A DNA stretch of 64,000 nucleotides, taken from IMG/VR virus record IMGVR_UViG_3300046787_000675, positions 96,706-160,705 of that record, one strand, 5' to 3'. The position numbers were made by a program, and so were the translations under genes. Position 1 is the stretch's first letter, and each line of letters opens with the position of its first letter. Below the pieces are notes generated by a model. The model made no database searches. It was given only the letters and a program-made list of their open reading frames with translations, and was not told the DNA's origin. This DNA is from a virus. Of this stretch, positions 1-64,000 are shown piece by piece.

Positions 1-262
1 TGTAATACGTTTTTATTCCGAGTTTATACAGCTCAGAGATAAAATTACGTATTGCAAGAGCCGTATCATCCTCAATGGCTTTCTTGTCTGTTATATCTCC
101 TCCGAGAATAACAGCTTTGTTTCTGTCGGGGACAATGTTATCGTTAATGATAACTTCCCGAGCACTCAACAAGGCATTAAAGGAATCCCCATAGAATTCC
201 TCGCGTCTGCTCCAAGAATAGCCATTTAAGTGTAAATCGGCTAAATTATATAGTACTGTCAT
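1..262 (-). CDS. Metallophosphoesterase, SbcD/Mre11/gp47-like (partial, C-terminus outside window)
   Basis: Only the first 87 codons are inside the window. The N-terminus reads MTVLYNLADLHLNG, giving the D-x-H metal-binding motif (D9, H11) of calcineurin-like phosphoesterases, and further on LGGDITD gives the G-D motif. This arrangement is typical of recombination/repair nucleases of the SbcD/Mre11/T4 gp47 type, although other phosphoesterases share it. The start at 262 is set by AAGGA just upstream and by the ATGA overlap with the stop of the preceding membrane-protein gene, so the two are translationally coupled. It ends a minus-strand operon that looks separate from the structural genes. 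The superfamily is fairly secure; the exact nuclease role is inferred. Confidence 0.6.
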   Translation of the reverse strand, partial: MTVLYNLADLHLNGYSWSRREEFYGDSFNALLSAREVIINDNIVPDRNKAVILGGDITDKKAIEDDTALAIRNFISELYKLGIKTYY

Positions 263-672
263 ACTTCCTTATAATATTTATTTATTAATTTCGCATATGC
301 TTTTTTACATATACGTTTTTCTACTGGGCGCGGTGGGACTAATAAAAATACAATCCCGAAAGATAACCATATAGAGAACACAACAGGTATCAGAAAAGGA
401 AATACATAAAATAACCAGATCGCTCCGATTAAACATAGTATCGTTTCCGTCAGGGTATCTTTAAACCCGTACTTTATGTCTGTTACTGCAGTGCATAACC
501 CTATAAATATCAATAACACAATAGCCCATACTGTGTCATCTAGGGTCGGTTGTCTTATGGTGTTCAATACTGCTATTATATTAGCATGTATTAGAAAAAA
601 AGGATGTATAAAGATAGACATCAAAAAGATCCTAATCTTATATATCCCTATTTTTTTGTTATTATTATTCAT
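259..672 (-). CDS. Small polytopic membrane protein, unknown
   Basis: A 137-residue hydrophobic protein with about four predicted membrane segments: roughly residues 13-37, 46-64, 76-92 and 93-112. The tail is short and basic (KRICKKAYAKLINKYYKEV). No family is recognised. It overlaps the 55-codon gene upstream and the phosphoesterase gene downstream, each by ATGA-type stop/start overlaps, so all three are likely co-translated. Phage membrane proteins beside nuclease genes are often early takeover or exclusion factors, but nothing here proves that. Confidence 0.6.
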   Translation of the reverse strand: MNNNNKKIGIYKIRIFLMSIFIHPFFLIHANIIAVLNTIRQPTLDDTVWAIVLLIFIGLCTAVTDIKYGFKDTLTETILCLIGAIWLFYVFPFLIPVVFSIWLSFGIVFLLVPPRPVEKRICKKAYAKLINKYYKEV

Positions 673-836
673 CTCAGTGTTTGACCTCGATTATCCGGAC
701 TATCAACAGGGTCTGTTACCTTCTTTTTTTCGACAGGTCTAGAGTGGGAATATAACCTCCCGGTAATAAACCTAGATTTTTCGTGAAAGAAGTGCATGTC
801 TTGTTTTTTTCGTCGTAGATAAGGGTCATTCCTCAT
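669..836 (-). CDS. Small basic protein, 55 aa, unknown
   Basis: A short reading frame starts MRNDPYLRRKKQDMHFFHEK and is preceded by GGAG seven bases before the ATG. It ends in a TGA that overlaps the ATG of the next gene (ATGA at 672-669). The ribosome-binding site, the coupling and the otherwise empty gap support a real gene. It is rich in Lys and Arg, with one internal run of Lys, and has no recognised domain. It is probably the first gene of the operon running to the phosphoesterase. Confidence 0.55.
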   Translation of the reverse strand: MRNDPYLRRKKQDMHFFHEKSRFITGRLYSHSRPVEKKKVTDPVDSPDNRGQTLR

Positions 837-1053
837 TTTATTTCTCCATATTTTTCCTCTTTAACTTAATGTTTTTTTATTATAAGTCAACGCTACTATT
901 TTGTGCTAAAAATAGGCGTTTTTACTGCTTTTGTGCCACAGCTAAGGCATACGCATTATATTATGACATAAATTTGGCAAAAATTAAGGGTATTTTTTGC
1001 TATAAGGGGTATATGGCTATATATTAAGGAAAAACAGCAAAAGAGTGGGTTAA
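837..1053. promoter_or_regulatory. Divergent intergenic control region
   Basis: 217 bases separate the minus-strand operon (from 836) and the plus-strand operon (from 1054), so both promoters should lie here. The region is very AT-rich and contains several TATAAT/TATATT-like boxes. An 8-base direct repeat, TTTTGTGC, occurs at 899-906 and 929-936, exactly 30 bases (about three helical turns) apart, and could be a binding site for a regulator. No gene, tRNA or clear terminator is seen. Confidence 0.4.
997..1025 (+). promoter_or_regulatory. Candidate sigma-70-type promoter for the plus-strand operon
   Basis: TTGCTA (997-1002), a 17-base spacer and TATATT (1020-1025) would start transcription near 1032, about 20 bases before the ATG at 1054. 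The -10 box matches 5 of 6 consensus bases and the -35 box 4 of 6. In such AT-rich DNA this could arise by chance. Confidence 0.3.
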
Positions 1054-1335
1054 ATGTTTGAAAGATTGCAAAAAAAAGCTATAAATTTCACTAAAGCGAT
1101 GGTGGAAGCGGAAAAACACTTCAGAGATACAGGCGAAGTACAAGTTAGTCGAGAGGAATACCAAGATAGAGTAAAAATCTGTCAAAGTTGTGATTTGTAC
1201 GAGAAATTCGCTAAAGATGAATGCGGTGAATGTCTTTGCTACGTAAAAACACTAAAAGCTTGGGGAGCAGCCTGGCACTGCCCATTATATAAATGGCCAG
1301 GAGATGAATTAAAAATAAATAACGAAAAGGAATGA
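1054..1335 (+). CDS. Small Cys-rich putative zinc-binding protein
   Basis: A 93-residue protein with C43-x2-C46, C57-x2-C60-x-C62 and C76-P-x-x-K-W, a layout expected of a small zinc-binding fold seen in short phage proteins of unknown role. The N-terminal half is helical and charged. It starts after a weak GAG-type ribosome site and lies three bases upstream of the next gene, so the pair forms an operon. These are the only plus-strand genes in the window and point against the long structural operon. Zinc binding is inferred from the cysteine spacing. Confidence 0.65.
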   Translation: MFERLQKKAINFTKAMVEAEKHFRDTGEVQVSREEYQDRVKICQSCDLYEKFAKDECGECLCYVKTLKAWGAAWHCPLYKWPGDELKINNEKE

Positions 1336-1338
1336 TAT

Positions 1339-1896
1339 ATGTCTATTCAAAGTAAACAACTAGCTCATGATAGAGCGCAGGACCAAATCGAACACATGTG
1401 GGCAGAGGACGGTGTTATACATGTAATTGATAAAAAAGGTACAAGACATATGTACACGGTTAAAGAAGCAGCGCAGAAAGCCGTCCTTATAAATCAGCAA
1501 TTGGAAGCAATTGATAAAATACAAAGAAACCCTGCTTTAGCGAGTCAATCTTTAAAGAATCAACTGGATAGAGGTAATGCTTTTGTAACAAAAGTGATCG
1601 AACTGTGTAAGATAGCGAAAAGACAACAACAAAGCTCTAATAAACAAGATAAAACTAGTTTATTGAATAATTTCCTTGAAGGTAAAGATCCTAACGGGAA
1701 TAAAATTAAAATAACCGATGAAGATAAGTTAATAGAGTTATATAAGTCGGAATTCTTTACATTGGATTATAGCGATATACGAGATGTTCTTAGATCTAAA
1801 TCATTGGCGGAAGAACATAAGAAACCTTTCCTAAGCAGAATGCACACCCAGAAGGTAGCAGAAGCTAATAACTTTAAACCGACGTTGATTGTTTAA
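1339..1896 (+). CDS. Hypothetical helical protein, 185 aa
   Basis: Unrecognised protein in an operon with the Cys-rich gene (3-base gap, TGATATATG). Residues 20-45 look like a short beta region (DGVIHVIDKKGTRHMYTV); the rest is charged and helical. Its 3' end overlaps the 3' end of the opposite-strand gene 1874-2536 by 23 bases, a tail-to-tail convergence in which the plus-strand transcript would meet the long structural transcript. Confidence 0.6.
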   Translation: MSIQSKQLAHDRAQDQIEHMWAEDGVIHVIDKKGTRHMYTVKEAAQKAVLINQQLEAIDKIQRNPALASQSLKNQLDRGNAFVTKVIELCKIAKRQQQSSNKQDKTSLLNNFLEGKDPNGNKIKITDEDKLIELYKSEFFTLDYSDIRDVLRSKSLAEEHKKPFLSRMHTQKVAEANNFKPTLIV

Positions 1897-2536
1897 TTGA
1901 GTCAAGCCACTCGCTTTTTATAGGTAGAGTGGTTAACTGATTCATATATTCGTTTAGAATTCTTTTATTATTATCTTCTAGGGCGTATATCGATTCTTGC
2001 TGCATTTCCCAGAATGTTTTTTCCATTATCTCATCCCCATCGTAGTTATCATAGATCCTATCTATCTCGGGATCTATCGGGACAAATTTCAATATTCTGG
2101 GAACTTTTTTAATACCTTCTTGTTGAAGAAGAACACCTATGTATGTTTTTATATCGTCGGAGAACTCTTCTGGGTTATAATCGTCCCCTAATAGAAGACT
2201 TACCTCTGTTATTGCCCATAGAATATCGTCCAGGTCTGCAGGTATCCATTCACTACTTAATATAACCCCTCTATTTAATGAGTTAGCTATTGCAGTAAAT
2301 GCATAGATGTCTTTGAAGAACATATTGGAGTTTAGAATGGATATACCTGTTAATATTCTATCGAGCATCATATTATTAGGCAAAATACGCATGTCTTTGC
2401 GCAAAGCCATTTCAAATATATCCGCCTCCCAGTCTAAACATTCTGAACCGAACTCCTCGAGGACTAAAGCTAAGGCAGTTGTACAGAATAATTCCGGGTT
2501 ATTTAGGATCTCTGCTTTAGATAGTGGTTGACTCAT
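1874..2536 (-). CDS. Hypothetical acidic protein, 220 aa
   Basis: An acidic, mainly helical protein with no recognised domain (start MSQPLSKAEI). It follows the 344-residue head-type protein by three bases and seems to be the last gene of the structural operon. The last 23 bases overlap the plus-strand gene end. An imperfect hairpin in the coding sequence (CCACTC near 1907 with GAGTGG near 1928) may help end transcription, but it has no T-run. Position suggests a virion or virion-assembly protein; that is inference. Confidence 0.6.
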   Translation of the reverse strand: MSQPLSKAEILNNPELFCTTALALVLEEFGSECLDWEADIFEMALRKDMRILPNNMMLDRILTGISILNSNMFFKDIYAFTAIANSLNRGVILSSEWIPADLDDILWAITEVSLLLGDDYNPEEFSDDIKTYIGVLLQQEGIKKVPRILKFVPIDPEIDRIYDNYDGDEIMEKTFWEMQQESIYALEDNNKRILNEYMNQLTTLPIKSEWLDSIKQSTSV

Positions 2537-2539
2537 CGT

Positions 2540-3574
2540 TTACCTTTTAGCAAATGCGTCGATGTATTTTTCCAGCTCTTTTGCAGAGTTTACGGATAAA
2601 GATTCTATAGCTTCTTTTAAATTAGGGATATCCGTGATTCCAAAGACATCGGATAAGAAGGTTTTTACCTTGTCTTGATTAAATTGACCCAGGCTAAAGT
2701 GTCTACCATTTGCTGTCTTGATAAGATTAGTATTGTATTCATCTATTTCACACATTGCAAATTTATACAGTTTGTGTTCTGGAGGTGTAAATTTATCGGA
2801 ATATTTATGTGTTAAGGAAGCGTGCCTGTCTACAGCGTCCAATGCCGAAGCAATATTCGATATAACATCGGCAGCGATAATACCTGTTTCAGCTGCAGAG
2901 TCCATGGCAACTTTCTCTAACAATAACATAGATTCTACATGTTTAGGGTGGGTGTGTTGGATAGCTACACGGCGTACATTTATCGCTTCTTTAACATCCT
3001 TTAGATCAGACACAGCATATCCAGCCGTTTTCTGTAGTGAGATAACTTTATCCCTGCCTAAATCGAAGTTTAACACTGTAGCGGTGGCTAACGCCTGCTG
3101 AGCTACTTCTTTCCTGATATTATATGTGTGATGTCCTGGCGTCAATATATCATTCGCGATCTTTTGTAGATCCTCGATAGTATCAACAGGGATATCCGCA
3201 TATACTTTATCACCGTCTTTATATTTAATGGAGATACCGTTACTTGCTATTTTCTCTAGTCGCTGTGCCGGTTTAAAAGAATCAAACGGCATATTGTATA
3301 GCTCACATACTTCTTTTATTTTATCGACTACTTCCTGTCTTACCTGGACACCTTCCATAGCTTGTTTCTGTATGTAAGATGCGGACAACCATGTGTCAGC
3401 TTTACTGGCAATAGGAAACATACGCAATACGCTATCAGCAAATTGATTTCTGTTAAGTTTATTGATATTGTCTTCATCTGTTAAGGATGCTTCCTTAACG
3501 AAATCTGGCATAGGGTTTTCACTTACTATTTTATAAAAATAGGATTTGTTTTTATCTTTGATGTAATCAATCAT
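2540..3574 (-). CDS. Head-type virion protein with eight K-x-A motifs
   Basis: A 344-residue helical protein of unknown family. It carries eight copies of the hydrophobic-x-K-x-A motif (FVKEA, IQKQA, LEKIA, LQKIA, LQKTA, LEKVA, LYKFA, LIKTA). This pattern is otherwise concentrated in the head module 46 kb away (protease, scaffold, 414- and 699-residue proteins) and nearly missing in the tail proteins checked. I therefore infer that it is packaged in, or processed with, the capsid although it sits beyond the adhesin genes. A 60-base gap with a possible promoter separates it from the LamG protein. The ribosome site is AGAGGACC before the ATG at 3574. Confidence 0.65.
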   Translation of the reverse strand: MIDYIKDKNKSYFYKIVSENPMPDFVKEASLTDEDNINKLNRNQFADSVLRMFPIASKADTWLSASYIQKQAMEGVQVRQEVVDKIKEVCELYNMPFDSFKPAQRLEKIASNGISIKYKDGDKVYADIPVDTIEDLQKIANDILTPGHHTYNIRKEVAQQALATATVLNFDLGRDKVISLQKTAGYAVSDLKDVKEAINVRRVAIQHTHPKHVESMLLLEKVAMDSAAETGIIAADVISNIASALDAVDRHASLTHKYSDKFTPPEHKLYKFAMCEIDEYNTNLIKTANGRHFSLGQFNQDKVKTFLSDVFGITDIPNLKEAIESLSVNSAKELEKYIDAFAKR

Positions 3575-3593
3575 TTTATGGTCCTCTGTTATT

Positions 3594-3606
3594 CTTTTAT
3601 ACTATA
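3594..3606 (-). promoter_or_regulatory. Candidate late-promoter element TATAGTATAAAAG
   Basis: On the minus strand the gap upstream of the 344-residue protein reads TATAGTATAAAAG. A related AGTATAAAA core appears in the gaps at 7643-7655 and 37600-37611. The shared core in three of the few non-coding gaps suggests a promoter element, perhaps read by the phage polymerase. It lies only about 20 bases from the ATG, so chance AT-richness remains possible. Confidence 0.3.
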
Positions 3607-3634
3607 TAAGAGTTGTCATTTAAATCCAACACCG

Positions 3635-6600
3635 CTAAAAATATTTAATAATCAAATCGGACAAATATTGATCTCTCTCGCTATTTGTCAGAACACGATT
3701 AAATAAAAGTATTTCTGCATAGTCGTATTGTCCGAAGTTAACCCCTATCGGGTCATCGTCCCGGACTAACGCACCGAATGTCAGGGTATCGTGGTCTACG
3801 GCATGGTCGGCTATATCTGTGTATTGTACCGTTTCGCTATTTATACGGAACGAAAGTAAATTACCGTTTAACTTTACATTGAATATATGAAGATTGTCCC
3901 CTACATCTGATGTATCGTTTATAACTTGCGGGATAAATGCCGCTGAGCGAATACTTGCAACGGAACCATTACTTAGATCTGTGTCTCTTGTACTTATATA
4001 TGAGTAAGAGTTGTTATTAGTATATTCCAACCAGTTCATAGCCGGAGTAAACGGCAAGGTACTACTATTTCTAATTACGAGAATAGCCTCCCATGTATTT
4101 CCGTCAAATACTGGAGCAGCACCATTTGCCTGGAAGTATTCGTTTAGACCATAACATCTAAGGGTATCATTCCCATTATACACTGCTGGTATTTGATCAG
4201 GTCCTCCTACCGTCGTTACTACGTGTCCATTAGGAGATATATCGGTAAAACCGCTATTTCCTTCTATATGTAATGCAAGGGCATTTGGAGAAGAGATAAA
4301 TAAGTCATCAACATCAATTTCACTACCGGTAGTAGAGATGCTCCCAAAAGACGTCCCATCAGATGCGTTTAATGAAATATCAAGAAGTGTATCGTCGTTA
4401 GCTGTCATTTCCAATATCATAACAGCACCGCTTAATATAGCCGGAGACATAACAAATATATCTTTCGGTAGATTCTGATTGTATAATGTTTTTATTTCCA
4501 GAGAAGTTAATCGTCTGGTGAACATAGATACAAAACACATGCTACCTACAAAATAATCGTCCATGGTTACAGGATTATAACCTATACACAAATCTGCGGT
4601 AGATATTATCGGGGCGGTTATAGTTCCTGTTTCAGTCTGTGTTACAGGTACTTCTATTCCGTCTATGTATATCTTAAAGACGTTGAAAGCATTCCAATCA
4701 ACCGCAATACAATGCCATACATTATCGTTAAAGGTATCGTCTGTTGAGTATTCCTTTATTTCAGTATCAGCATCTTGACTTACTCTTGCGTATATCTTTC
4801 CAAGAGCCATATAAATACTGTAATTATCTACTCCTGCTCCGGACGACATTTTGTTTATCAACTGCATTGTAGCGCTCGATACTGTTTTAATCCACATAAC
4901 ATGGGTTCTGTTACCGTCGCGAATATCAAGTAATACTGTGCTTGGAACAGTTACATAATTATCTACACCGTCAAATAGGAATGTCCCGAACTTTAAAGTC
5001 GACTCAACATTTATAAATGAACCTGTAATAGTTGGTACATTGATAAGTGTCGGGTTATGTTCGTAACCAGAATAATCTTCAAACTCCCTACCTACAGCAA
5101 TACCTGAATTAAGAGGTAGTGCAAGAACATAGTTGTTTCTAAAAGACGTATTATATCGCCATGGCTGTTTTGCTACAGTAGAATTATACAGTGTAGTTAC
5201 ATTACTTGGAGACAGCGCTGAATTAAATATCATAACTTCTGTCATGGATCCTTCCCATAATCCAGTACCAACATCCATAGCACCTACTAAGACATTTGCT
5301 GTAGTGTTATGGATATCAGATGTATAAGGTACACTATCTTCTTCTATAGCGTCAACATATAATTTTACATCAGCCCCATCATATGTTCCTACTAAATGAT
5401 ACCACGTATTTATTGTCGGTGTAATAGATGATACTGCTTCGGCATCTGCTGTACCTAAACCGTCACTAAATACTCTAAATACAAATGCACCGGCAACATG
5501 CGCTAAATACCAACCGCGTTGATCACTTGAAGGTAGATGCTTCGAAATAGCATACATTGAACTTAATGTATCTAAATATACCCAACAAGAAACGGTTATA
5601 TTATCTGTTATCTGTAAAGGAGTAGGGTTACCCACATCCAGATACTGGTCTACTCCATCTAGATAAAGGGTATTTACAAGTTCCTCTTCCGGAGTTACAG
5701 ATTCACTTATACTACTGCCTCCGTCGCTACCTCCTGGCGGTCCTTCAGTAGATTCCCCACTACTACTACCACTACCGCCGCCTCCGCCGCCTCCTCCGCC
5801 GCCTCCATCGGAGGAAGAAGGAGGATCAGGCTCACAAGTAGCACAATCAGGATGGGTATCAGGTCCTTTCAAAATAAATGTAGTTTGTTCGCACGTAGCT
5901 GCGTCACACCAAGCTTGTTCTGTATTATTTGCAGCAGGTCGCTGATAACATCCGCCGTTTTGAAATAATACTGGTCCTGGGTTATAATTCCAGGATTTTA
6001 CAATATATGCCGGCCCAGCTCCTTGTTTACCTGCACAAGCCTGCCATTTAACGTTATAATTCTGTATAGCACGCGCACAATCGCATACAGTAGCGTGGGC
6101 CACTGCTGCGCCGCCTATATTCGGGGGATCTACTGTCCCTTCTAGTAACTCAAAACAGTTACCTAGATATGATATTATTGTTGGTTTACCTAATGCTGCC
6201 CAGTTAGCAAACGTCAGAATGAGGTCAGGTTCGCAATTTTTATATTCTTTAAACTTTATGTTTTTCTCTAGACATAAATCACAAGGTGCTAGAGGATCTA
6301 TATTATCGATACCTCCAAGGTCAATAGTAACATCACTGTAGACATGTGTTTCATCTTCTAGTGTATATTCTACAAAAACATAACAATTACCATTTACCCC
6401 TTTAAAACTTTGATTTACATTAAGAAATACTGTATTTGGATCGAATATGTATATATCTAAAGGATTTTCGCAGTTATGCCATTTTTGGTTTTTACCTATT
6501 GTGTCGTCGCACTCAGCACAATTTTCAAAAGAATCAGCAGTAATAACAGTTGGGGGATCGTTTGTTAATTCCTCAGTCCTATAGTAACAAACACCTTCTA

Positions 6601-6640
6601 CTTTTATAACATTTCCTAAATTAGGCGCATTTATAGACAT
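3635..6640 (-). CDS. Large adhesin: Cys modules, Gly linker and three LamG domains
   Basis: A 1001-residue structural protein. Residues 1-270 hold repeated Cys modules (C18 with C41/C44; C57, GNCY at 84-87, C120/C123; C136, GNCF at 160-163, C186/C188; C202, GGCY at 229-232, C266/C269). A flexible Gly/Ser linker follows (about 275-330, with 11 consecutive Gly). Three concanavalin/LamG-like sandwiches come next: about 325-490 (LYLDGVDQYLDVG ... WYHLVGTYDG), 545-735 (LFDGVDNYVTVP ... VWHCIAVDW) and 795-1001. LamG domains bind glycans or proteins, so it is probably a receptor-binding appendage on the baseplate. The domains are clear; virion position is inferred from context. Confidence 0.8.
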   Translation of the reverse strand: MSINAPNLGNVIKVEGVCYYRTEELTNDPPTVITADSFENCAECDDTIGKNQKWHNCENPLDIYIFDPNTVFLNVNQSFKGVNGNCYVFVEYTLEDETHVYSDVTIDLGGIDNIDPLAPCDLCLEKNIKFKEYKNCEPDLILTFANWAALGKPTIISYLGNCFELLEGTVDPPNIGGAAVAHATVCDCARAIQNYNVKWQACAGKQGAGPAYIVKSWNYNPGPVLFQNGGCYQRPAANNTEQAWCDAATCEQTTFILKGPDTHPDCATCEPDPPSSSDGGGGGGGGGGGSGSSSGESTEGPPGGSDGGSSISESVTPEEELVNTLYLDGVDQYLDVGNPTPLQITDNITVSCWVYLDTLSSMYAISKHLPSSDQRGWYLAHVAGAFVFRVFSDGLGTADAEAVSSITPTINTWYHLVGTYDGADVKLYVDAIEEDSVPYTSDIHNTTANVLVGAMDVGTGLWEGSMTEVMIFNSALSPSNVTTLYNSTVAKQPWRYNTSFRNNYVLALPLNSGIAVGREFEDYSGYEHNPTLINVPTITGSFINVESTLKFGTFLFDGVDNYVTVPSTVLLDIRDGNRTHVMWIKTVSSATMQLINKMSSGAGVDNYSIYMALGKIYARVSQDADTEIKEYSTDDTFNDNVWHCIAVDWNAFNVFKIYIDGIEVPVTQTETGTITAPIISTADLCIGYNPVTMDDYFVGSMCFVSMFTRRLTSLEIKTLYNQNLPKDIFVMSPAILSGAVMILEMTANDDTLLDISLNASDGTSFGSISTTGSEIDVDDLFISSPNALALHIEGNSGFTDISPNGHVVTTVGGPDQIPAVYNGNDTLRCYGLNEYFQANGAAPVFDGNTWEAILVIRNSSTLPFTPAMNWLEYTNNNSYSYISTRDTDLSNGSVASIRSAAFIPQVINDTSDVGDNLHIFNVKLNGNLLSFRINSETVQYTDIADHAVDHDTLTFGALVRDDDPIGVNFGQYDYAEILLFNRVLTNSERDQYLSDLIIKYF
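5774..5806 (-). repeat. GGC/GGA triplet tract encoding 11 Gly
   Basis: A GC-rich triplet run in otherwise AT-rich DNA encodes the Gly hinge between the Cys modules and the LamG domains. Such a tract can change length by slippage in steps of one residue, which would alter the linker without breaking the frame. Confidence 0.7.
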
Positions 6641-6646
6641 ATGTAT

Positions 6647-7177
6647 TTATCCTTGAAAAAAATAATCTCTAATACTGTCGTCAGTAAAATGATTATAAGT
6701 TAGTAATGCAGTATCTGCAGTTTTATTGTTCATTATCTTATTATGTAGTTTAAAGTCTTGGACTACGTAGTTTATAGTTCTATTCATCAGTTCTTCTGTA
6801 GTAAAGATCATCGCGACAGTATCTGCTCTATAAAAGCCCTGATCTGTTGTATTAGGGTCATCGTCATAGACCTCCATATCAGTAACCGAGGCAATGGTCT
6901 CTAATACCCTATTTGGATAAATTGTAAATTCAGGGACTACTTCGTATTCTGGTAAAGGAGGCATGACAGATATAGGATCCGGTAAAGATCCGCACGGAAC
7001 ATATCTACCTACACGTTGTCGAGGTATACAGTTTTCCGGGGCGCGACATAGTAGGTCGTCTTGACATACAAATATTTTTAGATCCGATGTCTCTCCGTCA
7101 TAACTGTGTTCTGTCTTAAATACAGCTAGAAAACTATATTCGTGTAATTCATATATTCTGTATATCTTTAATTGCAT
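6647..7177 (-). CDS. Structural/appendage protein, unknown, 176 aa
   Basis: Unrecognised protein starting MQLKIYRIYE. The first half is beta-rich with scattered Cys (FVCQDDLLC, ENCIPRQ, YVPCGSLP), then a Pro-rich stretch (PISVMPPLPEYEVVPEF) and a helical C-terminus. It overlaps the upstream gene by one base (7177) and precedes the LamG protein by six, so the three are coupled. Position in the adhesin block suggests an adapter for the LamG protein. Confidence 0.6.
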   Translation of the reverse strand: MQLKIYRIYELHEYSFLAVFKTEHSYDGETSDLKIFVCQDDLLCRAPENCIPRQRVGRYVPCGSLPDPISVMPPLPEYEVVPEFTIYPNRVLETIASVTDMEVYDDDPNTTDQGFYRADTVAMIFTTEELMNRTINYVVQDFKLHNKIMNNKTADTALLTYNHFTDDSIRDYFFQG

Positions 7178-7587
7178 TAGCAGCCATCTCCCGGTACTAT
7201 TTCTAGATTTGTAGGGGGGATGTTATTCAGACGAGTTATATCTGCTATTAAGATAGTAATTTGCTGTTCCATTAGTTTCCATGTATCTTCTAAAAATGAT
7301 CTAGATGTATGAACTATATCGATGTAATGTTTTCGGAAAAAAGGATTTTCAACGGAAGGATAGTCTTTAGGGAACGCTATTAATTCCTGGTACGACGCGA
7401 TATTTACAAAGATAGCATTTTCTTTACCTTCTTTATATAACGGGACTCCAGGATACATTTGGTAGACGAATATCTCGCCAGGTATATTATTCGTTGTTTC
7501 TTGTACCCATACCTTTAGCCGCCATCGCTTAGGGCCTTGTGTAGTTGATACAAATTCTTTACTTACTTTAAAAAAACTATTACTCAT
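7177..7587 (-). CDS. Structural protein, unknown, 136 aa
   Basis: Unrecognised protein. The N-terminal part is beta-rich (RWRLKVWVQETTNNIPGE) and the C-terminal third is a long helix (TWKLMEQQITILIADITRL) that could mediate oligomerisation. It ends by overlapping the next gene by one base. A 76-base non-coding gap with a promoter-like element lies upstream, so it may head a sub-operon with the 176-residue and LamG proteins. Confidence 0.6.
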   Translation of the reverse strand: MSNSFFKVSKEFVSTTQGPKRWRLKVWVQETTNNIPGEIFVYQMYPGVPLYKEGKENAIFVNIASYQELIAFPKDYPSVENPFFRKHYIDIVHTSRSFLEDTWKLMEQQITILIADITRLNNIPPTNLEIVPGDGC

Positions 7588-7640
7588 TATTTTCCGTCTA
7601 TCCTTTTTATAACTATACTGTCAGTAACTCTACTTGCCTA

Positions 7641-7655
7641 CTTTATTTTATACTA
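7641..7655 (-). promoter_or_regulatory. Candidate late-promoter element GTAGTATAAAATAAAG
   Basis: The minus strand reads TGTAGTATAAAATAAAG in the gap before the 136-residue protein, about 55 bases upstream of its ATG. It shares the AGTATAAAA core with the elements at 3594 and 37600. A second similar stretch, TATAGTTATAAAAAGG, lies at 7602-7617. Confidence 0.3.
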
Positions 7656-7663
7656 CATCCTTA

Positions 7664-8392
7664 CTAACTTACAACAAACGGGTTTGCAATTATATATGTA
7701 TTGTCCGGTGAAGGAGAACAGATAAAACCTGCACTAACTATACCACTTGGTATTGCCGTCCATGTACCTATCGGGTCCAGTCCTTCTATATAGGACAATG
7801 CTCCACCGAATGAATATTCCCATCTACATAATGTTTCATTAAAAGTTATCTCTGTGTATACTCCTGCTGTAGACCTTGTCCCGCATAAAGACCCGGAACC
7901 ATCATAATCATTAATATTTCTGCTTAATGTTCCTCCGTATGTATTCAATGCAGTATTGGTTAATGTACCGGAAAGAATTTGTATTTCTCTAGGAACATTA
8001 GCTGCTGTTCTGTATTGTATTTCGAAAGATATAGATAAACTACTTGGATATGTTACTATACCACAGTTACAGGTACAATCATCCTCAGTAAAATCCTCAA
8101 TAAAAATTGTAGGTACCACTATTGACTCCTCTATAAATTTATAACAATCTCCGGCTAAAGGATATGTTATAAATTCTGCAGTCGTATCAAGTGTAACATA
8201 GATTACAGTTTCCGGAAAACCGCATAATATATACTTTCTAGATAATATAGAATCAGCACAACATGATTCACAGGTATTGAACTCCCCCTGAAAAGTACCG
8301 GTATCCGGTGGACCTGCAGCCACAGTTGTTCTCTGATAACAGACACCATCTACACGTATAAATGCACCTAGATCTGGAAACACTTTAGGCAT
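7664..8392 (-). CDS. Cys-module structural protein, 242 aa
   Basis: Its N-terminus (VDGVCYQR, then FNTCESCC) closely matches that of the LamG adhesin (VEGVCYYR ... FENCAEC), followed by a second module (YILCGFPETVIYVTL, AGDCYKF, DDCTCNC). From about residue 115 a beta-sandwich-like region with many Thr/Ser/Gly follows. It is one of four or more adjacent proteins sharing these modules, so it is probably part of the same appendage. About 110 non-coding bases precede it, with no clear terminator. Confidence 0.65.
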   Translation of the reverse strand: MPKVFPDLGAFIRVDGVCYQRTTVAAGPPDTGTFQGEFNTCESCCADSILSRKYILCGFPETVIYVTLDTTAEFITYPLAGDCYKFIEESIVVPTIFIEDFTEDDCTCNCGIVTYPSSLSISFEIQYRTAANVPREIQILSGTLTNTALNTYGGTLSRNINDYDGSGSLCGTRSTAGVYTEITFNETLCRWEYSFGGALSYIEGLDPIGTWTAIPSGIVSAGFICSPSPDNTYIIANPFVVS

Positions 8393-8501
8393 ATTGAGTA
8401 AACTCTCTTCATTGTTTTAATTATATAATATAGTTCAACAGCAAATAATAAACTATAACCGTATAAATACTTTTTAAATATAACATTTTAATTCATCTTT
8501 A

Positions 8502-10178
8502 TCAAAAATAACTGGTTCCTAATGGATCCCAGAGAACTTCAACACCAATAGTTACAGGTGTACATCCTGATGGTCCTGGTGAAGGATCCCCTAAACTTAT
8601 AGTACCACTATAAGAATCCCCTTCTCCGAATGGGAGGGATATAGCAGGAGAGGCGTAGGCTTGTTGTGTAAATTCTAGACCTAAAGCTGGATTGTTATAA
8701 ATAAGGACGGTAAATGGAAATTGATATCCGGGATCCGGTGATATATCTCCGCCTCCAAAACCGCATGGGTTTGAATCCGTAGCGGTTATATTCCATACCG
8801 CCCCGCCGTAAGATTCTCCTGAGTATGATTGTCGTCTGTGCCCATTAGCTATGTAATCAACACCGTTATATGTAACTTTAATATTCCATCTAGGGAATGG
8901 GTTTGTATCTGTGTCACAATCTGTACAGTTCAGATATCCTATCATAGTTTCTACCTGTTCTGGTGTTAATACAGGGTCACTTGTATATGTAAAACCACCA
9001 AATTCATAACATACTCCATCATATTTCCATGCACCTACAGATCCCCAATCCTCATCATAAGAATCTAGGGTAGCATCTAAAGCTACGTATAGAGGTGTAC
9101 CACCACCACAAGGGACAAAGTATTGTACTTCTGGAGGACATCCTTCTGAATAACAACTCCCAGACCCACTCATATCAATAGGTGTCCACGTTACCGCATC
9201 AGGAGTACCTCCATAAGTATAGACGCCTGTAGAAGTATAGCATTGCCCATCTATCATAATAATAAAGTATTCACCATTATATATTCGATAACAGTCTATA
9301 CCTAGATCTGTAGAGAGTATATTGACAGTGGTAAGATAATCAGAGCAACTAGAAAATTGTATAGTACAAGCACAACTACAATCATCTATTGTATAAGGAT
9401 CCGTAGTATCCACAGCCGTCATACTGTAATCGACGAATTCAAAACAAGTTCCGTAATATGTTATAGTAGCTGCTGGTGACGGTACTATAGGTACGAATAT
9501 AGAGTAGATGTGATCACAATCAATGTACTCTAATGAATTACCTGCAGGAGTACTAGAAGAACTACTAGCGCAGCACTCTTCATAGTTGTAATATATTTCA
9601 GAAGACGAGGAACTATCAGCGCAGCACTCTTCATAGTTGTAATATATTTCAGAAGACGAGGAACTATCTTGAGAAGATAATGATTGAGAACTGCATTCAG
9701 AATAAACATAAATAGGTGTAGATGAGCTTGATGAACTATGCGAACTGTCTGAACTAGTAACGGATGAGCCATCTCCGCTACATTCAGAATAAACATAAAT
9801 AAGCTCTGATGATGAATAAGATGATGACTCTGAAGGCTGACTAGAAGGTGTATTACTGCTACCGCTACATTCAGAATAAACATATATCGGTTCTGAAGAT
9901 GAAGAGGATGGGACAGTAGAAGACTGGCTAGACGGAGTACTGCTTCCTTCACTACATTCAGAATAAATATAGATAAGCTCAGACGACCCTGATCCAGAAC
10001 TATCTTGGCTTGAGCTATATTGACTTGAACTATCCGAACTAGGATTATTGGATGTATCTGAGCTACTAGAGGCACATATTAATATTCCCGAACCATCACA
10101 TCTTAATTGACAACTGCCATCCTCGACAAGGATAGCAACATTCTCTATTGTTTTTCCTCCCGCACCTATAAATGCCAT
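8502..10178 (-). CDS. Ser-rich repeat and Cys-module appendage protein
   Basis: 558 residues in three parts. An N-terminal cap (about 1-33) ends in a Cys motif. Residues about 34-210 are mostly Ser with Gln/Asp and contain four copies of IY[IV]YSECS and two of SEIYYNYEECCA. Residues about 215-558 carry Cys modules (YIDCDHIYSIF, YYGTCFEF, DDCSCAC; YFVPCGGGTPLYV, YDGVCYEF, LNCTDC) and a C-terminal beta domain. The alternating low-complexity Ser and Tyr/Cys peptides suggest an extended stalk. The function is unknown; an adhesive fibre is the simplest reading. The long open frame at 9530-10075 in another phase reflects the low-complexity DNA. Confidence 0.7.
   Translation of the reverse strand: MAFIGAGGKTIENVAILVEDGSCQLRCDGSGILICASSSSDTSNNPSSDSSSQYSSSQDSSGSGSSELIYIYSECSEGSSTPSSQSSTVPSSSSSEPIYVYSECSGSSNTPSSQPSESSSYSSSELIYVYSECSGDGSSVTSSDSSHSSSSSSTPIYVYSECSSQSLSSQDSSSSSEIYYNYEECCADSSSSSEIYYNYEECCASSSSSTPAGNSLEYIDCDHIYSIFVPIVPSPAATITYYGTCFEFVDYSMTAVDTTDPYTIDDCSCACTIQFSSCSDYLTTVNILSTDLGIDCYRIYNGEYFIIMIDGQCYTSTGVYTYGGTPDAVTWTPIDMSGSGSCYSEGCPPEVQYFVPCGGGTPLYVALDATLDSYDEDWGSVGAWKYDGVCYEFGGFTYTSDPVLTPEQVETMIGYLNCTDCDTDTNPFPRWNIKVTYNGVDYIANGHRRQSYSGESYGGAVWNITATDSNPCGFGGGDISPDPGYQFPFTVLIYNNPALGLEFTQQAYASPAISLPFGEGDSYSGTISLGDPSPGPSGCTPVTIGVEVLWDPLGTSYF
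9567..9668 (-). repeat. 51-bp tandem duplication in Ser-rich gene
   Basis: Two near-identical 51-base units (9567-9617 and 9618-9668) encode consecutive 17-residue copies of the SEIYYNYEECCA module. The near-identity at DNA level means a recent in-frame duplication, unlike the diverged IYVYSECS copies to its right. Confidence 0.85.
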
Positions 10179-10189
10179 AACACTCTCCT

Positions 10190-11473
10190 TTAGCAGCAGT
10201 ATTTAACTTTTGCGTCATAAGTGTTATTAGGAAGCTCTAATACATAACATACATGAATAGGGGAATCACATGCCGCTAAAGCCAAGGCTAATTCAGCAGT
10301 TAAGAAGGCATTGTTTATTGCGTCCTCAAAAGTAGGACCATTTTCTGTTACTTCCGTACTTGTTCCTCCAGGAGGGCATATATCCACATCAGGAGGACAT
10401 ATATTATTACAAGGTGCAAGTCCTAGAACAGCAGCTGCGTCATCACACGTATTTCCTTTACCGTCTGGAGCTACAGGTGCGGCAAAACCGTCAACTAAAA
10501 CAACATTACCTTGGTAATCGGTATTAATAACCAATACCTCCGGATCATCCGGCGGAACCTCATAATTATTACCTGCAAATGGACCTGGACGAGGAGGTAA
10601 GACATCCCATTGAATATCCGATAATTTACCGTCGTGTATAACTAGATTCGCCCAGTAAACTTTTAGTGTTCCTGCCTCGGTACATCCTATATCCACAACT
10701 ACCGGGATAAGACCTAAAGGTTCTTTCTTGGCTCCGGCTGTGTCTGGTGCCGCGTCATGCGTATCTATTCGTGGCCATAAAGGAAACTCCAGATAACGCA
10801 TCGTATATTTACCTGGTTCATTAGGATCCGGAAGACAACACCATCTAGGGTATCCGGATTGGCGTTGGAAGCTCTCATCCCTATCTACTTGTCTAAGGGT
10901 GTAATCTTTTTCTGGCCTTTCTCTCCGTTGTAAGTGTAACTCGCCATTTACCACCTCCGCTATAATACTGTTCTCTTTACCATCCGGACAACAGGTATTA
11001 GGCAAAGGAGGACCGTCTGGATTTTTTTCTCGGACACTAAAAGGTAATGGTGTAACTGTTGTGGGTATATAAAACCATGGAAGAGGATCGATTGTCGGGA
11101 ATCGCGGTCTACCGGTAATTAACCGAATCATGTCTATGCCGTCCCCTTGACAGAAACACTGATCGGCATATATAAGGATGGCTTCTTTTTCCGGTGTACT
11201 TAATTTGTTCCACAGGTTAGGGTAATCCGGATCATATGACACACCGTCCAACACAGAATAATTATCATTAAAAGGAATAGTATCGATGTCGGACTGTTCT
11301 CCGAAATGATAAGGGAAACTGGCAAGATGTTCTGAACTTGGCGGGTAAACATAACATGTAGGTTTCTCAAACGGTGTTAAGATAAAACTATCGTAACATT
11401 CGTTCGTGTTCCCTACATCTCTGTATACGGCACCGTTGCCTATGTTAAAAGGTGACCCATATAATCTGCGCAC
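10190..11473 (-). CDS. Cys- and Pro-rich structural protein, 427 aa
   Basis: No family recognised. Many cysteines occur in pairs or short clusters (QCFCQG, NTCCPDG, RWCCLP, NNICPPDVDICPPGG, terminal KYCC), and Pro is abundant, suggesting a rigid surface protein. It starts four bases after the end of the gene to its right and is followed within 12 bases by the Ser-rich protein, so it belongs to the appendage operon. High Cys content in a virion protein suggests metal binding or disulfides formed after lysis; this is inference. Confidence 0.6.
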   Translation of the reverse strand: MRRLYGSPFNIGNGAVYRDVGNTNECYDSFILTPFEKPTCYVYPPSSEHLASFPYHFGEQSDIDTIPFNDNYSVLDGVSYDPDYPNLWNKLSTPEKEAILIYADQCFCQGDGIDMIRLITGRPRFPTIDPLPWFYIPTTVTPLPFSVREKNPDGPPLPNTCCPDGKENSIIAEVVNGELHLQRRERPEKDYTLRQVDRDESFQRQSGYPRWCCLPDPNEPGKYTMRYLEFPLWPRIDTHDAAPDTAGAKKEPLGLIPVVVDIGCTEAGTLKVYWANLVIHDGKLSDIQWDVLPPRPGPFAGNNYEVPPDDPEVLVINTDYQGNVVLVDGFAAPVAPDGKGNTCDDAAAVLGLAPCNNICPPDVDICPPGGTSTEVTENGPTFEDAINNAFLTAELALALAACDSPIHVCYVLELPNNTYDAKVKYCC

Positions 11474-11476
11474 GAG

Positions 11477-12265
11477 TTACTGCCTTTTTCTTATCTTTAT
11501 GCTGCCTGGTTCTTTATCAATATATAACGCTGATGAAACTTCTAAAGGAATGTCACCGTTTACCGGTAACAGACCGTTTATAACATATACTCCGTCGGGT
11601 AGAGAATTAATAGTTGGTTCTTCACACATTTCAGGATTTGTATTACCTAAATTAGGCATTTTACCTTTACCTATTCCTTGAGATGCTGTGAATGTTAAAT
11701 TGTTATCTTCATAAGAAACAACACAGTTATATCCATCCTTAAACTTTATGACATCTGTAGGGAGATCTTGGATATTGAGAATATCGATTAGTGTGTCTGT
11801 ATCTTCAACACTGTTACACCGTGTTATGTTTTGAAATACTATCGCCTCAATAAATTCTATATGCCATTGCACTCTTGCTGACTCTATTTCTAGGGGAGTA
11901 TTAATAGGGAACAAAGAAGTAGATATAGGCGTTTTATAAGATAATACACCCGACACATAACCGCCTAAAGATCCGACAGTTATTATATCTCCTTTAATTG
12001 TTACATCCGGTAGAATAAATGTATAATCCCAGTAGTCTCCATTAATATAAATAGATCTAAAATTTAAAGTAACTTCGTTAGATGCTTCCGTCGCGGACAT
12101 TAAATAAGTTATAGGATAATCAACCGGAGTTGTTGTATCGGTAGGTTCTCCCTGTATTACGATGTATATGTCTAATATACTTGCGGCAAATGTTTTTATG
12201 TCCCCCGATAAAATAGGGACAAAAGGATAATCTCCCTGGGATGAAAAATGTCTATTTAAACTCAT
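11477..12265 (-). CDS. Baseplate appendage paralogue with ING hinge (1)
   Basis: 262 residues. The N-terminus (SSQGDYPFVPILSGDI) and C-terminal hinge (VINGLLPVNGDIPLEV) match the architecture of the genes at 12262, 13608 and 15642. This layout, an N-terminal F-P box, a beta domain of about 120 residues, then [IV]NG-x-x-P-x-x-x-G-x-I, is common in repeated phage tail-appendage proteins. It overlaps the upstream gene by four bases. The exact role is unknown. Confidence 0.6.
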   Translation of the reverse strand: MSLNRHFSSQGDYPFVPILSGDIKTFAASILDIYIVIQGEPTDTTTPVDYPITYLMSATEASNEVTLNFRSIYINGDYWDYTFILPDVTIKGDIITVGSLGGYVSGVLSYKTPISTSLFPINTPLEIESARVQWHIEFIEAIVFQNITRCNSVEDTDTLIDILNIQDLPTDVIKFKDGYNCVVSYEDNNLTFTASQGIGKGKMPNLGNTNPEMCEEPTINSLPDGVYVINGLLPVNGDIPLEVSSALYIDKEPGSIKIRKRQ

Positions 12266-12975
12266 GAAGTTATATCCTTAGCTTGTTGGAATATTAAGGC
12301 TTTATTAGTCTTTATCCTTAGGTTTGCCTCAGGCGTAGCGTTCAACCATATATGTTTGCTTGTTACACCGTTTACACTTTTTATCTGTCCTTGTGAAGAA
12401 TCAACAAGAGACGGGTCTTCACCTAATACATCCAGAGACAACACATTGTCATCCAGAGTCCATTGAACACCGTGCCGGGCTATAATATTAACTGCTCCCC
12501 ATGCTGCTTGATTATCTGTGTGAATGTATCGTATAAAAGATGTACGATAGACTTTGCAGGTGTCTATATGTAAGGTAGCCTCGCCTGGAACAATATTGAA
12601 ATATCTCCCTTGTGCATTTGTTACTAATCTTCCGGCTCCTAAACTATCTAGGACCAATATACCTATATTTAGTCCTGCATCGTTATAGACATTTGCTTTT
12701 GTGTCTCCGGAAGCAAAAACGCACACGCCTGCGTTTTTGTTATCTGCATCTGTAAAAATTAATTTTATCTCGTTTTCTTCGCCGTATGTCCCGTCTATTA
12801 CAGTTAAACTTATAGGTAAGGTAACCGGCGATTTAAAATAAAAATGTGCATCCAGGAAAACATCGTTACCGATGTATAACTCGTCCAGTTCTTCTCGGAA
12901 GAACGCGTCGAACGGATAAGGAACCGTTAATACAGTATCTCTAAAACTCTGGTTTCTAATTACGTAATTAGGCAT
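12262..12975 (-). CDS. Baseplate appendage paralogue with ING hinge (2)
   Basis: 237 residues. The N-terminus (IRNQSFRDTVLTVPYPFD) is followed by a beta domain (FYFKSPVTLPISLTVIDG) and a C-terminal SVNGVTSKHIWLN hinge comparable to the INGLLP segments of its neighbours. It is probably a diverged tandem copy of the same appendage family. It starts 10 bases after the preceding gene and is coupled to the next by a four-base overlap. Confidence 0.55.
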   Translation of the reverse strand: MPNYVIRNQSFRDTVLTVPYPFDAFFREELDELYIGNDVFLDAHFYFKSPVTLPISLTVIDGTYGEENEIKLIFTDADNKNAGVCVFASGDTKANVYNDAGLNIGILVLDSLGAGRLVTNAQGRYFNIVPGEATLHIDTCKVYRTSFIRYIHTDNQAAWGAVNIIARHGVQWTLDDNVLSLDVLGEDPSLVDSSQGQIKSVNGVTSKHIWLNATPEANLRIKTNKALIFQQAKDITS

Positions 12976-12985
12976 AAAAACTCCT

Positions 12986-13597
12986 TTAGACTACAACAGT
13001 CCAACCTCTACTTATTAAAATATCTATGTAGGCGTCACCTACAACACTTGGCGGAGCATTATTATCTATATTCAGTATGCCGCCTGTTTTGTTATGGGAT
13101 ACAAGTGTAGAGAGAAGATTGTCAATACTCAACATATTGAGACTATTATTGTTAATGATTATTGTTGTTATATTTATAAAGTTTGACAAATCAATAGTTG
13201 TTATTTCCATACCGGCAGCTACTATACCGGTAAAGTGCTCAAGGTTACCTTCGTCGACAACATTAATGTTATTAGGTGTGCTTACATATAAATGTGATGG
13301 GTTATTGGTTTCATCTACAGGTGAACTGTCATTCCATTCCCATTTTAATACATCTGTGTTATCTGTTCCGACTACAAAATTTATATCTGTAGCGTCTGAA
13401 GAGAATAGAAAAACAGAAGGGAGATCCCCACAATCAGAACTGCAACTAGAAGATATTCCCATGCAGTCTTCGCAGGACTCATGAGTACTATCTATAATTG
13501 TGTGTGTTATAGGACCGGAAACTACTTCGGCAAGTTCGTAGCATTGACCTTCATGTTTAATAAATCTTGCTCCGGTATAAGGGACGAATATATCCAT
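12986..13597 (-). CDS. Cys-module protein with leucine-rich-like C-terminus
   Basis: 203 residues. The N-terminus carries the appendage Cys module (HEGQCYEL ... HESCEDC) followed by more Cys (SSSCSSDCGD). Residues about 85-203 (FVVGTDNTDVLKWEWNDSS, GNLEHFTGI, TTIDLSNFINITTIIINNN) resemble the irregular leucine-rich or surface-repeat folds of adhesins. It lies between two ING-hinge paralogues and shares its module with the LamG protein, so a host-surface binding role is plausible but unproven. Confidence 0.55.
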   Translation of the reverse strand: MDIFVPYTGARFIKHEGQCYELAEVVSGPITHTIIDSTHESCEDCMGISSSCSSDCGDLPSVFLFSSDATDINFVVGTDNTDVLKWEWNDSSPVDETNNPSHLYVSTPNNINVVDEGNLEHFTGIVAAGMEITTIDLSNFINITTIIINNNSLNMLSIDNLLSTLVSHNKTGGILNIDNNAPPSVVGDAYIDILISRGWTVVV

Positions 13598-13607
13598 AAA
13601 TTTTTCC

Positions 13608-14534
13608 TTACTCGCTACTGCTGCTAGAAGAGTTATCTATATGGGTATATAGGGTCCCTACTTCATTATTGTTCTCATTATAAATTACCTCTTTATAGAT
13701 ATTTTGACAAGATGGCTCCTCTGGGGTCTCAGATGACTCCGATGATTCGGAAGGGGCACATGGATCGTCTTCATTAGGTTGAGCAGGGAAATAAATATCT
13801 AGAGGTAACGATATATTGTCTCCTGCTCCTTCGTCTCCCCTATCGATATCTGTACTGTTTACAGGGGCGCATTCTTCCATACACCCTATAATATCAATAT
13901 CTATGTTTCCGTTTTCGTCGGGCGGAGTATTTGCAATAGTGTATATAAGCGGGTCTTGATTTACTTTTACATCTCTATCAAGAAACGATACTAAACTGAG
14001 TTCATCTAATTCATCGTCATTCCTATCTATAAAAATATTACTACCTTCAATAGTTATGTTTAACAATGAATTCGCGCTTAATAGTTTAAGTGCGTTATCC
14101 AATGAATAAGTCAAACCGTTTATTTCTATTGTATATGTTGTAGACATATTAGGTGCAGATATAACTACCTCATCTTCTAACGCGACACTTACCTGTCCAC
14201 TATAATAACCTTGTCTTTCCAGTGCGCCCGGCCCGAACATAACATACCCGTGACCTAATACATCCATTTCCAGAGGATAGATTAAACCCGGCTGAGGATC
14301 CTCTACAAGAACATATGCTATCGGGATATTATTGGTTAAGTCTTCTAAAATGACAACAACAAATCCTATACCTACACGCAAGCATGTTAAAACAGGCTGT
14401 ATAGATGGAGGGACTGTTAAAGATAACCCTGTTAATATATCGTTAGGGATATCTTCTGTATGGGTATCAATTAGAGGAAATTTAACGTCTGCATTATTAC
14501 TATATAAATTAGGATTTTCTGACATATTAGGCAC
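13608..14534 (-). CDS. Baseplate appendage paralogue with ING-type hinge (3), Ser-rich tail
   Basis: 308 residues. The N-terminus (NADVKFPLIDTHTED) fits the F-P-L box of the paralogue at 15642. The hinge is IANTPPDENGNIDIDI, followed by a Cys site (GCMEEC), a Ser/Glu/Pro linker and the Ser run at the very end (HIDNSSSSSSE). It overlaps the gene to its right by eight bases. A structural appendage is inferred from position and architecture. Confidence 0.55.
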   Translation of the reverse strand: MPNMSENPNLYSNNADVKFPLIDTHTEDIPNDILTGLSLTVPPSIQPVLTCLRVGIGFVVVILEDLTNNIPIAYVLVEDPQPGLIYPLEMDVLGHGYVMFGPGALERQGYYSGQVSVALEDEVVISAPNMSTTYTIEINGLTYSLDNALKLLSANSLLNITIEGSNIFIDRNDDELDELSLVSFLDRDVKVNQDPLIYTIANTPPDENGNIDIDIIGCMEECAPVNSTDIDRGDEGAGDNISLPLDIYFPAQPNEDDPCAPSESSESSETPEEPSCQNIYKEVIYNENNNEVGTLYTHIDNSSSSSSE

Positions 14535-15642
14535 TTCCTGAGCTACCGTCCGGCGGACGGAAATAAACTATGTTTGTTAGTGTTATATTACTTCCGATAT
14601 GCGTTACACTAAATGTAGTTGTCACTTGAATTAATATCTGATCGGGAGAATCGTTAAACAAGGATGTATTAGTTATCATTAATACAACATCCCCGAATAT
14701 CTCGTCCCCTGAAGCAAGAGATCCTGCATCTAAGTCAACCTCAACTGTGTTACCTGTAAAAGCCGGTCCTGAAAGTAATGGGGCATTAGTAGCGTTCTCT
14801 CTACTTACTACCCTTACTTCAGTGTTTCCAGGAGCAATACCGTTCCAGGTAAAATAACTCATTCCCGATTTACGAAGGAATGTGAATTTAACATTTATAG
14901 TTATTGGTCCAACGGACGACGGGGATATATTCCGATAATAAGCCGCGGCAGATATAGATTGACCAAATGATTGGGCACTGGCTTTTACACTTTGTTTATG
15001 AACAAGGTAGTTCCAATAATTTAAGGCAGTTAACGCCTGTACATATATACCGGAGAAGTTTTCTAACGGAGCACCGTCCGGAGCTACCGGAATAGTGTTT
15101 GTTATGGTGTCACCGGTTAGCTTCCATATGTATTGAATCATTTCGTCTATTCTATCTAAGTAAGTCTGGAAAGTCTCGTATGTAGGGCAGTCTATACAAG
15201 GGCCACATATATCTAATAGTGTTAAAAGATTTTCTCCTTGAATGTAATTACTGCAGCTGTCTGTTGTAAGAAACGAAACACCCAGTAAGTCTTCAGGCGG
15301 GGTCGATGCGATTTTAGTATAATACAATACTGCGTCTGTAAATGTCCAAGCATCTCCTTCCGGAGTAACATTAGTCTCGACGTCTAAATATGGACCGGAT
15401 ATATTACCTCCCTCTATCATATTTTTTAAGGCAAGATATTTCTGTACATAGTATAGATTGCTTGTCTGTGCTGTATTCAGCGTTATAGATGCCAGTGCTA
15501 TATCGGCATCTAACTCTATGCTTCCCTGACTATCTAGTCGTATAATTCTATTAGTGCAATCAATTAAGTCTCCATTTTTCTTTAGAATTTTTATCGTCGG
15601 GAGTAAGCGTACTGTGGAATCCGGATTAAAATCATCATACAT
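14527..15642 (-). CDS. Structural protein of appendage cluster, 371 aa
   Basis: Unrecognised. It contains an extended N-terminal beta region, a Cys pair (DICGPCIDCPTYETF), a helical segment (TYLDRIDEMIQYIWKLTG) and a C-terminal beta domain (PITINVKFTFLRKSGMSYF ... VEVDLDAGSLASGDEIFGDV) like a small jelly-roll. It overlaps both neighbours (one base with 15642, eight with 13608), so it is made together with the paralogues. Confidence 0.55.
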   Translation of the reverse strand: MYDDFNPDSTVRLLPTIKILKKNGDLIDCTNRIIRLDSQGSIELDADIALASITLNTAQTSNLYYVQKYLALKNMIEGGNISGPYLDVETNVTPEGDAWTFTDAVLYYTKIASTPPEDLLGVSFLTTDSCSNYIQGENLLTLLDICGPCIDCPTYETFQTYLDRIDEMIQYIWKLTGDTITNTIPVAPDGAPLENFSGIYVQALTALNYWNYLVHKQSVKASAQSFGQSISAAAYYRNISPSSVGPITINVKFTFLRKSGMSYFTWNGIAPGNTEVRVVSRENATNAPLLSGPAFTGNTVEVDLDAGSLASGDEIFGDVVLMITNTSLFNDSPDQILIQVTTTFSVTHIGSNITLTNIVYFRPPDGSSGSA

Positions 15643-16583
15643 TATAAAGTATTCCCCAAACTCAAAAGTTTATTCTGTACATCATTGATTATATCGCGTG
15701 TCGCGTCGTAGGCGCGTTGGAGCTGACTATATCTTAAATTAAGGGCAGTTATAGATTCTTTAATAGCCGCGATATTAGGATCCTCTGGACAACAGGGAGT
15801 AGCACACGGGTTCCCTATAGTTATACCAGCAGCCTGGTTGATTATTTCCGTACAGTCCGCCGCGAGAACTTCGAAGTTTCGAGTTAGATCAGGTAACAGA
15901 CCGTTAATGCTTCGAATAGGTACACCAAGTTCATTAGTTAAAGCATCTATAACATCCTGATCAGAATTGATAGTTGTGCTGTTGACATTAGGCGTGACAT
16001 CGATTGTGATTATAGATTCGTCTCCGGAAGATTGTACATCTAGTGATACATTGGCTCCTTCCTTGAATATAATTGTACCGGATAGTAATCTATCGCCTAT
16101 TGCAAGATACTGTACGTTAATTAATCCTCTAGCTATGCGTGTAGGACTTATGTAGGTGCTTGATGGATCAAACCTCCAGACACCTAATTTAGTAGAAGTC
16201 TCTGCGGCATTACCTATGATTATTTGACCGGTACAGATATATAAGGCAGCTAATGGTCCGGTTAATTGAACTCTGCTAGGAGTAAAGATATAAGCCTGTT
16301 GTAAAGACGTGTTAACTAATATGTTTTTAAATACACCTATCGGTTCCGGGGTAGACGGGTCGTCATAACCTATCGCGATGTCTATATGTGCTCGTCGCGC
16401 AATTATGTAATGAATATAAAACTTCTCTACATCTATTTGCGGTATATTAGGTACACACATGTACAAATCCGTTATAAGGGATGTAGGGAGCTTAAACGAT
16501 CCTGATATATCCTCTCCCGGAGATTCATCCTTAAGAGGAAATGACCGGTGCATGTTCTGGTCGCAAAATTCCTGGTAAATCAT
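15642..16583 (-). CDS. Baseplate appendage paralogue with ING hinge (4)
   Basis: 313 residues. It starts QEFCDQNMHRSFPLKDESPG, the clearest form of the F-P-L-x-D box, followed by DISGSFKLPTSLITDLYM and a beta domain. The hinge is SINGLLPDLTRNFEV, then a Cys cluster (CTEIINQ, NPCATPCCPED) and a C-terminal coiled coil (IKESITALNLRYSQLQRAY) likely to trimerise. It begins the run of related proteins ending at 11477. Confidence 0.6.
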   Translation of the reverse strand: MIYQEFCDQNMHRSFPLKDESPGEDISGSFKLPTSLITDLYMCVPNIPQIDVEKFYIHYIIARRAHIDIAIGYDDPSTPEPIGVFKNILVNTSLQQAYIFTPSRVQLTGPLAALYICTGQIIIGNAAETSTKLGVWRFDPSSTYISPTRIARGLINVQYLAIGDRLLSGTIIFKEGANVSLDVQSSGDESIITIDVTPNVNSTTINSDQDVIDALTNELGVPIRSINGLLPDLTRNFEVLAADCTEIINQAAGITIGNPCATPCCPEDPNIAAIKESITALNLRYSQLQRAYDATRDIINDVQNKLLSLGNTL

Positions 16584-16594
16584 CTAACCTTCCT

Positions 16595-18145
16595 TTATAC
16601 TTGTATTAAGATAATACCTGTAGCTACGATATTTATAGGGTCATCAGGGTTATCCGCGGTAAGAACATAATTAAGCATTCCCCTAGAAGCACCTGTTAGA
16701 GGTATATCTGCTGACGCGACATAATAAATATCTCCGGCAGAAACCGAGCCAGGTATATTAGGTAGAGCTATAACTGTATCTGCTCCTGGAGTAACGCCCG
16801 ATACATTTGGAGTAGGAACTAAACTATAAGAACATTCCGGGGCAGGCTGATTAGCTACAGGGCTAATTATCTGACAGAATATTTTAGCAGTGTATGTCCC
16901 GCTTCCGAAATCCGGTAATAAACACCGGCAATGTACACTGGATAATCTGTTTATAGGTAGCTGTGTTATTACATGGACGCCTTCTACCGAAGTTACAGAG
17001 TTATTTAAATTTAGTACCTGTGCTGGGATAGCTAAATTATTAAACAAAGATGAACCGACGGTAATTACATTACTTCCATTAGGACCACTAGCCGTTACAG
17101 TTATCCCGGCTCCTGCCTGTACCTTAGTGACTACTTTGGCAATCTTAACAGCACGCGTTATAGCATTAATAGATATTACGGCGGTACCCGTAGGGGTATC
17201 TTCTGAAGTAGTATAATCAATAGTGTTTATTGTTACTCTGCCATTAGAATTAATAATGTTTAGTGCAGCCGGCGTAGATGTACGGATAGAATGTAGGAGT
17301 GCCATATCCTTAACATCGGCTGATAAAACATTTAACTCAATATCCTGATCAGGTGGAGTTACATCTGTAAACCAAATACCGTTTTCATCTTTAAATATTA
17401 AATCCTCAAATAAGTGAGTACCTGTATCGCGTCCTATAAAAGTAGCATCACCAACACCAGCAAGTATTGCCTCAACTAAATTAACATCGATAGCGTGTAA
17501 AGTTGTGAAGGCATAACCATATGTTGCCCCCGCAGGAGGATCACTAAAAGAACCTGCAGGTAACCATTCTCCTTCCAGTAATAGAAAAGACATATGTGTA
17601 TGTGTTATAGGCTCGTGTTGGGGAGGGAAGACGCGAATAACTCCGTCCGAGTAGTATTCCAATACCCTTACACCCATTGCCGGTTTAGTTTTTATAACCG
17701 TACCTTCAACAGAGTTGGACAAGAAGTAAATACCTGCCGACGGAGTAATGCTGTTAAACAGTCTTGTTTGGGCTGGGCTATCTAATTCCGCAATACCTTC
17801 GATAAGAACATCGGCTACATAATCAGTAGTTTTATTGATTATTACGCCGGTAAATATTGAACTATCTGCAGGAGTAGCTTGTTGATTAGCATTTAAGATA
17901 TCCCATTTAGATAAAGCTTTTTTATGTAAAAGAGTAGCGTTATCCAGGTAAACAACATGACCGGGTAAAGAGGTGCTCTCTACAGGGATATTTTTTAAAA
18001 CTAACTGCTGTCCTGCTTTTATTGAATCCAGTAGATTTTTTAATACTACGGTTCTTTCTGCCAAGATGTTAACAGGGGAATTTACGCTTTTAGCTTTTAA
18101 AGGATCCCCGTTTACAACTTGTGGTACTGATACTGTCCAACTCAT
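16595..18145 (-). CDS. Tail fibre-like protein, 516 aa
   Basis: The N-terminus (AKSVNSPVNILAERTVVLKN) matches the short segment that opens many phage fibre proteins, where a chain crosses the fibre base and is followed by a leucine-rich helix. The rest is beta-rich and low in charge, with a typical fibre phrase AGAGITVTASGPNGSNVITV. It is 12 bases from the ING paralogues and 10 from the 194-residue protein. It probably forms a fibre shaft or base. The receptor is unknown. Confidence 0.65.
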   Translation of the reverse strand: MSWTVSVPQVVNGDPLKAKSVNSPVNILAERTVVLKNLLDSIKAGQQLVLKNIPVESTSLPGHVVYLDNATLLHKKALSKWDILNANQQATPADSSIFTGVIINKTTDYVADVLIEGIAELDSPAQTRLFNSITPSAGIYFLSNSVEGTVIKTKPAMGVRVLEYYSDGVIRVFPPQHEPITHTHMSFLLLEGEWLPAGSFSDPPAGATYGYAFTTLHAIDVNLVEAILAGVGDATFIGRDTGTHLFEDLIFKDENGIWFTDVTPPDQDIELNVLSADVKDMALLHSIRTSTPAALNIINSNGRVTINTIDYTTSEDTPTGTAVISINAITRAVKIAKVVTKVQAGAGITVTASGPNGSNVITVGSSLFNNLAIPAQVLNLNNSVTSVEGVHVITQLPINRLSSVHCRCLLPDFGSGTYTAKIFCQIISPVANQPAPECSYSLVPTPNVSGVTPGADTVIALPNIPGSVSAGDIYYVASADIPLTGASRGMLNYVLTADNPDDPINIVATGIILIQV

Positions 18146-18155
18146 TTAAATCTCC

Positions 18156-18740
18156 TTACGGTTGTTCCCATGTTTGTGCCCAGCGGACGCCTACTTGGGC
18201 TCCGGCTAATATAGTCACTTCTTCTAATATACCTACAAGATCAGCAAATAATACAGAGGAGTACATTATATCGTTAGCCATATCATCCGGGTCTAGATAA
18301 CATAGAGCGGCACCGTATACCTTACTTACGCCGGCTGTAACTTCGTTACCGGAAATAGGAACAGCTGCGTTGTTATCGGAGATAGCTATAAAAGTCGCTT
18401 TATTGCTATTGTAGGTACTTTCATCGGACGAACTTAAAGAAGGTGTAGCCGCCAGAGGTACACGCATAAAACTCTTAGTGTTATCCGAGGCTGTTGTCTG
18501 GTAATAATCTACAGTTCTATCTACCAGGGGTGTCGTTTCATTTAACGGCGAGGAAGCATTACTATACGCGATGTACATGCCGTTTATGAATTTATTCCCT
18601 ACCATAGCCTGTGCGATTAAATCCATACCGGAGTTAACTATAAGGTTACGTTTTGTTAGTATTACCTTGTCGCCTTCTGCGGTGCGTACAAAAACTTCTA
18701 TATCGCCTCGCATTCCATTACTGTGTTTCTCTTTTATCAT
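18156..18740 (-). CDS. Baseplate/tail structural protein, 194 aa
   Basis: Beta-rich protein (GDIEVFVRTAEGDKVIL, TKRNLIVNSGMDLIAQAMVG) ending GVRWAQTWEQP. The segment NLIVNSGMDLIAQAM, followed by a protein-core strand, is a pattern I associate with small phage tail proteins that cap or link fibres. It starts 12 bases after the 510-residue baseplate protein. No precise role can be given. Confidence 0.55.
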   Translation of the reverse strand: MIKEKHSNGMRGDIEVFVRTAEGDKVILTKRNLIVNSGMDLIAQAMVGNKFINGMYIAYSNASSPLNETTPLVDRTVDYYQTTASDNTKSFMRVPLAATPSLSSSDESTYNSNKATFIAISDNNAAVPISGNEVTAGVSKVYGAALCYLDPDDMANDIMYSSVLFADLVGILEEVTILAGAQVGVRWAQTWEQP

Positions 18741-18752
18741 TTTATCGATCCT

Positions 18753-20285
18753 CTAAAAATTCCCTACGGGAGCTAATAATTCTGTTTTCGATCCTGCTTC
18801 CAATTCATCTACCTCTGCAATATAAAAGACATCTAAGGATTCGGATGAATTCCCTGTGTATATCTCCTCTAGTATCGGTAATTCCTTACTTAGAAATAAA
18901 GTAGTTCCGGCAGGAATTAATGATCGTATGTTTTTAAAAATCTGAGAAGATAAGCCGTCTTCAAAAATTTCGTTGTTTAGCTTTATAAATAAACTGTTAG
19001 TCTGTAAATACAAATCCCTAAGCTCTTCAAACGGATTTATGTTTTCCGGTATTTTTCCGTATTTTAATTTGAGCTGCTCGAAAAAAGTCATCCCGTTCTC
19101 GTCTCGGGTATTTAATCGTGTCATAAGATCTTCGACATCTTTAGGGTGACCGCCGACAGCAAACCTGTAATGGGTGTACGGTAAATTATCGATAAAGTCC
19201 GTAGCTTCTCCCTCGGGAATTATTTTTGTTATGTTGCCGTTTCTGTTTCGGACTATGAAGTTTAAACCGTCGCGCTCTAAACTATACCAACCTTTAGGTT
19301 TATATGTTTCTACCGGCATACGTTCGTTTAAGAAATGGATACCTCCGCCGTGTTGCAGATATATGTAGCCCTTATCGATTGTCAATCCTGCTAGAAAAGA
19401 AGATTCTAATACTTCGGTACCGTACCGAATATCAAATGCATCGAATATAAGTGTATAAGGATAAATTGTCTTACCTACAGCAGTTAAAACAGTAGTTTCT
19501 TTAGGAGCAATATATAAGTTATTATCTGTCTGGACACAAACGCTATCTCCTTCTTCGTAGATATCCTTGACTACGCCTTCCTCTGTTACAGGATCTACAC
19601 CAGTGAGTAAACAAAATAAGGAATGCAGCCGGGCAGTAGTTAAGCCGTTAACGCGGATGTCCCAGACTAAATTTATCACCTCTTTTACTTTCTCGTCGTT
19701 ATATCCGGATATCCCTATTATGCTTCCGAAAAAATTACAGATGTCGTTCTGATCTTCTAGCGTATTAAATCCCCATAGACTAAACGCGGTATAGGTTTGT
19801 GTTCCGTCGTTTATAATTATCTTTTTTATATCGGGGTTATCAATAGGGTTATTTTTAAATTTTAACCAGCCATTAGTTACAGTGTAATCTACATCGAGAG
19901 TTAGGACGCTGGAAGGTGAAGCTATTGAAATGGATAAATAAGGTGGGATGAAGTTACCTATCTTAAAGGACGGCGATAAAGGATAAACATCGTTGGTGTC
20001 GTATGTTATGCCTGCCTGGTTATAAGTTATATCTCCGCCGTATTTGTATTCATCTGTATCCATATCTTTTGTAGAGAAATTAAATAACCGCGTATTATGC
20101 AATTTATATACAGGTATATCTGTGCGGGAAAGATACTTCTTTAATACCTGCTCCAGATATATTGTTGTCTGGGCGCGAATAGCTACAGACGTTGTGTAAG
20201 CATCGATATACGACGTATTACTGTAAAAGGATGTCCAGAAAAACCCGAGTGCTTTTTTTAACTCTTTTATTGTATCTTGTATCAT
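18753..20285 (-). CDS. Baseplate wedge-type protein, 510 aa
   Basis: Located directly after the gp6/J-like protein, where myovirus genomes usually encode the next wedge component. It has a helical N-terminus (MIQDTIKELKKALGFFW), a middle beta region with a YNQAGITYDTNDVYPLSP segment and a helical region near residues 380-440. No direct family match is recognised. Role assigned from synteny and size. Confidence 0.55.
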   Translation of the reverse strand: MIQDTIKELKKALGFFWTSFYSNTSYIDAYTTSVAIRAQTTIYLEQVLKKYLSRTDIPVYKLHNTRLFNFSTKDMDTDEYKYGGDITYNQAGITYDTNDVYPLSPSFKIGNFIPPYLSISIASPSSVLTLDVDYTVTNGWLKFKNNPIDNPDIKKIIINDGTQTYTAFSLWGFNTLEDQNDICNFFGSIIGISGYNDEKVKEVINLVWDIRVNGLTTARLHSLFCLLTGVDPVTEEGVVKDIYEEGDSVCVQTDNNLYIAPKETTVLTAVGKTIYPYTLIFDAFDIRYGTEVLESSFLAGLTIDKGYIYLQHGGGIHFLNERMPVETYKPKGWYSLERDGLNFIVRNRNGNITKIIPEGEATDFIDNLPYTHYRFAVGGHPKDVEDLMTRLNTRDENGMTFFEQLKLKYGKIPENINPFEELRDLYLQTNSLFIKLNNEIFEDGLSSQIFKNIRSLIPAGTTLFLSKELPILEEIYTGNSSESLDVFYIAEVDELEAGSKTELLAPVGNF

Positions 20286-20289
20286 TGAC

Positions 20290-21846
20290 TTATACTTCCT
20301 TTAGGGAAACATCTATAAGATCCAGGCTAGAAAAGAATTTAACATTTCCTGCCGTTACACCTTCGAATTCTACTGGTACCTCAATATTATTATTGTCGGA
20401 GGTGTGTCCAATAGTACCGTCCGGTAAATAAATTGTTCCGTGCATTCTTATAGGCATTTTAACATTTGCAGAAGGGAATAATTTTTTTATCGCATAAACT
20501 ACATCCGATGCGGGGAACGAAGATTTACCTGCTTTCTGTGTATTGACCGCAGCAGCTATTTCGGATTTTATAGAGGTTATATCCGGAGGAACAACACCGG
20601 AAAAATAATCTACAGAAACTCCTATTGATATTTCAATAGGTATAAAAGCTTTAATAAGTATATCGCCTATAGCTGTCTGTATCTCGTTATCTTCGATATA
20701 AGTCTGCAGTTCGTCTATGTTAGGCATATATAATATCTCTAGAATATAATCCTTAGTCGTATCTACAGTAGCTTCCGTGTTCTCGTCGAAAAAATAAACA
20801 GATAGAATCTGGTACCGGCTATACCGCGCTTCCTGTTCGTTTTTTATATATGGTCTGGTATTCGTACTGCTATATCCCAATACATGTTGGATGGGGGTAT
20901 CTATTATATTTGTTCCAGAACGTATGCTTTTTACAGCGTAGGCACCGGCATATAAAGACGAAGGAACGGTAACTGTCCATTGTGTACCTTCTACACGGGT
21001 AGCTGTCAAAGGAATCAATATCTTCTGTATAACTGGGTTAGTGCTTACATATGCATCGGATCGTCCTCCGCTCGATATACCTGTTACTGGATGTCTATCG
21101 CGGATTTGTACTTCATCGCCGAAACCAAATACTTGTACATCAAGAACATTATAAGGCGAATTAGTGAGCAGGGATCTGATATTGTCTTTACCCGTGGCGG
21201 ATTCAGCTGTGATTCCTAATTTTGCGCGGTCTATGAGGTCTTCTGTTGTTTCCGGTAAACTACCTCCGCTGAAGGTAGACGATGTCTCCATTTTCTTAAT
21301 ATATGTCGAAGATAGGTTATGTGTGCATACTTGTCCTGGAGACAACACAATATCTGTAGGTTGTTTGCTTATTACTTCGATCTGCATTACCCTGGTTGTG
21401 TTATTAACCTCTAATGCCTTGATATAAGACACCTGTGTAGTATCCTGTTCTGTAATCAAACCTAAAGCACCTATAAATGTAGTTGTCGGAGAAAATTGTA
21501 TACCTGCGCATGTTATAATTGTTCCCGCGGGTATAGCAACAGAAGAGGCTCCTGAAAAATAAACAGATATAAAACCTGTTGAGCGTGTACCTTCTTTACG
21601 AGTAACATTGAAATTTGAGAGAAGTAAATCTACAAGCTCTTCGTCTGGACTATCCGAATTTAATACCTGGAACAATGACATATTATTCTTCAATGTATCT
21701 ATTTCAGTATCTCTATTACTTAAATTAACAGCCCATGGTTTAATAATCTGCTCATGGAATACGCCTCCTATAGACCAATCATAGGTAGGGAAATATTCTT
21801 CTAATGTTCTCTTTAATTCTTCTTCATTTTCTTTTAGCGTAGCCAT
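20290..21846 (-). CDS. Baseplate J / gp6-like wedge protein
   Basis: 518 residues with the recognisable Baseplate_J layout: an N-terminal helical part, a beta domain starting GFISVYFSGASSVAIPAGT, then the helical LPETTEDLIDRAKLGI segment and a C-terminal domain (PIEISIGVSVDYFSGVVPPD) that ends in small beta modules. Members of this family form the inner wedge ring that dimerises around the baseplate hub and triggers sheath contraction. It follows the gp25-like gene by three bases, the usual gp25-gpJ order. Confidence 0.85.
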   Translation of the reverse strand: MATLKENEEELKRTLEEYFPTYDWSIGGVFHEQIIKPWAVNLSNRDTEIDTLKNNMSLFQVLNSDSPDEELVDLLLSNFNVTRKEGTRSTGFISVYFSGASSVAIPAGTIITCAGIQFSPTTTFIGALGLITEQDTTQVSYIKALEVNNTTRVMQIEVISKQPTDIVLSPGQVCTHNLSSTYIKKMETSSTFSGGSLPETTEDLIDRAKLGITAESATGKDNIRSLLTNSPYNVLDVQVFGFGDEVQIRDRHPVTGISSGGRSDAYVSTNPVIQKILIPLTATRVEGTQWTVTVPSSLYAGAYAVKSIRSGTNIIDTPIQHVLGYSSTNTRPYIKNEQEARYSRYQILSVYFFDENTEATVDTTKDYILEILYMPNIDELQTYIEDNEIQTAIGDILIKAFIPIEISIGVSVDYFSGVVPPDITSIKSEIAAAVNTQKAGKSSFPASDVVYAIKKLFPSANVKMPIRMHGTIYLPDGTIGHTSDNNNIEVPVEFEGVTAGNVKFFSSLDLIDVSLKEV

Positions 21847-21849
21847 ATG

Positions 21850-22272
21850 TTAATCCTTCTGCACCTGCTGTAATGTTTTAGGCATAATTACTGTTAATTC
21901 ACTGCCCGCTGCTGTCTTTAATGTTATTTCTATACTTAAATAATCTACATCCTGTTTAGTGACTCGTAATGTATAATTGGCTATTTTCTCATCGTCAGGT
22001 GTAGATGTTGTGTAGCTCTCATCTAATTGTTGAAGTACATTATTACATGCTATTCTTAATGTTCCGTCCGCACCTGCGATATCCGCTACACTAATAACGT
22101 TTCTAACAGCGGGAATAGTGGTACCTCTACCAAAAGGATCTGTTTTTATATCTGTCAATAATAATATCATGAACCTTTGTACTAATTTAGCAACACCTGT
22201 TATAAATGTACCGTTCATATCTAAGTCCGGGGTACTATCTTTAATATTACCTAAAATGTTTATATCGTACAT
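21850..22272 (-). CDS. gp25-like baseplate wedge protein
   Basis: 140 residues. The small alpha/beta fold, the RFMILLLTDIKTDPFGRGT segment and the position immediately before the J-like protein match the gp25/W family, which nucleates the sheath on the baseplate. It overlaps the 131-residue gene by one base. Similarity is by pattern and order, not by a precise motif. Confidence 0.7.
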   Translation of the reverse strand: MYDINILGNIKDSTPDLDMNGTFITGVAKLVQRFMILLLTDIKTDPFGRGTTIPAVRNVISVADIAGADGTLRIACNNVLQQLDESYTTSTPDDEKIANYTLRVTKQDVDYLSIEITLKTAAGSELTVIMPKTLQQVQKD

Positions 22273-22667
22273 TATACTGTCTCTAAATTATTTATAAATT
22301 CTGTTCCGGTAACTATCCCTATATTACTCAATTGTGTACCTAACGGTCCTTCGACGATACCTATATTTCTCTTGTAATTAACGATATTTAACCGGCGTTT
22401 TAACCTACTGCCTTTTCTTAAATTTTCCTGCCTCTGTATCGATAACATAAAAGCAAATGCTTCCTGTATACCGGTAAATTGTCCTTCAGTAGTAGAATTA
22501 GTTGAACCCATATACCCTTGTAATTCTTTCAATATATCCGCTGTAAACTCTTCTGTTAAAGATTCAGGAAATATATCTGTCAGATAGGATGGGCTACCAT
22601 TCAATACGTTTTTATATTGTGTTTCGAAGTAGGTTATTAACTTACTGCAGGCTTCTTGTACCGTCAT
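22272..22667 (-). CDS. Baseplate-region protein, 131 aa
   Basis: A mostly helical protein ending in a basic segment (RKGSRLKRRLNIVNYKRNIGI). No family recognised. It overlaps the sigma-like gene by 26 bases and the gp25-like gene by one, so its synthesis is tied to both. It could be a baseplate assembly factor; position is the only evidence. Confidence 0.5.
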   Translation of the reverse strand: MTVQEACSKLITYFETQYKNVLNGSPSYLTDIFPESLTEEFTADILKELQGYMGSTNSTTEGQFTGIQEAFAFMLSIQRQENLRKGSRLKRRLNIVNYKRNIGIVEGPLGTQLSNIGIVTGTEFINNLETV

Positions 22668-23367
22668 TAAATCCCTCCTCTAGCTTCTTGGTTATTGTAG
22701 ATATTCTGGAACTTACAGCCGGGGCACTTACCCCTAATTTTTTTGCGATAACGTGTTTAGGTAACATTTCTTTACCTCCGTAACCTGTAGTCCATTCTAG
22801 AACTTTTTTATTTGTATCGTCGAGATCGTGATACACATAATCCATCCATACCTGCTCCGGTGTTTTACCTGTGCCGGTAGTTATCTGTACTCCTTTGTCA
22901 TCGAATAGCTCAGGACTTTCTGCTACTTGTTTTGCTTTCTGTACGCGCTTAGGAGATATCTTAAAAACATCGGCAATAGTCTGGTCGGAAGGAACAACTC
23001 CATGTATATCTAAGTAATCTTTCTCGAACTCGTAAATCTTATGCCTATCAAGTCTAACCTGTTCCGGAATATGTATTGCGCTGGAGCGTTCGGCTTTATA
23101 ACGGTGTAATCCTTTTAAATTGTTATATATGTGTGTAGGCAGAGCTGTTCCTTTACTTGGGTCGTAACTATTCAATGAGTTTGCTGCAATAATGTAAGCT
23201 CTTATTTTTAAAGAAGGACTACCAAAGGAATTCAACGCGGTTTCTATTATAGGCGTTAATTTACGCAGAAGATTATTATAATTTTCTTTAGTTGGTTTAT
23301 TTTTCCACTGAGCATATTCATCCAGCGGTTTATTTTTTTGTTCAGTATATTCGTTTAGTTTAGGCAT
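22642..23367 (-). CDS. Sigma-70-like transcription factor inside the baseplate operon
   Basis: 241 residues. Residues 56-92 (ANSLNSYDPSKGTALPTHIY ... LKGLHRYK) match sigma region 2, including the Y-D-P-x-K-G-[TS]-x-[FL]-x-T-[YH]-[LI] core that contacts beta' and the -10 element. Residues 97-148 (IHIPEQVR ... VPSDQTIADVFKISPKRVQK) match region 3, and 182-232 a region 4 helix-turn-helix (HVIAKKLGVSAPAVSSRI). It should give promoter specificity to a polymerase, either the phage enzyme encoded in the window or the host core. It is coupled to the hub gene by TAATG. Missing region 1 is normal for phage sigmas. Confidence 0.8.
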   Translation of the reverse strand: MPKLNEYTEQKNKPLDEYAQWKNKPTKENYNNLLRKLTPIIETALNSFGSPSLKIRAYIIAANSLNSYDPSKGTALPTHIYNNLKGLHRYKAERSSAIHIPEQVRLDRHKIYEFEKDYLDIHGVVPSDQTIADVFKISPKRVQKAKQVAESPELFDDKGVQITTGTGKTPEQVWMDYVYHDLDDTNKKVLEWTTGYGGKEMLPKHVIAKKLGVSAPAVSSRISTITKKLEEGFNDGTRSLQ

Positions 23368-24869
23368 TATAACAACTCTCCGTTAAGTTTTACACCTTTC
23401 CATAAAGTACTGTATATTGGGTGATTCTCAAAGGTAACATCATCATTCTTGTTATCTTGCTCGTTTCGTAACGCACTTATATCTATGCCTGTGGTTAATG
23501 AACCGTTTTGCTGGGTCATATCCGCAGTTATTACTACCTTTGTAGCCATACCATATAATGTGTCTCCTATAAATGATACTGACTCGGCATCAGTATTCTT
23601 AAACTTTATATTTGTACCCGGCATTATATCTGTTCTAAATGAAGTACTTATTTGTCCGGCGCGTTTTCGCAATTTAAGAAATGAGTACATTACTTTTGTA
23701 ACTTCTTGACCTACAGATGTTATATAATCCTCTATTGATTTACCACCTGTAGCTACATCTTTTTTGTTAACTGCTCCTTTATTATCTTTATCAACTTTTC
23801 CAGAACGTGAGCTATACATCACACTGGCGTGAGGGTATACCCATTCAGGTAAAGAACGGAAATGATAATATTTACCTTTTTCCCCTCTTAGATTTTCTCC
23901 GCCTTGACCTTCTAATGGGGGGAACGCGATGCGGATGCTATCAGTATTTACTGAAGGTGCTAAAGGAGCCCTGCAGATCACACCGTCAACCGGTTCCTTA
24001 GTTGCTCGCCCACTAGAATTCAACAACCATAGATTGTAATCGTTAGGAGTTAATTCAATAGCATGTTGTCTTCCTAATGCTAAAGTGTTGGCTATGTATA
24101 TGCCGTTATTATAGGGTACTAAACTTAGAAACATGTATTCTGCGACTTTCCTTAGTGCTTCCCAGTTATTGGTTACCGACCATGCCTCTCTGTATTTCCG
24201 GGCTATGGATGTAATCAAGGTATCTGACCCTATAGACAATTTACTGATGTCAGCACCTTCGTATAGTTTTATAAAATCAAGATATTTAATAATTGCAGGA
24301 TCGCCGGCAACAGACGCAGCATTAGACGCCGCCTCTTTTATAACCGCTGGGATAAAAGAACCGGAAATACCTTTTGAATCTAAAATAAACATAAAATCAG
24401 AATATGATTCTATATTGACATTTGCATTATCTGCTACTGTTCCTGTCTGGACAAATAGAGCGACTATATTTTCTCTAACACTTATGAAATCGTTATCTCC
24501 CACATATGCCATAGAAGTAGCTGGACTACCTGCAAGTCTTCGGAGTTTATGTTCTATTTGCACCTCTAACGATGTTATACTTTTAAAAGGTGTAGTGCTA
24601 TCAGCACCGGATATTCCTGTAATGAATCCGTCAAGAAGTAAATGGTCATCATCATTGACAACTAAATGCAGTTCGCACGCCCCTCCTTCTATCAGGTTTT
24701 TAATAGGCGTAATAGTTTTGAGGTCATCCAGAGACGTGCCTGTGGCCAACATAATATCTGCTCTCGGTAGCTCGTCTAATTCGTAGGTAACTTGTAGACG
24801 GGCAATAGGGAACTTCTCATTGTTCGTCAATAGATAGGCGTCACCTACATCTATGTACGTAATATCCAT
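23367..24869 (-). CDS. Baseplate hub protein, gp27/gpD-like
   Basis: 500 residues with the two-barrel hub pattern: FPIARLQVTYELDELPRADIML at the start, LDGFITGISGADSTTP, and a C-terminal part with LPEWVYPHASVMY and KVVITADMTQQNGSLTTGIDI. Such hub proteins trimerise on the spike and bridge to the tube. It overlaps the sigma gene through TAATG and abuts the 234-residue gene. The assignment rests on the beta-barrel layout and its location. Confidence 0.7.
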   Translation of the reverse strand: MDITYIDVGDAYLLTNNEKFPIARLQVTYELDELPRADIMLATGTSLDDLKTITPIKNLIEGGACELHLVVNDDDHLLLDGFITGISGADSTTPFKSITSLEVQIEHKLRRLAGSPATSMAYVGDNDFISVRENIVALFVQTGTVADNANVNIESYSDFMFILDSKGISGSFIPAVIKEAASNAASVAGDPAIIKYLDFIKLYEGADISKLSIGSDTLITSIARKYREAWSVTNNWEALRKVAEYMFLSLVPYNNGIYIANTLALGRQHAIELTPNDYNLWLLNSSGRATKEPVDGVICRAPLAPSVNTDSIRIAFPPLEGQGGENLRGEKGKYYHFRSLPEWVYPHASVMYSSRSGKVDKDNKGAVNKKDVATGGKSIEDYITSVGQEVTKVMYSFLKLRKRAGQISTSFRTDIMPGTNIKFKNTDAESVSFIGDTLYGMATKVVITADMTQQNGSLTTGIDISALRNEQDNKNDDVTFENHPIYSTLWKGVKLNGELL

Positions 24870-25574
24870 TTATTTACATGTCTCCAGTATATCCATTATG
24901 TATGCTGCTAATTGATCTACCCAATTAGGTTCGTCTCTATAAATAGATTCTAGGTATTTATCTTTAAAGGTATATTCTGTTTTTTTAACATTATTAAATA
25001 TGGTCTCCCAATTAACGGTCATTGTATTTATTATTTCCATACCTATAGAGAAAGATGAAGGTATACCCGACCGCAACCTAAACCAGAGTTTATTATCTAC
25101 TATATATAATTTATTAGACTGTCCGTTTGTGAATGTTATGGCTTGTACTTCCGACGTTAAACCTTTGTTATCCGAATAAGGAGTATAGGTTAATGTATCT
25201 CCTCCTGTAACATCTGCAGATATTCTAAGACGAGATATATCGATACCCCCATCATTATAAAGCTGGATAGGGACAACACTATTGTATTTGAATCCCGGGG
25301 AAGGAAAAAGTAATGCTGACCTTGTGTAGCTCTGAACCTCTTCAAATGCCAATAGTCGATCTCTAAGAGCAGATCTAAGAACTAGTTTTATAGTCTCTTC
25401 AATATAAAAAGATCTATACATATCGTCTCTACCTACTTCTCTAGGGATAAGTGTATCTATTTGTTTTTTGCACGCTCCCTTATAAATAAACGGCGAAAAC
25501 CTCCGAGCATATCTCTCGTCTGTTATTTTCTCCCCTTTAGCTAATATACCCCACGCTCTATTAATTTCTGCCAT
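24870..25574 (-). CDS. Baseplate protein, 234 aa
   Basis: Alpha/beta protein with helices in residues 55-85 (RSFYIEETIKLVLRSALRDR) and a beta domain after. It directly abuts the hub gene and overlaps the 151-residue gene by 14 bases. It is probably part of the hub or inner baseplate. No closer assignment is possible. Confidence 0.55.
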   Translation of the reverse strand: MAEINRAWGILAKGEKITDERYARRFSPFIYKGACKKQIDTLIPREVGRDDMYRSFYIEETIKLVLRSALRDRLLAFEEVQSYTRSALLFPSPGFKYNSVVPIQLYNDGGIDISRLRISADVTGGDTLTYTPYSDNKGLTSEVQAITFTNGQSNKLYIVDNKLWFRLRSGIPSSFSIGMEIINTMTVNWETIFNNVKKTEYTFKDKYLESIYRDEPNWVDQLAAYIMDILETCK

Positions 25575-26016
25575 TGTTAAATTCCTGTATACGACCTATA
25601 AAATCTATTTTAAACGTATTACCTTCTACATTATCTTTACTATAATTACCTATATCCATGCTTGTTGCCCAACCAGATAAAACAATTTTGTTAAATGACA
25701 TTTGTATAGGTGTTCGTTTATTTGTTATTTTTATTGCGCGATAGAACGCCATAAAAGGAGGGATCTCGGAGTCACTATTTTCACATGCACTTGTTATATT
25801 TATACCTTCCAACGTAAATACCCCTAATCTATCGTTAAATACATTGATAAATGCGCGAGACCCTAAGCTATATAGTATTTGGAAGTTAGGAGACAGATTA
25901 CCTTTTATATCTGTTATCCATGTATTCGCCCCGTTCAGCTCGTTAATAACTAGTCGGACAGGGGAAGATGCACTAATCTCTCCTATCTCTGTCGAGGAAA
26001 AATAATCGTTCTTCAT
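25561..26016 (-). CDS. Baseplate/tube-like protein, 151 aa
   Basis: A small beta-rich protein with a central segment (NTWITDIKGNLSPNFQILYS) and FKIDFIGRIQEF at the end, a layout resembling tube-like baseplate proteins that join the tail tube to the hub (T4 gp48/gp54 class). It starts four bases inside the end of the tape-measure gene. Tentative, by position and size. Confidence 0.5.
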   Translation of the reverse strand: MKNDYFSSTEIGEISASSPVRLVINELNGANTWITDIKGNLSPNFQILYSLGSRAFINVFNDRLGVFTLEGINITSACENSDSEIPPFMAFYRAIKITNKRTPIQMSFNKIVLSGWATSMDIGNYSKDNVEGNTFKIDFIGRIQEFNNGRN

Positions 26017-28445
26017 GGTCTATTCCCTAATTTATATTTCATTAAACTTAGTATTTCATCTAGGGCATCGGCCATTCTATTAGATGCCCCACCTCCGTTT
26101 TTTTCTCGCATATTTGCCTCTTTTTTCTGGAAGCCTTCGAACTCGTCCCGTGACATTTTTTCAGTCTTCCAAAACTCTGTAGCGGCTTCTTCTAAATCCA
26201 TTGTATTATTGCGGAGGTAATCTGCCCTGGCTTTAGCTACATTTCTTATCCTATTAGCTTTCTCTCTTTCTGCAGCATATTCAGGACCTTCTTTTTCATC
26301 GCCTTCAATAGATACGAAGTCTTGTATATCTGCTGTTCGTTCTAAACTAAGTATAGTTTTAGCTCTTTTTTCTAGATCGACATCTTCTACTTTAGTATCT
26401 TTAAATGATCCTTGCTTTAATTCATTTATAACTTTTTCTCTTTTTATACGTCCATACTCTTCCGGACTAACTTCTTCTAAGAAAGACTCGATGTTCTCTA
26501 ATCGTTTAGCCGGATCTTTTTCACGTATAATTTTATTTGCCTTTACAGCTTGCTCTTCTGTTAACTGTCCTGTTATAAGACCGGAATAGGCTCGATAAAG
26601 ACCTTCCTGTAACATTGCAGGGTCAGCACCGTCAAGGGTAGCAACCTGCTCTACGTCCGCAGCTAATGCAGACATATCTACATCGACATCCCCCAGAATA
26701 GTTTTTATAAAGCTCCCAACACTGTCAGTAGATTTAGGATCTGTTAAAGCTTTACTTAGTGCGCGTAACCCACCAATAGCTCCTTTACCACTTGTAATAT
26801 CACTTAAAGCTACACGGAACTCAGCTTGACCCATTAATCGAGATTTTTCTGCTGTTGCATTATAGGATTTTATTATTCTATCTGCGTCGCGTGTTCCTGT
26901 TCCAAGTCCCATTGCCTGCGCACTTTTATTATCATTTCCTATGAACTTCCCTATCGTTTCTTCTATTTCTATATTTGAATAATTTTTTTCTTGTAAGGCA
27001 GAACGTATTGAATCAACTGTTATAGCTCCTTCAATAGAATCTACAATAGAAGTGTCCTTACCTCTGTTTTGTAAAATATCTTTTAAATTTTGTCTCCTGG
27101 ATTTATCGAAACTATCGAGAGTAGCACCTAAGGCTATATCTGTAGCTGCGCCGGAAGATCTAAAACGCATAGCTGTATTTGTATTAGATAGATTTTGTAT
27201 AGTTGCTGTAGAGATATCTTCGTTTCCTGTTTTTGCTCTAAGTTCGCGAACTATCTCGTCGTTAGTTAAATTTACACCTCTACCATTAAGGGATTTAACA
27301 AATTCATTAGCCTCTTCGTCTGTTTTACCCGAAGCGATAAGATAAGCATATGCGCCGGATATGTTTCGAGCTAAGACACTTTGTTGTGCTTTTGTAACCT
27401 GTGTTGTTATTGCGTTACGTGTTGCTACTTCATTAGAGAATTTATCATCGCCGCCGGCAATCCGCATAGTTCCTAAAAGTAATGCTGTATCCTGCGCATT
27501 ACTAAATGCCCCGAACGAGTCTGTACCTATTTGATTAGATATTTGAGCAGACATATTAGATAAGGCGACTAACTGTCTATTTGTATGTCCTGTTGCGAAT
27601 CCGGTACCGGCTAATTTTCTTAATATGTCGGAAGACAAATCACCCATAGAAGATTGATAATTGGTGCCAGTTAATGCATTGGCTTGGTCTATAAGATCCA
27701 TGACATCGCCGTCAAAAAACTCTTGTAGTGATTTTATTGTTTTTGCCATTCCGCGAGTTGCCTGCTTTGCTTGTTCAATATCACCCGTGTATTGTCCTGT
27801 ACGGGATAGTTCTGCAGTTATTTGACCGACTTCTTTACCGGTGAAGCCTTCGTACTCTTCCATGTTAGTAAAGTAATCACTTACTATAGTTGACCCTATT
27901 GTCTTGGCTCGTTCATTTAAACGTGTTTGTAATATGGTCTCTTCTTCCCCTAAACCAATAGCAGGGGCTGCGCCGAGATATCTGGATGCTTCCTCTATAC
28001 CTTGCAATAGCTCCAGGGGCTTGTGTGTATTGAATTGCATCTTGCTAAGAAAATTAGTTATCCCGAAACCAGAAGAGGCACTTGCTGCCTCTTCAGGACT
28101 TAAACCGAATATATTCGTATGAATTCGTGCATTTTGAATCCGTAGCTGTTCATCCATAACAGACCTAGATCCAGACATTAAATTATCCATGAATGTTGTA
28201 TTCATAGAATGATAGGCGTGTATACCTGGGTTTATACCAAAATTTCTACCGTTAAGATAATAAGGTGCACCGGCCAAAGAGAAACCGCCCATTCCTTCTA
28301 CTCTCCCGCGTAATAGGTTTGTAGCTATCGGCTGTAATAAATTAGTTAGTTGCTGAGTTAATGCTGGATCGCCTACAACATTCGATAATACCTGTTGTAA
28401 TAACGGCCCTAGATTATCTACACTTGGTTGTTGGTATGACGACAT
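26013..28445 (-). CDS. Tail tape measure protein
   Basis: 810 residues, almost entirely helical, with Gly-rich N-terminal repeats of hydrophobic residues and a long charged helical C-terminal half (residues about 600-800). It follows the frameshifted chaperone genes and precedes the baseplate, the standard tape-measure position. At about 1.5 angstrom per residue it would set a tail near 120 nm. Its ATG overlaps the stop of the chaperone extension (TAATG at 28447-28443). No transmembrane-rich lysozyme domain is visible. Confidence 0.75.
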   Translation of the reverse strand: MSSYQQPSVDNLGPLLQQVLSNVVGDPALTQQLTNLLQPIATNLLRGRVEGMGGFSLAGAPYYLNGRNFGINPGIHAYHSMNTTFMDNLMSGSRSVMDEQLRIQNARIHTNIFGLSPEEAASASSGFGITNFLSKMQFNTHKPLELLQGIEEASRYLGAAPAIGLGEEETILQTRLNERAKTIGSTIVSDYFTNMEEYEGFTGKEVGQITAELSRTGQYTGDIEQAKQATRGMAKTIKSLQEFFDGDVMDLIDQANALTGTNYQSSMGDLSSDILRKLAGTGFATGHTNRQLVALSNMSAQISNQIGTDSFGAFSNAQDTALLLGTMRIAGGDDKFSNEVATRNAITTQVTKAQQSVLARNISGAYAYLIASGKTDEEANEFVKSLNGRGVNLTNDEIVRELRAKTGNEDISTATIQNLSNTNTAMRFRSSGAATDIALGATLDSFDKSRRQNLKDILQNRGKDTSIVDSIEGAITVDSIRSALQEKNYSNIEIEETIGKFIGNDNKSAQAMGLGTGTRDADRIIKSYNATAEKSRLMGQAEFRVALSDITSGKGAIGGLRALSKALTDPKSTDSVGSFIKTILGDVDVDMSALAADVEQVATLDGADPAMLQEGLYRAYSGLITGQLTEEQAVKANKIIREKDPAKRLENIESFLEEVSPEEYGRIKREKVINELKQGSFKDTKVEDVDLEKRAKTILSLERTADIQDFVSIEGDEKEGPEYAAEREKANRIRNVAKARADYLRNNTMDLEEAATEFWKTEKMSRDEFEGFQKKEANMREKNGGGASNRMADALDEILSLMKYKLGNRP

Positions 28446-29457
28446 TATTTGTTACCTTTCTTTTTTTCTTTCTGTTCGCGATACAATGTCATTATTCTGC
28501 TATAATACTCTTGAACTTTTACAGGGTCACTAGTATCTAATTCAGTATTAAACTTACCTTGTACTTTTTTAAGTTTTTTATAATCTAACCAAGGTAACTC
28601 CTCTAATGTATATCCTTTATTTATTTTATCCCATAGATTTAATCTTTTTTGATGGGAGATATTAAACATCGACACACTATCCAACTGAAGTCGCATATAA
28701 TTAGAAAATATCTGACGTTCGATATCATCTATAACAAGAGACTCTCTAATTATGGATTTTTTATATTTTTTTGAAACGGTACTGAAGTCTAAGGCTTTAG
28801 TAGTGTGTGCTCTTATCGCCAGACGAGTCCAGCGTTCTGATAAAAATTTTCGTCGAAGGCACCCTCCGACGCTGCCGCTATAATTGAATGGAATGTTATA
28901 AGAGCCTTAAATACCAGTACCTGTCTTGTTTCGGTTACTCCTCCAAATCTTTTAGCGAATTCAGAGGTAGCTTCTTCCCAGGTAGGGAATTCCTTTATAG
29001 CAGGTAAATTATATGTTTTTTTATCTTGATCCACTTTTATAGCTGTAACACTGTAGAGGGCTTGTATCTTCCGGGAGATAGTCATCGATTCTACATAATT
29101 ACGCTCTTTTACAGTATAGATAAGGCGCATAACTTCTTCTGTTATGGTATCTGTCTGTTCGCGGAAGCTTACTACGAAATTACCGTTAAACAGGGAAATA
29201 TCTTTTTCGTATGGTTTATTTGCCAAAATACATCTTAAATATTCTTTCTGTTCCGGTTCGACTAATTTCGGGGTAGGATTTCTAATATCCCATTGGCATC
29301 TCGGACAGGTGTGTTGCGCCTTTTCCTGAAGGAGTTTAATAGTATCATCCTGTTCTGTCTCAGAACTAGTTTGTTGTTTAACTGGGGTCGGGTCAACTGG
29401 TTTAGTTTTTTCGTCGGCAGCAGGGGGTAAAGACCACCCTTTATGTTCTGTACTCAT
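28445..29457 (-). CDS. Tail assembly chaperone, -1 frameshift product (GT-type, 337 aa)
   Basis: The gene at 28813-29457 ends in TAA, but the -1 frame stays open across its last 30 codons and continues to 28445. If ribosomes slip at 28843-28849 (A AAT TTT), residues 1-205 join a 132-residue extension that begins LSERWTRLAIRAHTTKALDF and ends in a basic KEKKKGNK tail. The extension looks like a real protein (charged helix, no low complexity), and an ATG at 28696 alone gives only a 83-residue piece with no good ribosome site. This is the gpG/gpGT design: the longer form bridges chaperone and tape measure. Confidence 0.75.
28813..29457 (-). CDS. Tail assembly chaperone, short form (G-type, 214 aa)
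   Basis: A C51-x2-C54 pair (HTCPRCQWD) in the N-terminal third suggests a small zinc site. Acidic N-terminus, then a helical, alpha/beta C-terminal part ending GLVWR and TAA at 28815. It lies between the spike gene and the tape measure. Short and long forms would be made at a ratio set by the frameshift. Function is inferred from position and the frameshift cassette. Confidence 0.7.
   Translation of the reverse strand: MSTEHKGWSLPPAADEKTKPVDPTPVKQQTSSETEQDDTIKLLQEKAQHTCPRCQWDIRNPTPKLVEPEQKEYLRCILANKPYEKDISLFNGNFVVSFREQTDTITEEVMRLIYTVKERNYVESMTISRKIQALYSVTAIKVDQDKKTYNLPAIKEFPTWEEATSEFAKRFGGVTETRQVLVFKALITFHSIIAAASEGAFDENFYQNAGLVWR
28817..28849 (-). promoter_or_regulatory. Programmed -1 ribosomal frameshift signal
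   Basis: On the minus strand the slippery heptamer A AAT TTT (28849-28843) fits X-XXY-YYZ in the reading frame of the short form. Eight bases further on CGCTGGACTCGTCTGGCG (28834-28817) can fold into a seven-pair stem (two G-U pairs) with a CUCG tetraloop, the usual type and spacing of a stimulatory structure. Short TTAT/ATAA arms can extend it. Confidence 0.75.
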
Positions 29458-29469
29458 GGTTCTGTTCCT

Positions 29470-32061
29470 TTAACTATTTGTAATGTATTGGTCGAACGAC
29501 TTACTATCCCCTAATCCAGTTCCATCGGCATCTAACGAACGGATTATAGGTGTTTTATCTGCGAATACTTCTGTTCCGGGATAAGCGTAAGTTTTGCCTA
29601 AAATACCGTGCTCTACAGCATTTTCAACCCATGTTTTACCACTGTCTTTAACCATTCTCTGCCAGGCAAGCTCAGTAAAATAAATTTTAGAAACGTCAAT
29701 ATTATACATGGTTGAAGACGAATCCGGGAAACAAAAATCAGTATAGTTATGAGCTTTATCTGTAAACATCCCTTCTTTAACCGCTTTCTTAAATACCGCG
29801 GTAATGGCACTTGCAGCTTTTGTTATATTTTCTTTTGTTTTAGTTATTGTAGGTTTTTGTACAACTACATTTATGCGCTGACTAGTTGCGATAGGATTAG
29901 GGTTACACCCTTGATTAGCCTGTACAGCTTTTTCTGAAAGTATTGACTCTTTACTTGCGATTACACCTGTAGTTTTTATGGATCCGTTTACCTCTACAGA
30001 AGGTACACTTGCGGGAATACTTATAGAGATATTCTCTGTTACTCCGGATGAATTCAAACTAGGTCTTTTTATATTTGATTCCCCTTTTTCTATTCCTATT
30101 ATAGGCGCGGTAAACTGTACTTTTGCTTCTCCTAGTAACATCGCGGTATCTGCACTGGTAAATAAACCGGTAGCTGTACGATAATTACCAAAAGCACCTA
30201 TGCCGGTATGCAATATGTTTAGGTCAGTTGCCAGCATTAATAAATTTGCTTTACCTGCATCTATAGTTATTTCACATTCATTACTTTCTCTCTCTGTACC
30301 TAAACCGTTATCCGAATTAGAGGTCGAATGGCCAGAGATAGAAAAACGCTTCGCGAGATTAACTATACTGGCATCTTTTGCCTTTATATAAATACCTGAT
30401 CCTTTTGTATTACCATTTTTTAAATCTTTTTCAGAGGCATCGTTTATAGTGTTTTTATCTGCTTTGTTCTCTATAACCATGGCACCTTTACCGCTATTAC
30501 CGGACAGTAAATTCATAAAGGTATCTGCTTTGATATTTACTCCACCTTTATTCGCGACGAATTCTATATTCTCCCCTACTTTGTGGATCTCGTTACGCGG
30601 GATAATAGATATTAAATCTCTACCTGCCTGGAACTTTATGTCCAGCGGTGCCGAGAATATTAATGTCCCTTTATCCATGTTTATACCTGCTCCGAAACCA
30701 TCACCGATATGTAGACCTCCGTCGTCTTGCATAATAAAGGACGAGGAGTTTTTAAATAGACGAACAAACCTACCGGACTCTACTTCGATAGGATCTGTTA
30801 ACAAGTCAGGTAATTTATCGAGTGAGTATTCCGGTTCTGTTCTGTCCAGAGGGGGAAGAGACATATCCTGAGTAGAAGCTATTTCTTTTTCTCCTTTAGG
30901 CGGAATTACCCATATGCTTCCTTCCTGACGGAGTCCAGACCAGAAATACTTCTCCTCTTCAAATGTTTTTATCTTATCTTTTAATAGGGATTGAACAGCA
31001 TAATATTCTTCGACAGAAGCTAAACCTAACTCTTTTACTTTAGCTTCTACATCCGTCATGCCTTTGTAAGGGTCTTCTTCCGGTTCCGTATCCTCAGGAT
31101 ATAATGACCCGGTATCTGCTGTTTGCTGCGGAACGCGTATAGCCCCTGTTTTATACAAGGCTATCTCTTTAGCTGCTTCTATGCGATATATGCCGTCCCC
31201 TTTATTAAGAACACGTGTCAGCCCTAGTAGTTCATCGTCATAGGTATAAATCTTTTTGTCGCTTTTCTTAGGGGTCTGTGTAAATGTCATTTCCCCTTGA
31301 ACGGCTCCTCCTTTAAGAGAGCAATAACGCGATAGAGACCGTTGTTTCTCATCCTGTAGTTCGAATTTACCGTCTACCTCTTTTACAGTGTCACCTTCTT
31401 TACCTCCTAAACCTTCATAAGTAGTATAGGCGTGTTGTTCTATGCTTAACCCATAGACTCCTTCTTTGTAGGTGTGTTTAAAATAAAAAAGTGTATCTTC
31501 AATTAATGCGTCTGCCGTAATCTCCGCTGTCTTATCAATACCATGGAATTGAATACAGCAGTCCGGACTGGCACCTATACGGGTTAAAAATAAGGCAATC
31601 TGTATAATGCCGCCAAGTGCATTACTTTTAGTCCAGTCTCCTGGAAGCGAGTCTAATAGTTTGTTGAACGATCTATCTTGTCTGGAAGTAGGGGCGAAGT
31701 CTTTATCAGCAATTGTATCATATACAATTGTATTGTTGTAGTCGCCGAGATGTTCGGAGAATTGTTGGGGGAAGTAATTAGTATTAAATGCTTTAGGAAA
31801 TACACTAATTGCATCTATAATGATATATGGAGATACCAGGGAGAAGACATGTTGTTGTCCTTTTTCAGGGACAATAACTATTACTGTTGTGCCGGGTAAA
31901 TAACTACTGCCACCACCAGTAGTGCCAAGTCTATCCCCCCCTTGATCAGACGCAGTAGCAACTACGCGTCCGACTCCGGGGATAAAGACATGATAGGAAT
32001 TTAGATATGGCGTGGCAGTAATAACTCTGCCAAGATGTAAATGGAAGCCTGCATCTATCAC
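29470..32061 (-). CDS. Baseplate spike with N-terminal OB-fold (gp5/gpV-like)
   Basis: 863 residues. The first about 110 residues (INAGFHLHLGRV-like start, YHVFIPGVGRVVATASDQGG, GTTVIVIVPEKGQQHVFSLV) match the OB-fold collar found at the base of phage spikes. The middle is beta-rich with repeated hydrophobic strands (GDLISIIPRNEIHKVGENI, KGGVNIKADTFMNLLSG) as in a beta-helix spike. The C-terminal about 100 residues form a separate alpha/beta domain. Not obviously a lysozyme. It is 12 bases upstream of the chaperone gene. Confidence 0.65.
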   Translation of the reverse strand: MIDAGFHLHLGRVITATPYLNSYHVFIPGVGRVVATASDQGGDRLGTTGGGSSYLPGTTVIVIVPEKGQQHVFSLVSPYIIIDAISVFPKAFNTNYFPQQFSEHLGDYNNTIVYDTIADKDFAPTSRQDRSFNKLLDSLPGDWTKSNALGGIIQIALFLTRIGASPDCCIQFHGIDKTAEITADALIEDTLFYFKHTYKEGVYGLSIEQHAYTTYEGLGGKEGDTVKEVDGKFELQDEKQRSLSRYCSLKGGAVQGEMTFTQTPKKSDKKIYTYDDELLGLTRVLNKGDGIYRIEAAKEIALYKTGAIRVPQQTADTGSLYPEDTEPEEDPYKGMTDVEAKVKELGLASVEEYYAVQSLLKDKIKTFEEEKYFWSGLRQEGSIWVIPPKGEKEIASTQDMSLPPLDRTEPEYSLDKLPDLLTDPIEVESGRFVRLFKNSSSFIMQDDGGLHIGDGFGAGINMDKGTLIFSAPLDIKFQAGRDLISIIPRNEIHKVGENIEFVANKGGVNIKADTFMNLLSGNSGKGAMVIENKADKNTINDASEKDLKNGNTKGSGIYIKAKDASIVNLAKRFSISGHSTSNSDNGLGTERESNECEITIDAGKANLLMLATDLNILHTGIGAFGNYRTATGLFTSADTAMLLGEAKVQFTAPIIGIEKGESNIKRPSLNSSGVTENISISIPASVPSVEVNGSIKTTGVIASKESILSEKAVQANQGCNPNPIATSQRINVVVQKPTITKTKENITKAASAITAVFKKAVKEGMFTDKAHNYTDFCFPDSSSTMYNIDVSKIYFTELAWQRMVKDSGKTWVENAVEHGILGKTYAYPGTEVFADKTPIIRSLDADGTGLGDSKSFDQYITNS

Positions 32062-32082
32062 GCCATATCCTCATTTTTTTTG

Positions 32083-32544
32083 TTAGGATACATTTAGTCC
32101 GAGGAAAGTAAAGCCCATACCTGCATTAATTACAGTTAGACCTTGTTGTTCCTGGACAGCTATTTGAATACTACTCAAGAGTACACCACTACAGTGAAAC
32201 TCCACACGTTCTTGTGTTTCATCACAGCTATTAGGAATACCTACAGGTACAACCTTCATATTATTCTTCTCTACGCTACAAGCTTTAGCATATTTGTCTA
32301 AGAATTTTTTAATACCTTTAGAAGGGCCTATAATAGCTCCCAAGGTACCTTGTCCTTGACCTTCACCTGCAATTAAATATCGTTTATCGTTATTTAATGC
32401 CGAGAACTTTTGAATAGTACGTGTGTACTGTAGTTGTACACTAGTTAGTACCAGATCGTCAGCTTCACCTATATTAATAACAGCTCCGTTAACACTCCAG
32501 GCACCGCCTACACTTGTGTCTACTCCGAAAATATCAGCAGCCAT
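32083..32544 (-). CDS. Tail tube protein
   Basis: 153 residues with the tube-type beta-barrel pattern: NIGEADDLVLTSVQLQYTRT, FHCSGVLLSSIQIAVQEQQG and a C-terminal NAGMGFTFLGLNVS strand. It follows the sheath gene by 12 bases, the usual myovirus order sheath-tube. It forms the inner tube through which DNA passes. Confidence 0.85.
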   Translation of the reverse strand: MAADIFGVDTSVGGAWSVNGAVINIGEADDLVLTSVQLQYTRTIQKFSALNNDKRYLIAGEGQGQGTLGAIIGPSKGIKKFLDKYAKACSVEKNNMKVVPVGIPNSCDETQERVEFHCSGVLLSSIQIAVQEQQGLTVINAGMGFTFLGLNVS

Positions 32545-32556
32545 AATTTATTCTCC

Positions 32557-35253
32557 TTATGCTGTTACATTTAAGATTATATCCATCTGATTCAGAGGTA
32601 ATGGTACCACTGGAATCAAGTGAATAGTAACGGTATCCCTGAGAACTGGATGGCGTTCTATTTTTTCGATCGTCAGATCTAGTAATTGAGGGCCAATGTT
32701 TGCAGGATAACTTCTACTCTGGATGGATGTTGTGGTATCTGTAATACGTAGGTTAATTAGTTTTAAACTACTTGGACTAATATTACTTTGACCCAACAAA
32801 TCTCTTGTATTATTGTAATAATCTCTACTGATATGGTCGATATTCGTAGTTACAGAATCTTCTCTGGCAAGAATGTCGTCCGGGTTATTTTCAGTAGTTA
32901 ATTGATGACGGGTATACACTCTGCCTGTATTGTCTTTAACAACAATCCAGGTACCGCCTGACGCCATTACATTCAAATCAGTTTTACCTAATTTAAGTAC
33001 AGGCGACAAGTAAGCTGTAGGTATAGCTACTTCTGTCATCGGAGCATGAGGAGCTAAACCGGATCTTTGTCCTGCAAGAGCAGCACAGAGATAGAATAAC
33101 TCTTTAGGATTACCGTCTCCATCGATGTAGTTATCTGCCCAAATACAACGTACACGTCTTGTGGCGTATGATCCAGAATGAGTACCGACAGCAGCTGCAT
33201 ATTGTGCGTTAGTTAGACTTCTCCAGATCTCGATTTTAACTGCAACAGAGATAGGAGCATCAAGTGGAGTAAGGAGGAGTAATTCGTCCTCGGAAACAGC
33301 ATCAACAATGAACTCGTCATATGTTACTGTATCGCCGCTATCGTCGAAGTTGATACGAAGGATATCTCCTGGTAAAACTCCGTTAGTTGCGAATAATGAT
33401 CCAACAGAAACTACTTTCTTAGCTCCGTTAGCCGGGACATCTTCTACAGTAGCTACAATATCGTCGTCGTTACCTTGTGCAGTATAGACACCGATGACTT
33501 GGCTTGTGTTATTAGCTAACCAAGCAATTCGCCATTGATTGTTTAACTCGTTAGAACGAGATAATACATGCGCAACGCACAGATTTTTAATGTCTGCGTC
33601 GTTAGTTAATGGAACAATACTGTATACGATATTATTTTCTGTCAATACGTCGAGAGCTCGCGTATAGCCTTCTAAGTCATCCGATTCAACATTGATAGCA
33701 TATACCGGAACACCTTGAGCCAGAGATACTGCTTCGAAAGCGCCTTGCGCTAATGGATTCGATGGAGATACAGGTCCAAGGAGTGTATCAACATCTTCAG
33801 GGAAAGCTACAGACATCAGATTATTTGCTGATACTGTATTATGTTCTCTGTAGTCGGCATATAATACCCCTTCATGTACTTCAAGCGCCTGTAAGGTACC
33901 GAGAAGCTCATGTTGCTTGACTGCATTAGTATAAACAGTAATGTTACTTTGTGTTAGGCTATACGATGTTTCATCGAGCTCAACAGTAGTTATAACAAAC
34001 AAAGTTACGGTAATAGCATCTGTATCCAGGGCAGGAATTTTATCGCGTAGAACAGCTGTGTGGATTTCTCCTACTGAGGCTGTAGCGACGTCGAAAACAA
34101 TAATGTCTCCGGTATTCCATTGTGTAGTATCGAACAGAGATAGCTCCATACCTTTATTACCGATCGCATAATCTACTTGAGCAACAGTAAAGTCAGCTGC
34201 AAGGGCGTTGATCGACCCAGTAGAGTCTGCACCGTTATTAGTACGATAAGTGAAGATAAGGTCATCTGTACCGAGCGTTCCGCCTTTTGTACAGGTGATG
34301 ATATACTGAGTATTTTTTTTACCGGTATATGGACCCGTTATATTGACTTCTGCTGCATTAGTTTCATCTACCTGTGCGTATGTTTGGGAGATACTGACTC
34401 TCCATGTATCTTCAACATTTAAAGCACCGGAGCCGGCATCTTCAATCTGGAGTAATGCACCTCTGCTACCTAACGGTATTTCGTAACGGGTGTTAGGAAC
34501 ATCGTAGTTAGAAGCTGACAAGACAACAGTTTGTGTTTCTTCTCCGCCGTCGGAACTTATTTTCAGGGTTGTACCGTCTAGATTACCTGCTCCGCTACCT
34601 ACAGCAGCAACAGTAACACGGACACTGTATACATCGAGTGGGTAGCCGTCTTCCAGACCGTCATATGCAGATACATCGTAGCTGGTAGTGAATCTAGCCG
34701 GAGGAGCTGTAAGTTCTGTAGATCCGCTCGCGGTATCTCCGAAACCTTCTACCCTTGTTATATCCGGATCAGTTGTTCCTGGAACAGTATCCGCGATTAA
34801 AGCGGTAATAGCTGTTTTTACTTCATGTGCACCACTACCGTCTGTCCAGTTAAGAACAGCTACGTCGCCGACTTTTACATCGCGAGTACCAAGATCAAGA
34901 TCTCTGTCTGCAGCAGCATTAGATGCGATAACTTCATCGAATACAAGTTGGTTACTTTCGTCAGCAGCCAAAGCCGCAGGTGTACCTGTAACGAAATATT
35001 TCAATAAGCAGTTTTCTGCGATTATTTTAGCAGTAGATGTGTCAATTACTCCGCCCGCCACGTGGTTAGGCCAAGCATAGATATTAACATTATCTCTATC
35101 ATGATCTGCAATCTTAGATTTCTCGCTTGCTACATCATAACGATGTAGTGCAAACTGCGGACCAATGATCACTGCATACAAAGCTTCTGCTTCACTAACA
35201 GTTAAATTTGCGAGATTTTGAAAAACTCGCAAGCGTGGTTCTCTGTAAGCCAT
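32557..35253 (-). CDS. Tail sheath protein, unusually long (898 aa)
   Basis: The C-terminal part (VATVED ... IEIWRSLTNAQYAAAVG ... TGRVYTRHQLTTENNPDDIL ... IDHISRDYYNNTRDLLGQ) carries the classic sheath C-terminal domain, with SYPANIGPQLLDLTIEKIER and IHLIPVVPLPLNQMDIIL at the end. Most sheaths are roughly 400-700 residues; here residues about 60-380 appear to hold extra beta-sandwich insertions (SYDVSAYDGLEDGYPLDVYS, YTGKKNTQYIITCTKGG), likely exposed on the tail surface. It drives contraction. The identification is strong; the insert function is unknown. Confidence 0.9.
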   Translation of the reverse strand: MAYREPRLRVFQNLANLTVSEAEALYAVIIGPQFALHRYDVASEKSKIADHDRDNVNIYAWPNHVAGGVIDTSTAKIIAENCLLKYFVTGTPAALAADESNQLVFDEVIASNAAADRDLDLGTRDVKVGDVAVLNWTDGSGAHEVKTAITALIADTVPGTTDPDITRVEGFGDTASGSTELTAPPARFTTSYDVSAYDGLEDGYPLDVYSVRVTVAAVGSGAGNLDGTTLKISSDGGEETQTVVLSASNYDVPNTRYEIPLGSRGALLQIEDAGSGALNVEDTWRVSISQTYAQVDETNAAEVNITGPYTGKKNTQYIITCTKGGTLGTDDLIFTYRTNNGADSTGSINALAADFTVAQVDYAIGNKGMELSLFDTTQWNTGDIIVFDVATASVGEIHTAVLRDKIPALDTDAITVTLFVITTVELDETSYSLTQSNITVYTNAVKQHELLGTLQALEVHEGVLYADYREHNTVSANNLMSVAFPEDVDTLLGPVSPSNPLAQGAFEAVSLAQGVPVYAINVESDDLEGYTRALDVLTENNIVYSIVPLTNDADIKNLCVAHVLSRSNELNNQWRIAWLANNTSQVIGVYTAQGNDDDIVATVEDVPANGAKKVVSVGSLFATNGVLPGDILRINFDDSGDTVTYDEFIVDAVSEDELLLLTPLDAPISVAVKIEIWRSLTNAQYAAAVGTHSGSYATRRVRCIWADNYIDGDGNPKELFYLCAALAGQRSGLAPHAPMTEVAIPTAYLSPVLKLGKTDLNVMASGGTWIVVKDNTGRVYTRHQLTTENNPDDILAREDSVTTNIDHISRDYYNNTRDLLGQSNISPSSLKLINLRITDTTTSIQSRSYPANIGPQLLDLTIEKIERHPVLRDTVTIHLIPVVPLPLNQMDIILNVTA

Positions 35254-35268
35254 TTTATTTTACCTCAT

Positions 35269-35955
35269 TTATTTACAAAAATCATATAGCATTTGTGTAC
35301 GTTTTATAAATGGAGCTTCATTCCTAATCTCCCATAAATAAACATACATCCATTCTATCTGGACAACGGTGTAAAAGCCGGTTTGTGCCTCTGCTTCTTC
35401 ATCCATCTCCTTTACTTCGGACAAGCTTGTAACTCTGAACTTACCTAACTTCGCATCATCTTGTATGATGCTTGAGTAATGTAACATTCTCATCATTACT
35501 TCCTGTCCAAGACTTTCTGCTGCGGCTCCCGTATCGGCTTTACATATTAGGGAATGTGACCCTCTTACCAGCACATTATGTCTTTCACCGTTTTTAGCAG
35601 TTGTTAATATAATGTTTCTTAAAGTCTGTTCGTTGAGATTTATTGGACCTCTTTTTACATAAATAGCAGGAGTCCGTTGAATGCTCTCTACATTTGTACT
35701 ATAACTGCTACCTATCCAAATGCTAGTTGTTCCTTGTTCGTTAGCGCATGGTTCTGTACAATTACTAGATGGACTGGAGCATAATTGTCTTAATAATGGG
35801 TCGTGTATATTGCGATAGTCGTGGAAATGATACTCTAATAATCTCTGAATGTATCCTTGCATAACTAAAGCTATAGGGCTTGTAGTTGTAATAGCGCTAC
35901 ATCCTTCAATAGCTTCCTGGGGCTCTCCCCATTCCGGTTCTGTATATACAGGCAT
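35269..35955 (-). CDS. Neck/tail completion protein, 228 aa
   Basis: Located just before the sheath gene, where the tail terminator or neck protein normally lies. Alpha/beta protein with RVTSLSEVKEMDEEAEAQTG and a C-terminal VVQIEWMYVYLWEIRNEAPF strand. A Cys-rich patch (QLCSSPSSNCTEPCANEQ) near residue 60. Assignment by position; no firm motif. Confidence 0.55.
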   Translation of the reverse strand: MPVYTEPEWGEPQEAIEGCSAITTTSPIALVMQGYIQRLLEYHFHDYRNIHDPLLRQLCSSPSSNCTEPCANEQGTTSIWIGSSYSTNVESIQRTPAIYVKRGPINLNEQTLRNIILTTAKNGERHNVLVRGSHSLICKADTGAAAESLGQEVMMRMLHYSSIIQDDAKLGKFRVTSLSEVKEMDEEAEAQTGFYTVVQIEWMYVYLWEIRNEAPFIKRTQMLYDFCK

Positions 35956-37578
35956 CTATACTCTCTTTTGTTTAAATGCTTCTTCGATTACATTTCTTAT
36001 TTCTTTTTGTGTCGAGGCTATTTTCTGAATACCCTCTATCTCTAATATACGATCTTCCAAGTCATTTATAGACATGCTTCTCGCTTCTTTTTGTATTTCA
36101 CAGAGAAGTAAATCGCTGTAATTGTTTTCGGCTGCTTTTTTCTGCATAAGGGCTCCAAGCCCGGCCCCGGCAGCTCCGCCGAGAATAGTAGACAGAATAG
36201 ATTTTACTTTATGTTTACTTTCTTCTTCTTTATTTTCCGGTTTCTTGGATAATAACCGATGGAGTAAATATCCGATACCTGCTCCTCCTGCACCTCCGAT
36301 TACAGCTTTTCCGCCTCTAGACCCGACAAAATTACTAAGTTTATCTTTTATTTTAGCAGTATCTGTTTTCGGGGAATTATCTACAGGGGCATTACCCTCA
36401 GAAGAACTACCTCCTACAGCAGGTTTATCTGTTTTCGGGGCTTCTACATTTTTAACTATTGCCGGTTTAACATCTACATTATTTCGAGTAGTTTTATCTA
36501 TTGCATCTACTACTTTATCTACTTGTTCGGATCCTTTATTAACTACGTAAGGTACAGTGACAGGAGAAGTTAAAAGTGTTGCGGAAGTTACAGGACGCTT
36601 AAGAGCAAATTCTTGAGCCGTATTTTTAATACCTTTATCCAGTAATTTCTCTATAGGAGAGGCATTTTCAATCCTATCTTTAATAATTGACCTTATGTCT
36701 TTGTCTGTTATGGTCGTGTTGTTGAATTCGATAGAAGGAGTACCTTTAGTTGGATCATGGGGAATATTTCTAAGAGATATATCCCCATTTCTATATAGCT
36801 CCCTGTTTATAATATTTTCTATTTGAGGAAGTTTAGTATTCCCTTTTTTACCTTGTTGTATATCTAATAGATTCTGATTCTTTAATTTATTATATGTCTC
36901 TAATACAACAGGCGGAACATTATATACACTAGGAGATGGATTAGGGCTATTTACAGCTTTATGTAGATCTAAAACCTGTTTGTAGGTTTCGTTAGTAAGA
37001 TCCTGGACTGTTTTATCTTTGTTTTTAACACTCTGTGTGGTTTCTTCTGTAAATCTAAAGGATGGATCATCTAGCTTATATTGTTTAGATTTTATCGTTC
37101 CTTTCCCCGTATCCACGAAATCTTTTATTACTTTATCATAGACATCTGTAGAGTTTATATCGCCTAAATTATTTCGTCTAATATCTATAATCTGATCTTC
37201 TAATTTATTTAACTCACCATCTCTTCCACCAGGATGTGCTAACGGTTTAATATATTTATTTCGTTTAGCAAGATTACCCAGTAGAAATCCTAACGCACCG
37301 CCGGCACCTGTTCCCATATAGCTGTCTGTAGTAGCGTCACCTAAAATAGCTCCGCCGGTTGCCCCGGCAACACCAGGCAAATGTTTACGTGCTCGTCTAT
37401 TTAGAAATGTTAAACCACTTAATGCTCCTAAAACTGCGGAAGGATAACTGTCTGTAAGTGTGTAGGTACCAGCTCCTAGTGTACCAGCTCCTAGTGTACC
37501 AACTAATGTTTTATTAAATGCTTCGTTTCCTCCTGCTTCTTTATCTATAGAAAACGAACACGTATTCGTATTTGACAT
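35956..37578 (-). CDS. Glycine-zipper virion protein with K-x-A motifs, 540 aa
   Basis: It has two Gly/Ala-rich hydrophobic regions of small-residue zippers (TLGAGTLGAGTYTL ... GVAGATGGAILGDATTDSYM ... GTGAGGALGFLLGNLAKR near residues 28-110; VIGGAGGAGIGYLLHRLLSK and TILGGAAGAGLGALMQKKAA near 420-480) and a polar helical middle. Four hydrophobic-x-K-x-A motifs (IDKEA, MQKKA, IQKEA, IQKIA) place it with the head proteins. Glycine zippers of this type can insert into membranes, so it may be an internal protein ejected with the DNA. That role is inferred. Confidence 0.6.
   Translation of the reverse strand: MSNTNTCSFSIDKEAGGNEAFNKTLVGTLGAGTLGAGTYTLTDSYPSAVLGALSGLTFLNRRARKHLPGVAGATGGAILGDATTDSYMGTGAGGALGFLLGNLAKRNKYIKPLAHPGGRDGELNKLEDQIIDIRRNNLGDINSTDVYDKVIKDFVDTGKGTIKSKQYKLDDPSFRFTEETTQSVKNKDKTVQDLTNETYKQVLDLHKAVNSPNPSPSVYNVPPVVLETYNKLKNQNLLDIQQGKKGNTKLPQIENIINRELYRNGDISLRNIPHDPTKGTPSIEFNNTTITDKDIRSIIKDRIENASPIEKLLDKGIKNTAQEFALKRPVTSATLLTSPVTVPYVVNKGSEQVDKVVDAIDKTTRNNVDVKPAIVKNVEAPKTDKPAVGGSSSEGNAPVDNSPKTDTAKIKDKLSNFVGSRGGKAVIGGAGGAGIGYLLHRLLSKKPENKEEESKHKVKSILSTILGGAAGAGLGALMQKKAAENNYSDLLLCEIQKEARSMSINDLEDRILEIEGIQKIASTQKEIRNVIEEAFKQKRV
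37466..37505 (-). repeat. 15-bp tandem repeat in glycine-zipper gene
   Basis: The unit GTACCAGCTCCTAGT (plus-strand sequence) occurs twice in a row (37466-37480 and 37481-37495) followed by a partial third copy. It encodes the repeated L-G-A-G-T steps of the N-terminal glycine zipper, so the zipper has grown by in-frame duplication. Confidence 0.75.
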
Positions 37579-37599
37579 AAAAATCTCCGTTTATTTTTT

Positions 37600-37611
37600 C
37601 TTTTTATACTT
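37600..37611 (-). promoter_or_regulatory. Candidate late-promoter element AAGTATAAAAAG
   Basis: In the 43-base gap before the glycine-zipper gene the minus strand reads ATTAAAGTATAAAAAG, sharing AGTATAAAA with the elements at 3594 and 7641. It is followed by ACGGAG, a ribosome site, ahead of the ATG at 37578. Confidence 0.3.
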
Positions 37612-37621
37612 TAATACTGAT

Positions 37622-38509
37622 TTACCAAGTTTCATTCTTTGTTATATCTTCATCAAAAGAATTATCAATAATAACTTCTGGTACCTTGTTAAATTCCTCT
37701 ACTTCCTGCTCCATAGGCACTTTGTACGCGACATTACTCTGTGCTATCTCAGAGAGATTTAACTGGTATATTAAAGGAATAAATAGGGTCTCGGCGACGC
37801 TCTGAACGCTGTCGATGTAAAATCTCTTATTGTTACTTTTAACGACCCAGACATCGCCAGGATTAACAAGAGGGTAGGCAACTCCTCGAGCGACTCTTTT
37901 TTTATTATCGATTAACCCAAACGTCGCGGTAGCTTTCTCTACAGACGATGTGCCTCCGATATCCAGCCAGTAAGGAATAGCGTTGTAGTAACCTCCTTCT
38001 ATACCGACCCCAAAACAATTAATGCAGGAAGGTGTAGCAACTTCCTGTGTGTCATAATCAACACATACGTGACAAGGGATACCATGTTGTCGGGGTTTTA
38101 ATAATTTCCCTTCTACACCTGTAGGTAATTTCTGGAGCCTTAGATATTCTTTCCGGATAATTTCCCGAGCAACTAATCTCTGATGTCTGTCTTTCCATCC
38201 TTCGTTAACGTGTACCGGTTTGCTTTTATATTCGTTGCCGTCGGCATCGATAGCTACTACCCTGTAATATAGGTCTGCTCGGAGAGCACAGAAATAATGT
38301 ACTTCGTCGACATAGACACACATATCGTCAATAAGATCGGTTGTTATGCGTATCCATTCCCCTCCTCTAGATATATCTATGTGAAAACCTGTTATCGCGT
38401 TCTCTAAGGAAAAACGGACGTCCAGAGTCCATTGAATAACATTAGATTTATTTGGAGCTGTAGTCACAAAAACATCTGTAAATAGAGGGATTTCTCTTTT
38501 TAGGCTCAT
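37622..38509 (-). CDS. Neck protein with FN3-like domain and zinc knuckle
   Basis: 295 residues. Residues 1-100 fit an immunoglobulin/FN3-like domain (NVIQWTLDVRFSLENAITGF, ALRADLYYRVVAIDADGNEY). Residues 146-165 have C146-x2-C149 ... C162-x2-C165 then FGVGIEGGYYNAIPYW, a zinc-ribbon signature seen in large-phage neck proteins. It lies between head and sheath genes, so it is most likely a head-tail connector. The domain pattern is clear; the exact neck role is inferred. Confidence 0.65.
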   Translation of the reverse strand: MSLKREIPLFTDVFVTTAPNKSNVIQWTLDVRFSLENAITGFHIDISRGGEWIRITTDLIDDMCVYVDEVHYFCALRADLYYRVVAIDADGNEYKSKPVHVNEGWKDRHQRLVAREIIRKEYLRLQKLPTGVEGKLLKPRQHGIPCHVCVDYDTQEVATPSCINCFGVGIEGGYYNAIPYWLDIGGTSSVEKATATFGLIDNKKRVARGVAYPLVNPGDVWVVKSNNKRFYIDSVQSVAETLFIPLIYQLNLSEIAQSNVAYKVPMEQEVEEFNKVPEVIIDNSFDEDITKNETW

Positions 38510-38512
38510 ATA

Positions 38513-39430
38513 TTATCGCCCTCTTGATGTTCTACCGAAACTAGCGATATTAGTCGTATTAAAACATTGACGGAAGTTAAGTGATTTTTTTTCTATTATT
38601 ACCCATTCTTTCCATTTATCAATTAGTAGTTGACCTAACTGCTCATATATCTGTCCTTTGTTTTTATCATCGACAGTAAGTCCGGCTGCACTGTAAGCCA
38701 GATGATTTCTCCGGTACGCGGCTGCAGCTATAAGCATTAACTCACCTTTAACAGCATTTATCCATTCGTACCTGTAAGGAAATGTCGCAGGCGTATAGCG
38801 GTAACGTTTCATATCTGGGGGTGTCTCGTTCCAGTTATCTACTGGTCTACGCATTGCCCATGCAATCTCAGTATCTGTATACTCAACATCATCTAATAAA
38901 AAGTTATCTTCCCGGGATAAGTCACGGATAGCTAATCTGATTTCTGCTATACTTACACCAATTATATTGGTAGTCATATCCGTAACATCAGCTTCTACTT
39001 CAACATAAGCTCTGTATTTTTCTACACGGACAGGCGAAGAATCGTCATCGGATGAGCTGGAATTATCAGAAAGTTCTCCGCACGGATTTAGGGTAGTATC
39101 GTACACACTTATTTCTGCGATAAATAAACCGCGGGCTAATAATTCGCATTCGTTTATTTCGAAGCGTACATGTCCGTCATCAGCAGTTATTATCTCTCCT
39201 TCCGATCTAATCAGAATATTTCCAGGATTACGTTCAACAACAGTTAGAATAATAATGTGTTTATCGTCTTCGAGCAGTAAAGGTTGTCCGTTTGATACGC
39301 GAAGATACACATCCTGCGAACCTTTCGTTTTTTGTTTAAATCTAAGTGTCGGCCATTCATTAGGTCGATGTTGTTTATCATTAAGACATATATCAGGAAA
39401 CGGCATAATACTTCCTAGGTTATTTTCCAA
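38513..39430 (-). CDS. Head-tail connector-type protein, 305 aa
   Basis: Two parts. The N-terminal about 130 residues are a beta sandwich (QDVYLRVSNGQPLLLEDDKH, VRFEINECELLARGLFIAEI) ending in a Ser/Asp linker (SDNSSSSDDDSSPV). The C-terminal half is helical with TDMTTNIIGVSIAEIRLAIR and NAVKGELMLIAAAAYRRN, fitting a connector or neck adaptor. It overlaps the DUF1353-like gene by 16 bases. Assigned by gene order. Confidence 0.55.
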   Translation of the reverse strand: MENNLGSIMPFPDICLNDKQHRPNEWPTLRFKQKTKGSQDVYLRVSNGQPLLLEDDKHIIILTVVERNPGNILIRSEGEIITADDGHVRFEINECELLARGLFIAEISVYDTTLNPCGELSDNSSSSDDDSSPVRVEKYRAYVEVEADVTDMTTNIIGVSIAEIRLAIRDLSREDNFLLDDVEYTDTEIAWAMRRPVDNWNETPPDMKRYRYTPATFPYRYEWINAVKGELMLIAAAAYRRNHLAYSAAGLTVDDKNKGQIYEQLGQLLIDKWKEWVIIEKKSLNFRQCFNTTNIASFGRTSRGR

Positions 39431-39735
39431 AATTTATTACCGAAGATATCGACGGCTTTATACATAACATACGCCATTTCTACAGGAATTCCCTCAGAAA
39501 TTAAATCCTCGTAAAAAATACTGTCTGCCATTTGTTTAGTTACTATACCTTCACTATATAAAGAATACAGATAATCGTGTGTAATGCAAGGACCAATCAA
39601 ACAAGGGTGGAAAGGACTGTATCCGGATATATCCCATAATCCTCGCGGTATAGACGCTCCATTGGTTAAAAATCCACCAGGGACAGTAATCCCTACAGAA
39701 TTAGTATAAGGGGCTACTAACTCATATTTGTCCAC
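39415..39735 (-). CDS. DUF1353-like protein, lysis-module candidate
   Basis: 106 residues with the T24-N-G-A-S-I-P-R31 box and the H53-D54-Y-L-Y motif (CITHDYLYSLY) that define the DUF1353 family of small phage proteins, whose members often sit near lysis genes; their activity is unknown. It overlaps the connector gene by 16 bases and lies 38 bases after the 103-residue gene. Confidence 0.7.
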   Translation of the reverse strand: MDKYELVAPYTNSVGITVPGGFLTNGASIPRGLWDISGYSPFHPCLIGPCITHDYLYSLYSEGIVTKQMADSIFYEDLISEGIPVEMAYVMYKAVDIFGNKFWKIT

Positions 39736-39773
39736 TCCAACGAGAGGAGATATCTTAGGGCGATTAAACGGCG

Positions 39774-40085
39774 TTACTGTAGGTTGGACAAGGCCTGCGT
39801 AACGCCTTCTAGAAAAAGTCCGGTCAATTCATCTTTTATGTACTCTTTTGCTTTATATAAACTCAAAGCAGGTAAAGATGTTAATGTCATATTGGCGTAG
39901 GATAATTTAGTCTCGATCTCTTCCCGTTCTACACTTCCTTCAGTAGATGTCCCGTATAAAGCAGCACATAATGCAGCCGTCAACATAGCTTCTTTAAATC
40001 TGGTCTGTTGTTCTTCTGTCCAACCTATGTGTTCCGGAAACTTATCCAGACATTTATTGATTTTATCTTTTATAAGGTTTTGCAT
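39774..40085 (-). CDS. Hypothetical helical protein, 103 aa
   Basis: All-helical, with a hydrophobic central helix (LTAALCAALYGTSTEG) flanked by charged helices. It may be a membrane-associated lysis protein. It follows the lipoprotein gene by a single base, so the two are coupled. No family recognised. Confidence 0.55.
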   Translation of the reverse strand: MQNLIKDKINKCLDKFPEHIGWTEEQQTRFKEAMLTAALCAALYGTSTEGSVEREEIETKLSYANMTLTSLPALSLYKAKEYIKDELTGLFLEGVTQALSNLQ

Positions 40086-40086
40086 A

Positions 40087-40308
40087 TTATTTTTCCTCAG
40101 ACGCAGCCTGTATCAGCTCTTCATAGCTCTTAATAGCATCCAGACGTAATTTCTTTTCTTCTGCTGTAAGGGAAGCGTCATTAGGGATATATTTTGTTTT
40201 TAATTCTTTTAGCGGGCCGTCAACCATATGTTTTGACGGAACAAGAAGAGGGTTCGTTGTACAGGAGCTTACTAATATAAGTCCGTATATAAGTAGATAT
40301 TTACGCAT
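40087..40308 (-). CDS. Small lipoprotein, outer-membrane spanin-like
   Basis: 73 residues. The signal peptide MRKYLLIYGLILVSSC ends in a lipobox (L-V-S-S-C16), then a short charged mature chain with a helical C-terminus. Size and position next to a membrane protein suggest an o-spanin, which joins inner and outer membranes during lysis of Gram-negative hosts. No i-spanin partner is proven. It overlaps the receiver gene by eight bases. Confidence 0.6.
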   Translation of the reverse strand: MRKYLLIYGLILVSSCTTNPLLVPSKHMVDGPLKELKTKYIPNDASLTAEEKKLRLDAIKSYEELIQAASEEK

Positions 40309-40672
40309 ATACTTTTTCCTTTGTGTTGTTTATAATTTCGATTAACTTTGTCGGCGTTTGTTTAGAGACATACTGGAAGTTTAAATCTCTGGGTAATTTT
40401 TTACGAATATAAGATTCTGTATTCGATGTGTAAATTATTATTTCCCCTGCGTACTGTTTTAATAGGTTAAGGATATTAGTTTCATCGGATAATTCAAAAC
40501 CAGCGTAGGTAAAATCGAGAATTAACATATCGAAGGTGTAACAAGGTAGCCGGGTAAAAATACAATGGATATAGTTAGAGAAGTGACTCTTTACATCAGG
40601 AGAACATTTTTTAAGTAAAGTTGTAATAAAGTTCATCTGGGTAGTATCGTCTTCGATAACTAAGATATTCAT
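40301..40672 (-). CDS. Stand-alone receiver (REC) domain protein
   Basis: 123 residues with the complete response-regulator pattern: MNILVIEDD (acidic pair near D8), LILDF with D53 as phospho-acceptor, IIIYTS with T82/S83 and YVSK with K104. No output domain is attached. It sits between a coiled-coil membrane protein and the lipoprotein, overlapping both, so it is co-translated with the lysis-like genes. Two-component receivers in phages are unusual; it may intercept a host kinase or time lysis. Function is inferred; the key residues are visible. Confidence 0.75.
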   Translation of the reverse strand: MNILVIEDDTTQMNFITTLLKKCSPDVKSHFSNYIHCIFTRLPCYTFDMLILDFTYAGFELSDETNILNLLKQYAGEIIIYTSNTESYIRKKLPRDLNFQYVSKQTPTKLIEIINNTKEKVYA

Positions 40673-40959
40673 TAGTCTCTATCCTTTTTATCTGCAATTA
40701 ACTCTGACATTACTTTTGCAAAAGAGTCAAGAGTTTTATTTGATTCCGACATAGTTTTTATGGATTCTTTAGTGAGTATTACTAGTTCGTCCCTACAAAA
40801 TTTCTCCAGCGACGTTAATCTTTCTTCAAGTCTTATTTTATCTTTATGGCTCTGGTGTACGAAATATACTAATAATACTGTAGGTAATCCAAACACCTTT
40901 ATCATATCAAATATAGAAGTTACTTCTCCTTGCGCTAGTATAGTCAAATAAATATCCAT
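40672..40959 (-). CDS. Single-span coiled-coil membrane protein, holin-like
   Basis: 95 residues. A hydrophobic segment near residues 21-36 (KVFGLPTVLLVYFVHQSH) is followed by a charged coiled coil (LEERLTSLEKFCRDELVIL). This resembles small BhlA/UviB-type holin-like proteins, although the family match is not certain. It overlaps the receiver gene by one base and has a strong promoter-like sequence upstream. Confidence 0.6.
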   Translation of the reverse strand: MDIYLTILAQGEVTSIFDMIKVFGLPTVLLVYFVHQSHKDKIRLEERLTSLEKFCRDELVILTKESIKTMSESNKTLDSFAKVMSELIADKKDRD

Positions 40960-40991
40960 TGTTAATTTCTCTTTTTTGTTTCAGTTATTTA

Positions 40992-41021
40992 ATAATATCC
41001 TGTACTTTTTATGGATGTCAA
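40992..41021 (-). promoter_or_regulatory. Sigma-70-type promoter for the lysis-like cluster
   Basis: On the minus strand TTGACA (41021-41016) is followed after 18 bases by TATTAT (40997-40992). The -35 box matches the consensus perfectly and the -10 box 5 of 6, ahead of the coiled-coil membrane protein. It is the best consensus promoter in the window and suggests host-type control of this cluster. Confidence 0.6.
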
Positions 41022-41024
41022 TCT

Positions 41025-41297
41025 TTATTCAGTAGGGGGATTGATTTCCAGGTTTACTCTTTCCGTTGTTGCATTAACTACAGTTTGGTTTACCCAGAAT
41101 AGAAATTCATCATGAGTCAACTCTACGATGGTATATTTACCGACCACTCCTATAACATCCCCCTCGGCATCTCTAACCTGATGTTCTACATAGTGCTTTA
41201 GTGTCTCATCTTCATAATCGATAGTTGTTGTTTTGATTTTAACTCCGCTTATATTTCCGGCCTTAAGGCTGTCTGTTTTTTCTACGAATAAGTCCAT
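41025..41297 (-). CDS. Hypothetical beta-rich protein, 90 aa
   Basis: A small beta-rich protein (GVKIKTTTIDYEDETLKHYV, VVGKYTIVELTHDEFLFWVN) with no recognised family. Its end abuts the promoter for the lysis-like cluster, so it may belong instead to the fibre operon upstream. The ribosome site AGAGG precedes the ATG at 41297. Confidence 0.55.
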   Translation of the reverse strand: MDLFVEKTDSLKAGNISGVKIKTTTIDYEDETLKHYVEHQVRDAEGDVIGVVGKYTIVELTHDEFLFWVNQTVVNATTERVNLEINPPTE

Positions 41298-41323
41298 TGT
41301 CTTACCTCTTTTTTGTTTGTTGT

Positions 41324-44300
41324 TTACGGAACGGTAACTGTACCGGTTCCAAGAAAGTATGTATCGTTAATAAATGTTGCTCCGCTGCCTGTGGCACCAT
41401 ATGAGCCACTAGCTTGCGCTACTCCACCTAATGTTAAGGCTGAGATGTTTCGTGTTCCTACATAGTTTAGGTTTGCTTTACCTGTGCCACTGATTAACAA
41501 ACCGCCACCCCCTAAACTATTAGCAGTATCGAATTTTAGGATACCTGCAGAAATGTTTGTAGTGCCTGTGTAAGTGTTTGTACCGGACAGTGTCCATGTA
41601 CTTGTATTAACCTTGGTTATTGATACTACGGCGGAACCATTGGCAATAGCACCTGTAATAGTATTCAGAAGGTTAGTGCCGTCGAGCTGCATTGTTTTCG
41701 TTACAGCGTTTCCTGTGACGGTACCTATAGATACGAAAGCTGTTGTAGGGGTAAAGATAGCAGTACCTGCAGCACCGCCACTCAATGTTACTTGTGGGAG
41801 TGTTATGCCTGCGTTTCCACTAGTTACATGACTACCTGCGGTAAAACCATGAGTAGCATTCGTAGCTCCGAAATTAAAAGCACCTATGCTATGATTTAGC
41901 GCAGCACCGTTAGTTGCTCTATCTGACACAAGTGTGTAGGTGTTAGCAGCAGAAGCTGTTGTCATAGTGCGGAATGATGTAAAGGCTGTATCAGTCCCGA
42001 ACTCAAGGAAACAAGACGCACTATTCATGTTAACACTGCTCGCGGTAGAAGCTGCGTTGAGGTTTGTCAATCTTAAAGTACCTGCCTGTATAGTAAGAAC
42101 ACCTGTAAAGGTATTAACTCCTGCAAGAACCCATAACCCTACCTCTACTTTAAGTACAGCAACAACCGATCCTGCGCCGTCGGCAATAACTCCTGCAAAT
42201 GTATTAAGGCCTGTGTTAGTACCTGCCAGTCTTAAGGTTTTTGCCCCACTGTTTACAATAAGTAATGCTTGTTGTATAATAAGGTTACTTGCAGCTGTCG
42301 TACCTAAAGCAGATATCGTTACCTGTCCTGCATTGGTAATTCTAAAAGGTCTATTAGCTAATGTAGTTGTAGCTCCACTTGCACTTAACCATCTAAATGT
42401 TCCAGTCGCTCCTGTAAGGGTTATAATCTCAGAGGAATCCCCGATACTAGCAAACCCCAGACCATAACCTGTATTATCCGCTGTTGCTGATGTTATAGGT
42501 CCTGTAAAAGTATTGGCTGCATTTGTAAATTCAAAAGTAGTAGAGTGGTTGGCGAATAATGTACCGTTACCACTTAGTACACCAGTAACAGTCTTAGCAG
42601 AGTTACCACTTGTAAGTGTTAATGTAAAGCCATTATCTATGACTAACGGTCTATTATAAATAGTCACATTGGCCCCCATATACCATGTAGAAGTACCTGC
42701 GCATCTAACCTGAGCACCTCCAGCACCTAGGTGGGAGTCTGAATTAGTAGATAGTATACCTTGATTAATTATAGTTTCTCCAGTGTATGTATTGGCTCCG
42801 GATAGGGCTTGAGTACCTGCACCTGTTTTTGTTAGCGTCATTCCGGTGGCACCGTCGGAGATTATACCAGAGTAGGTGACATTCTTTCCTGTTATAGTGT
42901 TTAGAGTTAATGCTGTAATAGCTGAATAACCAGCTGCTTCTATTTTATTTGCAAGATTTACTGCCCCCCTAAGACCTCCTAACTGAACGGCTGTTAAACC
43001 TGTAAGCCTTAGTGTTCCTGCACCTGTAGTATCTAATACACCACTGTCTATGGATGTAGATGTGGTGATTTCTAAAATGCCTGTTGTAACTAAAACAGTA
43101 CCCGAAATAGATGTATTATTACTGTTTGTCAGTACCCACCTACCTATTCCTACTTTAGTTAATGATAATACTGCTGATACTACTACAAAAGAGCATGCGA
43201 TTGTGTTAGCATCTGTACTAGTACCATCCACGGTTATCGTTTTCGCAGAGGAATCGTTAGTACCTAATTGACCTGTGTTGCTAAATACAAGAGGTCCTGA
43301 GCCATTGGCACTTAGCCTGAAGTTTCCTGAGATTCTGAACAGTCTGTTTGTAGTGTGTCCTGCACCTGTATATCTGAACTCACCACCTATGAATATTAAG
43401 TTAGTGTCCGCTGTAGATGACGCTGCTCCTATACAGGAAGGAACTGCAGCATCTGTCATATTAGAGACGATTAATATTCCTGACGATAGAGTAGTAACAC
43501 CAGTATATGTATTTGCTGTATGCCCTAGCTTCCATGTTCCTGCCTCTACTTTGGTAAAACTAACAGCAGAACTAGCCCCATTAGCAATCAAACCGTTAAA
43601 TTCGTTTACGCCTGTGTTTGTGCCTCCTAAACGGAAAGATAGAGTCTGTGTCTTGAGTACAATAAGATTTGTGTTGACAACGATTGTATTAGACGCACTT
43701 GCATTGTTATTAGACAATGTAGGTACATTAGTTACAGTACTTCCTAGGGTTACTTCTAGCTGTCTGTTATTGATGACTAGTGGGGCTAAACTACCGAATA
43801 TGGAAAAAGTTGCGGTAGATGCTACGTTTCCAGTAAACTGTAAGTTACCATATCCTATACCATCTAGTAGATTACCTAGGGCAAATATAGGGGTAGAGCT
43901 AGACCCTGAACCTACCCTTAAAATACCTGTAAACAAACTAGCATCAACTATTGTAATCGCAGCTCCTCCATTTCCGTCTGTTACTGCAAGTATAGAACTA
44001 TTAGAGCCTGACTTAGCAGATGCATAAGAATGACTATTACCCGTCGATGGGAATATCATACCGTATGCCCCTGCTGTAACAATTATTTGACCTCCTACAA
44101 AACCCACAGATGCTGTATTATTGATTTGTAGAAAGGTTGTTGAGGCATATGCACCATCGAATATTATGTTTATTCCATTAGGGATAGCTCCAACAGCAGT
44201 AGATCTTACCTCTCCTGCTGATATAACTATTAATCCCTCTGGTATGGCATTGCTTCCATTAGCCAGGACTAGTCCCCCTACTCCTTTTTTAGTAATCCGT

Positions 44301-44656
44301 CTGGCTGATACAATACAATTGAGAGTAACAAACCTATTGACAATATCAAAAATAGGTTCGTCACCTGTCAAAAATATTGTATTTCCTGAATTCACAGTCC
44401 AATCATGGGATGGAGTAGCATCCCCGAACTTCCATATTTTCCCTTTTCTATCAGCTCCTAGAGTAAGTGTAGGTGCTCCTACTATATTCGCTTGGCTGAA
44501 GTCAACTACATCAAAGTCGTTAGGTGTAGGTGCAATACCCCCTACCCAGTCCGCACCAGTAACCCAGTTGTGTGCGCCTCCTGCTGTCTGTGACCAGACA
44601 TGGACTACTCCGTGCTTACCGTTGGCGAATTGACATTTAAAGGCTGTTAAAAACAT
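41324..44656 (-). CDS. Adhesin-like fibre with PATR (autotransporter-associated) repeats
   Basis: 1110 residues. It has an opening segment HVWSQTAGGAHNWVTG ... WVGGIAPTPNDFDVVDFSQA, then at least six repeats of the form [TSV]LTKxGxGxxxLxGxNTYTGxTxIxxGxL (for example LTKTGAGTQALSGANTYTG; ITKVNTSTWTLSGTNTYTGT), and an end like ALTLGGVAQASGSYG ... GTVTVP. Such repeats form a right-handed beta helix in bacterial autotransporter and surface proteins. ATG at 44656 is preferred because it overlaps the upstream stop (TAATG), as in several coupled genes here; a start at 44692 is also possible. It is probably a long tail fibre or host-surface binder. Confidence 0.75.
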   Translation of the reverse strand: MFLTAFKCQFANGKHGVVHVWSQTAGGAHNWVTGADWVGGIAPTPNDFDVVDFSQANIVGAPTLTLGADRKGKIWKFGDATPSHDWTVNSGNTIFLTGDEPIFDIVNRFVTLNCIVSARRITKKGVGGLVLANGSNAIPEGLIVISAGEVRSTAVGAIPNGINIIFDGAYASTTFLQINNTASVGFVGGQIIVTAGAYGMIFPSTGNSHSYASAKSGSNSSILAVTDGNGGAAITIVDASLFTGILRVGSGSSSTPIFALGNLLDGIGYGNLQFTGNVASTATFSIFGSLAPLVINNRQLEVTLGSTVTNVPTLSNNNASASNTIVVNTNLIVLKTQTLSFRLGGTNTGVNEFNGLIANGASSAVSFTKVEAGTWKLGHTANTYTGVTTLSSGILIVSNMTDAAVPSCIGAASSTADTNLIFIGGEFRYTGAGHTTNRLFRISGNFRLSANGSGPLVFSNTGQLGTNDSSAKTITVDGTSTDANTIACSFVVVSAVLSLTKVGIGRWVLTNSNNTSISGTVLVTTGILEITTSTSIDSGVLDTTGAGTLRLTGLTAVQLGGLRGAVNLANKIEAAGYSAITALTLNTITGKNVTYSGIISDGATGMTLTKTGAGTQALSGANTYTGETIINQGILSTNSDSHLGAGGAQVRCAGTSTWYMGANVTIYNRPLVIDNGFTLTLTSGNSAKTVTGVLSGNGTLFANHSTTFEFTNAANTFTGPITSATADNTGYGLGFASIGDSSEIITLTGATGTFRWLSASGATTTLANRPFRITNAGQVTISALGTTAASNLIIQQALLIVNSGAKTLRLAGTNTGLNTFAGVIADGAGSVVAVLKVEVGLWVLAGVNTFTGVLTIQAGTLRLTNLNAASTASSVNMNSASCFLEFGTDTAFTSFRTMTTASAANTYTLVSDRATNGAALNHSIGAFNFGATNATHGFTAGSHVTSGNAGITLPQVTLSGGAAGTAIFTPTTAFVSIGTVTGNAVTKTMQLDGTNLLNTITGAIANGSAVVSITKVNTSTWTLSGTNTYTGTTNISAGILKFDTANSLGGGGLLISGTGKANLNYVGTRNISALTLGGVAQASGSYGATGSGATFINDTYFLGTGTVTVP

Positions 44657-46263
44657 TAGATACCGTACCCTTTTATTGCGGACATATACCATTTATTGTT
44701 CAAGCACACAAAGTTTACAAGGTCTACTTTATCATTTAGATTAGACACCACAAATGTACCTGCGTCACCCGGGTCAGCTCCTGTAAATGTTACAGATGTA
44801 GCGACAGGATTACCTGTGGCTACTTGATGTAAAAAAACGGAAAAAGACTTACCGTTGTGTAAGGTCGGGTCTGATAATGAGAAAACTTCTGCGGTACCTG
44901 TCCTTAGTCTTCTTTGTAATATTGTTTTGTGTGTAATATCCAACACTTCAGGATTAGCAGACACAGTTATAGGGGAAGCATCTACACTCTCCGTAACACC
45001 GTCTACAACCAGATTTCCTGTCATAGTACCGCCTGCTTTCGGTAGATACTGAGGGTGATCGTTGTCAGATAATCCTAACAAATTTCCATGATCAGTTGCC
45101 GAACCGCCGGAAAATGTTGTTCCGAAAGCTGACTCAATAGCAGTGAATGCTGATGCTGCCTGACCTATAATGATTCTACCTACGAGAATGGCATGGTCTT
45201 GGAAATAAGGCGGAACATCTCCAGGTATTTTAACAGCTTGCGCTTCTACAAGGGTATAATCACCTTGTCCATAAACTACATGTAAATCCCCATCCACATC
45301 GATGTAAACCCAATGCACTCCATATTTACCAACTGTTAGTGCTGCTAAGGTTCCAGACCCATTGTCGTAATTTAGGTTATTAATTTGTGTTTGGCTTGTT
45401 ACACCAGTCCACCCACCTAAACCATCTCTATAACTATACTTGAAGGTATTAGCACCTGATGTGTCTTTTACTGGTGTGGTGAAGCGGTTAAATCCGTACC
45501 AGAATACCCCAGTAGTAACTCCAATGTTTCTAGTACCTGTTGCGTATAAAACTCCGCCGCTTTCTCGGGCTGTAGGGTCGGTAGCATTCATTCGTCTAAC
45601 CATTAATGCCGCATGATCGTTTATCGATATTCTCGACTGACTTGTTATATGTAACTCTGTTCCAGTCCGGTATACTGACCCTAGATATATATTGGTATTT
45701 AAATCTGTTCGTTTAACGCTGGTTGCTATAACTCTAGGGGATCCTCCATTATATTCGACATAAATATAATTTAAAGCGTTATCGATAAGCGTGACATTAA
45801 CCCCTGAATCAGCTACCCAGGAGGTAAAATATAACCCGGCTACCCCGCTATCTGTAGCGCGTATAGTACCGTTACCGGAAGAGACTGTAATTGTGCCGTC
45901 TCCGTCATCTGAAATTGATCCTCCCTCATAAACACCGGTAGAATGATTTAAGTCTTGCATGTCCTGCATTGACCCTTTTGCTGCACCTTGTGTAGCTAAA
46001 AGAGGGAGGATGTCTCCTTGAGTAATTAACCAATCTGCTTCTGTTGTCGGGTTATCTATCAATGCCATTAATACATCATTAACTTCAACAGGAATAGTAA
46101 AAAATGTACCAGCAACAGTAACATTATACTGATCGCCCTTACGAATAGAAGAACTAGGGGCCACATCTAAGTCAGGAGTGTTTGTAGAGGCGTTATAGCC
46201 GCTTTTATAGTCCTCGGCATTGCTGATTATAGCATTAATATTTGTATTATCTTTAATAGGCAT
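44656..46263 (-). CDS. Tail fibre / baseplate appendage protein, 535 aa
   Basis: The N-terminus (GYNASTNTPDLDVAPSSSIR ... KGDQYNVTVAGTFFTI) and the later LGLSDNDHPQYLPKAGGTMTG segment are hallmark phrases of phage fibre proteins, the latter marking a shaft that precedes a tip domain. The C-terminal about 120 residues probably form the head. It ends with TAA overlapping the ATG of the PATR adhesin, so the two fibres are made together. Receptor unknown. Confidence 0.8.
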   Translation of the reverse strand: MPIKDNTNINAIISNAEDYKSGYNASTNTPDLDVAPSSSIRKGDQYNVTVAGTFFTIPVEVNDVLMALIDNPTTEADWLITQGDILPLLATQGAAKGSMQDMQDLNHSTGVYEGGSISDDGDGTITVSSGNGTIRATDSGVAGLYFTSWVADSGVNVTLIDNALNYIYVEYNGGSPRVIATSVKRTDLNTNIYLGSVYRTGTELHITSQSRISINDHAALMVRRMNATDPTARESGGVLYATGTRNIGVTTGVFWYGFNRFTTPVKDTSGANTFKYSYRDGLGGWTGVTSQTQINNLNYDNGSGTLAALTVGKYGVHWVYIDVDGDLHVVYGQGDYTLVEAQAVKIPGDVPPYFQDHAILVGRIIIGQAASAFTAIESAFGTTFSGGSATDHGNLLGLSDNDHPQYLPKAGGTMTGNLVVDGVTESVDASPITVSANPEVLDITHKTILQRRLRTGTAEVFSLSDPTLHNGKSFSVFLHQVATGNPVATSVTFTGADPGDAGTFVVSNLNDKVDLVNFVCLNNKWYMSAIKGYGI

Positions 46264-46286
46264 TCAATAGACTCCTGTTTAGTGTA

Positions 46287-46601
46287 TTACCCTAGTTGGT
46301 AATATATAGTTGTTGTAGTTCCAGTGTCTGTTACTGCTTTAATATCTGCAATAGACAGATTATCTAAGCCCATAAAGTAGCTTCCACCCGGATTAAGAAA
46401 GATACCTTTACCGTATTCCGCATTGCCTTCATTATTGATTCTTAAATGACAACGAGCTGCGGGTTGTCCGTCTAAACCGTCATTATTCTGAATCTCTACG
46501 AAATTTCTATTTTGATTTCTAGGAATAACAACAATTGTTCCTGTATCATCTACTAAGACACTACCGGCTTCGCCTCCGCCTGATTTTTCTACTGCTGCCA
46601 T
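46287..46601 (-). CDS. Fibre-associated structural protein, 104 aa
   Basis: A small beta-sandwich protein (TGTIVVIPRNQNRNFVEIQN, AEYGKGIFLNPGGSYFMGLD, TTTIYYQLG). It comes first after the terminator that ends the capsid transcription unit, directly upstream of the fibre genes. Small proteins of this form are often capsid fibres or fibre-attachment pieces. Tentative. Confidence 0.5.
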   Translation of the reverse strand: MAAVEKSGGGEAGSVLVDDTGTIVVIPRNQNRNFVEIQNNDGLDGQPAARCHLRINNEGNAEYGKGIFLNPGGSYFMGLDNLSIADIKAVTDTGTTTTIYYQLG

Positions 46602-46646
46602 TTAAACCTCTGTACTTTAATTTTATATATTATTAACATAACTGCT

Positions 46647-46693
46647 AAAAAGCCTTCTGCATATACTATTAGATAACACAGAAGGCTTTTTTT
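46647..46693 (-). terminator. Bidirectional rho-independent terminator after the capsid operon
   Basis: AGCCTTCTG and CAGAAGGCT form a nine-pair stem around a 19-base loop, flanked by A and T runs so it can work on both strands. It separates the head operon (last gene 46714-47370) from the fibre operon. Confidence 0.75.
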
Positions 46694-46713
46694 ACTTAAA
46701 TATTTCTACCTAG

Positions 46714-47370
46714 TTATTTAGATTCTGATCGCCGTCTGACTATTGTTTTTTTAGGGGTTTTTGTTGTCCCTGCAACAGTAGGTGTATCTAGTCCTGTTTC
46801 GAACATTTTAGCGTCTTTTAATTTCATGGGTTCTGCTTCTCCTATAACAATTGTAGGAGGTAAACTATCTTCCAGTGTTTTCTTTGTTACTACCTTATCT
46901 TCTTTATCTACTTTGTCGAAAGCTGCAACAGGTTTTAACTGGTTGTCTGAAGACGTCTCTGTTGTTGCTTTAGGGGCATTTTCTTCTTTCTTACTCATAA
47001 TGCTCTCTGAGATAGATACATTATTTTTATCAGCCTGGACATTTACCATACCTTTAGTCTTATCGCCGCGAATAATTTTAACGTCTTTATTCGGTTCTTT
47101 AACTTTATTTGCTACAGCTGCTGCATTAGATGTTTTACCTTCTTTAGCAGTAGGTGTACATGTCTTAAGATTTGTAATTAGAGAGAGGTCAATTAATCCG
47201 TTTTCATATTCGTATGTTAGACATTGTACATCTGCAGCCCGGACACAACTTGCCGGGTATGCTCCGTCTACAACCATAGATTGATCTTTATCTAGATAGA
47301 TACCTTTACCAATATAACGGATTGTGCGAGCTTGAATTTTATTTGTGATTAGGGTTTGTAATGTGATCAT
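46714..47370 (-). CDS. Head-associated protein, 218 aa, unstructured C-terminus
   Basis: Residues 1-70 form an ordered beta-type N-terminus (ARTIRYIGKGIYLDKDQSMV). The rest is Lys/Thr/Pro-rich and probably disordered, ending KTPKKTIVRRRSESK. It follows the capsid gene after a terminator, so it should be made at lower level. It may decorate or connect the capsid. No family recognised. Confidence 0.55.
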   Translation of the reverse strand: MITLQTLITNKIQARTIRYIGKGIYLDKDQSMVVDGAYPASCVRAADVQCLTYEYENGLIDLSLITNLKTCTPTAKEGKTSNAAAVANKVKEPNKDVKIIRGDKTKGMVNVQADKNNVSISESIMSKKEENAPKATTETSSDNQLKPVAAFDKVDKEDKVVTKKTLEDSLPPTIVIGEAEPMKLKDAKMFETGLDTPTVAGTTKTPKKTIVRRRSESK

Positions 47371-47404
47371 TTTTATCTCGGCATTTTTAAGTTTTATAAA
47401 TAAA

Positions 47405-47434
47405 AACGAGGAGACTTTTTATGGTCTCCTCGTT
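47405..47434 (-). terminator. Strong terminator after the major capsid gene
   Basis: A perfect 11-pair stem (AACGAGGAGAC / GTCTCCTCGTT) with an eight-base loop is followed on the minus strand by a T-rich run. It would stop or stabilise most transcripts just after the capsid protein gene, a common way to keep capsid mRNA abundant. Confidence 0.85.
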
Positions 47435-47454
47435 ATAGCGTTTATGCTCTATGT

Positions 47455-48423
47455 TTACGCAGACCAGGCACTGAGTGAACCGGTATGGTCAACACGGGCT
47501 ACAGCTCCACTATTTTTGATAGTAGATCCGAGCATTTCGTAGGCGAACATCTCAAACAAGAAGTTTTCTACTTTTGTAGAGACAGTTACGTCTTCAAAAG
47601 TACAGAAGTCACCGATGAAGTTAGGAGCGGCGAAGTGATAGATACTATTATTAGCGACGAGGTCTTTCTTAATAGTAATATACCATTGCGTACCCATAAC
47701 GTTTCTTTCGCTGAAACCGTTGAGGAACATTTCTTGAGCGAGGTCACCGCCTAACTCAATACGGTCAAGAGCAACGATGTCGTGGATGGTTACGTTGTTA
47801 ACCAAACAAACAGCATCATTGAGTGAGCGATTGGTAGAAGGCAAACCTTTACAACCGTGTGCCAAAGAAGCGCGACTGATAGGACCTGCAGTTACATATC
47901 CTGCAGCACCTACTTCGAGAACGCGTGGGTTAGTGTTAGTAACATCGTTAAGTGGTCCGATGATAGTTTCGACAACAGCCATGAACTTACGGTCTTCTTC
48001 AGCAAGAATGTCTTTCAACATCAAGTCGTTGAAGATTTGTTTGATGTCCATATCGTAGGTCAACAAGTTGACAAAGTCACCGGTGAAACGGTGAGAAGCA
48101 ATCCGGTCGAACATAATCCGATATCTTGGAGCATCAATGTAATGGTTCATAGGAACGGTACCGAATGGGATAGTATACGCAGGCGGAGTGTTTGGCTCTA
48201 CGTCTCGTACAATTACCGGTCTTACGGTATCTGCCTGACGGTCGAAGTCAGACACAGTTACAGATTTAGGTGGAATAATACGACGTGTGAAGCCGTCTTC
48301 TCTTGCTCTTAACTGTAGGAAGCTACTGGCAGAATCCATTGCTTCTTTCTGAAGTGAGCTATCGTTTGAGCGCATGCTGTTAATGAATGCTTCATTGTTA
48401 GCTTTGATTACTGGGTCAATCAT
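47455..48423 (-). CDS. Major capsid protein (HK97-fold)
   Basis: 322 residues. The gene sits after scaffold and decoration-type genes and directly before a strong terminator, the standard place. The protein has a polar N-terminal arm, then the beta/alpha pattern of HK97 capsids with APRYRIMFDRIASHRFTGDF, FLNGFSERNVMGTQWYITIK and a C-terminal TFEDVTVSTKVENFLFEMFA. The N-terminal arm holds one hydrophobic-x-K-x-A motif (SLQKEAMDS, residues 24-28), which would release about 28 residues if cut after it. It is shorter than many jumbo-phage capsid proteins. Confidence 0.8.
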   Translation of the reverse strand: MIDPVIKANNEAFINSMRSNDSSLQKEAMDSASSFLQLRAREDGFTRRIIPPKSVTVSDFDRQADTVRPVIVRDVEPNTPPAYTIPFGTVPMNHYIDAPRYRIMFDRIASHRFTGDFVNLLTYDMDIKQIFNDLMLKDILAEEDRKFMAVVETIIGPLNDVTNTNPRVLEVGAAGYVTAGPISRASLAHGCKGLPSTNRSLNDAVCLVNNVTIHDIVALDRIELGGDLAQEMFLNGFSERNVMGTQWYITIKKDLVANNSIYHFAAPNFIGDFCTFEDVTVSTKVENFLFEMFAYEMLGSTIKNSGAVARVDHTGSLSAWSA

Positions 48424-48445
48424 ATGAAATAATCTCCTTTATTGA

Positions 48446-48991
48446 TTATACTCTAGCAGGGTTGTAACACGGCCAGAAGTTAATTACTTGTTGTCCATAT
48501 ACGCTTGAGTAAACAGACTTAGCAACTACCCCTACACAGTTAGTATCAAGAGGGATTTTACCCGAACTTAAAGATACTGGGGCGAGGAGACCTTCTTGCT
48601 CTGCACCGGCATTAAGAATTTCAGCACCGGTTAACGGGGCGTTGATCGCGAAGTCAGCCGCATCGAAATTCTCTAAATCGACAGCCGTAGTCATGAGTTC
48701 ATAACCGCCTGAAGCTACGAATGCACTGTTTACACCGCCGGATGTATTACCAGTATCGGAAGCAGCATCATAGTCAGTTGAGTCATTGATTGCAAACATA
48801 GGCATAGCAACAAGAGATGAATTTAAACCTTGACGGAATAAACCGGCAGAAGTTAATGTAATCAGTGCGCCTCTACGGAAATCAGCATCATTTGCTCTTC
48901 CCGCATAGAATTGAAGGTCGTGCATACCGTCTGAGCCTGATACGGCTGTCAAGAGGTATGTATAGTTTTGACCTGGGTTAAGTTGAAACAT
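48446..48991 (-). CDS. Capsid decoration/stabilisation-type protein, 181 aa
   Basis: A Gly/Ala/Thr-rich beta protein (NYTYLLTAVSGSDGMHDLQF ... GQQVINFWPC) located directly before the capsid gene, a position where small proteins that clamp the capsid or scaffold are found. Codon use is similar to the capsid gene. It starts 22 bases after the capsid gene begins. Tentative, by position and size. Confidence 0.6.
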   Translation of the reverse strand: MFQLNPGQNYTYLLTAVSGSDGMHDLQFYAGRANDADFRRGALITLTSAGLFRQGLNSSLVAMPMFAINDSTDYDAASDTGNTSGGVNSAFVASGGYELMTTAVDLENFDAADFAINAPLTGAEILNAGAEQEGLLAPVSLSSGKIPLDTNCVGVVAKSVYSSVYGQQVINFWPCYNPARV

Positions 48992-49002
48992 ATATGTTCT
49001 CC

Positions 49003-49455
49003 TTAGTTATTTAATTTTTGTCTTAGACGAGCCATTGACTGATCCCAATTGACATCTGAATCCTTACTACCCTGTACTGTAGCAGTAGTGGGGGATGCTT
49101 GTTTGTCTATAGAACCTAAGCTAGGCAAGCCTTTCTTATTTACTGTATTCTCTGCAAGTTTTTCCAAGAAGGTCCCTAAGTACGCGTTATCTGTCATAGC
49201 GGCAGATATAAACCCTTTACGGTTAGCTTCTTTGAGAAAACCAGCTTCGATTACAGCATTTGCTAATTTGTCCGCACTGTCAGCGTTTATTCCTGACTTT
49301 ACGACAACCTGTTGGGCAGCTTCTTTCTGATTGAAAGCACCTTCTACCTGTGTTAAAAGATTTGTTAATCTGTTAATTTGGTTTGCTTGCTTTTCTATCA
49401 AAGCTTGAGAGGCTTGAATATACTGAGCCACTTCGTGCTGTACTCTTATATCCAT
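49003..49455 (-). CDS. Head assembly protein with K-x-A motifs, 150 aa
   Basis: A helical protein with a coiled-coil N-terminus and four strict hydrophobic-x-K-x-A motifs (IEKQA, FLKEA, LEKLA, IDKQA) plus two near matches. It lies between the scaffold-type gene and the decoration-type gene and looks like an internal scaffold segment processed during maturation. Function is inferred from motif density and position. Confidence 0.6.
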   Translation of the reverse strand: MDIRVQHEVAQYIQASQALIEKQANQINRLTNLLTQVEGAFNQKEAAQQVVVKSGINADSADKLANAVIEAGFLKEANRKGFISAAMTDNAYLGTFLEKLAENTVNKKGLPSLGSIDKQASPTTATVQGSKDSDVNWDQSMARLRQKLNN

Positions 49456-49474
49456 AATTAATTCGCCTCCTTTA

Positions 49475-50407
49475 TTACGATAAACTATTTTTTAAAATAG
49501 ATTTTATCGCATTGACATTGTTACGTTTTTGTTCAGCTGCTGTTTTTTGAACTTCACCTTCTGCTGGAGCGCTAACGCCTTCTGCGTTTATCTCACTCAA
49601 GGCTTGGGCAAGATCTTCTTCGGTAGCTCCTTGGGCTTTTAATTCCTCAATAATAGCTACTGCTTCTTGGAGGTCTTCAGGCGTAGCACCTGATTCTGCC
49701 AAAATATTGGAGATCTGTTCTAATTCTGCTTCGCTTGGAGCTCCACCTTCAGCAGGAGCGGCTGCGGCTTCCGGTGGTAAAGCTTCTGGAGCTGCAGCTT
49801 CTGGAGGTAAAGCATCAACAGGTAAAATATCTTCTGGAGTTTCCATAGCAATCTTATCTAAAAGATTACCGATACCGCCGGCTTGTTGGATTAGAGGGGC
49901 GAGGCTGGCATTCTTTTGAAAACCTTCTTCATCTCTCTGTCTGGCAGCGAAACCTGCTAAAAAAGATAAAGCATAGTCATTACCTTTTTGGATAGCTACT
50001 TTTTCAAGTTCGGTGTATTGTTTTTCTACACTGGCTTGTTTTTGCATACCCATTAAAGTATTAACCAGGCTGTTTGCTACTTTAGTGATTCTTGCTTGTT
50101 CTGCTGCTGTTTTTTGCACTTGGCCAATTTCCTCTTTAACAATATTACCGATGTTGCCTTGTGTAACTTTATCATCGACATATAATGTTTTTGTGCCTTG
50201 ATCGTCTGTAGGTTTGTCACCCATAGATCTGTTATTATCTTTCTCATCTTCGATAGTTGAGCCAGACGCTTTAGCTGCTTTAGATTGTTCAAGACCGAGA
50301 TTGGTCTGTTTATCTTTGGCAACAAATGAAGTATCCATAGCTACTTTTTCACGAAATGGGCGCAGATACTGTTCAATCGCATCCATAGTATCTAATTGAT
50401 TTGACAT
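49475..50407 (-). CDS. Probable scaffold protein, 310 aa, K-x-A rich
   Basis: An acidic, helical protein with a Pro/Ala-rich stretch near residues 200-230 (DALPPEAAAPEALPPE) and seven hydrophobic-x-K-x-A motifs (VQKTA twice, ITKVA, MQKQA, LEKVA, FQKNA, LDKIA). Its location between protease and capsid protein and its helical, charged nature fit a capsid scaffold. The VQKTAAEQ sequence occurs twice, near residues 105 and 288. Role inferred. Confidence 0.6.
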   Translation of the reverse strand: MSNQLDTMDAIEQYLRPFREKVAMDTSFVAKDKQTNLGLEQSKAAKASGSTIEDEKDNNRSMGDKPTDDQGTKTLYVDDKVTQGNIGNIVKEEIGQVQKTAAEQARITKVANSLVNTLMGMQKQASVEKQYTELEKVAIQKGNDYALSFLAGFAARQRDEEGFQKNASLAPLIQQAGGIGNLLDKIAMETPEDILPVDALPPEAAAPEALPPEAAAAPAEGGAPSEAELEQISNILAESGATPEDLQEAVAIIEELKAQGATEEDLAQALSEINAEGVSAPAEGEVQKTAAEQKRNNVNAIKSILKNSLS

Positions 50408-50505
50408 TGTGTTCTACCTTTAATTTTTAGAACTAACTAGTTCTAGATTAATAATTTTAGATAACCTTATCGATTATCTAGTGCACTATTGCTAACCAGC
50501 TTATA
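50408..50505 (-). promoter_or_regulatory. Hairpin-rich gap between protease and scaffold genes
   Basis: 98 non-coding bases hold AGAACTA/TAGTTCT (50429-50444), TAGATAA/TTATCTA (50458-50480) and the palindrome TAGTGCACTA (50479-50488), with a second TAGTGCA at 50507-50513. Such a dense set of hairpins between a low-level protease and an abundant scaffold gene suggests an RNA-processing, attenuator or promoter region. Confidence 0.4.
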
Positions 50506-53100
50506 CTAGTGCATATTATACATAGTTACTAACTTAGCATCTTTATCCCTGCCGCTGAGGTATGATAACTCATACTTAGCATATTCTTTTGCAAGATATA
50601 CGCTTTCGGCGGTTGGCTGTGTTAGTTTCTTGCAGTTTGCTTCTTTAGATATAGGGTTAACAACGATTATTTTTAATACTCGTTTATTTAATGGTCCTTC
50701 ATCCATAGAATGACTATCTACAAGATTACCTATTATATCATCTAGACCAGACCAATGACCTGTTTCTTTTGGTGTATATGATCCGTCTTCTACTGCCTCA
50801 GTTCCTTCCTCTTTTAATTTCTGAAAGATACTAGGCAAAGCGCTTGTTATATCCTCAAGACCCTCGATGTTTCCTTTAGGTTTCTTGAGAACTATCCTTA
50901 TAAACGATTTAGGAGGTAGTAATATACCTTTCTTATTACATCTGCTTATAACATCGTCTAACGGATAATTGCAAAGCTTACACATAGACTCTTCGTCTAA
51001 TTCGTCCGAAAAGCTATTTGATAGTAACTTAACATCACTATCTGCGTGTTCAAGCTGTATTCGTTTTTCCATATCAGCTAATTTCTCTAATAAGCGTGCT
51101 CTTCTGCCCACTTCTTCCCCTGCCAGCTTATCAATTAAGCTATGCGGGATATATAAACCTTTATTAATTTCTCTGTCAATTGCGAATACGTCTTCGCTTT
51201 TATAATTCTCTGAAGCTACTTTAGATAGACCAAATGCTATTCTATCCGCAGGTTTATCTACACAAGATATGTCGTGGAAGTGAGGCTGGTCATTATACAT
51301 AAATATTTGACTGCCTTCTTTAGTAAGTTCCAATTTATTATATTTTACATGGTTACAATAATCTGATAATACTTTTGCTTTATTGCCGCATACAGAACAG
51401 TTATGTACTGCTACTCCATTGGCTATGTAGGATTCGTCACCCTCTACAGACATATTATACACAACTTCATCTACAGCTTCAATCTCCCTTATAGACACAA
51501 CAGGTGTATATACATAATCACCTACCAACCTAGTCTTGGTAGCGGTTGCCCTAGTAGACCAGGCTGTAATGTATCCTGCTTTTACGGATAGATCTTTAAG
51601 CTCTTCTAAAAGGTCCCTCGACAGACAAACTACAAAAATATTTCCCGAGCTACTATAGTCCGAATTATAATAAGGTTGTCTATTTACAGATATACCGAAC
51701 CCTGCTGACGCAGCTTGTCTTGTTAAAGTATGTGCTAAATTTCTAGATGTTACTGTTATTCGTCCGTACTGTTTATCTACATCTACATGTCCGTCGGAGT
51801 CTAACATACCTGCTACAAAATTTAGTGCTTGTTTAGGTGGAAGAACGCCTGTTAATGTTTTATATAAGCTATATTCCTTACAATATTTTCGACAAAGAGT
51901 AGCTAATCTCTGATCATACATAGATAATTTTACAGCTCCTTTATCATCATATTTACGGCATTCTTTACCTGTTATTGCATATAAAGTAGACGCAACTCTA
52001 TCTATTATAGCTGGGTGTTTTAGGTCTAATGTAAAACTAACCCCCATATCTTTAATAGGATCTTTATCCTTATTCTTCCCTCCTCGCTGCTTAATGAGGT
52101 GCCCATCTCCGGCATACATTCCTAATATATACGCTTCATCCTCAGATATATCAGTAATATCAGCCTTAGCAACAGGGTATACTAGGCAATCTCCTATTCT
52201 TAGATCCTGCGCAGCTATCCACTCTGGAACAGCTATATACTTAGAACATACAGCACATATCAAACTTCCATCTTTAGGAACGCATTTACGTTTACCTGTC
52301 GCGGTACTTCCTTGACATACTGTTAATTTATCTCTGGGGACTACTAAGTAAGGGTGGTTACCTGTAACGTAAGACTCTTCTGAGATATCCCCTGAGGATA
52401 TAATACTATACATAGCTCCTGAGTAAATATTACGCATGGTTGTTAAAACCTTCTTCCATGCCCCGGTATGTGTACGGACATTGTCTCCTTGTTCTATGTC
52501 TTCTATATTTTTTAATCCATGTTCTGTTTCTATAGAAGTACCTTTAGTAAAACACACGTCGTAAGGTAAACCGGCACCCATACTCCAGAAGACATTGCCT
52601 TTGTCCGATGCAAGTTTATTTAACTCGTCTGACCATAGTTCTTCCGGGAGTTTAACAATTAGCTCACCTCTATCCATTTTATCGTTATATGCTTCCAGAA
52701 CAACTTCCCCAAGAGGTTTACCATTCTTTCTACCGTTTACATGGTTTCTGTAAGGTTTAGCGTACTTTAAGAAAGTGTTATGATACTCTTTTAAACCGCC
52801 TCCCAGGAGCATGCTTTTCGGACCTTTAGGTTCTTCAAATTCAACCCGGCGTGCTTCTTTATTAAAGTAGTCCGCGTTGTTATTAGCTCCGTATCTCTCT
52901 CCGGATCCTGTAGTAATTAAATGTACAAAACCAAAACCTTTCTCCGGCTTTATATCTGCTGCTTTAAACAGGAAATAGTCGTCGGAGGCGATCTTCTGCA
53001 GCTCGTGTCTATCAAGTCCTTTAGCGAAACTACCGATAAGATGAGAAGTCTTGCAGATATCCTTAAAAGTCTGAGAAGGTTGTATGTACTTATTTAGCAT
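50506..53100 (-). CDS. Head maturation protease interrupted by an intein
   Basis: 864 residues; removing the 385-residue intein leaves 479. The host part has candidate catalytic His120 (YRNHVN), the P-x-G-E-V strand and the nucleophile-type DISCVDKPADRIAF segment (S612) typical of prohead proteases, plus a zinc site split by the intein: C568-x2-C571 ... C582-x-H584 (CSVCGNKAKV ... YCNH). It should process head proteins during maturation. Eight hydrophobic-x-K-x-A motifs lie in the host parts and none in the intein. It lies between two K-x-A-rich proteins and the scaffold. Confidence 0.75.
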   Translation of the reverse strand: MLNKYIQPSQTFKDICKTSHLIGSFAKGLDRHELQKIASDDYFLFKAADIKPEKGFGFVHLITTGSGERYGANNNADYFNKEARRVEFEEPKGPKSMLLGGGLKEYHNTFLKYAKPYRNHVNGRKNGKPLGEVVLEAYNDKMDRGELIVKLPEELWSDELNKLASDKGNVFWSMGAGLPYDVCFTKGTSIETEHGLKNIEDIEQGDNVRTHTGAWKKVLTTMRNIYSGAMYSIISSGDISEESYVTGNHPYLVVPRDKLTVCQGSTATGKRKCVPKDGSLICAVCSKYIAVPEWIAAQDLRIGDCLVYPVAKADITDISEDEAYILGMYAGDGHLIKQRGGKNKDKDPIKDMGVSFTLDLKHPAIIDRVASTLYAITGKECRKYDDKGAVKLSMYDQRLATLCRKYCKEYSLYKTLTGVLPPKQALNFVAGMLDSDGHVDVDKQYGRITVTSRNLAHTLTRQAASAGFGISVNRQPYYNSDYSSSGNIFVVCLSRDLLEELKDLSVKAGYITAWSTRATATKTRLVGDYVYTPVVSIREIEAVDEVVYNMSVEGDESYIANGVAVHNCSVCGNKAKVLSDYCNHVKYNKLELTKEGSQIFMYNDQPHFHDISCVDKPADRIAFGLSKVASENYKSEDVFAIDREINKGLYIPHSLIDKLAGEEVGRRARLLEKLADMEKRIQLEHADSDVKLLSNSFSDELDEESMCKLCNYPLDDVISRCNKKGILLPPKSFIRIVLKKPKGNIEGLEDITSALPSIFQKLKEEGTEAVEDGSYTPKETGHWSGLDDIIGNLVDSHSMDEGPLNKRVLKIIVVNPISKEANCKKLTQPTAESVYLAKEYAKYELSYLSGRDKDAKLVTMYNMH
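51400..52554 (-). mobile_element. Intein with LAGLIDADG endonuclease in the protease gene
   Basis: Starts at C183 (CFTKGTSIETEHG) and ends VAVHN (H566-N567) before C568, leaving DV|CSVCG. It contains the Hint splicing blocks (TGNHPYLVV near 246-254), two LAGLIDADG-type motifs (ILGMYAGDGH and FVAGMLDSDG) and an extra four-Cys cluster (C262, C273, C282, C285). The Hint elements support splicing; homing activity is inferred. Confidence 0.9.
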
Positions 53101-54334
53101 CGTCCTTACCTTTATTTTTGGTATCTTCAGCTACAGGTTTTTTATCTTCTTTGGCAGGTTGTCGCGAATCTGCCAGATCTTTTTCAACCTTATAAGCTTG
53201 ACCGATCTCATATAAATCTTTACGACCGTTAGTCTCTAGTTGTTGTAACATTAGAGATGATGCTGCAGCCGGGCTATTTGCCAATAATACTGGATGACTG
53301 TCAGCTAAGGCATTCCACGCCCCTACTATTTGACTATGTGTATAGTTTTTAAAGTTAGGATTGTCGTTTATAATGCTATAGAGCGTTCTTTTAGCTTCCA
53401 GAGCTTTTATCTTATTATAATAACTTGGATCCAATGCATCTCCGACAGTTTTTTCTTTGGTAGGTTGTACAAATAAAGCTTTCTCTTTATTGTCACCGAC
53501 ACTATTGGCCAAGGAAGCGGTTAAAAATCTTTGGAGGTTATCCGATACAAAGTTAGCTTCTTTTTGAAGTTGTTCGTGCCATTGCTCTGCCCGCGCTAAT
53601 TTATGCGCTGATTCATAAGCTCTCTGCATAGAAAGAAAAGGCTCTTCTGCAGGAGGGAAATAACCGGAAGCAGTTTTCTGAAGGCATTCATCTGCAATAG
53701 GGACATTCAGCCTGGCGGATACAATCTTCATCATTTTAGCTCCTACCTCCGGATAAATGTTTACAGCCTTACGAGCTGTTTTTTCCAGGGTTTTAGGAAG
53801 CATATAACTACAGGTGTCGCAAATCTTATCTATAGCTTTCATAAAATCATATTTGTGTTTATTGAGCTCAAATTTAGCTACCTTTTCCATATTACCGAAA
53901 AAGTCTGCTTGTTGAGTTAAAGCCCTGGTATAGGAGCTTGCGCTAAGTTCTGGATCCTTACGGTAGACTTCTTTAGTCTTAGCCTCTTTAAATAAAGGAC
54001 TGAGTAGATCTACTGTATTGAGGTTAGGAGGTAACGAAAAAGACCTTTTTGCCTCTTTCTGTTTTTCTTCGTAGATATTAGATACTATGACAGATGTATC
54101 TGCCAAGTCGAAAGGATGATGCCGTGTATCGGCACTTGCCTCTTTCATAATATGTACTGCTTTAGCTTTATTGAATCCTTCGACCATTCTAGCTATAAAA
54201 TTAGGTGTGTAGTTTTCGCGACGTGCAACTTTCTCTAGTGCCTCATTAGGCGTATCTCCCTGTTTAGTAAAGGCTATAGCATCTGTAACGGCACTGATAA
54301 GTTTATTCTGTTCTGTTGGACTGAGTGTTTTCAT
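53090..54334 (-). CDS. K-x-A-rich helical head protein, 414 aa
   Basis: Helical throughout, with seven strict hydrophobic-x-K-x-A motifs (LEKVA, IMKEA, LFKEA, MEKVA, LEKTA, LQKTA, LQKEA) and one near match. It overlaps the protease gene by 11 bases. No family is recognised; it may be an internal core protein cut by the protease. The high density of the motif suggests that it is a substrate or a head-targeted protein. Confidence 0.65.
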   Translation of the reverse strand: MKTLSPTEQNKLISAVTDAIAFTKQGDTPNEALEKVARRENYTPNFIARMVEGFNKAKAVHIMKEASADTRHHPFDLADTSVIVSNIYEEKQKEAKRSFSLPPNLNTVDLLSPLFKEAKTKEVYRKDPELSASSYTRALTQQADFFGNMEKVAKFELNKHKYDFMKAIDKICDTCSYMLPKTLEKTARKAVNIYPEVGAKMMKIVSARLNVPIADECLQKTASGYFPPAEEPFLSMQRAYESAHKLARAEQWHEQLQKEANFVSDNLQRFLTASLANSVGDNKEKALFVQPTKEKTVGDALDPSYYNKIKALEAKRTLYSIINDNPNFKNYTHSQIVGAWNALADSHPVLLANSPAAASSLMLQQLETNGRKDLYEIGQAYKVEKDLADSRQPAKEDKKPVAEDTKNKGKDDAK

Positions 54335-54343
54335 TTTTATTTC

Positions 54344-56443
54344 CTATTCGGTATGTGCTGTTGCAATATCTGTAGATAGATTACCCAGTGTATTTTCTGC
54401 TTGATCCGGGTGGAATGTTGTTTTTTCTTTGAGGAAAATAACAAGGTCGCCTGTTGCTAAGAATACTTCTTTAAGATGAGAATGTAATTCTTTCATCTTG
54501 TCCTTTCCATGTCTATCCTCAAAGGCATCGTTATGCCAGTAGTACAGAAACAATAGTCGTCCTAGTGCATCCAGACCTTTAATCAAGGCGGAAGTATAAT
54601 CTTTACGTAGTTCCGAAATATCTGCTTTATCGACTAATTGTTTTATAACAGATACATCGAGTACTTCTTTTATACCTGACCCTGCGGCTTCCTGTGCTTT
54701 ATTAATAGCTTCCTGTGGTAATATTGCTTTACCTTTTTTAGTTTGGATTGTCTCAACAATAGGTTGTTTTTCTTTACCTCTTGGCCCACCCATGAAAGGT
54801 TTAAAAGAAGAATCTCGGTATGAGTTCAGATTAAAGGCAGCGGATTCTTTATATAAATATCTTTTCTTATGTCCCGGCGAGCTATGTGCTTCTTTTAGCA
54901 TCCGGATAACATCTTGACCTTCTATCCCGTAACCTTCACATAGTATTTTTGCCATGGCTTCTTTAGGAATAAACGGTGTATTGCCGTTTGCATCCGTCAA
55001 GCTTCCGTAGTTGGCATTACTGCCCATATTTACTTCAACACAGCCTAAACCTTTAGACGTATATGCTTTGATTGAGAATAGGGAAGGCATGCCGTATTTA
55101 GGTTCGGACTTTCTATTTTGTACAAACATACGGCAATCATCCGAAGGTACATATAATTTATCTTCTTTAGCTATTAGTTTACCTTCGTCGGTAAAAACAA
55201 CTAACATTTCCTTTCTATTGGAAAGACCGTCATAAAGATTAACATAGATATTGCCGGAGAAGTCAGAAGCATAACGACTGAGATCTGCTTTAATAACATT
55301 ATGTGTGGAGTGGACGAATAACAGGCTGGTCATATCTTTGATATCGCGTATAGACCTGGCTGAAGCTTTCATTCCACCTTGTTTGTTTTCGATTTTATTC
55401 CTGTCTAATCCTGTTGTGGGTTTAGCGAATACATCTGCAGCTTTAACCCAGAAAAAGTCGTGACTGGAATCAATAGGAATAAGTGCAACATGAGAAGTTG
55501 TATTCTTACAGTGTCCGTCTGCCCCTCTATTAGGTTTAACAATAATATACTTCTCCAGTGTCCCGTCCTTTAATAATACATCATAGATACCAGGGGAAGT
55601 AGGATTTTGGAAATTTCCTGAATCAACTTCTTCGTGAAATACTTTGGTAAAATTAGTCCTATGATCTTTGATGTATATGCCGTTTTTAACGAGTAGTTTT
55701 TTCTCGTTATCGTCTAGCTCTTTAGCTTCTTTGCTTAGTTTATCCTTGATGTAGATTACTTTATTCGGTTCTACTACAGGAATAACATCTCTGTATATGA
55801 TCGCCTGTTTAGCTACTTTCTCGATATGGTCTAAGCTATGTACTTGGAATAGAGCATTTGCGAATTCTGGATCTTTAAGGAATGTATTGACAAATAATGA
55901 ACTTGCCTCTTTAGGTAATGCTTCTAATGCTCCGTCGAGAGAAGGAAGATATTGTTTCTCTACGCCTTCCCCTAATCTCTTAAACATGTTATCTACAGCT
56001 TCTTTTTCCAGGAACGAATTATTACCAAAAGAAGACGCAGCTAATTTAAATATAGAACTATCTGGAGAAAAGGTATTGGTGTTCTCAGAAGATGCTCCTA
56101 AACCGTTGTTGTTAATTTCGCTATTGGTTGCTGTAGAGCCAAGTATCTGTACTCCCTGGTCATTGATAGCTGCAATGAATGTATCTGTTGCAGGTACAAA
56201 CATATCTTTATTTTTTATGTATAGTAACTCAAATCCTTCCAGAGCACCTTTTATAAAGAATATCGGAATATATAACCAGACATTATTAACCACAAAGGCA
56301 TAAATACCTACGGCTTTTGTATCGTCGTCTGTTTTATCAATAATCTGAAATCCTACTCTATATTCTACTAGAGACGGAAGTCTTTCGTTAAGCTCCGCGT
56401 CAACTAACTGTCCAAAACGTTGCTCAAATGATATCTCTGCCAT
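54344..56443 (-). CDS. Large head-module protein, 699 aa (not a clear portal)
   Basis: It lies where a portal gene would be expected, but I do not see a portal-like wing/stem pattern. The N-terminal about 110 residues have a distinct beta/alpha domain (YAFVVNNVWLYIPIFFIKGA ... ELLYIKNKDMFVPA), and seven hydrophobic-x-K-x-A motifs are scattered from residue 130 (LEKEA, LPKEA, IEKVA, LSKEA, IPKEA, MLKEA, IFKLA). A role in the head core or connector is possible. It follows the beta' C-terminal gene after about 115 non-coding bases. Confidence 0.55.
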   Translation of the reverse strand: MAEISFEQRFGQLVDAELNERLPSLVEYRVGFQIIDKTDDDTKAVGIYAFVVNNVWLYIPIFFIKGALEGFELLYIKNKDMFVPATDTFIAAINDQGVQILGSTATNSEINNNGLGASSENTNTFSPDSSIFKLAASSFGNNSFLEKEAVDNMFKRLGEGVEKQYLPSLDGALEALPKEASSLFVNTFLKDPEFANALFQVHSLDHIEKVAKQAIIYRDVIPVVEPNKVIYIKDKLSKEAKELDDNEKKLLVKNGIYIKDHRTNFTKVFHEEVDSGNFQNPTSPGIYDVLLKDGTLEKYIIVKPNRGADGHCKNTTSHVALIPIDSSHDFFWVKAADVFAKPTTGLDRNKIENKQGGMKASARSIRDIKDMTSLLFVHSTHNVIKADLSRYASDFSGNIYVNLYDGLSNRKEMLVVFTDEGKLIAKEDKLYVPSDDCRMFVQNRKSEPKYGMPSLFSIKAYTSKGLGCVEVNMGSNANYGSLTDANGNTPFIPKEAMAKILCEGYGIEGQDVIRMLKEAHSSPGHKKRYLYKESAAFNLNSYRDSSFKPFMGGPRGKEKQPIVETIQTKKGKAILPQEAINKAQEAAGSGIKEVLDVSVIKQLVDKADISELRKDYTSALIKGLDALGRLLFLYYWHNDAFEDRHGKDKMKELHSHLKEVFLATGDLVIFLKEKTTFHPDQAENTLGNLSTDIATAHTE

Positions 56444-56558
56444 TATCTGATCCTATGTTAATCCGCTCGTTTTTATTTAAATTCATACTTTCTTATAAAA
56501 TACCTTGTTTTACAGTAAAGACAACATAACACTAATTTAATATGAAAATTTATCTTAT

Positions 56559-59540
56559 TTATAATCGTGTAGGATCCATCAATTTACTTGCATAACCTAC
56601 ATCGTCATGTTTACTGGTTCCACCTAATCTGATATCTTCCAGTAAATTTTTCTTTAAATTGAAACCTGTTAATTTATTTTTGAAGTCTGGGTCCGTTCCC
56701 GGTATATCCATAATTCTCATCGGTGCCGGTTCGAAGCCCGGCGCAGCGTCGTGCGTTTTAATACTTTTAATCTGTTCTTCTTTTAAAAACTTTGCAACCT
56801 TAGGTGTTATCCGTGTTCCAATACTGTAATGTAATACAGGCTGCTCTAGATATTTACCTACAGCTCTATCGGGAGATAGCTCGATGGAATCTTTACGCGG
56901 TTGGTAGTTTCGCTGAATGTCGCTATATGTGACAATATCATCAATGACATGGCCGTTAGGTCCTTCGATATCTGTTATTTTTACGCGGTCAAAGAATCCC
57001 CTAGCTAAAGTTTCTACATGGCGTTGTTTAACATTTATTCCGTTGTTTTTTAATATCTGTCCAAATTTATTAACAAAATAAAGACGCGCATCTCCTATCC
57101 CTTTATACTTTGCCATCTCAGCGGGATTAGGTGTTCCGTCAGTTAACATATCTCCTTGTTCAATCTGATCGCCAACAGTAACTAATACATCCCGAGCAGG
57201 ACTAGCATAGAATGCCTCTCCGCCTACAGTTATGTACTTGCCTCCTTGAGGGGCGTCCGATATACTCTGTACTATTCCATCTTTATTAGATAATACAGAT
57301 CCTCCTCTAAAATGTTTAGGTACTTGAAGGAATTGATTGACTTCCTCGAATCCGGATAATTCATCGGAGAACTGTTTACCCCCAATAATGCCCCCTGTGT
57401 GTTTGGAGGATAACCCTGACTGAGTTAAAGGTTCAGACAATAAACGACCTGTATCAACACCTACATAGGCTCCTATTTCTGGAAAATTACCTTTATCTCG
57501 TTTTCCGGCACAGCGTCTACATATCCCGTTACCTGATTGACATGTTATTAACGATCTAACAAGTAATTTCTTATCTTGGATAGCGGGTAGATGTTTTTTT
57601 GTTATAGTTGTTCCTGCAGGTACATTCCCTACATCCTTAGCAAGCACTCGACCTATAACATCGCTGTTGTCGCCCAACATAATAATACCTTTGTCGGATG
57701 CGCCGCAATCGTCTTCGACTACTTGTACACGAGAAGAAGCTAAGGCTAATTGTTTACCTAAAAATCCTGATTTTGCTGTCATGAACTGAGTGTCAGAGTT
57801 AGATACTACCATCCCGTTAGCCAATACAAATAAATGGTCTTCGTGATCTACTTCAAGATCGTATGTAGAGCGAGTGCCTAATACTGATGTACTAACATAA
57901 TTTAATCTTGTATCTTGTGATCTCCCGTCGGATTTTACAGAATGGATTATCTCTCTGACTTTTTTACCTTTTTTTCCAATAGTAGTTAGATATTGACTTC
58001 TATACAACACCGATTGTCTATCGGAATAACTTAATACATAAGCGTCTCTAGATGCCTTTATAGTATACCCGTAAGATGATGATTCGGGTATATTTTTTTT
58101 ATCTATATGAATTATATCTGTACAATATATTCCTAGTCTAGTCTCTAGTAGATATCTAATTCCTTTGAGTAACTCTTCGGATGTAGAGTGATATCTGATA
58201 ACAGGGGTTGAAGTAATTCCACTTATTGTACTTCCGCCATCAGCTTCGAAAAATCCATTTATAAATGCACATACACTATTATTATCCCATGTCATAACTT
58301 CTGGAGGTATTACTTTTTCATATGATTTTTTACCTAAAAGACCGAAATTAGCTATCCATGCTTTAGCACTATTAGAGGAGAATTTATTTTTTCTATCTAA
58401 ATCGAGTAACACATATTCGTAGGATGGCATTTTCGATTTTCGATTACGCTCTTTATATTTTAAATACCAATTTAAAGGTTGTAATAATTCATTTAAGGCG
58501 TCGACTAACTCAATATCACTAGTAGTTAAAGTTATAGAATTTTGGACACTAAAGTGCCCATCCCCTATTAATAAACCGAGTAGAAACGCTTTAGTAGTAT
58601 CGTACGGAATCCCATTAAAATTATTTCCTTTTGATAAAGTTATACCGAAATTCTTTTTAGCAGTACCAATAGGATATTTATCTTTTTTGCGGCGAAGTAA
58701 ACTACCAGTAGTCCATTCCCCCAATACTTTATGATCTTCTGTACATTCTATATATCTATACGAGTGTGTTCTTCCTAGTCTGAATCTATATGAGTAAACT
58801 TGTTTTATTCCGTTATCGTAGGTATTGACTACTTGGGTAGGGAATGTATTCCCTTTCTTATCTGAACCTAGAACATATTCTCCTACGTTTATATCTTCAA
58901 TCGATTTCTGTGTCCCATCAGCCATGCGTACTTTAGTTCCTTTTGCGAGACAATACCCTTTTCTCGAAGAGAAAGACCCGGCAAAATACTCCATGGGTTT
59001 TGCCCCTTGAGCGTACCCATTGATACCTGGAACAGGAATTGGCCTACCTGCTTGGTCGGCTACAAGTATGTCGCCAAATAATAATTGTGTTAGCTGTACA
59101 GGAGAACCTCTAAAACCGTGCTTAATACTTTCCCCTAAAGAATTGTTTCCTTTACTGGTGCTATCAAGGACGATCTTGTTAATTACAGGCATCTCTTTAC
59201 GCATGTATTCTACAATCTCTTTGTTTTTCTGCTCGGGAGATTTCCTTCTATCCTGTTGGATGTCGACAATATTATTTTTTATAACCTCGCGATATTTCTT
59301 TACTTCATCTGGCATTTTTAAATCGGATAAACGTATAGACGCCAGTCCTCCTTGTTCTGTTCCGGCTACCCTGGAAACATTCATAAGGGACTGCATTGTA
59401 TCGATATATTTGTCAGGATGTCTCTCGGCCATTGCCAGGAAAAATGTCTCTGCAGATTTCTTGTTAAAGACTCTATCCGGATCTCGTAAGTCTTCCGGAA
59501 TTATATCGTTTATCAGATATTGACCTAATGTGCGCGCCAT
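56559..59540 (-). CDS. RNA polymerase beta' subunit, C-terminal half, with intein
   Basis: 993 residues; 608 without the intein. The host sequence holds the bridge-helix region (SSRKGY | SDTQFMTAKSGFLGKQLA, corresponding to ARKGLADTALKTA), then VVEDDCGA, and a complete second zinc site C612, C667, C674, C677 with the same internal spacing as bacterial beta' (7 and 3 residues). A trigger-loop-like EIGAYVGVDTGRLLSEPLTQ ... GLSSKHTGG follows. This is the catalytic C-terminal half of a multisubunit RNA polymerase. The matching N-terminal half is a separate gene (62995-64000). Assignment strong; the beta subunit is not in the window. Confidence 0.9.
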   Translation of the reverse strand: MARTLGQYLINDIIPEDLRDPDRVFNKKSAETFFLAMAERHPDKYIDTMQSLMNVSRVAGTEQGGLASIRLSDLKMPDEVKKYREVIKNNIVDIQQDRRKSPEQKNKEIVEYMRKEMPVINKIVLDSTSKGNNSLGESIKHGFRGSPVQLTQLLFGDILVADQAGRPIPVPGINGYAQGAKPMEYFAGSFSSRKGYCLAKGTKVRMADGTQKSIEDINVGEYVLGSDKKGNTFPTQVVNTYDNGIKQVYSYRFRLGRTHSYRYIECTEDHKVLGEWTTGSLLRRKKDKYPIGTAKKNFGITLSKGNNFNGIPYDTTKAFLLGLLIGDGHFSVQNSITLTTSDIELVDALNELLQPLNWYLKYKERNRKSKMPSYEYVLLDLDRKNKFSSNSAKAWIANFGLLGKKSYEKVIPPEVMTWDNNSVCAFINGFFEADGGSTISGITSTPVIRYHSTSEELLKGIRYLLETRLGIYCTDIIHIDKKNIPESSSYGYTIKASRDAYVLSYSDRQSVLYRSQYLTTIGKKGKKVREIIHSVKSDGRSQDTRLNYVSTSVLGTRSTYDLEVDHEDHLFVLANGMVVSNSDTQFMTAKSGFLGKQLALASSRVQVVEDDCGASDKGIIMLGDNSDVIGRVLAKDVGNVPAGTTITKKHLPAIQDKKLLVRSLITCQSGNGICRRCAGKRDKGNFPEIGAYVGVDTGRLLSEPLTQSGLSSKHTGGIIGGKQFSDELSGFEEVNQFLQVPKHFRGGSVLSNKDGIVQSISDAPQGGKYITVGGEAFYASPARDVLVTVGDQIEQGDMLTDGTPNPAEMAKYKGIGDARLYFVNKFGQILKNNGINVKQRHVETLARGFFDRVKITDIEGPNGHVIDDIVTYSDIQRNYQPRKDSIELSPDRAVGKYLEQPVLHYSIGTRITPKVAKFLKEEQIKSIKTHDAAPGFEPAPMRIMDIPGTDPDFKNKLTGFNLKKNLLEDIRLGGTSKHDDVGYASKLMDPTRL
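57798..58952 (-). mobile_element. Intein with LAGLIDADG endonuclease in the beta' bridge helix
   Basis: Starts C197 (CLAKGTKVRMADGTQKSIED) and ends GMVVSN (N581) before S582. The Hint N- and C-blocks (CTEDHKVLG; DHLFVLANGMVVSN) and LAGLIDADG motifs (FLLGLLIGDGH; AFINGFFEADG) are present. The penultimate residue is Ser, not the usual His. Length 385 residues, the same as the protease intein. It lies directly in front of the bridge-helix segment that reads SDTQFMTAKSG. Confidence 0.9.
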
Positions 59541-59548
59541 TTATAACT

Positions 59549-60184
59549 CTATCTGGTTGTTTTTAGATTATCGATAATGCTTTGGAAATAATCAGATAAT
59601 TTAGATTTAGCAATAGTTAAATTACTGGAGGCGTTCTCTGCTTCCTGTCTATATGCATCGGCATTAGCCTGCCAGTGTTTAGCATATCTGCTCCATTGCT
59701 GACCTTCGGGGGTATCTAAACCTACTTTCTTAGCGTGTTGCTGAGCAGCCTGGTATTTTAGACTGGCATCTTGATATCGTGCTAAAGGCTCCGCCATATT
59801 GCGTAGTACCAACGGTCTATCTTCCGCTTTTATAGGTTGAAGATTTACAGTATCACCAAATATTTTAGTGGATGCTTTAAGCTCTTCAGCAGTTGCAGGG
59901 GTTAGATAGTCCGGTCCGTTTTGCAGGATCTCTCTTTTTCTTTTCTCTGTCCAGCCTTGAATATCATTATCTGCCGGAGTTTCTCTATGCTCGTTTATTA
60001 GATCACCTGCAAAATAACCTACGCCTGCACCGATACCTCCCCCTAATGCTTGAGGGAATAACTTCTTATCTTTTTCTGGGATAAGTTTCCGGGCAAGAGC
60101 TACACCGGCAATGGCACCGAGAGGTGTTGTAAACAACCGGGCATCTATCTTCCCGGACGGTCTTTCGTACCATGTTGGATTCAT
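59549..60184 (-). CDS. Glycine-zipper helical protein, 211 aa
   Basis: Residues 15-60 contain a hydrophobic segment followed by a glycine zipper (LGAIAGVALARKLIP ... LGGGIGAGVGYFAGDL), a form often able to enter membranes. The rest is a charged helical region. It precedes the beta' gene by eight bases and follows the Pro/Met-rich protein by four. Possibly an internal virion protein released with the genome; inferred from the similarity to the 35956 and 61571 proteins. Confidence 0.55.
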   Translation of the reverse strand: MNPTWYERPSGKIDARLFTTPLGAIAGVALARKLIPEKDKKLFPQALGGGIGAGVGYFAGDLINEHRETPADNDIQGWTEKRKREILQNGPDYLTPATAEELKASTKIFGDTVNLQPIKAEDRPLVLRNMAEPLARYQDASLKYQAAQQHAKKVGLDTPEGQQWSRYAKHWQANADAYRQEAENASSNLTIAKSKLSDYFQSIIDNLKTTR

Positions 60185-60188
60185 ATTA

Positions 60189-60917
60189 TTACCTCAGATT
60201 ATATAGGCGTTGTATAATTGTACCTAGCTCACTGTTATTTATTTTTTTTTGTTGGGCTAACTTTTCGACAGGAGGCGGCGCGAAAGACTCAGGCATTGCT
60301 TCCGGCATAGGAGGAGCAGACAGTTCTTCTGAAGGCATTGTAGGAACGCCTTCTGGAGCTACCATACCTAAATTTGCTTGCAGTAAGGCTACCTGTTCTG
60401 TTAAAGCATCTATCTGCATTTGCATCTCTTCAAATCTACTATCAGAAACCGGTTTATCTTTTTTAGATTTAGCACCACTGCCAATTAATTCTACCAATTC
60501 ATCTACGGTTAACTCACTAACGAGTTTAGGAGCTGTTTCTCCATCCTTGGCACCTACATTACCGATTGCATTCGGGTCAGGTCCGACAGGAGTCATTCCG
60601 CCGGCAGCAGGATCTAAAGGAGGCATACCACTTGCTTGATAAGCTGCCATTAAATCTTCTGCGGAAGGGACTCCACCGGCAGGGGGCATTGCACCCATCA
60701 TAGCAGGATCCATTGGAGGCATTCCTCCTGGGGGTATCGCGCCCATCATAGCAGGATCCATTGGAGGCATTGCACCCATCATAGCAGGATCCATTGGAGG
60801 CATTGCACCCATCATAGCAGGATCCATTGGCGGTTGGCCTGGAGGTGGTCCCGGAGGTGCATATGCTGTCTTCTGTAAGAGATCTTGTAAAGCAGCCAAG
60901 TTTAATTTTTCAGACAT
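60189..60917 (-). CDS. Pro/Met-rich repeat protein, 242 aa
   Basis: The N-terminal third contains four copies of the unit PPMDPAMMGA, then an acidic helical region and a second proline-rich segment (SAPPMPEAMPESFAPPP). Two hydrophobic-x-K-x-A motifs occur (LQKTA near the N-terminus, VEKLA near the end). It may be a flexible internal virion or scaffold protein. The DNA repeats are nearly identical, so copy number probably varies between relatives. Confidence 0.6.
   Translation of the reverse strand: MSEKLNLAALQDLLQKTAYAPPGPPPGQPPMDPAMMGAMPPMDPAMMGAMPPMDPAMMGAIPPGGMPPMDPAMMGAMPPAGGVPSAEDLMAAYQASGMPPLDPAAGGMTPVGPDPNAIGNVGAKDGETAPKLVSELTVDELVELIGSGAKSKKDKPVSDSRFEEMQMQIDALTEQVALLQANLGMVAPEGVPTMPSEELSAPPMPEAMPESFAPPPVEKLAQQKKINNSELGTIIQRLYNLR
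60691..60837 (-). repeat. 33-bp tandem repeats encoding PPMDPAMMGA units
   Basis: Units begin at 60739, 60772 and 60805, each 33 bases apart, with a fourth at 60691 separated by a 15-base insertion. The copies are almost identical, showing recent duplication within the gene. Confidence 0.85.
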
Positions 60918-60929
60918 ATTATAATCCTT

Positions 60930-61565
60930 TTATTTATTATCCAATTTATATAGATAGCCTGCTATATAGGCTTCTTTGTTTACATTACTATCTTGTAAAG
61001 TAATGCTGTGCGCTTTCTTTTCCAATGTAGATTGCGAATACGTGTTCGTTTTTATAGTTTTTACAGCTTTCAAACGATTACCGTTTATAGGCGCATATCC
61101 TCCGGTCATATGTCCCAGAAGAAATATTTCCAGTTGTTTGGGTGTCTTTGTCTGAAGTTTATCCCAGCCGTCCCCTTCTTCCGATGTCGGTTTAGATACG
61201 GTATCTACCTCTGCGATAAATATATGATTATCTTCTCCCGCATATTTATTTGCCCAGCTTCCCATTGCCTTCTGCATTGAGGGAGGCCATTTCCAGACAA
61301 CCTTAGAAATTAATTTAATATTTTTTAACGTTATCCCGCATTCCTCTAATGCCTCTCTGCGAACTGCAGTTACCGGACCTTCTCCTTCGTCTATTCCTCC
61401 TCCCGGTACCTCAACATATAATCCGCCTGCAGACGATCTCTTAATACGTGCAACAATAGAGCCATCAGGCATTATAGCGAATACCTCAGCTCGTTTTCTA
61501 TAGGGGAGCGATGCCCCCTTTAGTGTTGTTAATTTTACGGTTTCATCGCGGGCGTATTTTAACAT
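60930..61565 (-). CDS. Nudix hydrolase with C-terminal virion-like tag
   Basis: 211 residues. The Nudix box G56-x5-E62-x7-R70-E71-x-x-E74-E75-x-G77-I78 is exact (GGIDEGEGPVTAVRREALEE then CGI), so it should hydrolyse a nucleoside-diphosphate-linked compound. Its C-terminus (VNKEAYIAGYLYKLDNK) repeats the tag found at the N-termini of the proteins at 61571 and 62795. A further LEKKA motif is present. It lies between the two RNA polymerase half genes; possible substrates include NTPs, capped RNA ends or dinucleotides, not determinable here. Confidence 0.85.
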   Translation of the reverse strand: MLKYARDETVKLTTLKGASLPYRKRAEVFAIMPDGSIVARIKRSSAGGLYVEVPGGGIDEGEGPVTAVRREALEECGITLKNIKLISKVVWKWPPSMQKAMGSWANKYAGEDNHIFIAEVDTVSKPTSEEGDGWDKLQTKTPKQLEIFLLGHMTGGYAPINGNRLKAVKTIKTNTYSQSTLEKKAHSITLQDSNVNKEAYIAGYLYKLDNK

Positions 61566-61570
61566 ATTGT

Positions 61571-62341
61571 TTATTCTTTTTGTCTACCTTGCATTCTGTT
61601 GATAGTGTCCAGGACTTTTCCGGCTTTGCGTTTATTGTCGGATTGTTCAAGTAAACTACTTCCTAGCCCGACGGCATCGGCTCCAAGACGTGTACCTAAA
61701 CCTGCCAATGCAAGTTCTGGTTTGGCTGTTAGTGCGCCTGCAAGACTGACTAATTGACCAGCAGTTTGTAGTCCTGTTCTTGCTGTTTCGCCTGTTAAGT
61801 TTTTGAATTTTTTATCAGGATCTGTAATTGCCTCCGCTACTTCTGTATATCCGCTATCTGCCCATCTAGCTCCAGGCATTATTATACTCTTCAATGCCGA
61901 CTTTATACCTCCAGTATCAGATATTCTCTTTAGTTCCGGTGTAAGTTCTTTAATATCTGCAGTAGCCCCTTCTGCCGCTAATCTTTCAACTTTACTCCGT
62001 CTTAGTTTACGAGCAAGAAGTAAGGCAGCCAATCCACCTACTCCTCCTGAAATACCGGCAATTACAGCTCGTTTGCTATTACTCATATTTTTACTTAGAT
62101 AACCCCCTAGAGCAACTCCGCCAATAGAGCCTGTAAGCCCAGATACCATGTCGGATGCTACCGGATGGTTAGTGTTAACGGAAGTATCACCGGCTGCTTC
62201 GGCAAGTGCTTCCATTCTACCGGAATCTGTATTACCGTTAAAGAATAAGCTACGTTGGTCTTTAGATCTATCGAGGAGTTCCTGGATTGTTGGGTTAGCT
62301 TCTTTATACATGTACCCATTTAAAAATGCTGTCTTATTCAT
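61571..62341 (-). CDS. Glycine-zipper protein with N-terminal tag, 256 aa
   Basis: It begins MNKTAFLNGYMYKEANPTIQ, the tag shared with 62795 and with the Nudix C-terminus. A Gly-rich membrane-type region follows (VSGLTGSIGGVALGGYLSKN ... VIAGISGGVGGLAALLLARK, residues about 65-115) and a basic helical tail. It may be a virion-carried membrane protein. It overlaps no neighbour closely and starts four bases after the lipoprotein gene ends. Confidence 0.6.
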   Translation of the reverse strand: MNKTAFLNGYMYKEANPTIQELLDRSKDQRSLFFNGNTDSGRMEALAEAAGDTSVNTNHPVASDMVSGLTGSIGGVALGGYLSKNMSNSKRAVIAGISGGVGGLAALLLARKLRRSKVERLAAEGATADIKELTPELKRISDTGGIKSALKSIIMPGARWADSGYTEVAEAITDPDKKFKNLTGETARTGLQTAGQLVSLAGALTAKPELALAGLGTRLGADAVGLGSSLLEQSDNKRKAGKVLDTINRMQGRQKE

Positions 62342-62344
62342 ACT

Positions 62345-62620
62345 TTATTCCACTATTTTTTTGATTAAATTAGTTCCTGCACCTGCAGGTGTAAGGGAGG
62401 ACGGATCTACACTAATAGGGATAGCCTGTTTAGCATCTTGTTTAGTGTCTTGCTTAGAGTCTTGGGTGTTATCCGAAGAAGTAGTTACTGTTATGTCGTT
62501 AACAACCGCATTATCGCCAAATGTAATAGTAATTCTTACACCGGCAGCTGTTTCGTTTTCGAATGGGGTAGTTGCACATGCAGTCAACAAAACAATGCAG
62601 ATAATTAATAAATATCTCAT
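62345..62620 (-). CDS. Small lipoprotein, 91 aa
   Basis: Signal peptide MRYLLIICIVLLTAC with lipobox L-L-T-A-C15 is followed by a polar, Thr/Asp/Gln-rich mature part (repeats DSKQDTKQDAKQ). It is likely lipid-anchored in the cell envelope, perhaps a spanin or exclusion factor. AAGGAG precedes the ATG, inside the 3' end of the tiny gene upstream. Confidence 0.6.
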   Translation of the reverse strand: MRYLLIICIVLLTACATTPFENETAAGVRITITFGDNAVVNDITVTTSSDNTQDSKQDTKQDAKQAIPISVDPSSLTPAGAGTNLIKKIVE

Positions 62621-62621
62621 G

Positions 62622-62738
62622 TTATTTCTCCTTTTTAATTTTGTTATCTATTTTTTCTTTAACGGTTTCATTTATGTTTTTCTGAAGTTCTTTACTTTTT
62701 TCTTTAGCAAACTTTTTTAGATCGTCTTTGTCAGTCAT
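62622..62738 (-). CDS. Lys-rich small protein, 38 aa
   Basis: A short frame (MTDKDDLKKFAKEKSKELQK ...) that ends within the ribosome site of the lipoprotein gene. It is a highly charged amphipathic helix with Lys at regular steps. Only a weak AGG precedes its start, so it may be a real micro-protein or a coincidental frame. Not recognised. Confidence 0.45.
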   Translation of the reverse strand: MTDKDDLKKFAKEKSKELQKNINETVKEKIDNKIKKEK

Positions 62739-62794
62739 ATATGTACCTATTTATTGTTATATTAATTGACTCTATTTATTTAAAATTTCACTAT

Positions 62795-62989
62795 TTATTT
62801 TTGAGATAAACTTAATAAAGCTTCAAGTTGGGCTTTCTTATAAGGGTCGAAATAAACACCTTGATAAAAAAGATTGTTCGGGTCAATAGAGTTCTCTAAG
62901 AAAGCCTCTGCAGTAGGCCTATAAGGAAGTACGGAAGCGTCGCGTGACTCTTTATACATATATCCATCGAGGTAGGCTTGCTTGTTCAT
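62795..62989 (-). CDS. Tagged small protein, 64 aa
   Basis: It begins MNKQAYLDGYMYKESRDASV, nearly the same tag as the 256-residue protein, then a short alpha/beta piece. Otherwise no family is recognised. It sits six bases after the beta' N-terminal gene. If the tag is a virion- or protease-directed signal, this protein is likely carried in the capsid. Confidence 0.6.
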   Translation of the reverse strand: MNKQAYLDGYMYKESRDASVLPYRPTAEAFLENSIDPNNLFYQGVYFDPYKKAQLEALLSLSQK

Positions 62990-62994
62990 TTTTC

Positions 62995-64000
62995 TTATTT
63001 CTTTATGTCTAATATTTCGATCGGATCGTCTATTTTTATTAAACCTTTACTGAAGGCTTTAATGGCGTCATCCTTTGTTTTAAAAATAGTCTTCTGTTTA
63101 TTCCTGTCCGGGTCTTTGGAGGCAAAGTATAAACCTTGTAAATATTCGTTACCCAGCATGTAAGTAGGTTTATCTGTTCCGCTAAGGATAAGATTCTTAT
63201 CCGGCATCATGCGATCGATAGCTTCCTGTACTGCATCTTCCGATACAGGGACGGAGTAGGACATTGTGTTCGATAATATAGTTCCGTCGACAGACATGAA
63301 AGTTTCATATCCAGGAACAGTTAAATCGTATCCTGTTTCTACTTTTTCGGTGTTTTCAACCGATACAACGTATGTCCATGTAGTATCAGTATCCTCGACT
63401 ATTCTCTTCCAGTTATTAAATGGTTCAAGAATATCAGCAGGAGTATTACTATCGATAAGATCTAAACATTTCTGAGCCGACTGCCGACTAATATAACCTG
63501 ACTTATTACTGTCTGCGAGAGCATGATAGAGACCTGTACATTGTCTTCCGTGTTTTAATTTCGGGCTTCTATTATATTCTGCTAACTTAAGGAAAGCTGC
63601 AAGGTTTCTCTCTATAGGGACTAAATCGCTTTTTATATAAGCTGCCGCAGTATTATCAGGCGTAACCTCGAACAACTTTCTATGTTTATCTTCATGCGCA
63701 ATACAGAGTTCATCCCGTAATATAATTAGTTCTACTGCCGATATTGTAAGCATCCAACTAATATTATCACACTTAGTTGTTTTACCATAAGATATACGGG
63801 AGGACACACCTAACGACATAAGTAGCTGTTTTACCTCCTGTACCAAGCGAAGAGATATAGAAGAGAAAGATGTCATAAGTTGTGGTTTACTTTTTCCGTT
63901 AGATATAGATATACTTCCGTCAGAATCAAACAGTCCAGATAACAGCCCTATTTTAAACTCTCTAGGGGAACATAACCAAAAGGATGGTAAGTGTTTTTTA
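62995..64000 (-). CDS. RNA polymerase beta' subunit, N-terminal half, with intein (partial)
   Basis: The frame is open to the right edge, so the 5' part and about 60 percent of the intein-containing gene are outside. Inside, after the intein, the host sequence TMSYSVPVSEDAVQEAI ... MLGNEYLQGLYFASKD matches the segment that follows NADFDGD in beta' (QMAVHVPLS ... DVVLGLYYMTRD). Its C-terminus (KAFSKGLIKIDDPIEILDIKK) is the end of the N-terminal half. A separate gene (56559-59540) holds the other half, so the subunit is split as in some giant phages. The DFDGD motif itself is just outside the window. Confidence 0.85.
   Translation of the reverse strand, partial: KKHLPSFWLCSPREFKIGLLSGLFDSDGSISISNGKSKPQLMTSFSSISLRLVQEVKQLLMSLGVSSRISYGKTTKCDNISWMLTISAVELIILRDELCIAHEDKHRKLFEVTPDNTAAAYIKSDLVPIERNLAAFLKLAEYNRSPKLKHGRQCTGLYHALADSNKSGYISRQSAQKCLDLIDSNTPADILEPFNNWKRIVEDTDTTWTYVVSVENTEKVETGYDLTVPGYETFMSVDGTILSNTMSYSVPVSEDAVQEAIDRMMPDKNLILSGTDKPTYMLGNEYLQGLYFASKDPDRNKQKTIFKTKDDAIKAFSKGLIKIDDPIEILDIKK
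63268..64000 (-). mobile_element. Intein at the NADFDGD site of beta' (3' part)
   Basis: Ends DGTILSN (63268-63270 is the final Asn) before T+1, giving the extein T-M-S-Y-S. A LAGLIDADG motif, FKIGLLSGLFDSDGSIS, lies at about 63907-63957. The C-terminal Hint block is YDLTVPGYETFMSVDGTILSN; the penultimate residue is Ser. The 5' part and the splice start are beyond the edge. Confidence 0.85.

Follow-up and report, generated by a model that had tools for sequence, protein, structure and literature searches.

A Lys-centred motif in the head proteins of a large phage clade: predicted prohead protease cleavage signals and a possible head-targeting tag

INTRODUCTION

The delta-domain of the HK97 capsid protein gp5 is cut at K103/S104 (PMC10275583), within the sequence TFNK/SLG (here and below the slash marks a cut, known or predicted). 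T4 (protease gp21), phiKZ and SPN3US (protease gp245) follow a different scheme, in which one short motif occurs in the capsid protein, the protease and other head proteins, and the protease processes itself (PMC5694885, PMC10052503); cleavage in these phages follows Glu (A-x-E in SPN3US). Short N-terminal leaders are represented by the capsid targeting sequence of T4, 10-20 residues long and removed in the prohead, and by the N-terminal 30 residues of P1 DarB. The mature form of gp27 of Bacillus phage G, a phage grouped with HK97 gp5, lacks 27 residues according to N-terminal sequencing (PMC5646251).

The locus described here lies in a window of 64,000 nucleotides, the whole stretch analysed, from IMG/VR virus record IMGVR_UViG_3300046787_000675 (positions 96,706 to 160,705). 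As in T4, phiKZ and SPN3US, one short motif, [L/M/F/I]-x-K-x-A, recurs in the capsid protein, the protease and other head proteins, but the predicted P1 residue is Lys, and h-x-E-x-A (h, hydrophobic) stays at chance level. The motif instead fits the HK97-type P1-Lys pattern, with hydrophobic-x-Lys before the predicted cut and predicted removal of an N-terminal segment of the capsid protein; moreover, the protease falls into the same broad group as HK97 gp4 by annotation of its structure matches. The two systems differ at P2', which is Leu in HK97 and nearly always Ala here, and in the scaffold, which is a domain of the capsid protein in HK97, whereas here a separate multi-site scaffold-type protein and tagged proteins bear the site. 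Judging from its distribution and context, we consider it very probable that the prohead protease encoded by the phage itself recognizes the motif as its cleavage signal and would cut after Lys. Our literature search, thin in subscription journals, did not find the motif described.

RESULTS AND DISCUSSION

Motif enrichment and specificity

The head-module proteins contain 38 [LIVMF]-x-K-x-A sites against 4.93 expected from 2,000 composition-preserving shuffles (z 15; shuffle maximum 16), which bears out the claim of the initial annotation that the motif is far above chance. When all residue pairs in the head set are compared at spacings from 1 to 6, the strongest excess is that of K..A (63 versus 25). 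The by-eye counts of that annotation were reproduced for the 310-aa (7), 150-aa (4), 414-aa (7), capsid (1), distant 344-aa (8) and 540-aa (4) proteins and for the intein (0), and turned out too low for the protease extein (10 rather than 8) and the 699-aa protein (9 rather than 7). Its suggestion that the motif is specific to head proteins holds in part: the remaining window ORFs, pooled, have 23 sites versus 16.0 expected, but the 218-aa and 181-aa proteins of the interval lack the motif, the portal, encoded outside the window, is not enriched (0-2 sites), and some proteins not belonging to the module likewise have the motif close to the N-terminus.

The enrichment extends to related phages. 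In 1,051 non-redundant ORFs neighbouring protease relatives, a set in whose selection the motif played no part, h-x-K-x-A was found 1,948 times versus 525 expected (3.7-fold), and all 80 of the 80 protease loci exceeded their shuffles. Several head proteins appear to be Lys/Ala-rich and helical, and a composition or coiled-coil artefact could be suspected on that account. Its probability is negligible, however, as the shuffles preserve composition and, against 3.7x for the forward motif, the reversed A-x-K-h reached only 1.12x, h-x-R-x-A 1.07x and h-x-E-x-A 0.96x. Replacing K with R, E or Q, or A with S or G, gave 0.96-1.07x throughout, so that h-x-K-x-S and h-x-K-x-G were also at chance level in these ORFs; chance and composition are thus ruled out. 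The Glu-type motifs showed no enrichment (h.E.A 0.96x, [LI].E 1.15x, [AS].E 1.03x), and ORFs poor in the motif gave nearly equal values ([LI].E 1.13x, [AS].E 1.01x). Cleavage after Glu, the specificity of T4, phiKZ and SPN3US, was rejected on these grounds.

The sites share a profile beyond the defining residues: P3 M>L>F>I, P2 E/Q/V, P1 K, P1' Q/T/V/E without G, P, D or N, P2' A and P3' S/E/A without P, with proline avoided at P2, P1' and P3'. The profile set was selected on K, A and the hydrophobic residue, and the flanking preferences are independent of this selection. Since these preferences reach P3' Ser, and the capsid protein of phage G is not cut after Lys, the protease might recognize the motif and cut elsewhere, for example after x or A. 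We regard this as unlikely, because proteases of the HK97 and T4 types cut directly after the third residue of h-x-K or A-x-E motifs; the third residue here is Lys, and the cut is accordingly expected after it.

Prohead protease

Coordinates of the features are given in Table 1.

Table 1. Motif-bearing proteins, selected sites and N-terminal tags in the window
Feature	Coordinates	Strand	Remarks
Distant 344-aa protein, 8 sites	2540..3574	-	orthologues in three relatives have 7-10 sites
540-aa glycine-zipper protein	35956..37578	-	one N-terminal site (K13), three C-terminal
Major capsid protein, 322 aa	47455..48423	-	
LQKEA, K26, sole capsid-protein motif	48340..48354	-	
Head-core protein, 150 aa, 4 sites	49003..49455	-	
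Scaffold-type protein, 310 aa, 7 sites	49475..50407	-	
Prohead (head maturation) protease	50506..53100	-	864 aa incl. 385-aa intein
LEKLA, extein residue 288	51076..51090	-	further C-terminal site
LSKVA, extein residue 242	51214..51228	-	C-terminal end of catalytic core
Intein	51400..52554	-	Hint/intein and LAGLIDADG Pfam matches
LQKIA, K36	52987..53001	-	between N-terminal propeptide and catalytic core
414-aa head protein, 7 sites	53090..54334	-	
699-aa head protein, 9 sites	54344..56443	-	orthologue of virion protein Arash Gp218
242-aa MDPAMMG-repeat protein	60189..60917	-	pre-sequence of 15-17 residues ending in motif
Tag MNKTAFLNGYMYKEA of 256-aa protein (61571-62341)	62297..62341	-	
Tag MNKQAYLDGYMYKES of 64-aa ORF (62795-62989)	62945..62989	-	

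By profile and predicted fold, the protease belongs with the HK97 gp4 - T4 gp21 prohead serine proteases. Relatives of the extein match PHROG 18299 (head maturation protease; best E 6.6e-7), and the model of the G001 orthologue, with 45 sequences (pLDDT 82.6), has 107 BFVD matches at E<=1e-3, many of them named prohead proteases; phage G Gp19 was also matched (7e-12). A PDB fold search with the protease model matched no solved structure; an earlier model from three proteases (pLDDT 44) was left unused. The protease gene adjoins the capsid and scaffold genes in the window, and MCP-anchored loci of relatives also contain it. Ser169 (G001 numbering) and His117 are invariant in 45 proteases and in the phage G and actinophage homologues, and are assumed to be the putative catalytic residues. 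D177, R141 and P175, near Ser169, are invariant within the clade but not in the homologues; they were considered as Lys-pocket residues and set aside, since they are missing from phage G, whose protease nonetheless carries the motif.

The 10 sites of the protease all fall in the 479-aa extein. The intein, inserted before the Cys of a conserved CSxC ten residues past Ser169, has none in 385 residues; it serves as an internal negative control, and the motif is not an intein feature. Just before the catalytic core, the LQKIA column carries the motif in 47 of 48 non-redundant proteases, with K36 and A38 invariant in 45 proteases. At the other end of the core, the LSKVA column has it in 41 of 48, and this site is followed by a low-confidence linker in the protease model. 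In LEKLA, K281 and A283 are invariant in alignment A1, and the motif occurs in the exact column in 10 of 48 proteases.

Major capsid protein

The capsid protein is homologous to Arash gp226, and its profile (A2) matches PDB 6wkk, the major capsid protein gp27 of phage G (E 7.7e-8), a match that places it in the HK97 family. K26 and A28 of its only motif are conserved in 100% of 38 unique capsid proteins, down to 25% identity. A cut after K26 is predicted to remove a propeptide of 26 residues, or 27 in Arash. For the Arash capsid protein, the published percentage of peptide coverage converts to 266 of 307 residues. This figure is compatible with loss of the 27-residue propeptide and of 14 further residues, and equally with the absence of one 41-residue tryptic peptide (237-277), in which case the propeptide was seen.

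Phage G has a homologous protease (gp19) and capsid protein (gp27) and a 27-residue capsid propeptide, and its protease has 7 motifs versus 0.8 expected. It differs in that its capsid protein is cut at the corresponding place within VALA/QAMANP, with no Lys at P1, and in that the neighbouring head genes are not generally motif-enriched. The motif was not clearly enriched in Rctr197k or in the homologues from the actinophages E3, Sebata and Stormageddon.

Other motif-bearing proteins

Orthologues of the scaffold-type protein in three relatives retain 3-4 sites, at positions that are not fixed, a point against the cleavage reading, and members of the 414-aa family in D69 (311 aa) and Arash (308 aa) have 9 sites apiece. 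The 699-aa protein is not the portal. The glycine-zipper protein is a candidate ejected protein that may be trimmed at both ends, and the MDPAMMG-repeat protein has the predicted junction LQK/TAYAPP, its pre-sequence being retained in 4 orthologues.

The motif-dense Gp242, Gp097 and Gp218 are well recovered from Arash virions. This persistence, together with the several copies per protein and the presence of the motif in a tag resembling a targeting signal, would suit a docking peptide that is not cleaved but attaches head proteins to the scaffold, the protease or the capsid protein while the prohead assembles. Such a role is nevertheless improbable: the sites lie at the flanks of the protease core and in the N-terminal arm of the capsid protein, where related phages are cut; the beta-branched/Ser preferences and the avoidance of Pro seem to resemble extended binding to a protease; and a binder would have no need of a site where the protease core ends, yet 41 of 48 proteases have one. 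Thus, of the three roles proposed by the initial annotation, a protease cleavage signal is strongly favoured by the invariant capsid site, the flanks of the protease core, the sharp K/A specificity and the Pro avoidance, and a core-binding site, though conceivable, is not needed to explain the motif. The remaining role, head targeting, gains partial independent support from an N-terminal tag.

N-terminal tag

The tag, MNKxA[FY]xxGY[LM]xKxA, ends in the motif and recurs on over 20 proteins whose bodies are otherwise dissimilar. Seventeen tags were found in the genomes searched; BLAST between the bodies of these 17 tagged proteins gave no matches. Although the search pattern ended at GY[ML], the tags found nearly always run on into xKx[AS]. 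The tagged 256-aa protein had no relatives in a scan, as expected if the tag alone is common. The tag resembles T4-type leaders in being short, N-terminal, attached to dissimilar proteins and terminated by the protease motif, and that of P1 DarB in being a short N-terminal leader, but its sequence is different from the T4 capsid targeting sequence, and up to a dozen proteins per genome are tagged. Delivery of unrelated proteins to the head is a possible function. On balance, we favour a portable leader of 13-15 residues, MNKxA[FY]xxGY[LM]xK/xA, that would bring up to a dozen such proteins into the head and be removed by a Lys-specific protease with the P3-P3' code h-x-K/x-A-S. If so, the tag would represent a cargo-loading system independent of that of T4, with another cut rule.

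Proposed maturation pathway

What is established here, namely the motif with its specificity profile and invariant placement and the homologies of the protease and capsid protein, suggests the following course of maturation by cleavage after Lys. A prohead would form from the capsid protein together with scaffold, protease and core proteins, and proteins with a single N-terminal site, the tagged ones included, would enter it as cargo. The protease would release itself at K36 and at extein K242, where its core ends. Once freed, it would cut the scaffold and core proteins, which offer many sites, and would cleave each capsid subunit between K26 and E27, trimming off 26 residues. The cargo proteins would shed leaders of roughly 13-17 residues, and cleavage would empty and mature the shell.

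Implications

Lys at P1 has a known precedent in HK97, by analogy with which the cut is placed here; what is new is the extended K-x-A code across many putative substrates, plus the tag. Because a terminus created by cutting after Lys resembles a tryptic one, such processing would escape standard proteomics with trypsin. As Salmonella phage Arash is cultured (PMC10585845), the prediction is directly testable. For a large and poorly annotated phage clade, the code would allow the proteins that enter the immature head to be read from sequence; it predicts the termini of the mature capsid protein and protease, and flags small proteins as possible head cargo that may even be injected into the host. 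Phage particles could, furthermore, be loaded with proteins by means of a new head-targeting tag.

Enrichment of the h-x-K-x-A motif in head genes

In the window, the final 64 kb of a virus record 160,705 bases long, the head module minus its intein contains 38 strict [LIVMF]-x-K-x-A (h-x-K-x-A) sites versus 4.93 expected, the maximum among 2,000 shuffles preserving the composition of each protein being 16. The motif is thus far above chance, as the initial annotation had claimed. Its per-protein counts were reproduced on recount except for two that were too low (protease extein, 10 rather than 8; 699-aa protein, 9 rather than 7), and the 385-residue intein indeed lacks any motif. Together with the 344- and 540-aa proteins encoded elsewhere, the head set has 50 sites versus 6.9 expected from composition-keeping shuffles; the remaining window ORFs, pooled, have 23 versus 16.0. 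Among residue pairs at spacings 1–6, K..A is the most over-represented in the head set.

The capsid protein matched five IMG/VR loci at 48–63% identity, as well as Salmonella phage Arash and Vibrio phages D69, D148 and D181 at 26–27%. The motif is enriched in head genes of all seven loci examined, including Arash and D69. The initial annotation had suggested counting it in homologous phages against shuffled sequences; the protease alignment reached 212 loci, and all 80 retained exceed shuffles of their own ORFs. In 1,051 non-redundant ORFs of protease loci, selected without regard to the motif, h-x-K-x-A was observed 1,948 times versus 525 expected (z 51), and [LMFI]-x-K-x-A is enriched 4.4-fold. 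In this set, enrichment is lost when K is swapped for R (1.07), E (0.96) or Q (1.02), when A is swapped for S (1.01) or G (1.02), or when the motif is reversed (1.12). h-x-K without the following x-A is only 1.12-fold enriched, and the motif with Ser directly after Ala reaches 11.9-fold. The motif is real and clade-wide.

Around the Lys (P1) in 179 motif-dense ORFs, P3 favors M, L, F and I, with V scarcely used; P2 favors E, Q and V; P1′ favors Q, T, V and E and shuns G, D, P and N; P2′ is A; and P3′ favors S, E and A and shuns P, I and V. Because these ORFs were picked by motif, the preference for K, A and a hydrophobic residue is circular here and is supported instead by the 1,051-ORF set, whereas the flanking preferences are not circular.

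Placement in the capsid protein and protease

The capsid motif lies in the N-terminal arm. K26 and A28 are 100% conserved among 38 unique capsid proteins, with identity to the window protein as low as 25%, and P3 varies (M, L, H, I or V). The capsid profile matches phage G gp27 (PDB 6wkk), a protein of 282 residues with a mature form of 255 by N-terminal sequencing (PMC5646251), which therefore sheds 27 residues. This measured propeptide is similar in length to those predicted for the window phage (26) and Arash (27). However, phage G capsid residue 27 is Ala (VALA/QAMANP), unlike the Lys of the window clade, so that Lys is not universal. Phage G protease gp19 has 7 motifs versus 0.8 expected. 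In HK97 the cut falls between K103 and S104 (PMC10275583), in TFNK/SLG, resembling the motif in that hydrophobic-x-Lys is cleaved by a head maturation protease. The T4, phiKZ and SPN3US proteases cleave after Glu (PMC5694885).

Of 48 non-redundant protease sequences (numbering of the orthologue from relative G001), 47 have the motif at the alignment column of residue 36 and 41 at that of residue 238. K36 and A38 equal Ser169 and His117 in invariance (45 sequences, 23–36% identity to the first). In an AlphaFold2 prediction built from 45 sequences (pLDDT 82.6), the core of the G001 protease, about residues 50–240, is confident, the first 40 residues and linker 244–257 being less so; the two conserved sites therefore flank the core, the second sitting on its last strand. 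Foldseek against predicted viral structures gave 107 matches at E ≤ 1e-3, many called prohead or head maturation proteases, and also matched phage G Gp19 (7e-12); against PDB the model had no match. All five aligned exteins also match the head maturation protease family PHROG 18299, one at E 0.09 only. R141, P175 and D177, the last eight residues past Ser169, are invariant within the clade and differ in phage G and actinophage homologues.

Published proteomics of Arash virions used trypsin (PMC10585845), and predicted new ends look like tryptic ends because trypsin also cleaves after Lys. Motif-dense Gp220 yielded 6 of the 23 unique peptides expected and Gp225 2 of 15, which is compatible with a shredded scaffold; low copy number would give the same. 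Gp242, Gp097 and Gp218 were recovered well. Coverage of the capsid protein can be read arithmetically in two ways, one of which would include the propeptide.

N-terminal leaders

Several proteins outside the head module begin with M-N-K-x-A-[FY]-x-x-G-Y-[LM]-x-K-x-A. In seven genomes, G[YF][LMIV]xKx[AS] occurs 17 times within the first 60 residues (98,000 residues) versus 7 further in (283,000 residues), and the bodies of the tagged proteins have no mutual BLAST similarity. The tag is present in closer relatives, about a dozen times in relative G005 alone, and was not found in Arash or D69. An IMG/VR-wide scan with a DNA pattern for its first part only (MNKxA[FY]xxGY[ML], leaving out xKx[AS]) gave 17 stretches on about a dozen contigs, several being genomes of the window's clade; 13 of 14 distinct matches start a reading frame, and nearly all run on into xKx[AS]. 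In four orthologues, a proline-rich repeat protein is headed by another type of leader (LLQK/TAYAPP, MEK/EAYAPP, LTK/EAYAPP, MNK/EAAVPM). Both types resemble the T4 capsid targeting sequences of 10–20 residues (PMC5694885), and we infer a head-targeting role.

A 252-aa protein, its gene adjoining the portal gene, has two tandem tag-like copies at the N-terminus and a glycine-zipper segment. A NUDIX hydrolase that opens with MLKYA and has two more sites (LEKKA, VNKEA) may be an enzyme carried in the head as cargo.

Other genome features

One of the multi-subunit RNA polymerase genes adjoins the head module. Since Arash beta and beta′ subunits are among its most abundant virion proteins (PMC10585845), RNA polymerase may be packaged in the window phage too. 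Large family-related ORFs run off both record ends, as though the ends of a circularly permuted contig interrupted a single gene.

Coordinates of inteins and neighboring features
Feature	Position	Remark
Intein in protease	window 51400–52554	before CSxC cysteine
Apparent intein in RNA polymerase beta′ gene	window 56559–59540	Hint-like insert, by eye
Intein/LAGLIDADG match	window 62995–63876	
Multi-subunit RNA polymerase genes	window 56559–59540; record 1–6303	
NUDIX hydrolase	window 60930–61565	
252-aa protein	record 12102–12860	
Portal	record 12936–14771	
ORFs at record ends	record 1–6303; window 62995–64000	

Probable cleavage code

In its anatomy, the motif matches the cleavage code of a prohead protease in which P1 is Lys. 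The predicted bond, after Lys, is somewhat less secure than the role itself: the motif is very probably the cleavage signal of the phage's own prohead protease.

What the first reader, a model, noticed from the sequence alone, without database searches (positions are those of the whole stretch)
56559..64000. Split phage RNA polymerase beta' with inteins in both catalytic cores
Two separate genes encode the N- and C-halves of beta', and each is interrupted inside its catalytic core. One intein ends immediately before the T-M-S-Y-S that follows the NADFDGD loop; the other ends before the bridge-helix start S-D-T-Q. Both carry LAGLIDADG motifs. Neither half can be active before splicing, so protein splicing may gate phage transcription. 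The family match (zinc cysteines, bridge helix, post-NADFDGD strand) is established beta' knowledge; the gating idea is inference.
Basis: partly seen in the sequence, partly recalled or inferred. Interest (0 to 1): 0.9.

Follow-up and report, generated by a model that had tools for sequence, protein, structure and literature searches.

The report
Phage RNA polymerase invaded by inteins
A large phage makes an RNA polymerase whose catalytic parts are interrupted by self-splicing protein inserts, and the insert in the catalytic loop belongs to a small family that lacks the amino acid normally used to start splicing.

Summary
The window ends where its 160,705-base virus record ends; the record's ends overlap by 166 bases, and the 'N-half' gene runs on to 2,380 codons. 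It is a beta-beta'N fusion with two inteins: one late in beta, one exactly after ADFDGD. The separate beta'C gene has a third, in the bridge helix; another gene nearby has a fourth. No second beta' was found. Of 82 related fusion-type ORFs, 44 are of intein-free length and 21 carry inserts, at nine places. Extein and intein trees disagree and insert sites are unusually conserved: mobile homing inteins, not a conserved gate. The surprise is the catalytic-loop intein. In seven distinct phage sequences it starts with K, Q or L instead of Cys/Ser, has Asp for the block-B His, ends (I/V)LSN and is followed by Thr; two of them are naturally split genes. It fits neither class 1 nor class 3 and only partly class 2. 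Most likely Thr+1 attacks the N-junction directly. Splicing itself was not tested. Gating of phage transcription is untested and not favoured.

The parts
62995..64000 (-). 3' end of the beta-beta'N fusion gene (the rest is record positions 6303-167; total 2,380 aa)
   Evidence: 166-base overlap of record ends; joined reading frame 7,143 nt with one stop, at its end
63268..64000 (-). C-terminal part of the DFDGD-site intein (residue 1 = Lys at record 999; ends ILSN)
   Evidence: LAGLIDADG_3 1.1e-12; Intein_splicing 1.5e-05, below its curated cut-off
62995..63267 (-). C-extein after DFDGD: TMSYSVPVS..., last 90 residues of the fusion
   Evidence: collinear with insert-free relatives, whose ORFs end about 84-91 aa after DFDGD
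56559..59540 (-). beta' C-half gene, 993 aa
   Evidence: TIGR02386 9.5e-47; PF04998 2.7e-14
57798..58952 (-). Cys1 intein in the bridge helix (RKGY|C...VVSN|SDTQ); 'bridge helix' by recall of bacterial beta'
   Evidence: insert at the same site in the L018 group
56559..57797 (-). C-extein of beta'C
50506..53100 (-). gene that looks like a head protease (by recall only, no profile match) with another intein at 52554-51400 (LPYDV|C...VAVHN|CSVCG)
   Evidence: Hint_2 1.4e-07, Intein_splicing 8.7e-07 (below its cut-off), LAGLIDADG_3 1.4e-06; coordinates

Best explanation
This is a phage-encoded multi-subunit RNA polymerase made of a beta-beta'N fusion protein and a separate beta'C protein. Mobile homing inteins have invaded it at conserved catalytic motifs. 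The precursors must splice at three places (late beta, after DFDGD, bridge helix) to give an intact active site. The inteins in beta and in the bridge helix look like ordinary class 1 (Cys1, Asn|Ser). The DFDGD intein belongs to a distinct phage group with the same hedgehog/intein fold but no nucleophile at residue 1 and no block-B His. It most likely splices by direct attack of the C-extein Thr+1 on the Asp-Lys bond, followed by Asn cyclisation, as class 2 inteins do with Cys+1. Shown: gene layout, insert boundaries, missing residues, mobility pattern. Predicted: fold. Inferred: that splicing occurs, and its chemistry.
For: Gene continuity. Family profiles. Empty sites in relatives fix the junctions. 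Seven divergent DFDGD inserts (28-40% identical to each other) start K/Q/Q/K/L/Q/Q and have TDDD, TDND or SDDD in block B; no Cys is invariant; YDLTVPG.(E/D)TF and (I/V)LSN are kept. By contrast 20 of 21 printed inserts at other fusion sites start with Cys and one with Ser (read by eye). +1 is Thr in 8 of 8 distinct DFDGD-insert cases against 11 of 76 ORFs without an insert there, 9 of 41 distinct contexts. Model of the L081 insert: mean pLDDT 74.5, matches full-length inteins, best Z 20.7 to 7qsu. Mobility: trees conflict, Mantel r -0.17, p 0.74; sites in conserved stretches, p 0.0002. No intron family in the nine sources searched (one tRNA only) or in laxer searches of four stretches (one miRNA-model match far below its threshold).
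Against: No experiment. Residues 1-13 of the model are under pLDDT 50. By the aligned ranges, residue 1 of many solved inteins falls at model residue 9-10, one or two places before the Lys at 11; the extein alignment, not the model, fixes the junction. Direct attack by a Thr hydroxyl is less easy than by Cys, and an internal Ser/Thr (Ser103, Thr505, Thr511 in 7 of 7; Thr123 in 6 of 7) could do the first step. Cleavage without ligation is possible. Related sequences are not independent, so the Thr+1 contrast is weaker than its count suggests. The unrooted intein tree does not show that the seven are one clade: L017 falls with L063 and L097 at low support (0.614).
Confidence: 0.66

Rival explanations
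1. Splicing is a regulatory gate: the phage keeps inteins in its RNAP so that transcription starts only after conditional splicing.
For: Inserts sit in DFDGD, the bridge helix and, in relatives, by the trigger loop. In the relative Arash the RNAP genes lie beside portal and structural genes, so a delayed or packaged enzyme is conceivable.
Against: Patchy: 6 of 82 ORFs at DFDGD; no co-divergence of intein and host gene; LAGLIDADG_3 in 7 of 7 inserts scanned (six of the group plus L017) and in the window's own; conserved-site bias as homing predicts.
Confidence: 0.1
2. The DFDGD insert no longer ligates: it only cleaves at its C-terminus (or not at all), and the RNAP works with beta' broken after DFDGD.
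For: Residue-1 nucleophile and block-B His are both missing in 7 of 7; in L063 and L097 the gene itself is broken inside the insert; phage RNAPs tolerate splits elsewhere (PMC7598289, passages).
Against: Thr is at +1 in 8 of 8 though C-terminal cleavage does not need it; the strand after DFDGD would be lost from the catalytic barrel; the beta' split in the passages I read lies after that domain, not inside it.
Confidence: 0.13
3. An internal Ser or Thr (for example the invariant Ser of WSxH), or the extein's own Asp-1, starts the reaction, so this is a separate mechanistic class rather than class 2-like.
For: Ser103 is kept in 7 of 7 and in L017; block-B Thr123 in 6 of 7, Ser in the other; Asp-1 is fixed by the extein's catalytic motif.
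Against: No direct evidence; WSxH may be structural; class 2 offers a precedent with Ser at G:6 (PMC4031507, passages).
Confidence: 0.2
4. RNA-level intron carrying a LAGLIDADG frame, not an intein.
For: In-frame LAGLIDADG inserts also occur in group I introns (general knowledge); two copies have a stop inside the insert.
Against: Predicted intein fold end to end; Intein_splicing matches in 7 of 7 inserts scanned at E 0.01 or better; Asn-Thr C-junction; no intron family match.
Confidence: 0.02

Closest known systems
Class 2 inteins (KlbA; PMC4031507 and PMC7664689, passages seen)
   Same: No residue-1 nucleophile; Ser at G:6; C-terminal Asn; +1 residue available for direct attack
   Different: Thr rather than Cys at +1; K/Q/L rather than Ala at 1; block-B His replaced by Asp; in phage RNAP, not KlbA; two members split
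Class 3 inteins (WCT motif; PMC7664689, passages seen)
   Same: No residue-1 nucleophile; phage-associated; Thr+1 occurs (in the inteins of L127 and L128, which I read as class 3-like by eye)
   Different: F:4 is Asp (YDL), not Cys, and G:5 is Leu, not Thr, in 7 of 7
mReC phages, Caudovirales with deeply branching multi-subunit RNAP (PMC7481178; abstract, sections 6 and 12, passages seen)
   Same: Metagenomic tailed phages with beta and beta' alignable to cellular ones; probably an overlapping set (accessions not compared)
   Different: The word intein does not occur in that paper's main text
Jumbo phage vRNAP/nvRNAP (phiKZ, AR9; PMC7598289, passages seen)
   Same: beta' split after the catalytic barrel domain, as in cyanobacteria
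   Different: Here beta and beta'N are fused; the word intein does not occur in that review's main text
Inteins in eukaryotic and archaeal RNAP genes (PMC1635734, passages seen)
   Same: Several non-allelic inteins in RNAP genes at highly conserved sites near the active centre
   Different: Eukaryotic nuclear, viral-remnant and archaeal genes; the eukaryotic ones in the second-largest subunit
Zeta crAss-like phages (PMC7886860, passages seen)
   Same: Many introns and inteins; RNAP frames disrupted even within the DxDxD motif
   Different: Very divergent RNAP with both barrels in one chain; mechanism there left open

Membership tests
Intein (hedgehog/intein fold element) | In-frame insert between conserved extein blocks, empty in relatives | tested here: met
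Intein (hedgehog/intein fold element) | Hedgehog/intein fold from N- to C-junction | tested here: met
   AlphaFold2 model of the L081 DFDGD insert (the window's own was not modelled), Z up to 20.7 to solved inteins; residues 1-13 and 26-81 low confidence
Class 1 intein | Cys or Ser at residue 1 | tested here: not met
   DFDGD intein: Lys in the window, K/Q/L in 7 of 7. The window's inteins in beta and beta'C do have Cys1
Class 1 intein | Block-B His (highly conserved, not universal) | tested here: not met
   DFDGD intein: Asp in 7 of 7; the more distant insert L017 keeps DH and Ser1
Class 2 intein | No residue-1 nucleophile and Ser at G:6 | tested here: met
   definition from PMC4031507
Class 2 intein | Cys at +1, Ala at 1, orthologue of KlbA | tested here: not met
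   Thr+1 and K/Q/L at 1 in the seven; host gene is RNAP
Class 2 intein | Direct +1 attack shown biochemically | not testable with these tools
   needs bench work
Class 3 intein | WCT motif: Cys at F:4 and Thr at G:5 | tested here: not met
   Asp and Leu in 7 of 7; F:4 from PMC4031507 passages, G:5 numbering from recall; the Trp was not tested
Phage multi-subunit RNAP | beta and beta' profiles with catalytic DFDGD | tested here: met
Homing endonuclease-bearing intein | LAGLIDADG domain | tested here: met
   cutting activity not tested

The most novel reading that the evidence does not exclude
The RNAP catalytic-loop inteins are a separate mechanistic class: with no residue-1 nucleophile, no block-B His and no invariant Cys, splicing is carried by Thr+1 (or an internal Ser), possibly helped by the host enzyme's own catalytic Asp at -1. 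The natural split forms, with N-pieces of 21 and 54 residues, would splice the RNAP in trans.
Probability: 0.35. Interest if true: 0.85.

Novelty: new variant of a known kind. Interest (0 to 1): 0.7.

Why it matters
[quoted passage not shown] A further, phage-borne group inside the RNAP catalytic loop would test how far the intein fold alone can carry splicing. If its chemistry needs no Cys, its naturally split members may be useful for protein ligation. The RNAP family is also a natural map of mobile elements attacking one active centre from many sides.

Tried and rejected
(a) Idea that the insert's N-terminus mimics the displaced strand after DFDGD: not significant (shuffle p 0.05, 0.20 and 0.65 at 9, 12 and 16 residues; column permutation 0.16 and 0.30 at 9 and 12). 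(b) dN/dS on near-identical pairs: impossible, L063=L064 and L097=L098 are 100% identical. (c) Cellular homologues of the DFDGD intein: none confirmed among 597 pattern matches in genome contigs; 10 exact pattern matches are all in unrelated proteins by eye. (d) The window's own insert start as viral query: 7 pattern matches, none confirmed. GenBank phages: no match to it at E 1. 26 records match the L081 insert, none over 80% of it (15 listed); of three fetched, two read as class 3-like by eye (L127, L128) and one has Cys1 and ends THN|S (L129). (e) Beta'C alone as viral query found nothing; more relatives came from the beta'N alignment. (f) RNA intron: no family found. (g) Terminase_6N: no match in the own record. 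(h) Two long beta'C ORFs printed (L040, L067) have long C-terminal extensions that do not look like inteins; not counted. (i) Papers: nine searches and passages of eight papers. In what I saw, no RNAP intein of a tailed phage at DFDGD is described; 'rpoC intein' and 'Salmonella phage Arash' found 0 papers. Most subscription papers are not in this library.
Full report
What is there. The window is bases 96,706-160,705 of a 160,705-base virus record. Its last 166 bases match the record's first 166 at 165 of 166, so the gene cut by the window's end continues at the record's start. Read across, it is one frame of 7,143 nt, 2,380 aa, with a single stop at its end. Homologues from other contigs (L081, L101 and others) align without a break over the joint, so the join is unlikely to be an assembly accident; the one mismatch is unexplained. 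RpoB models match between residues 45 and 937, RpoC models from about 1476 to 1770 and in the tail. The gene is therefore a beta-beta'N fusion. It has one insert after GGKTG in beta (aa 950-1328, CFPS...LVSN|S) and one directly after GADFDGD (aa 1769-2290, KQIG...ILSN|T). The beta'C gene (56559-59540) has one at RKGY|SDTQ (aa 197-581); by recall of the bacterial sequence this is inside the bridge helix. Another intein lies in 50506-53100. No other match to three beta' domain families was found in the record.

Relatives. Salmonella phage Arash has the same two-gene layout (gp206 fusion, gp216). Vibrio phages D69, D148 and D181 match too; in D181 the beta'N frame starts inside beta. IMG/VR gave 80 kept loci of 109 confirmed (four of them first seen). 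I read 82 fusion-type ORFs (80 IMG/VR loci plus L012 and L013): 44 are of intein-free length (1,440-1,650 aa), 21 have at least one insert over 100 aa, and 17 start inside beta or are cut off (the three groups are my count from its table, and several loci are near-identical). Inserts fall at nine places of the fusion model (about 116, 378, 402, 518, 594, 775, 816, 919, 1370 of 1,457) and at three or more of beta'C. The beta'C places are the bridge helix (window and the L018 group), just after it (L059, L077) and the trigger-loop region (L017, L059, L062; region names by recall). L101 has beta, beta'N and beta'C in one frame. Fusion insert sites lie in more conserved stretches than random ones (mean 0.78 against 0.67, p 0.0002, approximate positions, 29 non-redundant rows), as published for eukaryotic RNAP inteins (PMC1635734, passages).

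The odd intein. Inserts at DFDGD were found in 6 of the 82 ORFs (L017, L054, L059, L063=L064, L081), in L097=L098 (whose other loci are contigs already held) and in L101 (one new contig of five matched). With the window that makes eight distinct cases. L017 is the most distant (20-28% identity), starts with Ser, keeps a block-B DH and ends QD|T. The other seven (28-40% identity to each other) start K, Q, Q, K, L, Q, Q. They have TDDD, TDND or SDDD where block B should have its His, no invariant Cys, and keep YDLTVPG and ILSN or VLSN. By contrast 20 of the 21 printed inserts at other fusion sites start with Cys and one (L056) with Ser (read by eye; seven further insert-bearing loci with the same hit coordinates as printed ones were not printed). 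In beta'C 7 of 8 inserts visibly start with Cys; the eighth junction (L077) was not in the printed stretch. So loss of residue 1 is special to the DFDGD site. The +1 residue is Thr in 8 of 8, against 11 of 76 ORFs without an insert there (9 of 41 distinct contexts; hypergeometric about 5e-5, worked by hand, ignoring relatedness). A model of the L081 insert with ten extein residues on each side (mean pLDDT 74.5) matches whole inteins: TliVMA 7qsu Z 20.7, rmsd 5.6, 346 aligned; PI-PkoII 2cw7 Z 20.2, rmsd 6.1, 396 aligned; class 2 KlbA 2jmz Z 12.5, rmsd 3.2, 172 aligned. The first strand is modelled at residues 15-21, but residues 1-13 are under pLDDT 50. In many rows residue 1 of the solved intein falls at model residue 9-10, one or two places before the Lys at 11. 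The junction therefore rests on the extein alignment, which needs the last Asp of DFDGD in the spliced product.

Natural splitting. In L063 the frame stops 21 codons after DFDGD. A promoter-like pair follows (TTGACA-16-TATAGT, 11 of 12; two such sites in the stretch against 0.7 in shuffles), then a new start and the rest of the insert with the C-extein. In L097 the first frame ends 54 codons after DFDGD and overlaps a second frame whose ATG follows AAAAGGAGTTTAGGAG; one weaker promoter-like site (9 of 12, 0.1 expected) lies upstream. The two split inteins group together (support 0.981), although their host genes do not. Both breaks lie in the variable stretch between the first strand and the L.D.P motif. 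This suggests trans-splicing, which was not tested; each sequence was seen as two 100% identical contigs.

How it most likely works. The Cys1 inteins should splice by the standard route. In the DFDGD intein an acyl shift at residue 1 is impossible. Class 2 inteins with Ala1 and Ser at G:6 use direct attack by Cys+1 (PMC4031507, passages), and Ser at G:6 is present here in 7 of 7. I therefore favour direct attack by Thr+1. Class 3 is not met on sequence: F:4 is Asp and G:5 is Leu. An internal Ser/Thr or help from Asp-1 stays open. Residue 1 and the block-B His are missing together in all seven, while both are present in L017.

Mobility against gating. The extein tree joins the window with L017 (0.997); the intein tree joins it with L081 and L101 (0.965). 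Identity matrices of the eight do not correlate (r -0.17, p 0.74). The intein tree is unrooted and places L017 weakly (0.614), so I cannot show that the seven are one clade. All seven inserts scanned, six of the group plus L017, carry LAGLIDADG_3, as does the window's. The patchy spread and the conserved sites fit homing. A regulatory gate is neither shown nor needed.

Novelty. Inteins in RNAP genes, intein-rich phages and inteins without residue-1 nucleophiles are each known. Their combination here, and the specific DFDGD group, was not found in the searches listed under Tried and rejected. I rate it a new variant of a known kind.

Noticed in passing
window 62795-62989, 61571-62341, 60930-61565 (near its C-terminus); record 8869-9348, 12105-12875, 21282-22049, 25510-26412, 26416-26961: A short shared motif, roughly K-x-A-(F/Y)-(L/I/M/V)-x-G-Y-(M/L)-x-K, near the start (once the end) of otherwise unlike proteins; also in two proteins of relative L017 and one of L084. 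Possibly a virion-targeting or cleaved tag.
   Followed up: partly
window 60930-61565: Frame with what looks like a Nudix box (GGGIDEGEGPVTAVRREALEECGI, by recall) that carries the tag motif near its C-terminus.
   Followed up: no
window 41324-44692: 1,122-aa protein with PATR passenger repeats (PF12951, 3.8e-24), odd in a phage.
   Followed up: no
L101, frame at 11155-13824 of its reverse complement: Terminase-like frame (by eye) with an intein-like insert (ITHN|STSLGNK) and the start of what may be a second (CHDEETRIL), on the contig with the all-in-one RNAP.
   Followed up: no
L013 (Vibrio phage D181) 3118-3741 and 7898-8515: Annotated free-standing homing endonuclease genes near the RNAP genes.
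   Followed up: no
L017, last residues of the DFDGD insert: Intein ending in Gln-Asp before Thr instead of Ser-Asn.
   Followed up: no

Follow-up and report, generated by a model that had tools for sequence, protein, structure and literature searches.

A peptide tag carried by otherwise unrelated phage proteins consists of two parts, a core (M-N-K-x-A-[FY]-x-x-G-Y) and a site (hydrophobic-x-K-x-[AS]), and it moves between protein bodies and between termini, and shares its site with capsid and core proteins. From its sequence, this tag is probably a cleavable capsid-targeting propeptide, working like the T4 CTS and removed by a prohead protease specific for K-x-A. The tag was identified in a 64,000-nucleotide stretch (the window) of IMG/VR virus record IMGVR_UViG_3300046787_000675, which is 160,705 bases long; the window spans positions 96706-160705. 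Genes were called as greedy longest open reading frames, truncated at the ends of sequence pieces. Features of the window and tagged proteins elsewhere in the record are listed in Table 1.

Table 1. Tagged proteins, head-module genes and predicted sites (window positions; record positions in the last row). Expected values are for K-x-A counts.
Feature	Position	Strand	Remarks
64-aa protein, N-terminal tag MNKQAYLDGYMYKES	62795..62989; tag 62945-62989	-	tag HMM 30.4 bits
Glycine-rich 256-aa protein, N-terminal tag MNKTAFLNGYMYKEA	61571..62341; tag 62297-62341	-	tag HMM 28.9 bits
Nudix hydrolase, C-terminal tag VNKEAYIAGYLYKLDNK	60930..61565; tag about 60933-60983	-	tag HMM 10.9 bits
Predicted release site L-E-K-K-A, boundary of Nudix body and C-terminal tag	61011..61025	-	consensus as in head-module sites
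Head-module protein, repeated K-x-A, Arash gp218 homologue	54344..56443	-	10 vs 5.3 expected
Head-module protein, repeated K-x-A	53090..54334	-	9 vs 5.5 expected
Predicted prohead protease with intein	50506..53100	-	intein by Pfam; 13 K-x-A vs 5.2 expected
Scaffold-like head protein, rich in hydrophobic-x-K-x-A	49475..50407	-	9 K-x-A vs 3.3 expected; between protease and MCP
Small K-x-A-rich head-module protein	49003..49455	-	6 vs 1.6 expected
Major capsid protein (MCP)	47455..48423; K-E-A residues 26-28 = 48340-48348	-	relative of Arash MCP
K-x-A protein distant from head module	2540..3574	-	11 vs 3.2 expected; homologues in G001, G002, G005
Tagged proteins elsewhere in record	8866-9333; 12102-12860 (two tags); 21279-22028; 25507-26406; 26413-26958		

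A sequence-only reading had reported the peptide in three small proteins, and all three copies are present in exactly the frames and positions it gave. K-Q-A-Y-L-D-G-Y-M-Y-K (62951-62983) and K-T-A-F-L-N-G-Y-M-Y-K (62303-62335) each begin at residue 3 of the 62795 and 61571 proteins, respectively, and K-E-A-Y-I-A-G-Y-L-Y-K (60945-60977) ends four residues ahead of the Nudix stop codon, all on the minus strand. The Nudix assignment holds as well (PF00293, E = 1.3e-10, 41.8 bits against a cut-off of 21.1), and the Nudix box, GX5EX7REUXEEXGU, is legible in this protein. The count of three was right for these genes but low, because the whole record encodes eight tagged proteins with nine tags; the five additional proteins lie outside the window, between 8866 and 26958 on the record. 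Should the record be a circularly permuted genome, all eight tagged genes would sit together in a single block immediately upstream of the head genes. In the related record G005, tagged genes occupy 144.9-172.3 kb and the head genes start at 172.4 kb. Two other genes were noted beside the tagged genes of the window. One, at 62345-62620 and flanked by two of them, encodes a protein of 91 aa that has a signal peptide and a lipobox-like LTAC sequence; the other, at 60189-60917, contains tandem MPPMDPAMMGA repeats and has weak relatives in G001 and G005.

The overlap of the tag with the K-x-A pattern, claimed in the sequence-only reading, is borne out, but what had been described as a single signal resolves into two separable elements, a predicted docking core and a predicted cleavage site. 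The site directly follows the core in most tags and lies 2 to 19 residues further on in others (MDVIEKEA, MELDNLTKES, GIPKVA, SGGMSKQA, ETIIFKVA, IQKTA); where the spacing varies, the site shifts as a unit. Selection of N-termini by the core alone gave a non-circular count, in which the site, a motif derived from head proteins and not from cut peptides, occurs within the next 25 residues in 42 of 48 distinct sequences and is missing from the remaining six. Shuffling the same test 2000 times gave a mean of 5.0 and a maximum of 12 sequences with a site. Among N-termini that lack the canonical spacing, a site was found in 19 of 25 (2.6 expected). Since the site follows the core even here, the two are distinct elements that occur in company. 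A site count based on a hidden Markov model (HMM) of the tag used 50 of 51 tags, with one C-terminal tag omitted, and is partly circular because canonical tags seeded the model. A tag may also hold two sites, as its starting M-N-K-x-A itself fits hydrophobic-x-K-x-A.

The tag occurs far above chance. A strict DNA pattern produced five matches in the window's record and none for a reversed control. Across all of IMG/VR, in a scan that may leave out records close to the window's record, it matched five other stretches, one in an open reading frame of at least 50 aa and four in shorter ones; these look like chance matches. The 1101 proteins of five records picked solely by capsid protein contain A[FY]xxGY 33 times; the first 12 residues account for 23 of these, against an expectation of 2.4. 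Four permuted cores with the same letters in other orders occur two to six times each in these records and never within the first 12 residues. An HMM built from 27 canonical tags (threshold 8 bits) found 51 domains in 1339 proteins, compared with one in reversed and none in shuffled sequences; the five-record count is the fairer of the two, because some loci of the 1339-protein set were themselves retrieved with the tag. The HMM scan skipped loci of records already in the set (G001, G002, G004, G005). In total, 50 tagged proteins were collected, 47 by HMM and three by hand (G001 5965, L100 4743 and G003 34992), with weak HMM matches in G002 140573 (7.9 bits) and L116 (7.7 bits) excluded. Capsid-protein-chosen records contributed 29 of the 50; the other 21 are not independent, their loci having come from searches with the tag pattern. 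In G002 141854 and G005 149365 the tag sits inside a longer reading frame, after a methionine that is a possible true start.

A search with the MCP recovered five IMG/VR records (G001-G005, the tags of G004 repeating those of G005). It also recovered Salmonella phage Arash and the Vibrio phages D69, D148 and D181, whose MCPs are 26-28% identical. The DNA pattern K-x-A-[FY]-x-x-G-Y-[hydrophobic] is present in six of six records (G000-G005), with 29 matches among them and none for the reversed control in any record. The same pattern has no match in Arash or D69, though both have K-x-A sites. A slightly looser pattern, applied to 11 further records reached via the protease, matched in G008 (five tags) and G016 (one, inside an intein) and had no match in the other nine. 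Start-anchored searches of IMG/VR returned 30 stretches, many with several tags per contig. Inspection of N-termini by eye at distant loci yielded no tag variant apart from a possible HGYLAGYLAKEA (6.6 bits) in L125-L127. On the MCP tree, tag carriers require two changes, and the tag may have a single origin among them. The sequence-only reading had named confinement to its three genes as evidence against a portable signal; the tag is instead found elsewhere in the same record and in relatives.

The head module has the same site as the tag end. K-x-A is enriched in the genes from 54344 to the MCP and in their homologues. A logo of 249 K-x-A occurrences in 28 head-module proteins, selected in part for their K-x-A richness, reads hydrophobic-[EQD]-K-[ETQ]-A-[SA], with L, F, I or M two residues before the lysine, E, Q or D one before, and S or A following the alanine; for the other 1023 K-x-A, outside these 28 proteins, the logo is almost flat. 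Many copies of the same sites are present in the matching head genes of Arash and D69. The 53090..54334 protein has relatives in G001 and G005 that match D69 0268 and Arash gp220, and the 54344..56443 protein matches Arash gp218 (E = 1.2e-5), which is on the Arash virion list. From that list of 116 proteins only membership was used; its coverage figures were set aside because it includes many replication enzymes and high coverage values with few peptides. The N-terminal arm of the MCP has a single K-x-A, near residues 26-30, in all 11 distinct MCPs compared, the most divergent at 26% identity: K26 and A28 are invariant in seven of seven sequences, and the motif is at the same place in four further distinct MCPs. 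The K-E-A of this arm has the look of a propeptide site and is predicted to be one. Homologues of the 54344 protein in four loci (L121 5080, L123 5113, L128 4792 and L132 4946) have an extra N-terminal extension that ends in K-x-A right before the conserved start, e.g., MKSLIVRNGLMTKNA-GDEGPSFEQQFG, and by sequence looks like another propeptide. Two short, partial MCP-like reading frames were seen in G001 (147553-148019), distant from the head module. A fragmented RNA polymerase beta'-like gene with intein sequence is present in the window (56559-59540 and 62995-63876). Arash particles contain virion RNA polymerase subunits, and because beta and beta' rank among the most detected virion proteins there, the window phage may package RNA polymerase as well.

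A candidate for the protease lies in the same module. The gene is long and contains an intein in the window, apparently also in G002 (94489-97080) and L132 (9887-12541); orthologues in G001, G003 and G005 are without intein, and intein-free orthologues are about 480 aa in length. A structure model of the first 270 residues was constructed from nine relatives (pLDDT 70.7); an earlier three-sequence model (pLDDT 39.8) was too poor to use in structure search. In VIA-align, the best solved match to the predicted fold was T4 gp21 (Z 9.0, 131 residues, 3.3 Å, 11% identity), followed by herpesvirus proteases (Z 7.8 and 7.3), with the first unrelated protein, MlaD, at 6.9. Against viral models there were 84 matches at E = 0.001 or better, several of which carry the name prohead protease (E about 1e-5). 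Foldseek gave no solved match in the PDB at E = 0.001 or better, its top rows being MlaD/LetB, and a Pfam search with five orthologues found no prohead-protease family up to E = 1. Profile matches to PDB sequences comprised designed coiled coils and a zinc finger only and were taken as chance. H119 and S171, which may be the catalytic His and Ser, are invariant in nine of nine relatives. The model resembles the T4 gp21 fold, and the gene is a candidate prohead protease.

Delivery of cargo by the tag, to the capsid interior or the protease as the sequence-only reading proposed, we infer from the site common to the tag end, the capsid arm and the scaffold-like proteins, together with the gp21-like gene in the module. 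Docking, cutting, packaging and ejection, all of which we infer, would proceed as follows. The core MNKxA[FY]xxGY would dock a late protein on the assembling prohead core, and the gp21-like protease of the head module would cut the adjoining hydrophobic-x-K-x-A/S after Ala or Ser, leaving the body free within the head, perhaps to be ejected later with the DNA. For C-terminal tags the order would be reversed, with an upstream site (LEKKA in the Nudix protein) freeing the enzyme. We lean slightly toward a general two-part cargo code, in which AFxxGY plus hydrophobic-x-K-x-A at either end would direct head loading and release by a gp21-fold protease, and effectors such as Nudix, DUF5661 and glycine-zipper proteins would be swapped as plug-ins. 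The literature searches made for this analysis turned up no account of this tag.

Three other functional or historical readings, and one artifactual one, were weighed against a capsid-targeting propeptide. It is unlikely that the peptide has no address function and serves only as a cleavable propeptide holding glycine-rich or membrane-active proteins inactive until maturation. The same site and protease argument would apply, and GxxxGxxxG runs are commoner among tagged proteins (17 of 50) than others (133 of 1290). However, TM-like stretches, by hydropathy, are rarer among the tagged (3 of 50 versus 190 of 1290), the Nudix and DUF5661 bodies are not of membrane type, and mere inhibition needs neither a C-terminal version nor a conserved core far from the site.

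Common ancestry, in which one duplicated family diverged in its bodies and kept a conserved N-terminus that has no sorting role, is very unlikely. Tandem arrays of neighboring tagged genes occur in G005 and L100, and a few bodies are homologous, as this reading predicts. With tags masked, however, the bodies of the 50 tagged proteins group into 40 families, on which ground we reject descent of all of them from one gene; this also agrees with the sequence-only description of a portable tag, at either terminus, on unrelated bodies. Bodies of one family carry the tag at opposite ends: DUF5661 (PF18905) has it at the N-terminus in G005 145252 (E = 9.7e-12) and at the C-terminus in G003 34992 (E = 1.3e-10), the latter with no clear site upstream. 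On the Nudix body the tag is C-terminal. A gene split, or possibly a fusion in the opposite direction, provides a further case. L103 encodes a single protein of 299 aa that has one tag and, internally, STMVEKQA, whereas its counterpart in L100 is two reading frames, each with its own tag; the second begins MNKLAFYQGYIYSYEKSTMVEKLA, a new core ahead of the old site. Second-half frames in L097 and L089 are tagged too, and the G005 homologue has only MQNAPINKEA there; homologous bodies exist with and without the tag. Searches of cultured phages with tblastn found no match for the 61571 protein, the Nudix protein or the tagged L103 protein. In other phages DUF5661 is fused, without a tag, to DUF2213 or other bodies. 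One of these, Vibrio phage VPs20 (L144 1389-2657), has DUF2213 then DUF5661 in one protein, with other head-type genes adjoining, an arrangement that hints at DUF5661 being a head-associated domain more widely.

Marginally less likely still is sorting to another phage-made compartment or complex (e.g., replication or nucleus-like), with K-x-A cutting incidental. A portable terminal peptide could act in any kind of sorting, but the site after the core matches that of the capsid arm and core proteins, and the tagged genes of G005 adjoin its head module. The probability of chance, low complexity or a mistaken LAGLIDADG-like motif, to which A[FY]xxGY[ML] is similar and which has look-alikes within inteins of G016 and the window (AFINGFFEADG at 58251, a LAGLIDADG-type intein motif and not a tag), is negligible given the permuted-core (2-6 versus 33, none N-terminal) and HMM (51 versus 1 reversed and 0 shuffled) controls, and the acidic D-x-G-type end of the LAGLIDADG motif is absent from the tags, which are followed by x-K-x-A/S in its place.

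If the tag is a capsid-targeting propeptide, proteins carried in the heads of a group of uncultured large phages could be listed from sequence alone; most of these candidates match no known family. It would be a second natural cargo address alongside the T4 CTS, would make terminal targeting peptides mobile modules, able to pass from one unrelated body to another and from one terminus to the other, and would predict a protease specificity of Lys at P3 and Ala or Ser at P1.

Comparisons with known systems draw on parts of PMC10052503, PMC3012670, PMC5694885, PMC9026906, PMC7697877 and PMC10585845. The window phage shares a homologous MCP and protease with Arash, D69, D148 and D181, and with Arash and D69 also the K-x-A in the MCP arm and neighboring head proteins; unlike these two, which were scanned, it has the tag. 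The candidate protease is like T4 gp21 and herpesvirus assemblins in the fold of its protease domain and in the location of its gene, which lies upstream of the MCP within the head module, and unlike gp21 in the intein of the window copy and in its predicted substrate motif. The parts of the prohead protease literature consulted contain no record of Lys/Ala specificity for a gp21 fold. They give S/A-x-E for phiKZ gp175 and A-x-E for SPN3US gp245, with Ser favored after the cut in SPN3US (PMC9026906 among the sources). As described in these parts, phiKZ and SPN3US resemble the phages here in that a short site recurs across head proteins, with several copies in propeptides, but their propeptides exceed 100 residues, whereas those here are short, and hydrophobic-x-K-x-A has no acidic residue at the predicted cut.

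The closest parallel is the T4 CTS, likened to the tag by its working and not by descent, the peptides being too short for a homology test. In the sections drawn on here, the CTS is an N-terminal propeptide of the unrelated internal proteins IPI-III and Alt that is removed by the prohead protease (PMC9026906, PMC5694885, PMC7697877), and it takes unrelated proteins into the head (PMC9026906, PMC5694885); targeting depends mainly on residues 4 and 7, and processing on residues 8 and 10 (PMC9026906). Like the CTS as described there, the tag is a short terminal peptide common to unrelated bodies, with the predicted targeting part first and the predicted processing part last (42 of 48 by the motif derived from head proteins). 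The tag differs in its core, MNKxA[FY]xxGY, and in a site with K and A where the motifs reported for T4 and the giant phages end in Glu. It is also found at the C-terminus, in tandem and on many more body families than the CTS, in unclassified phages.
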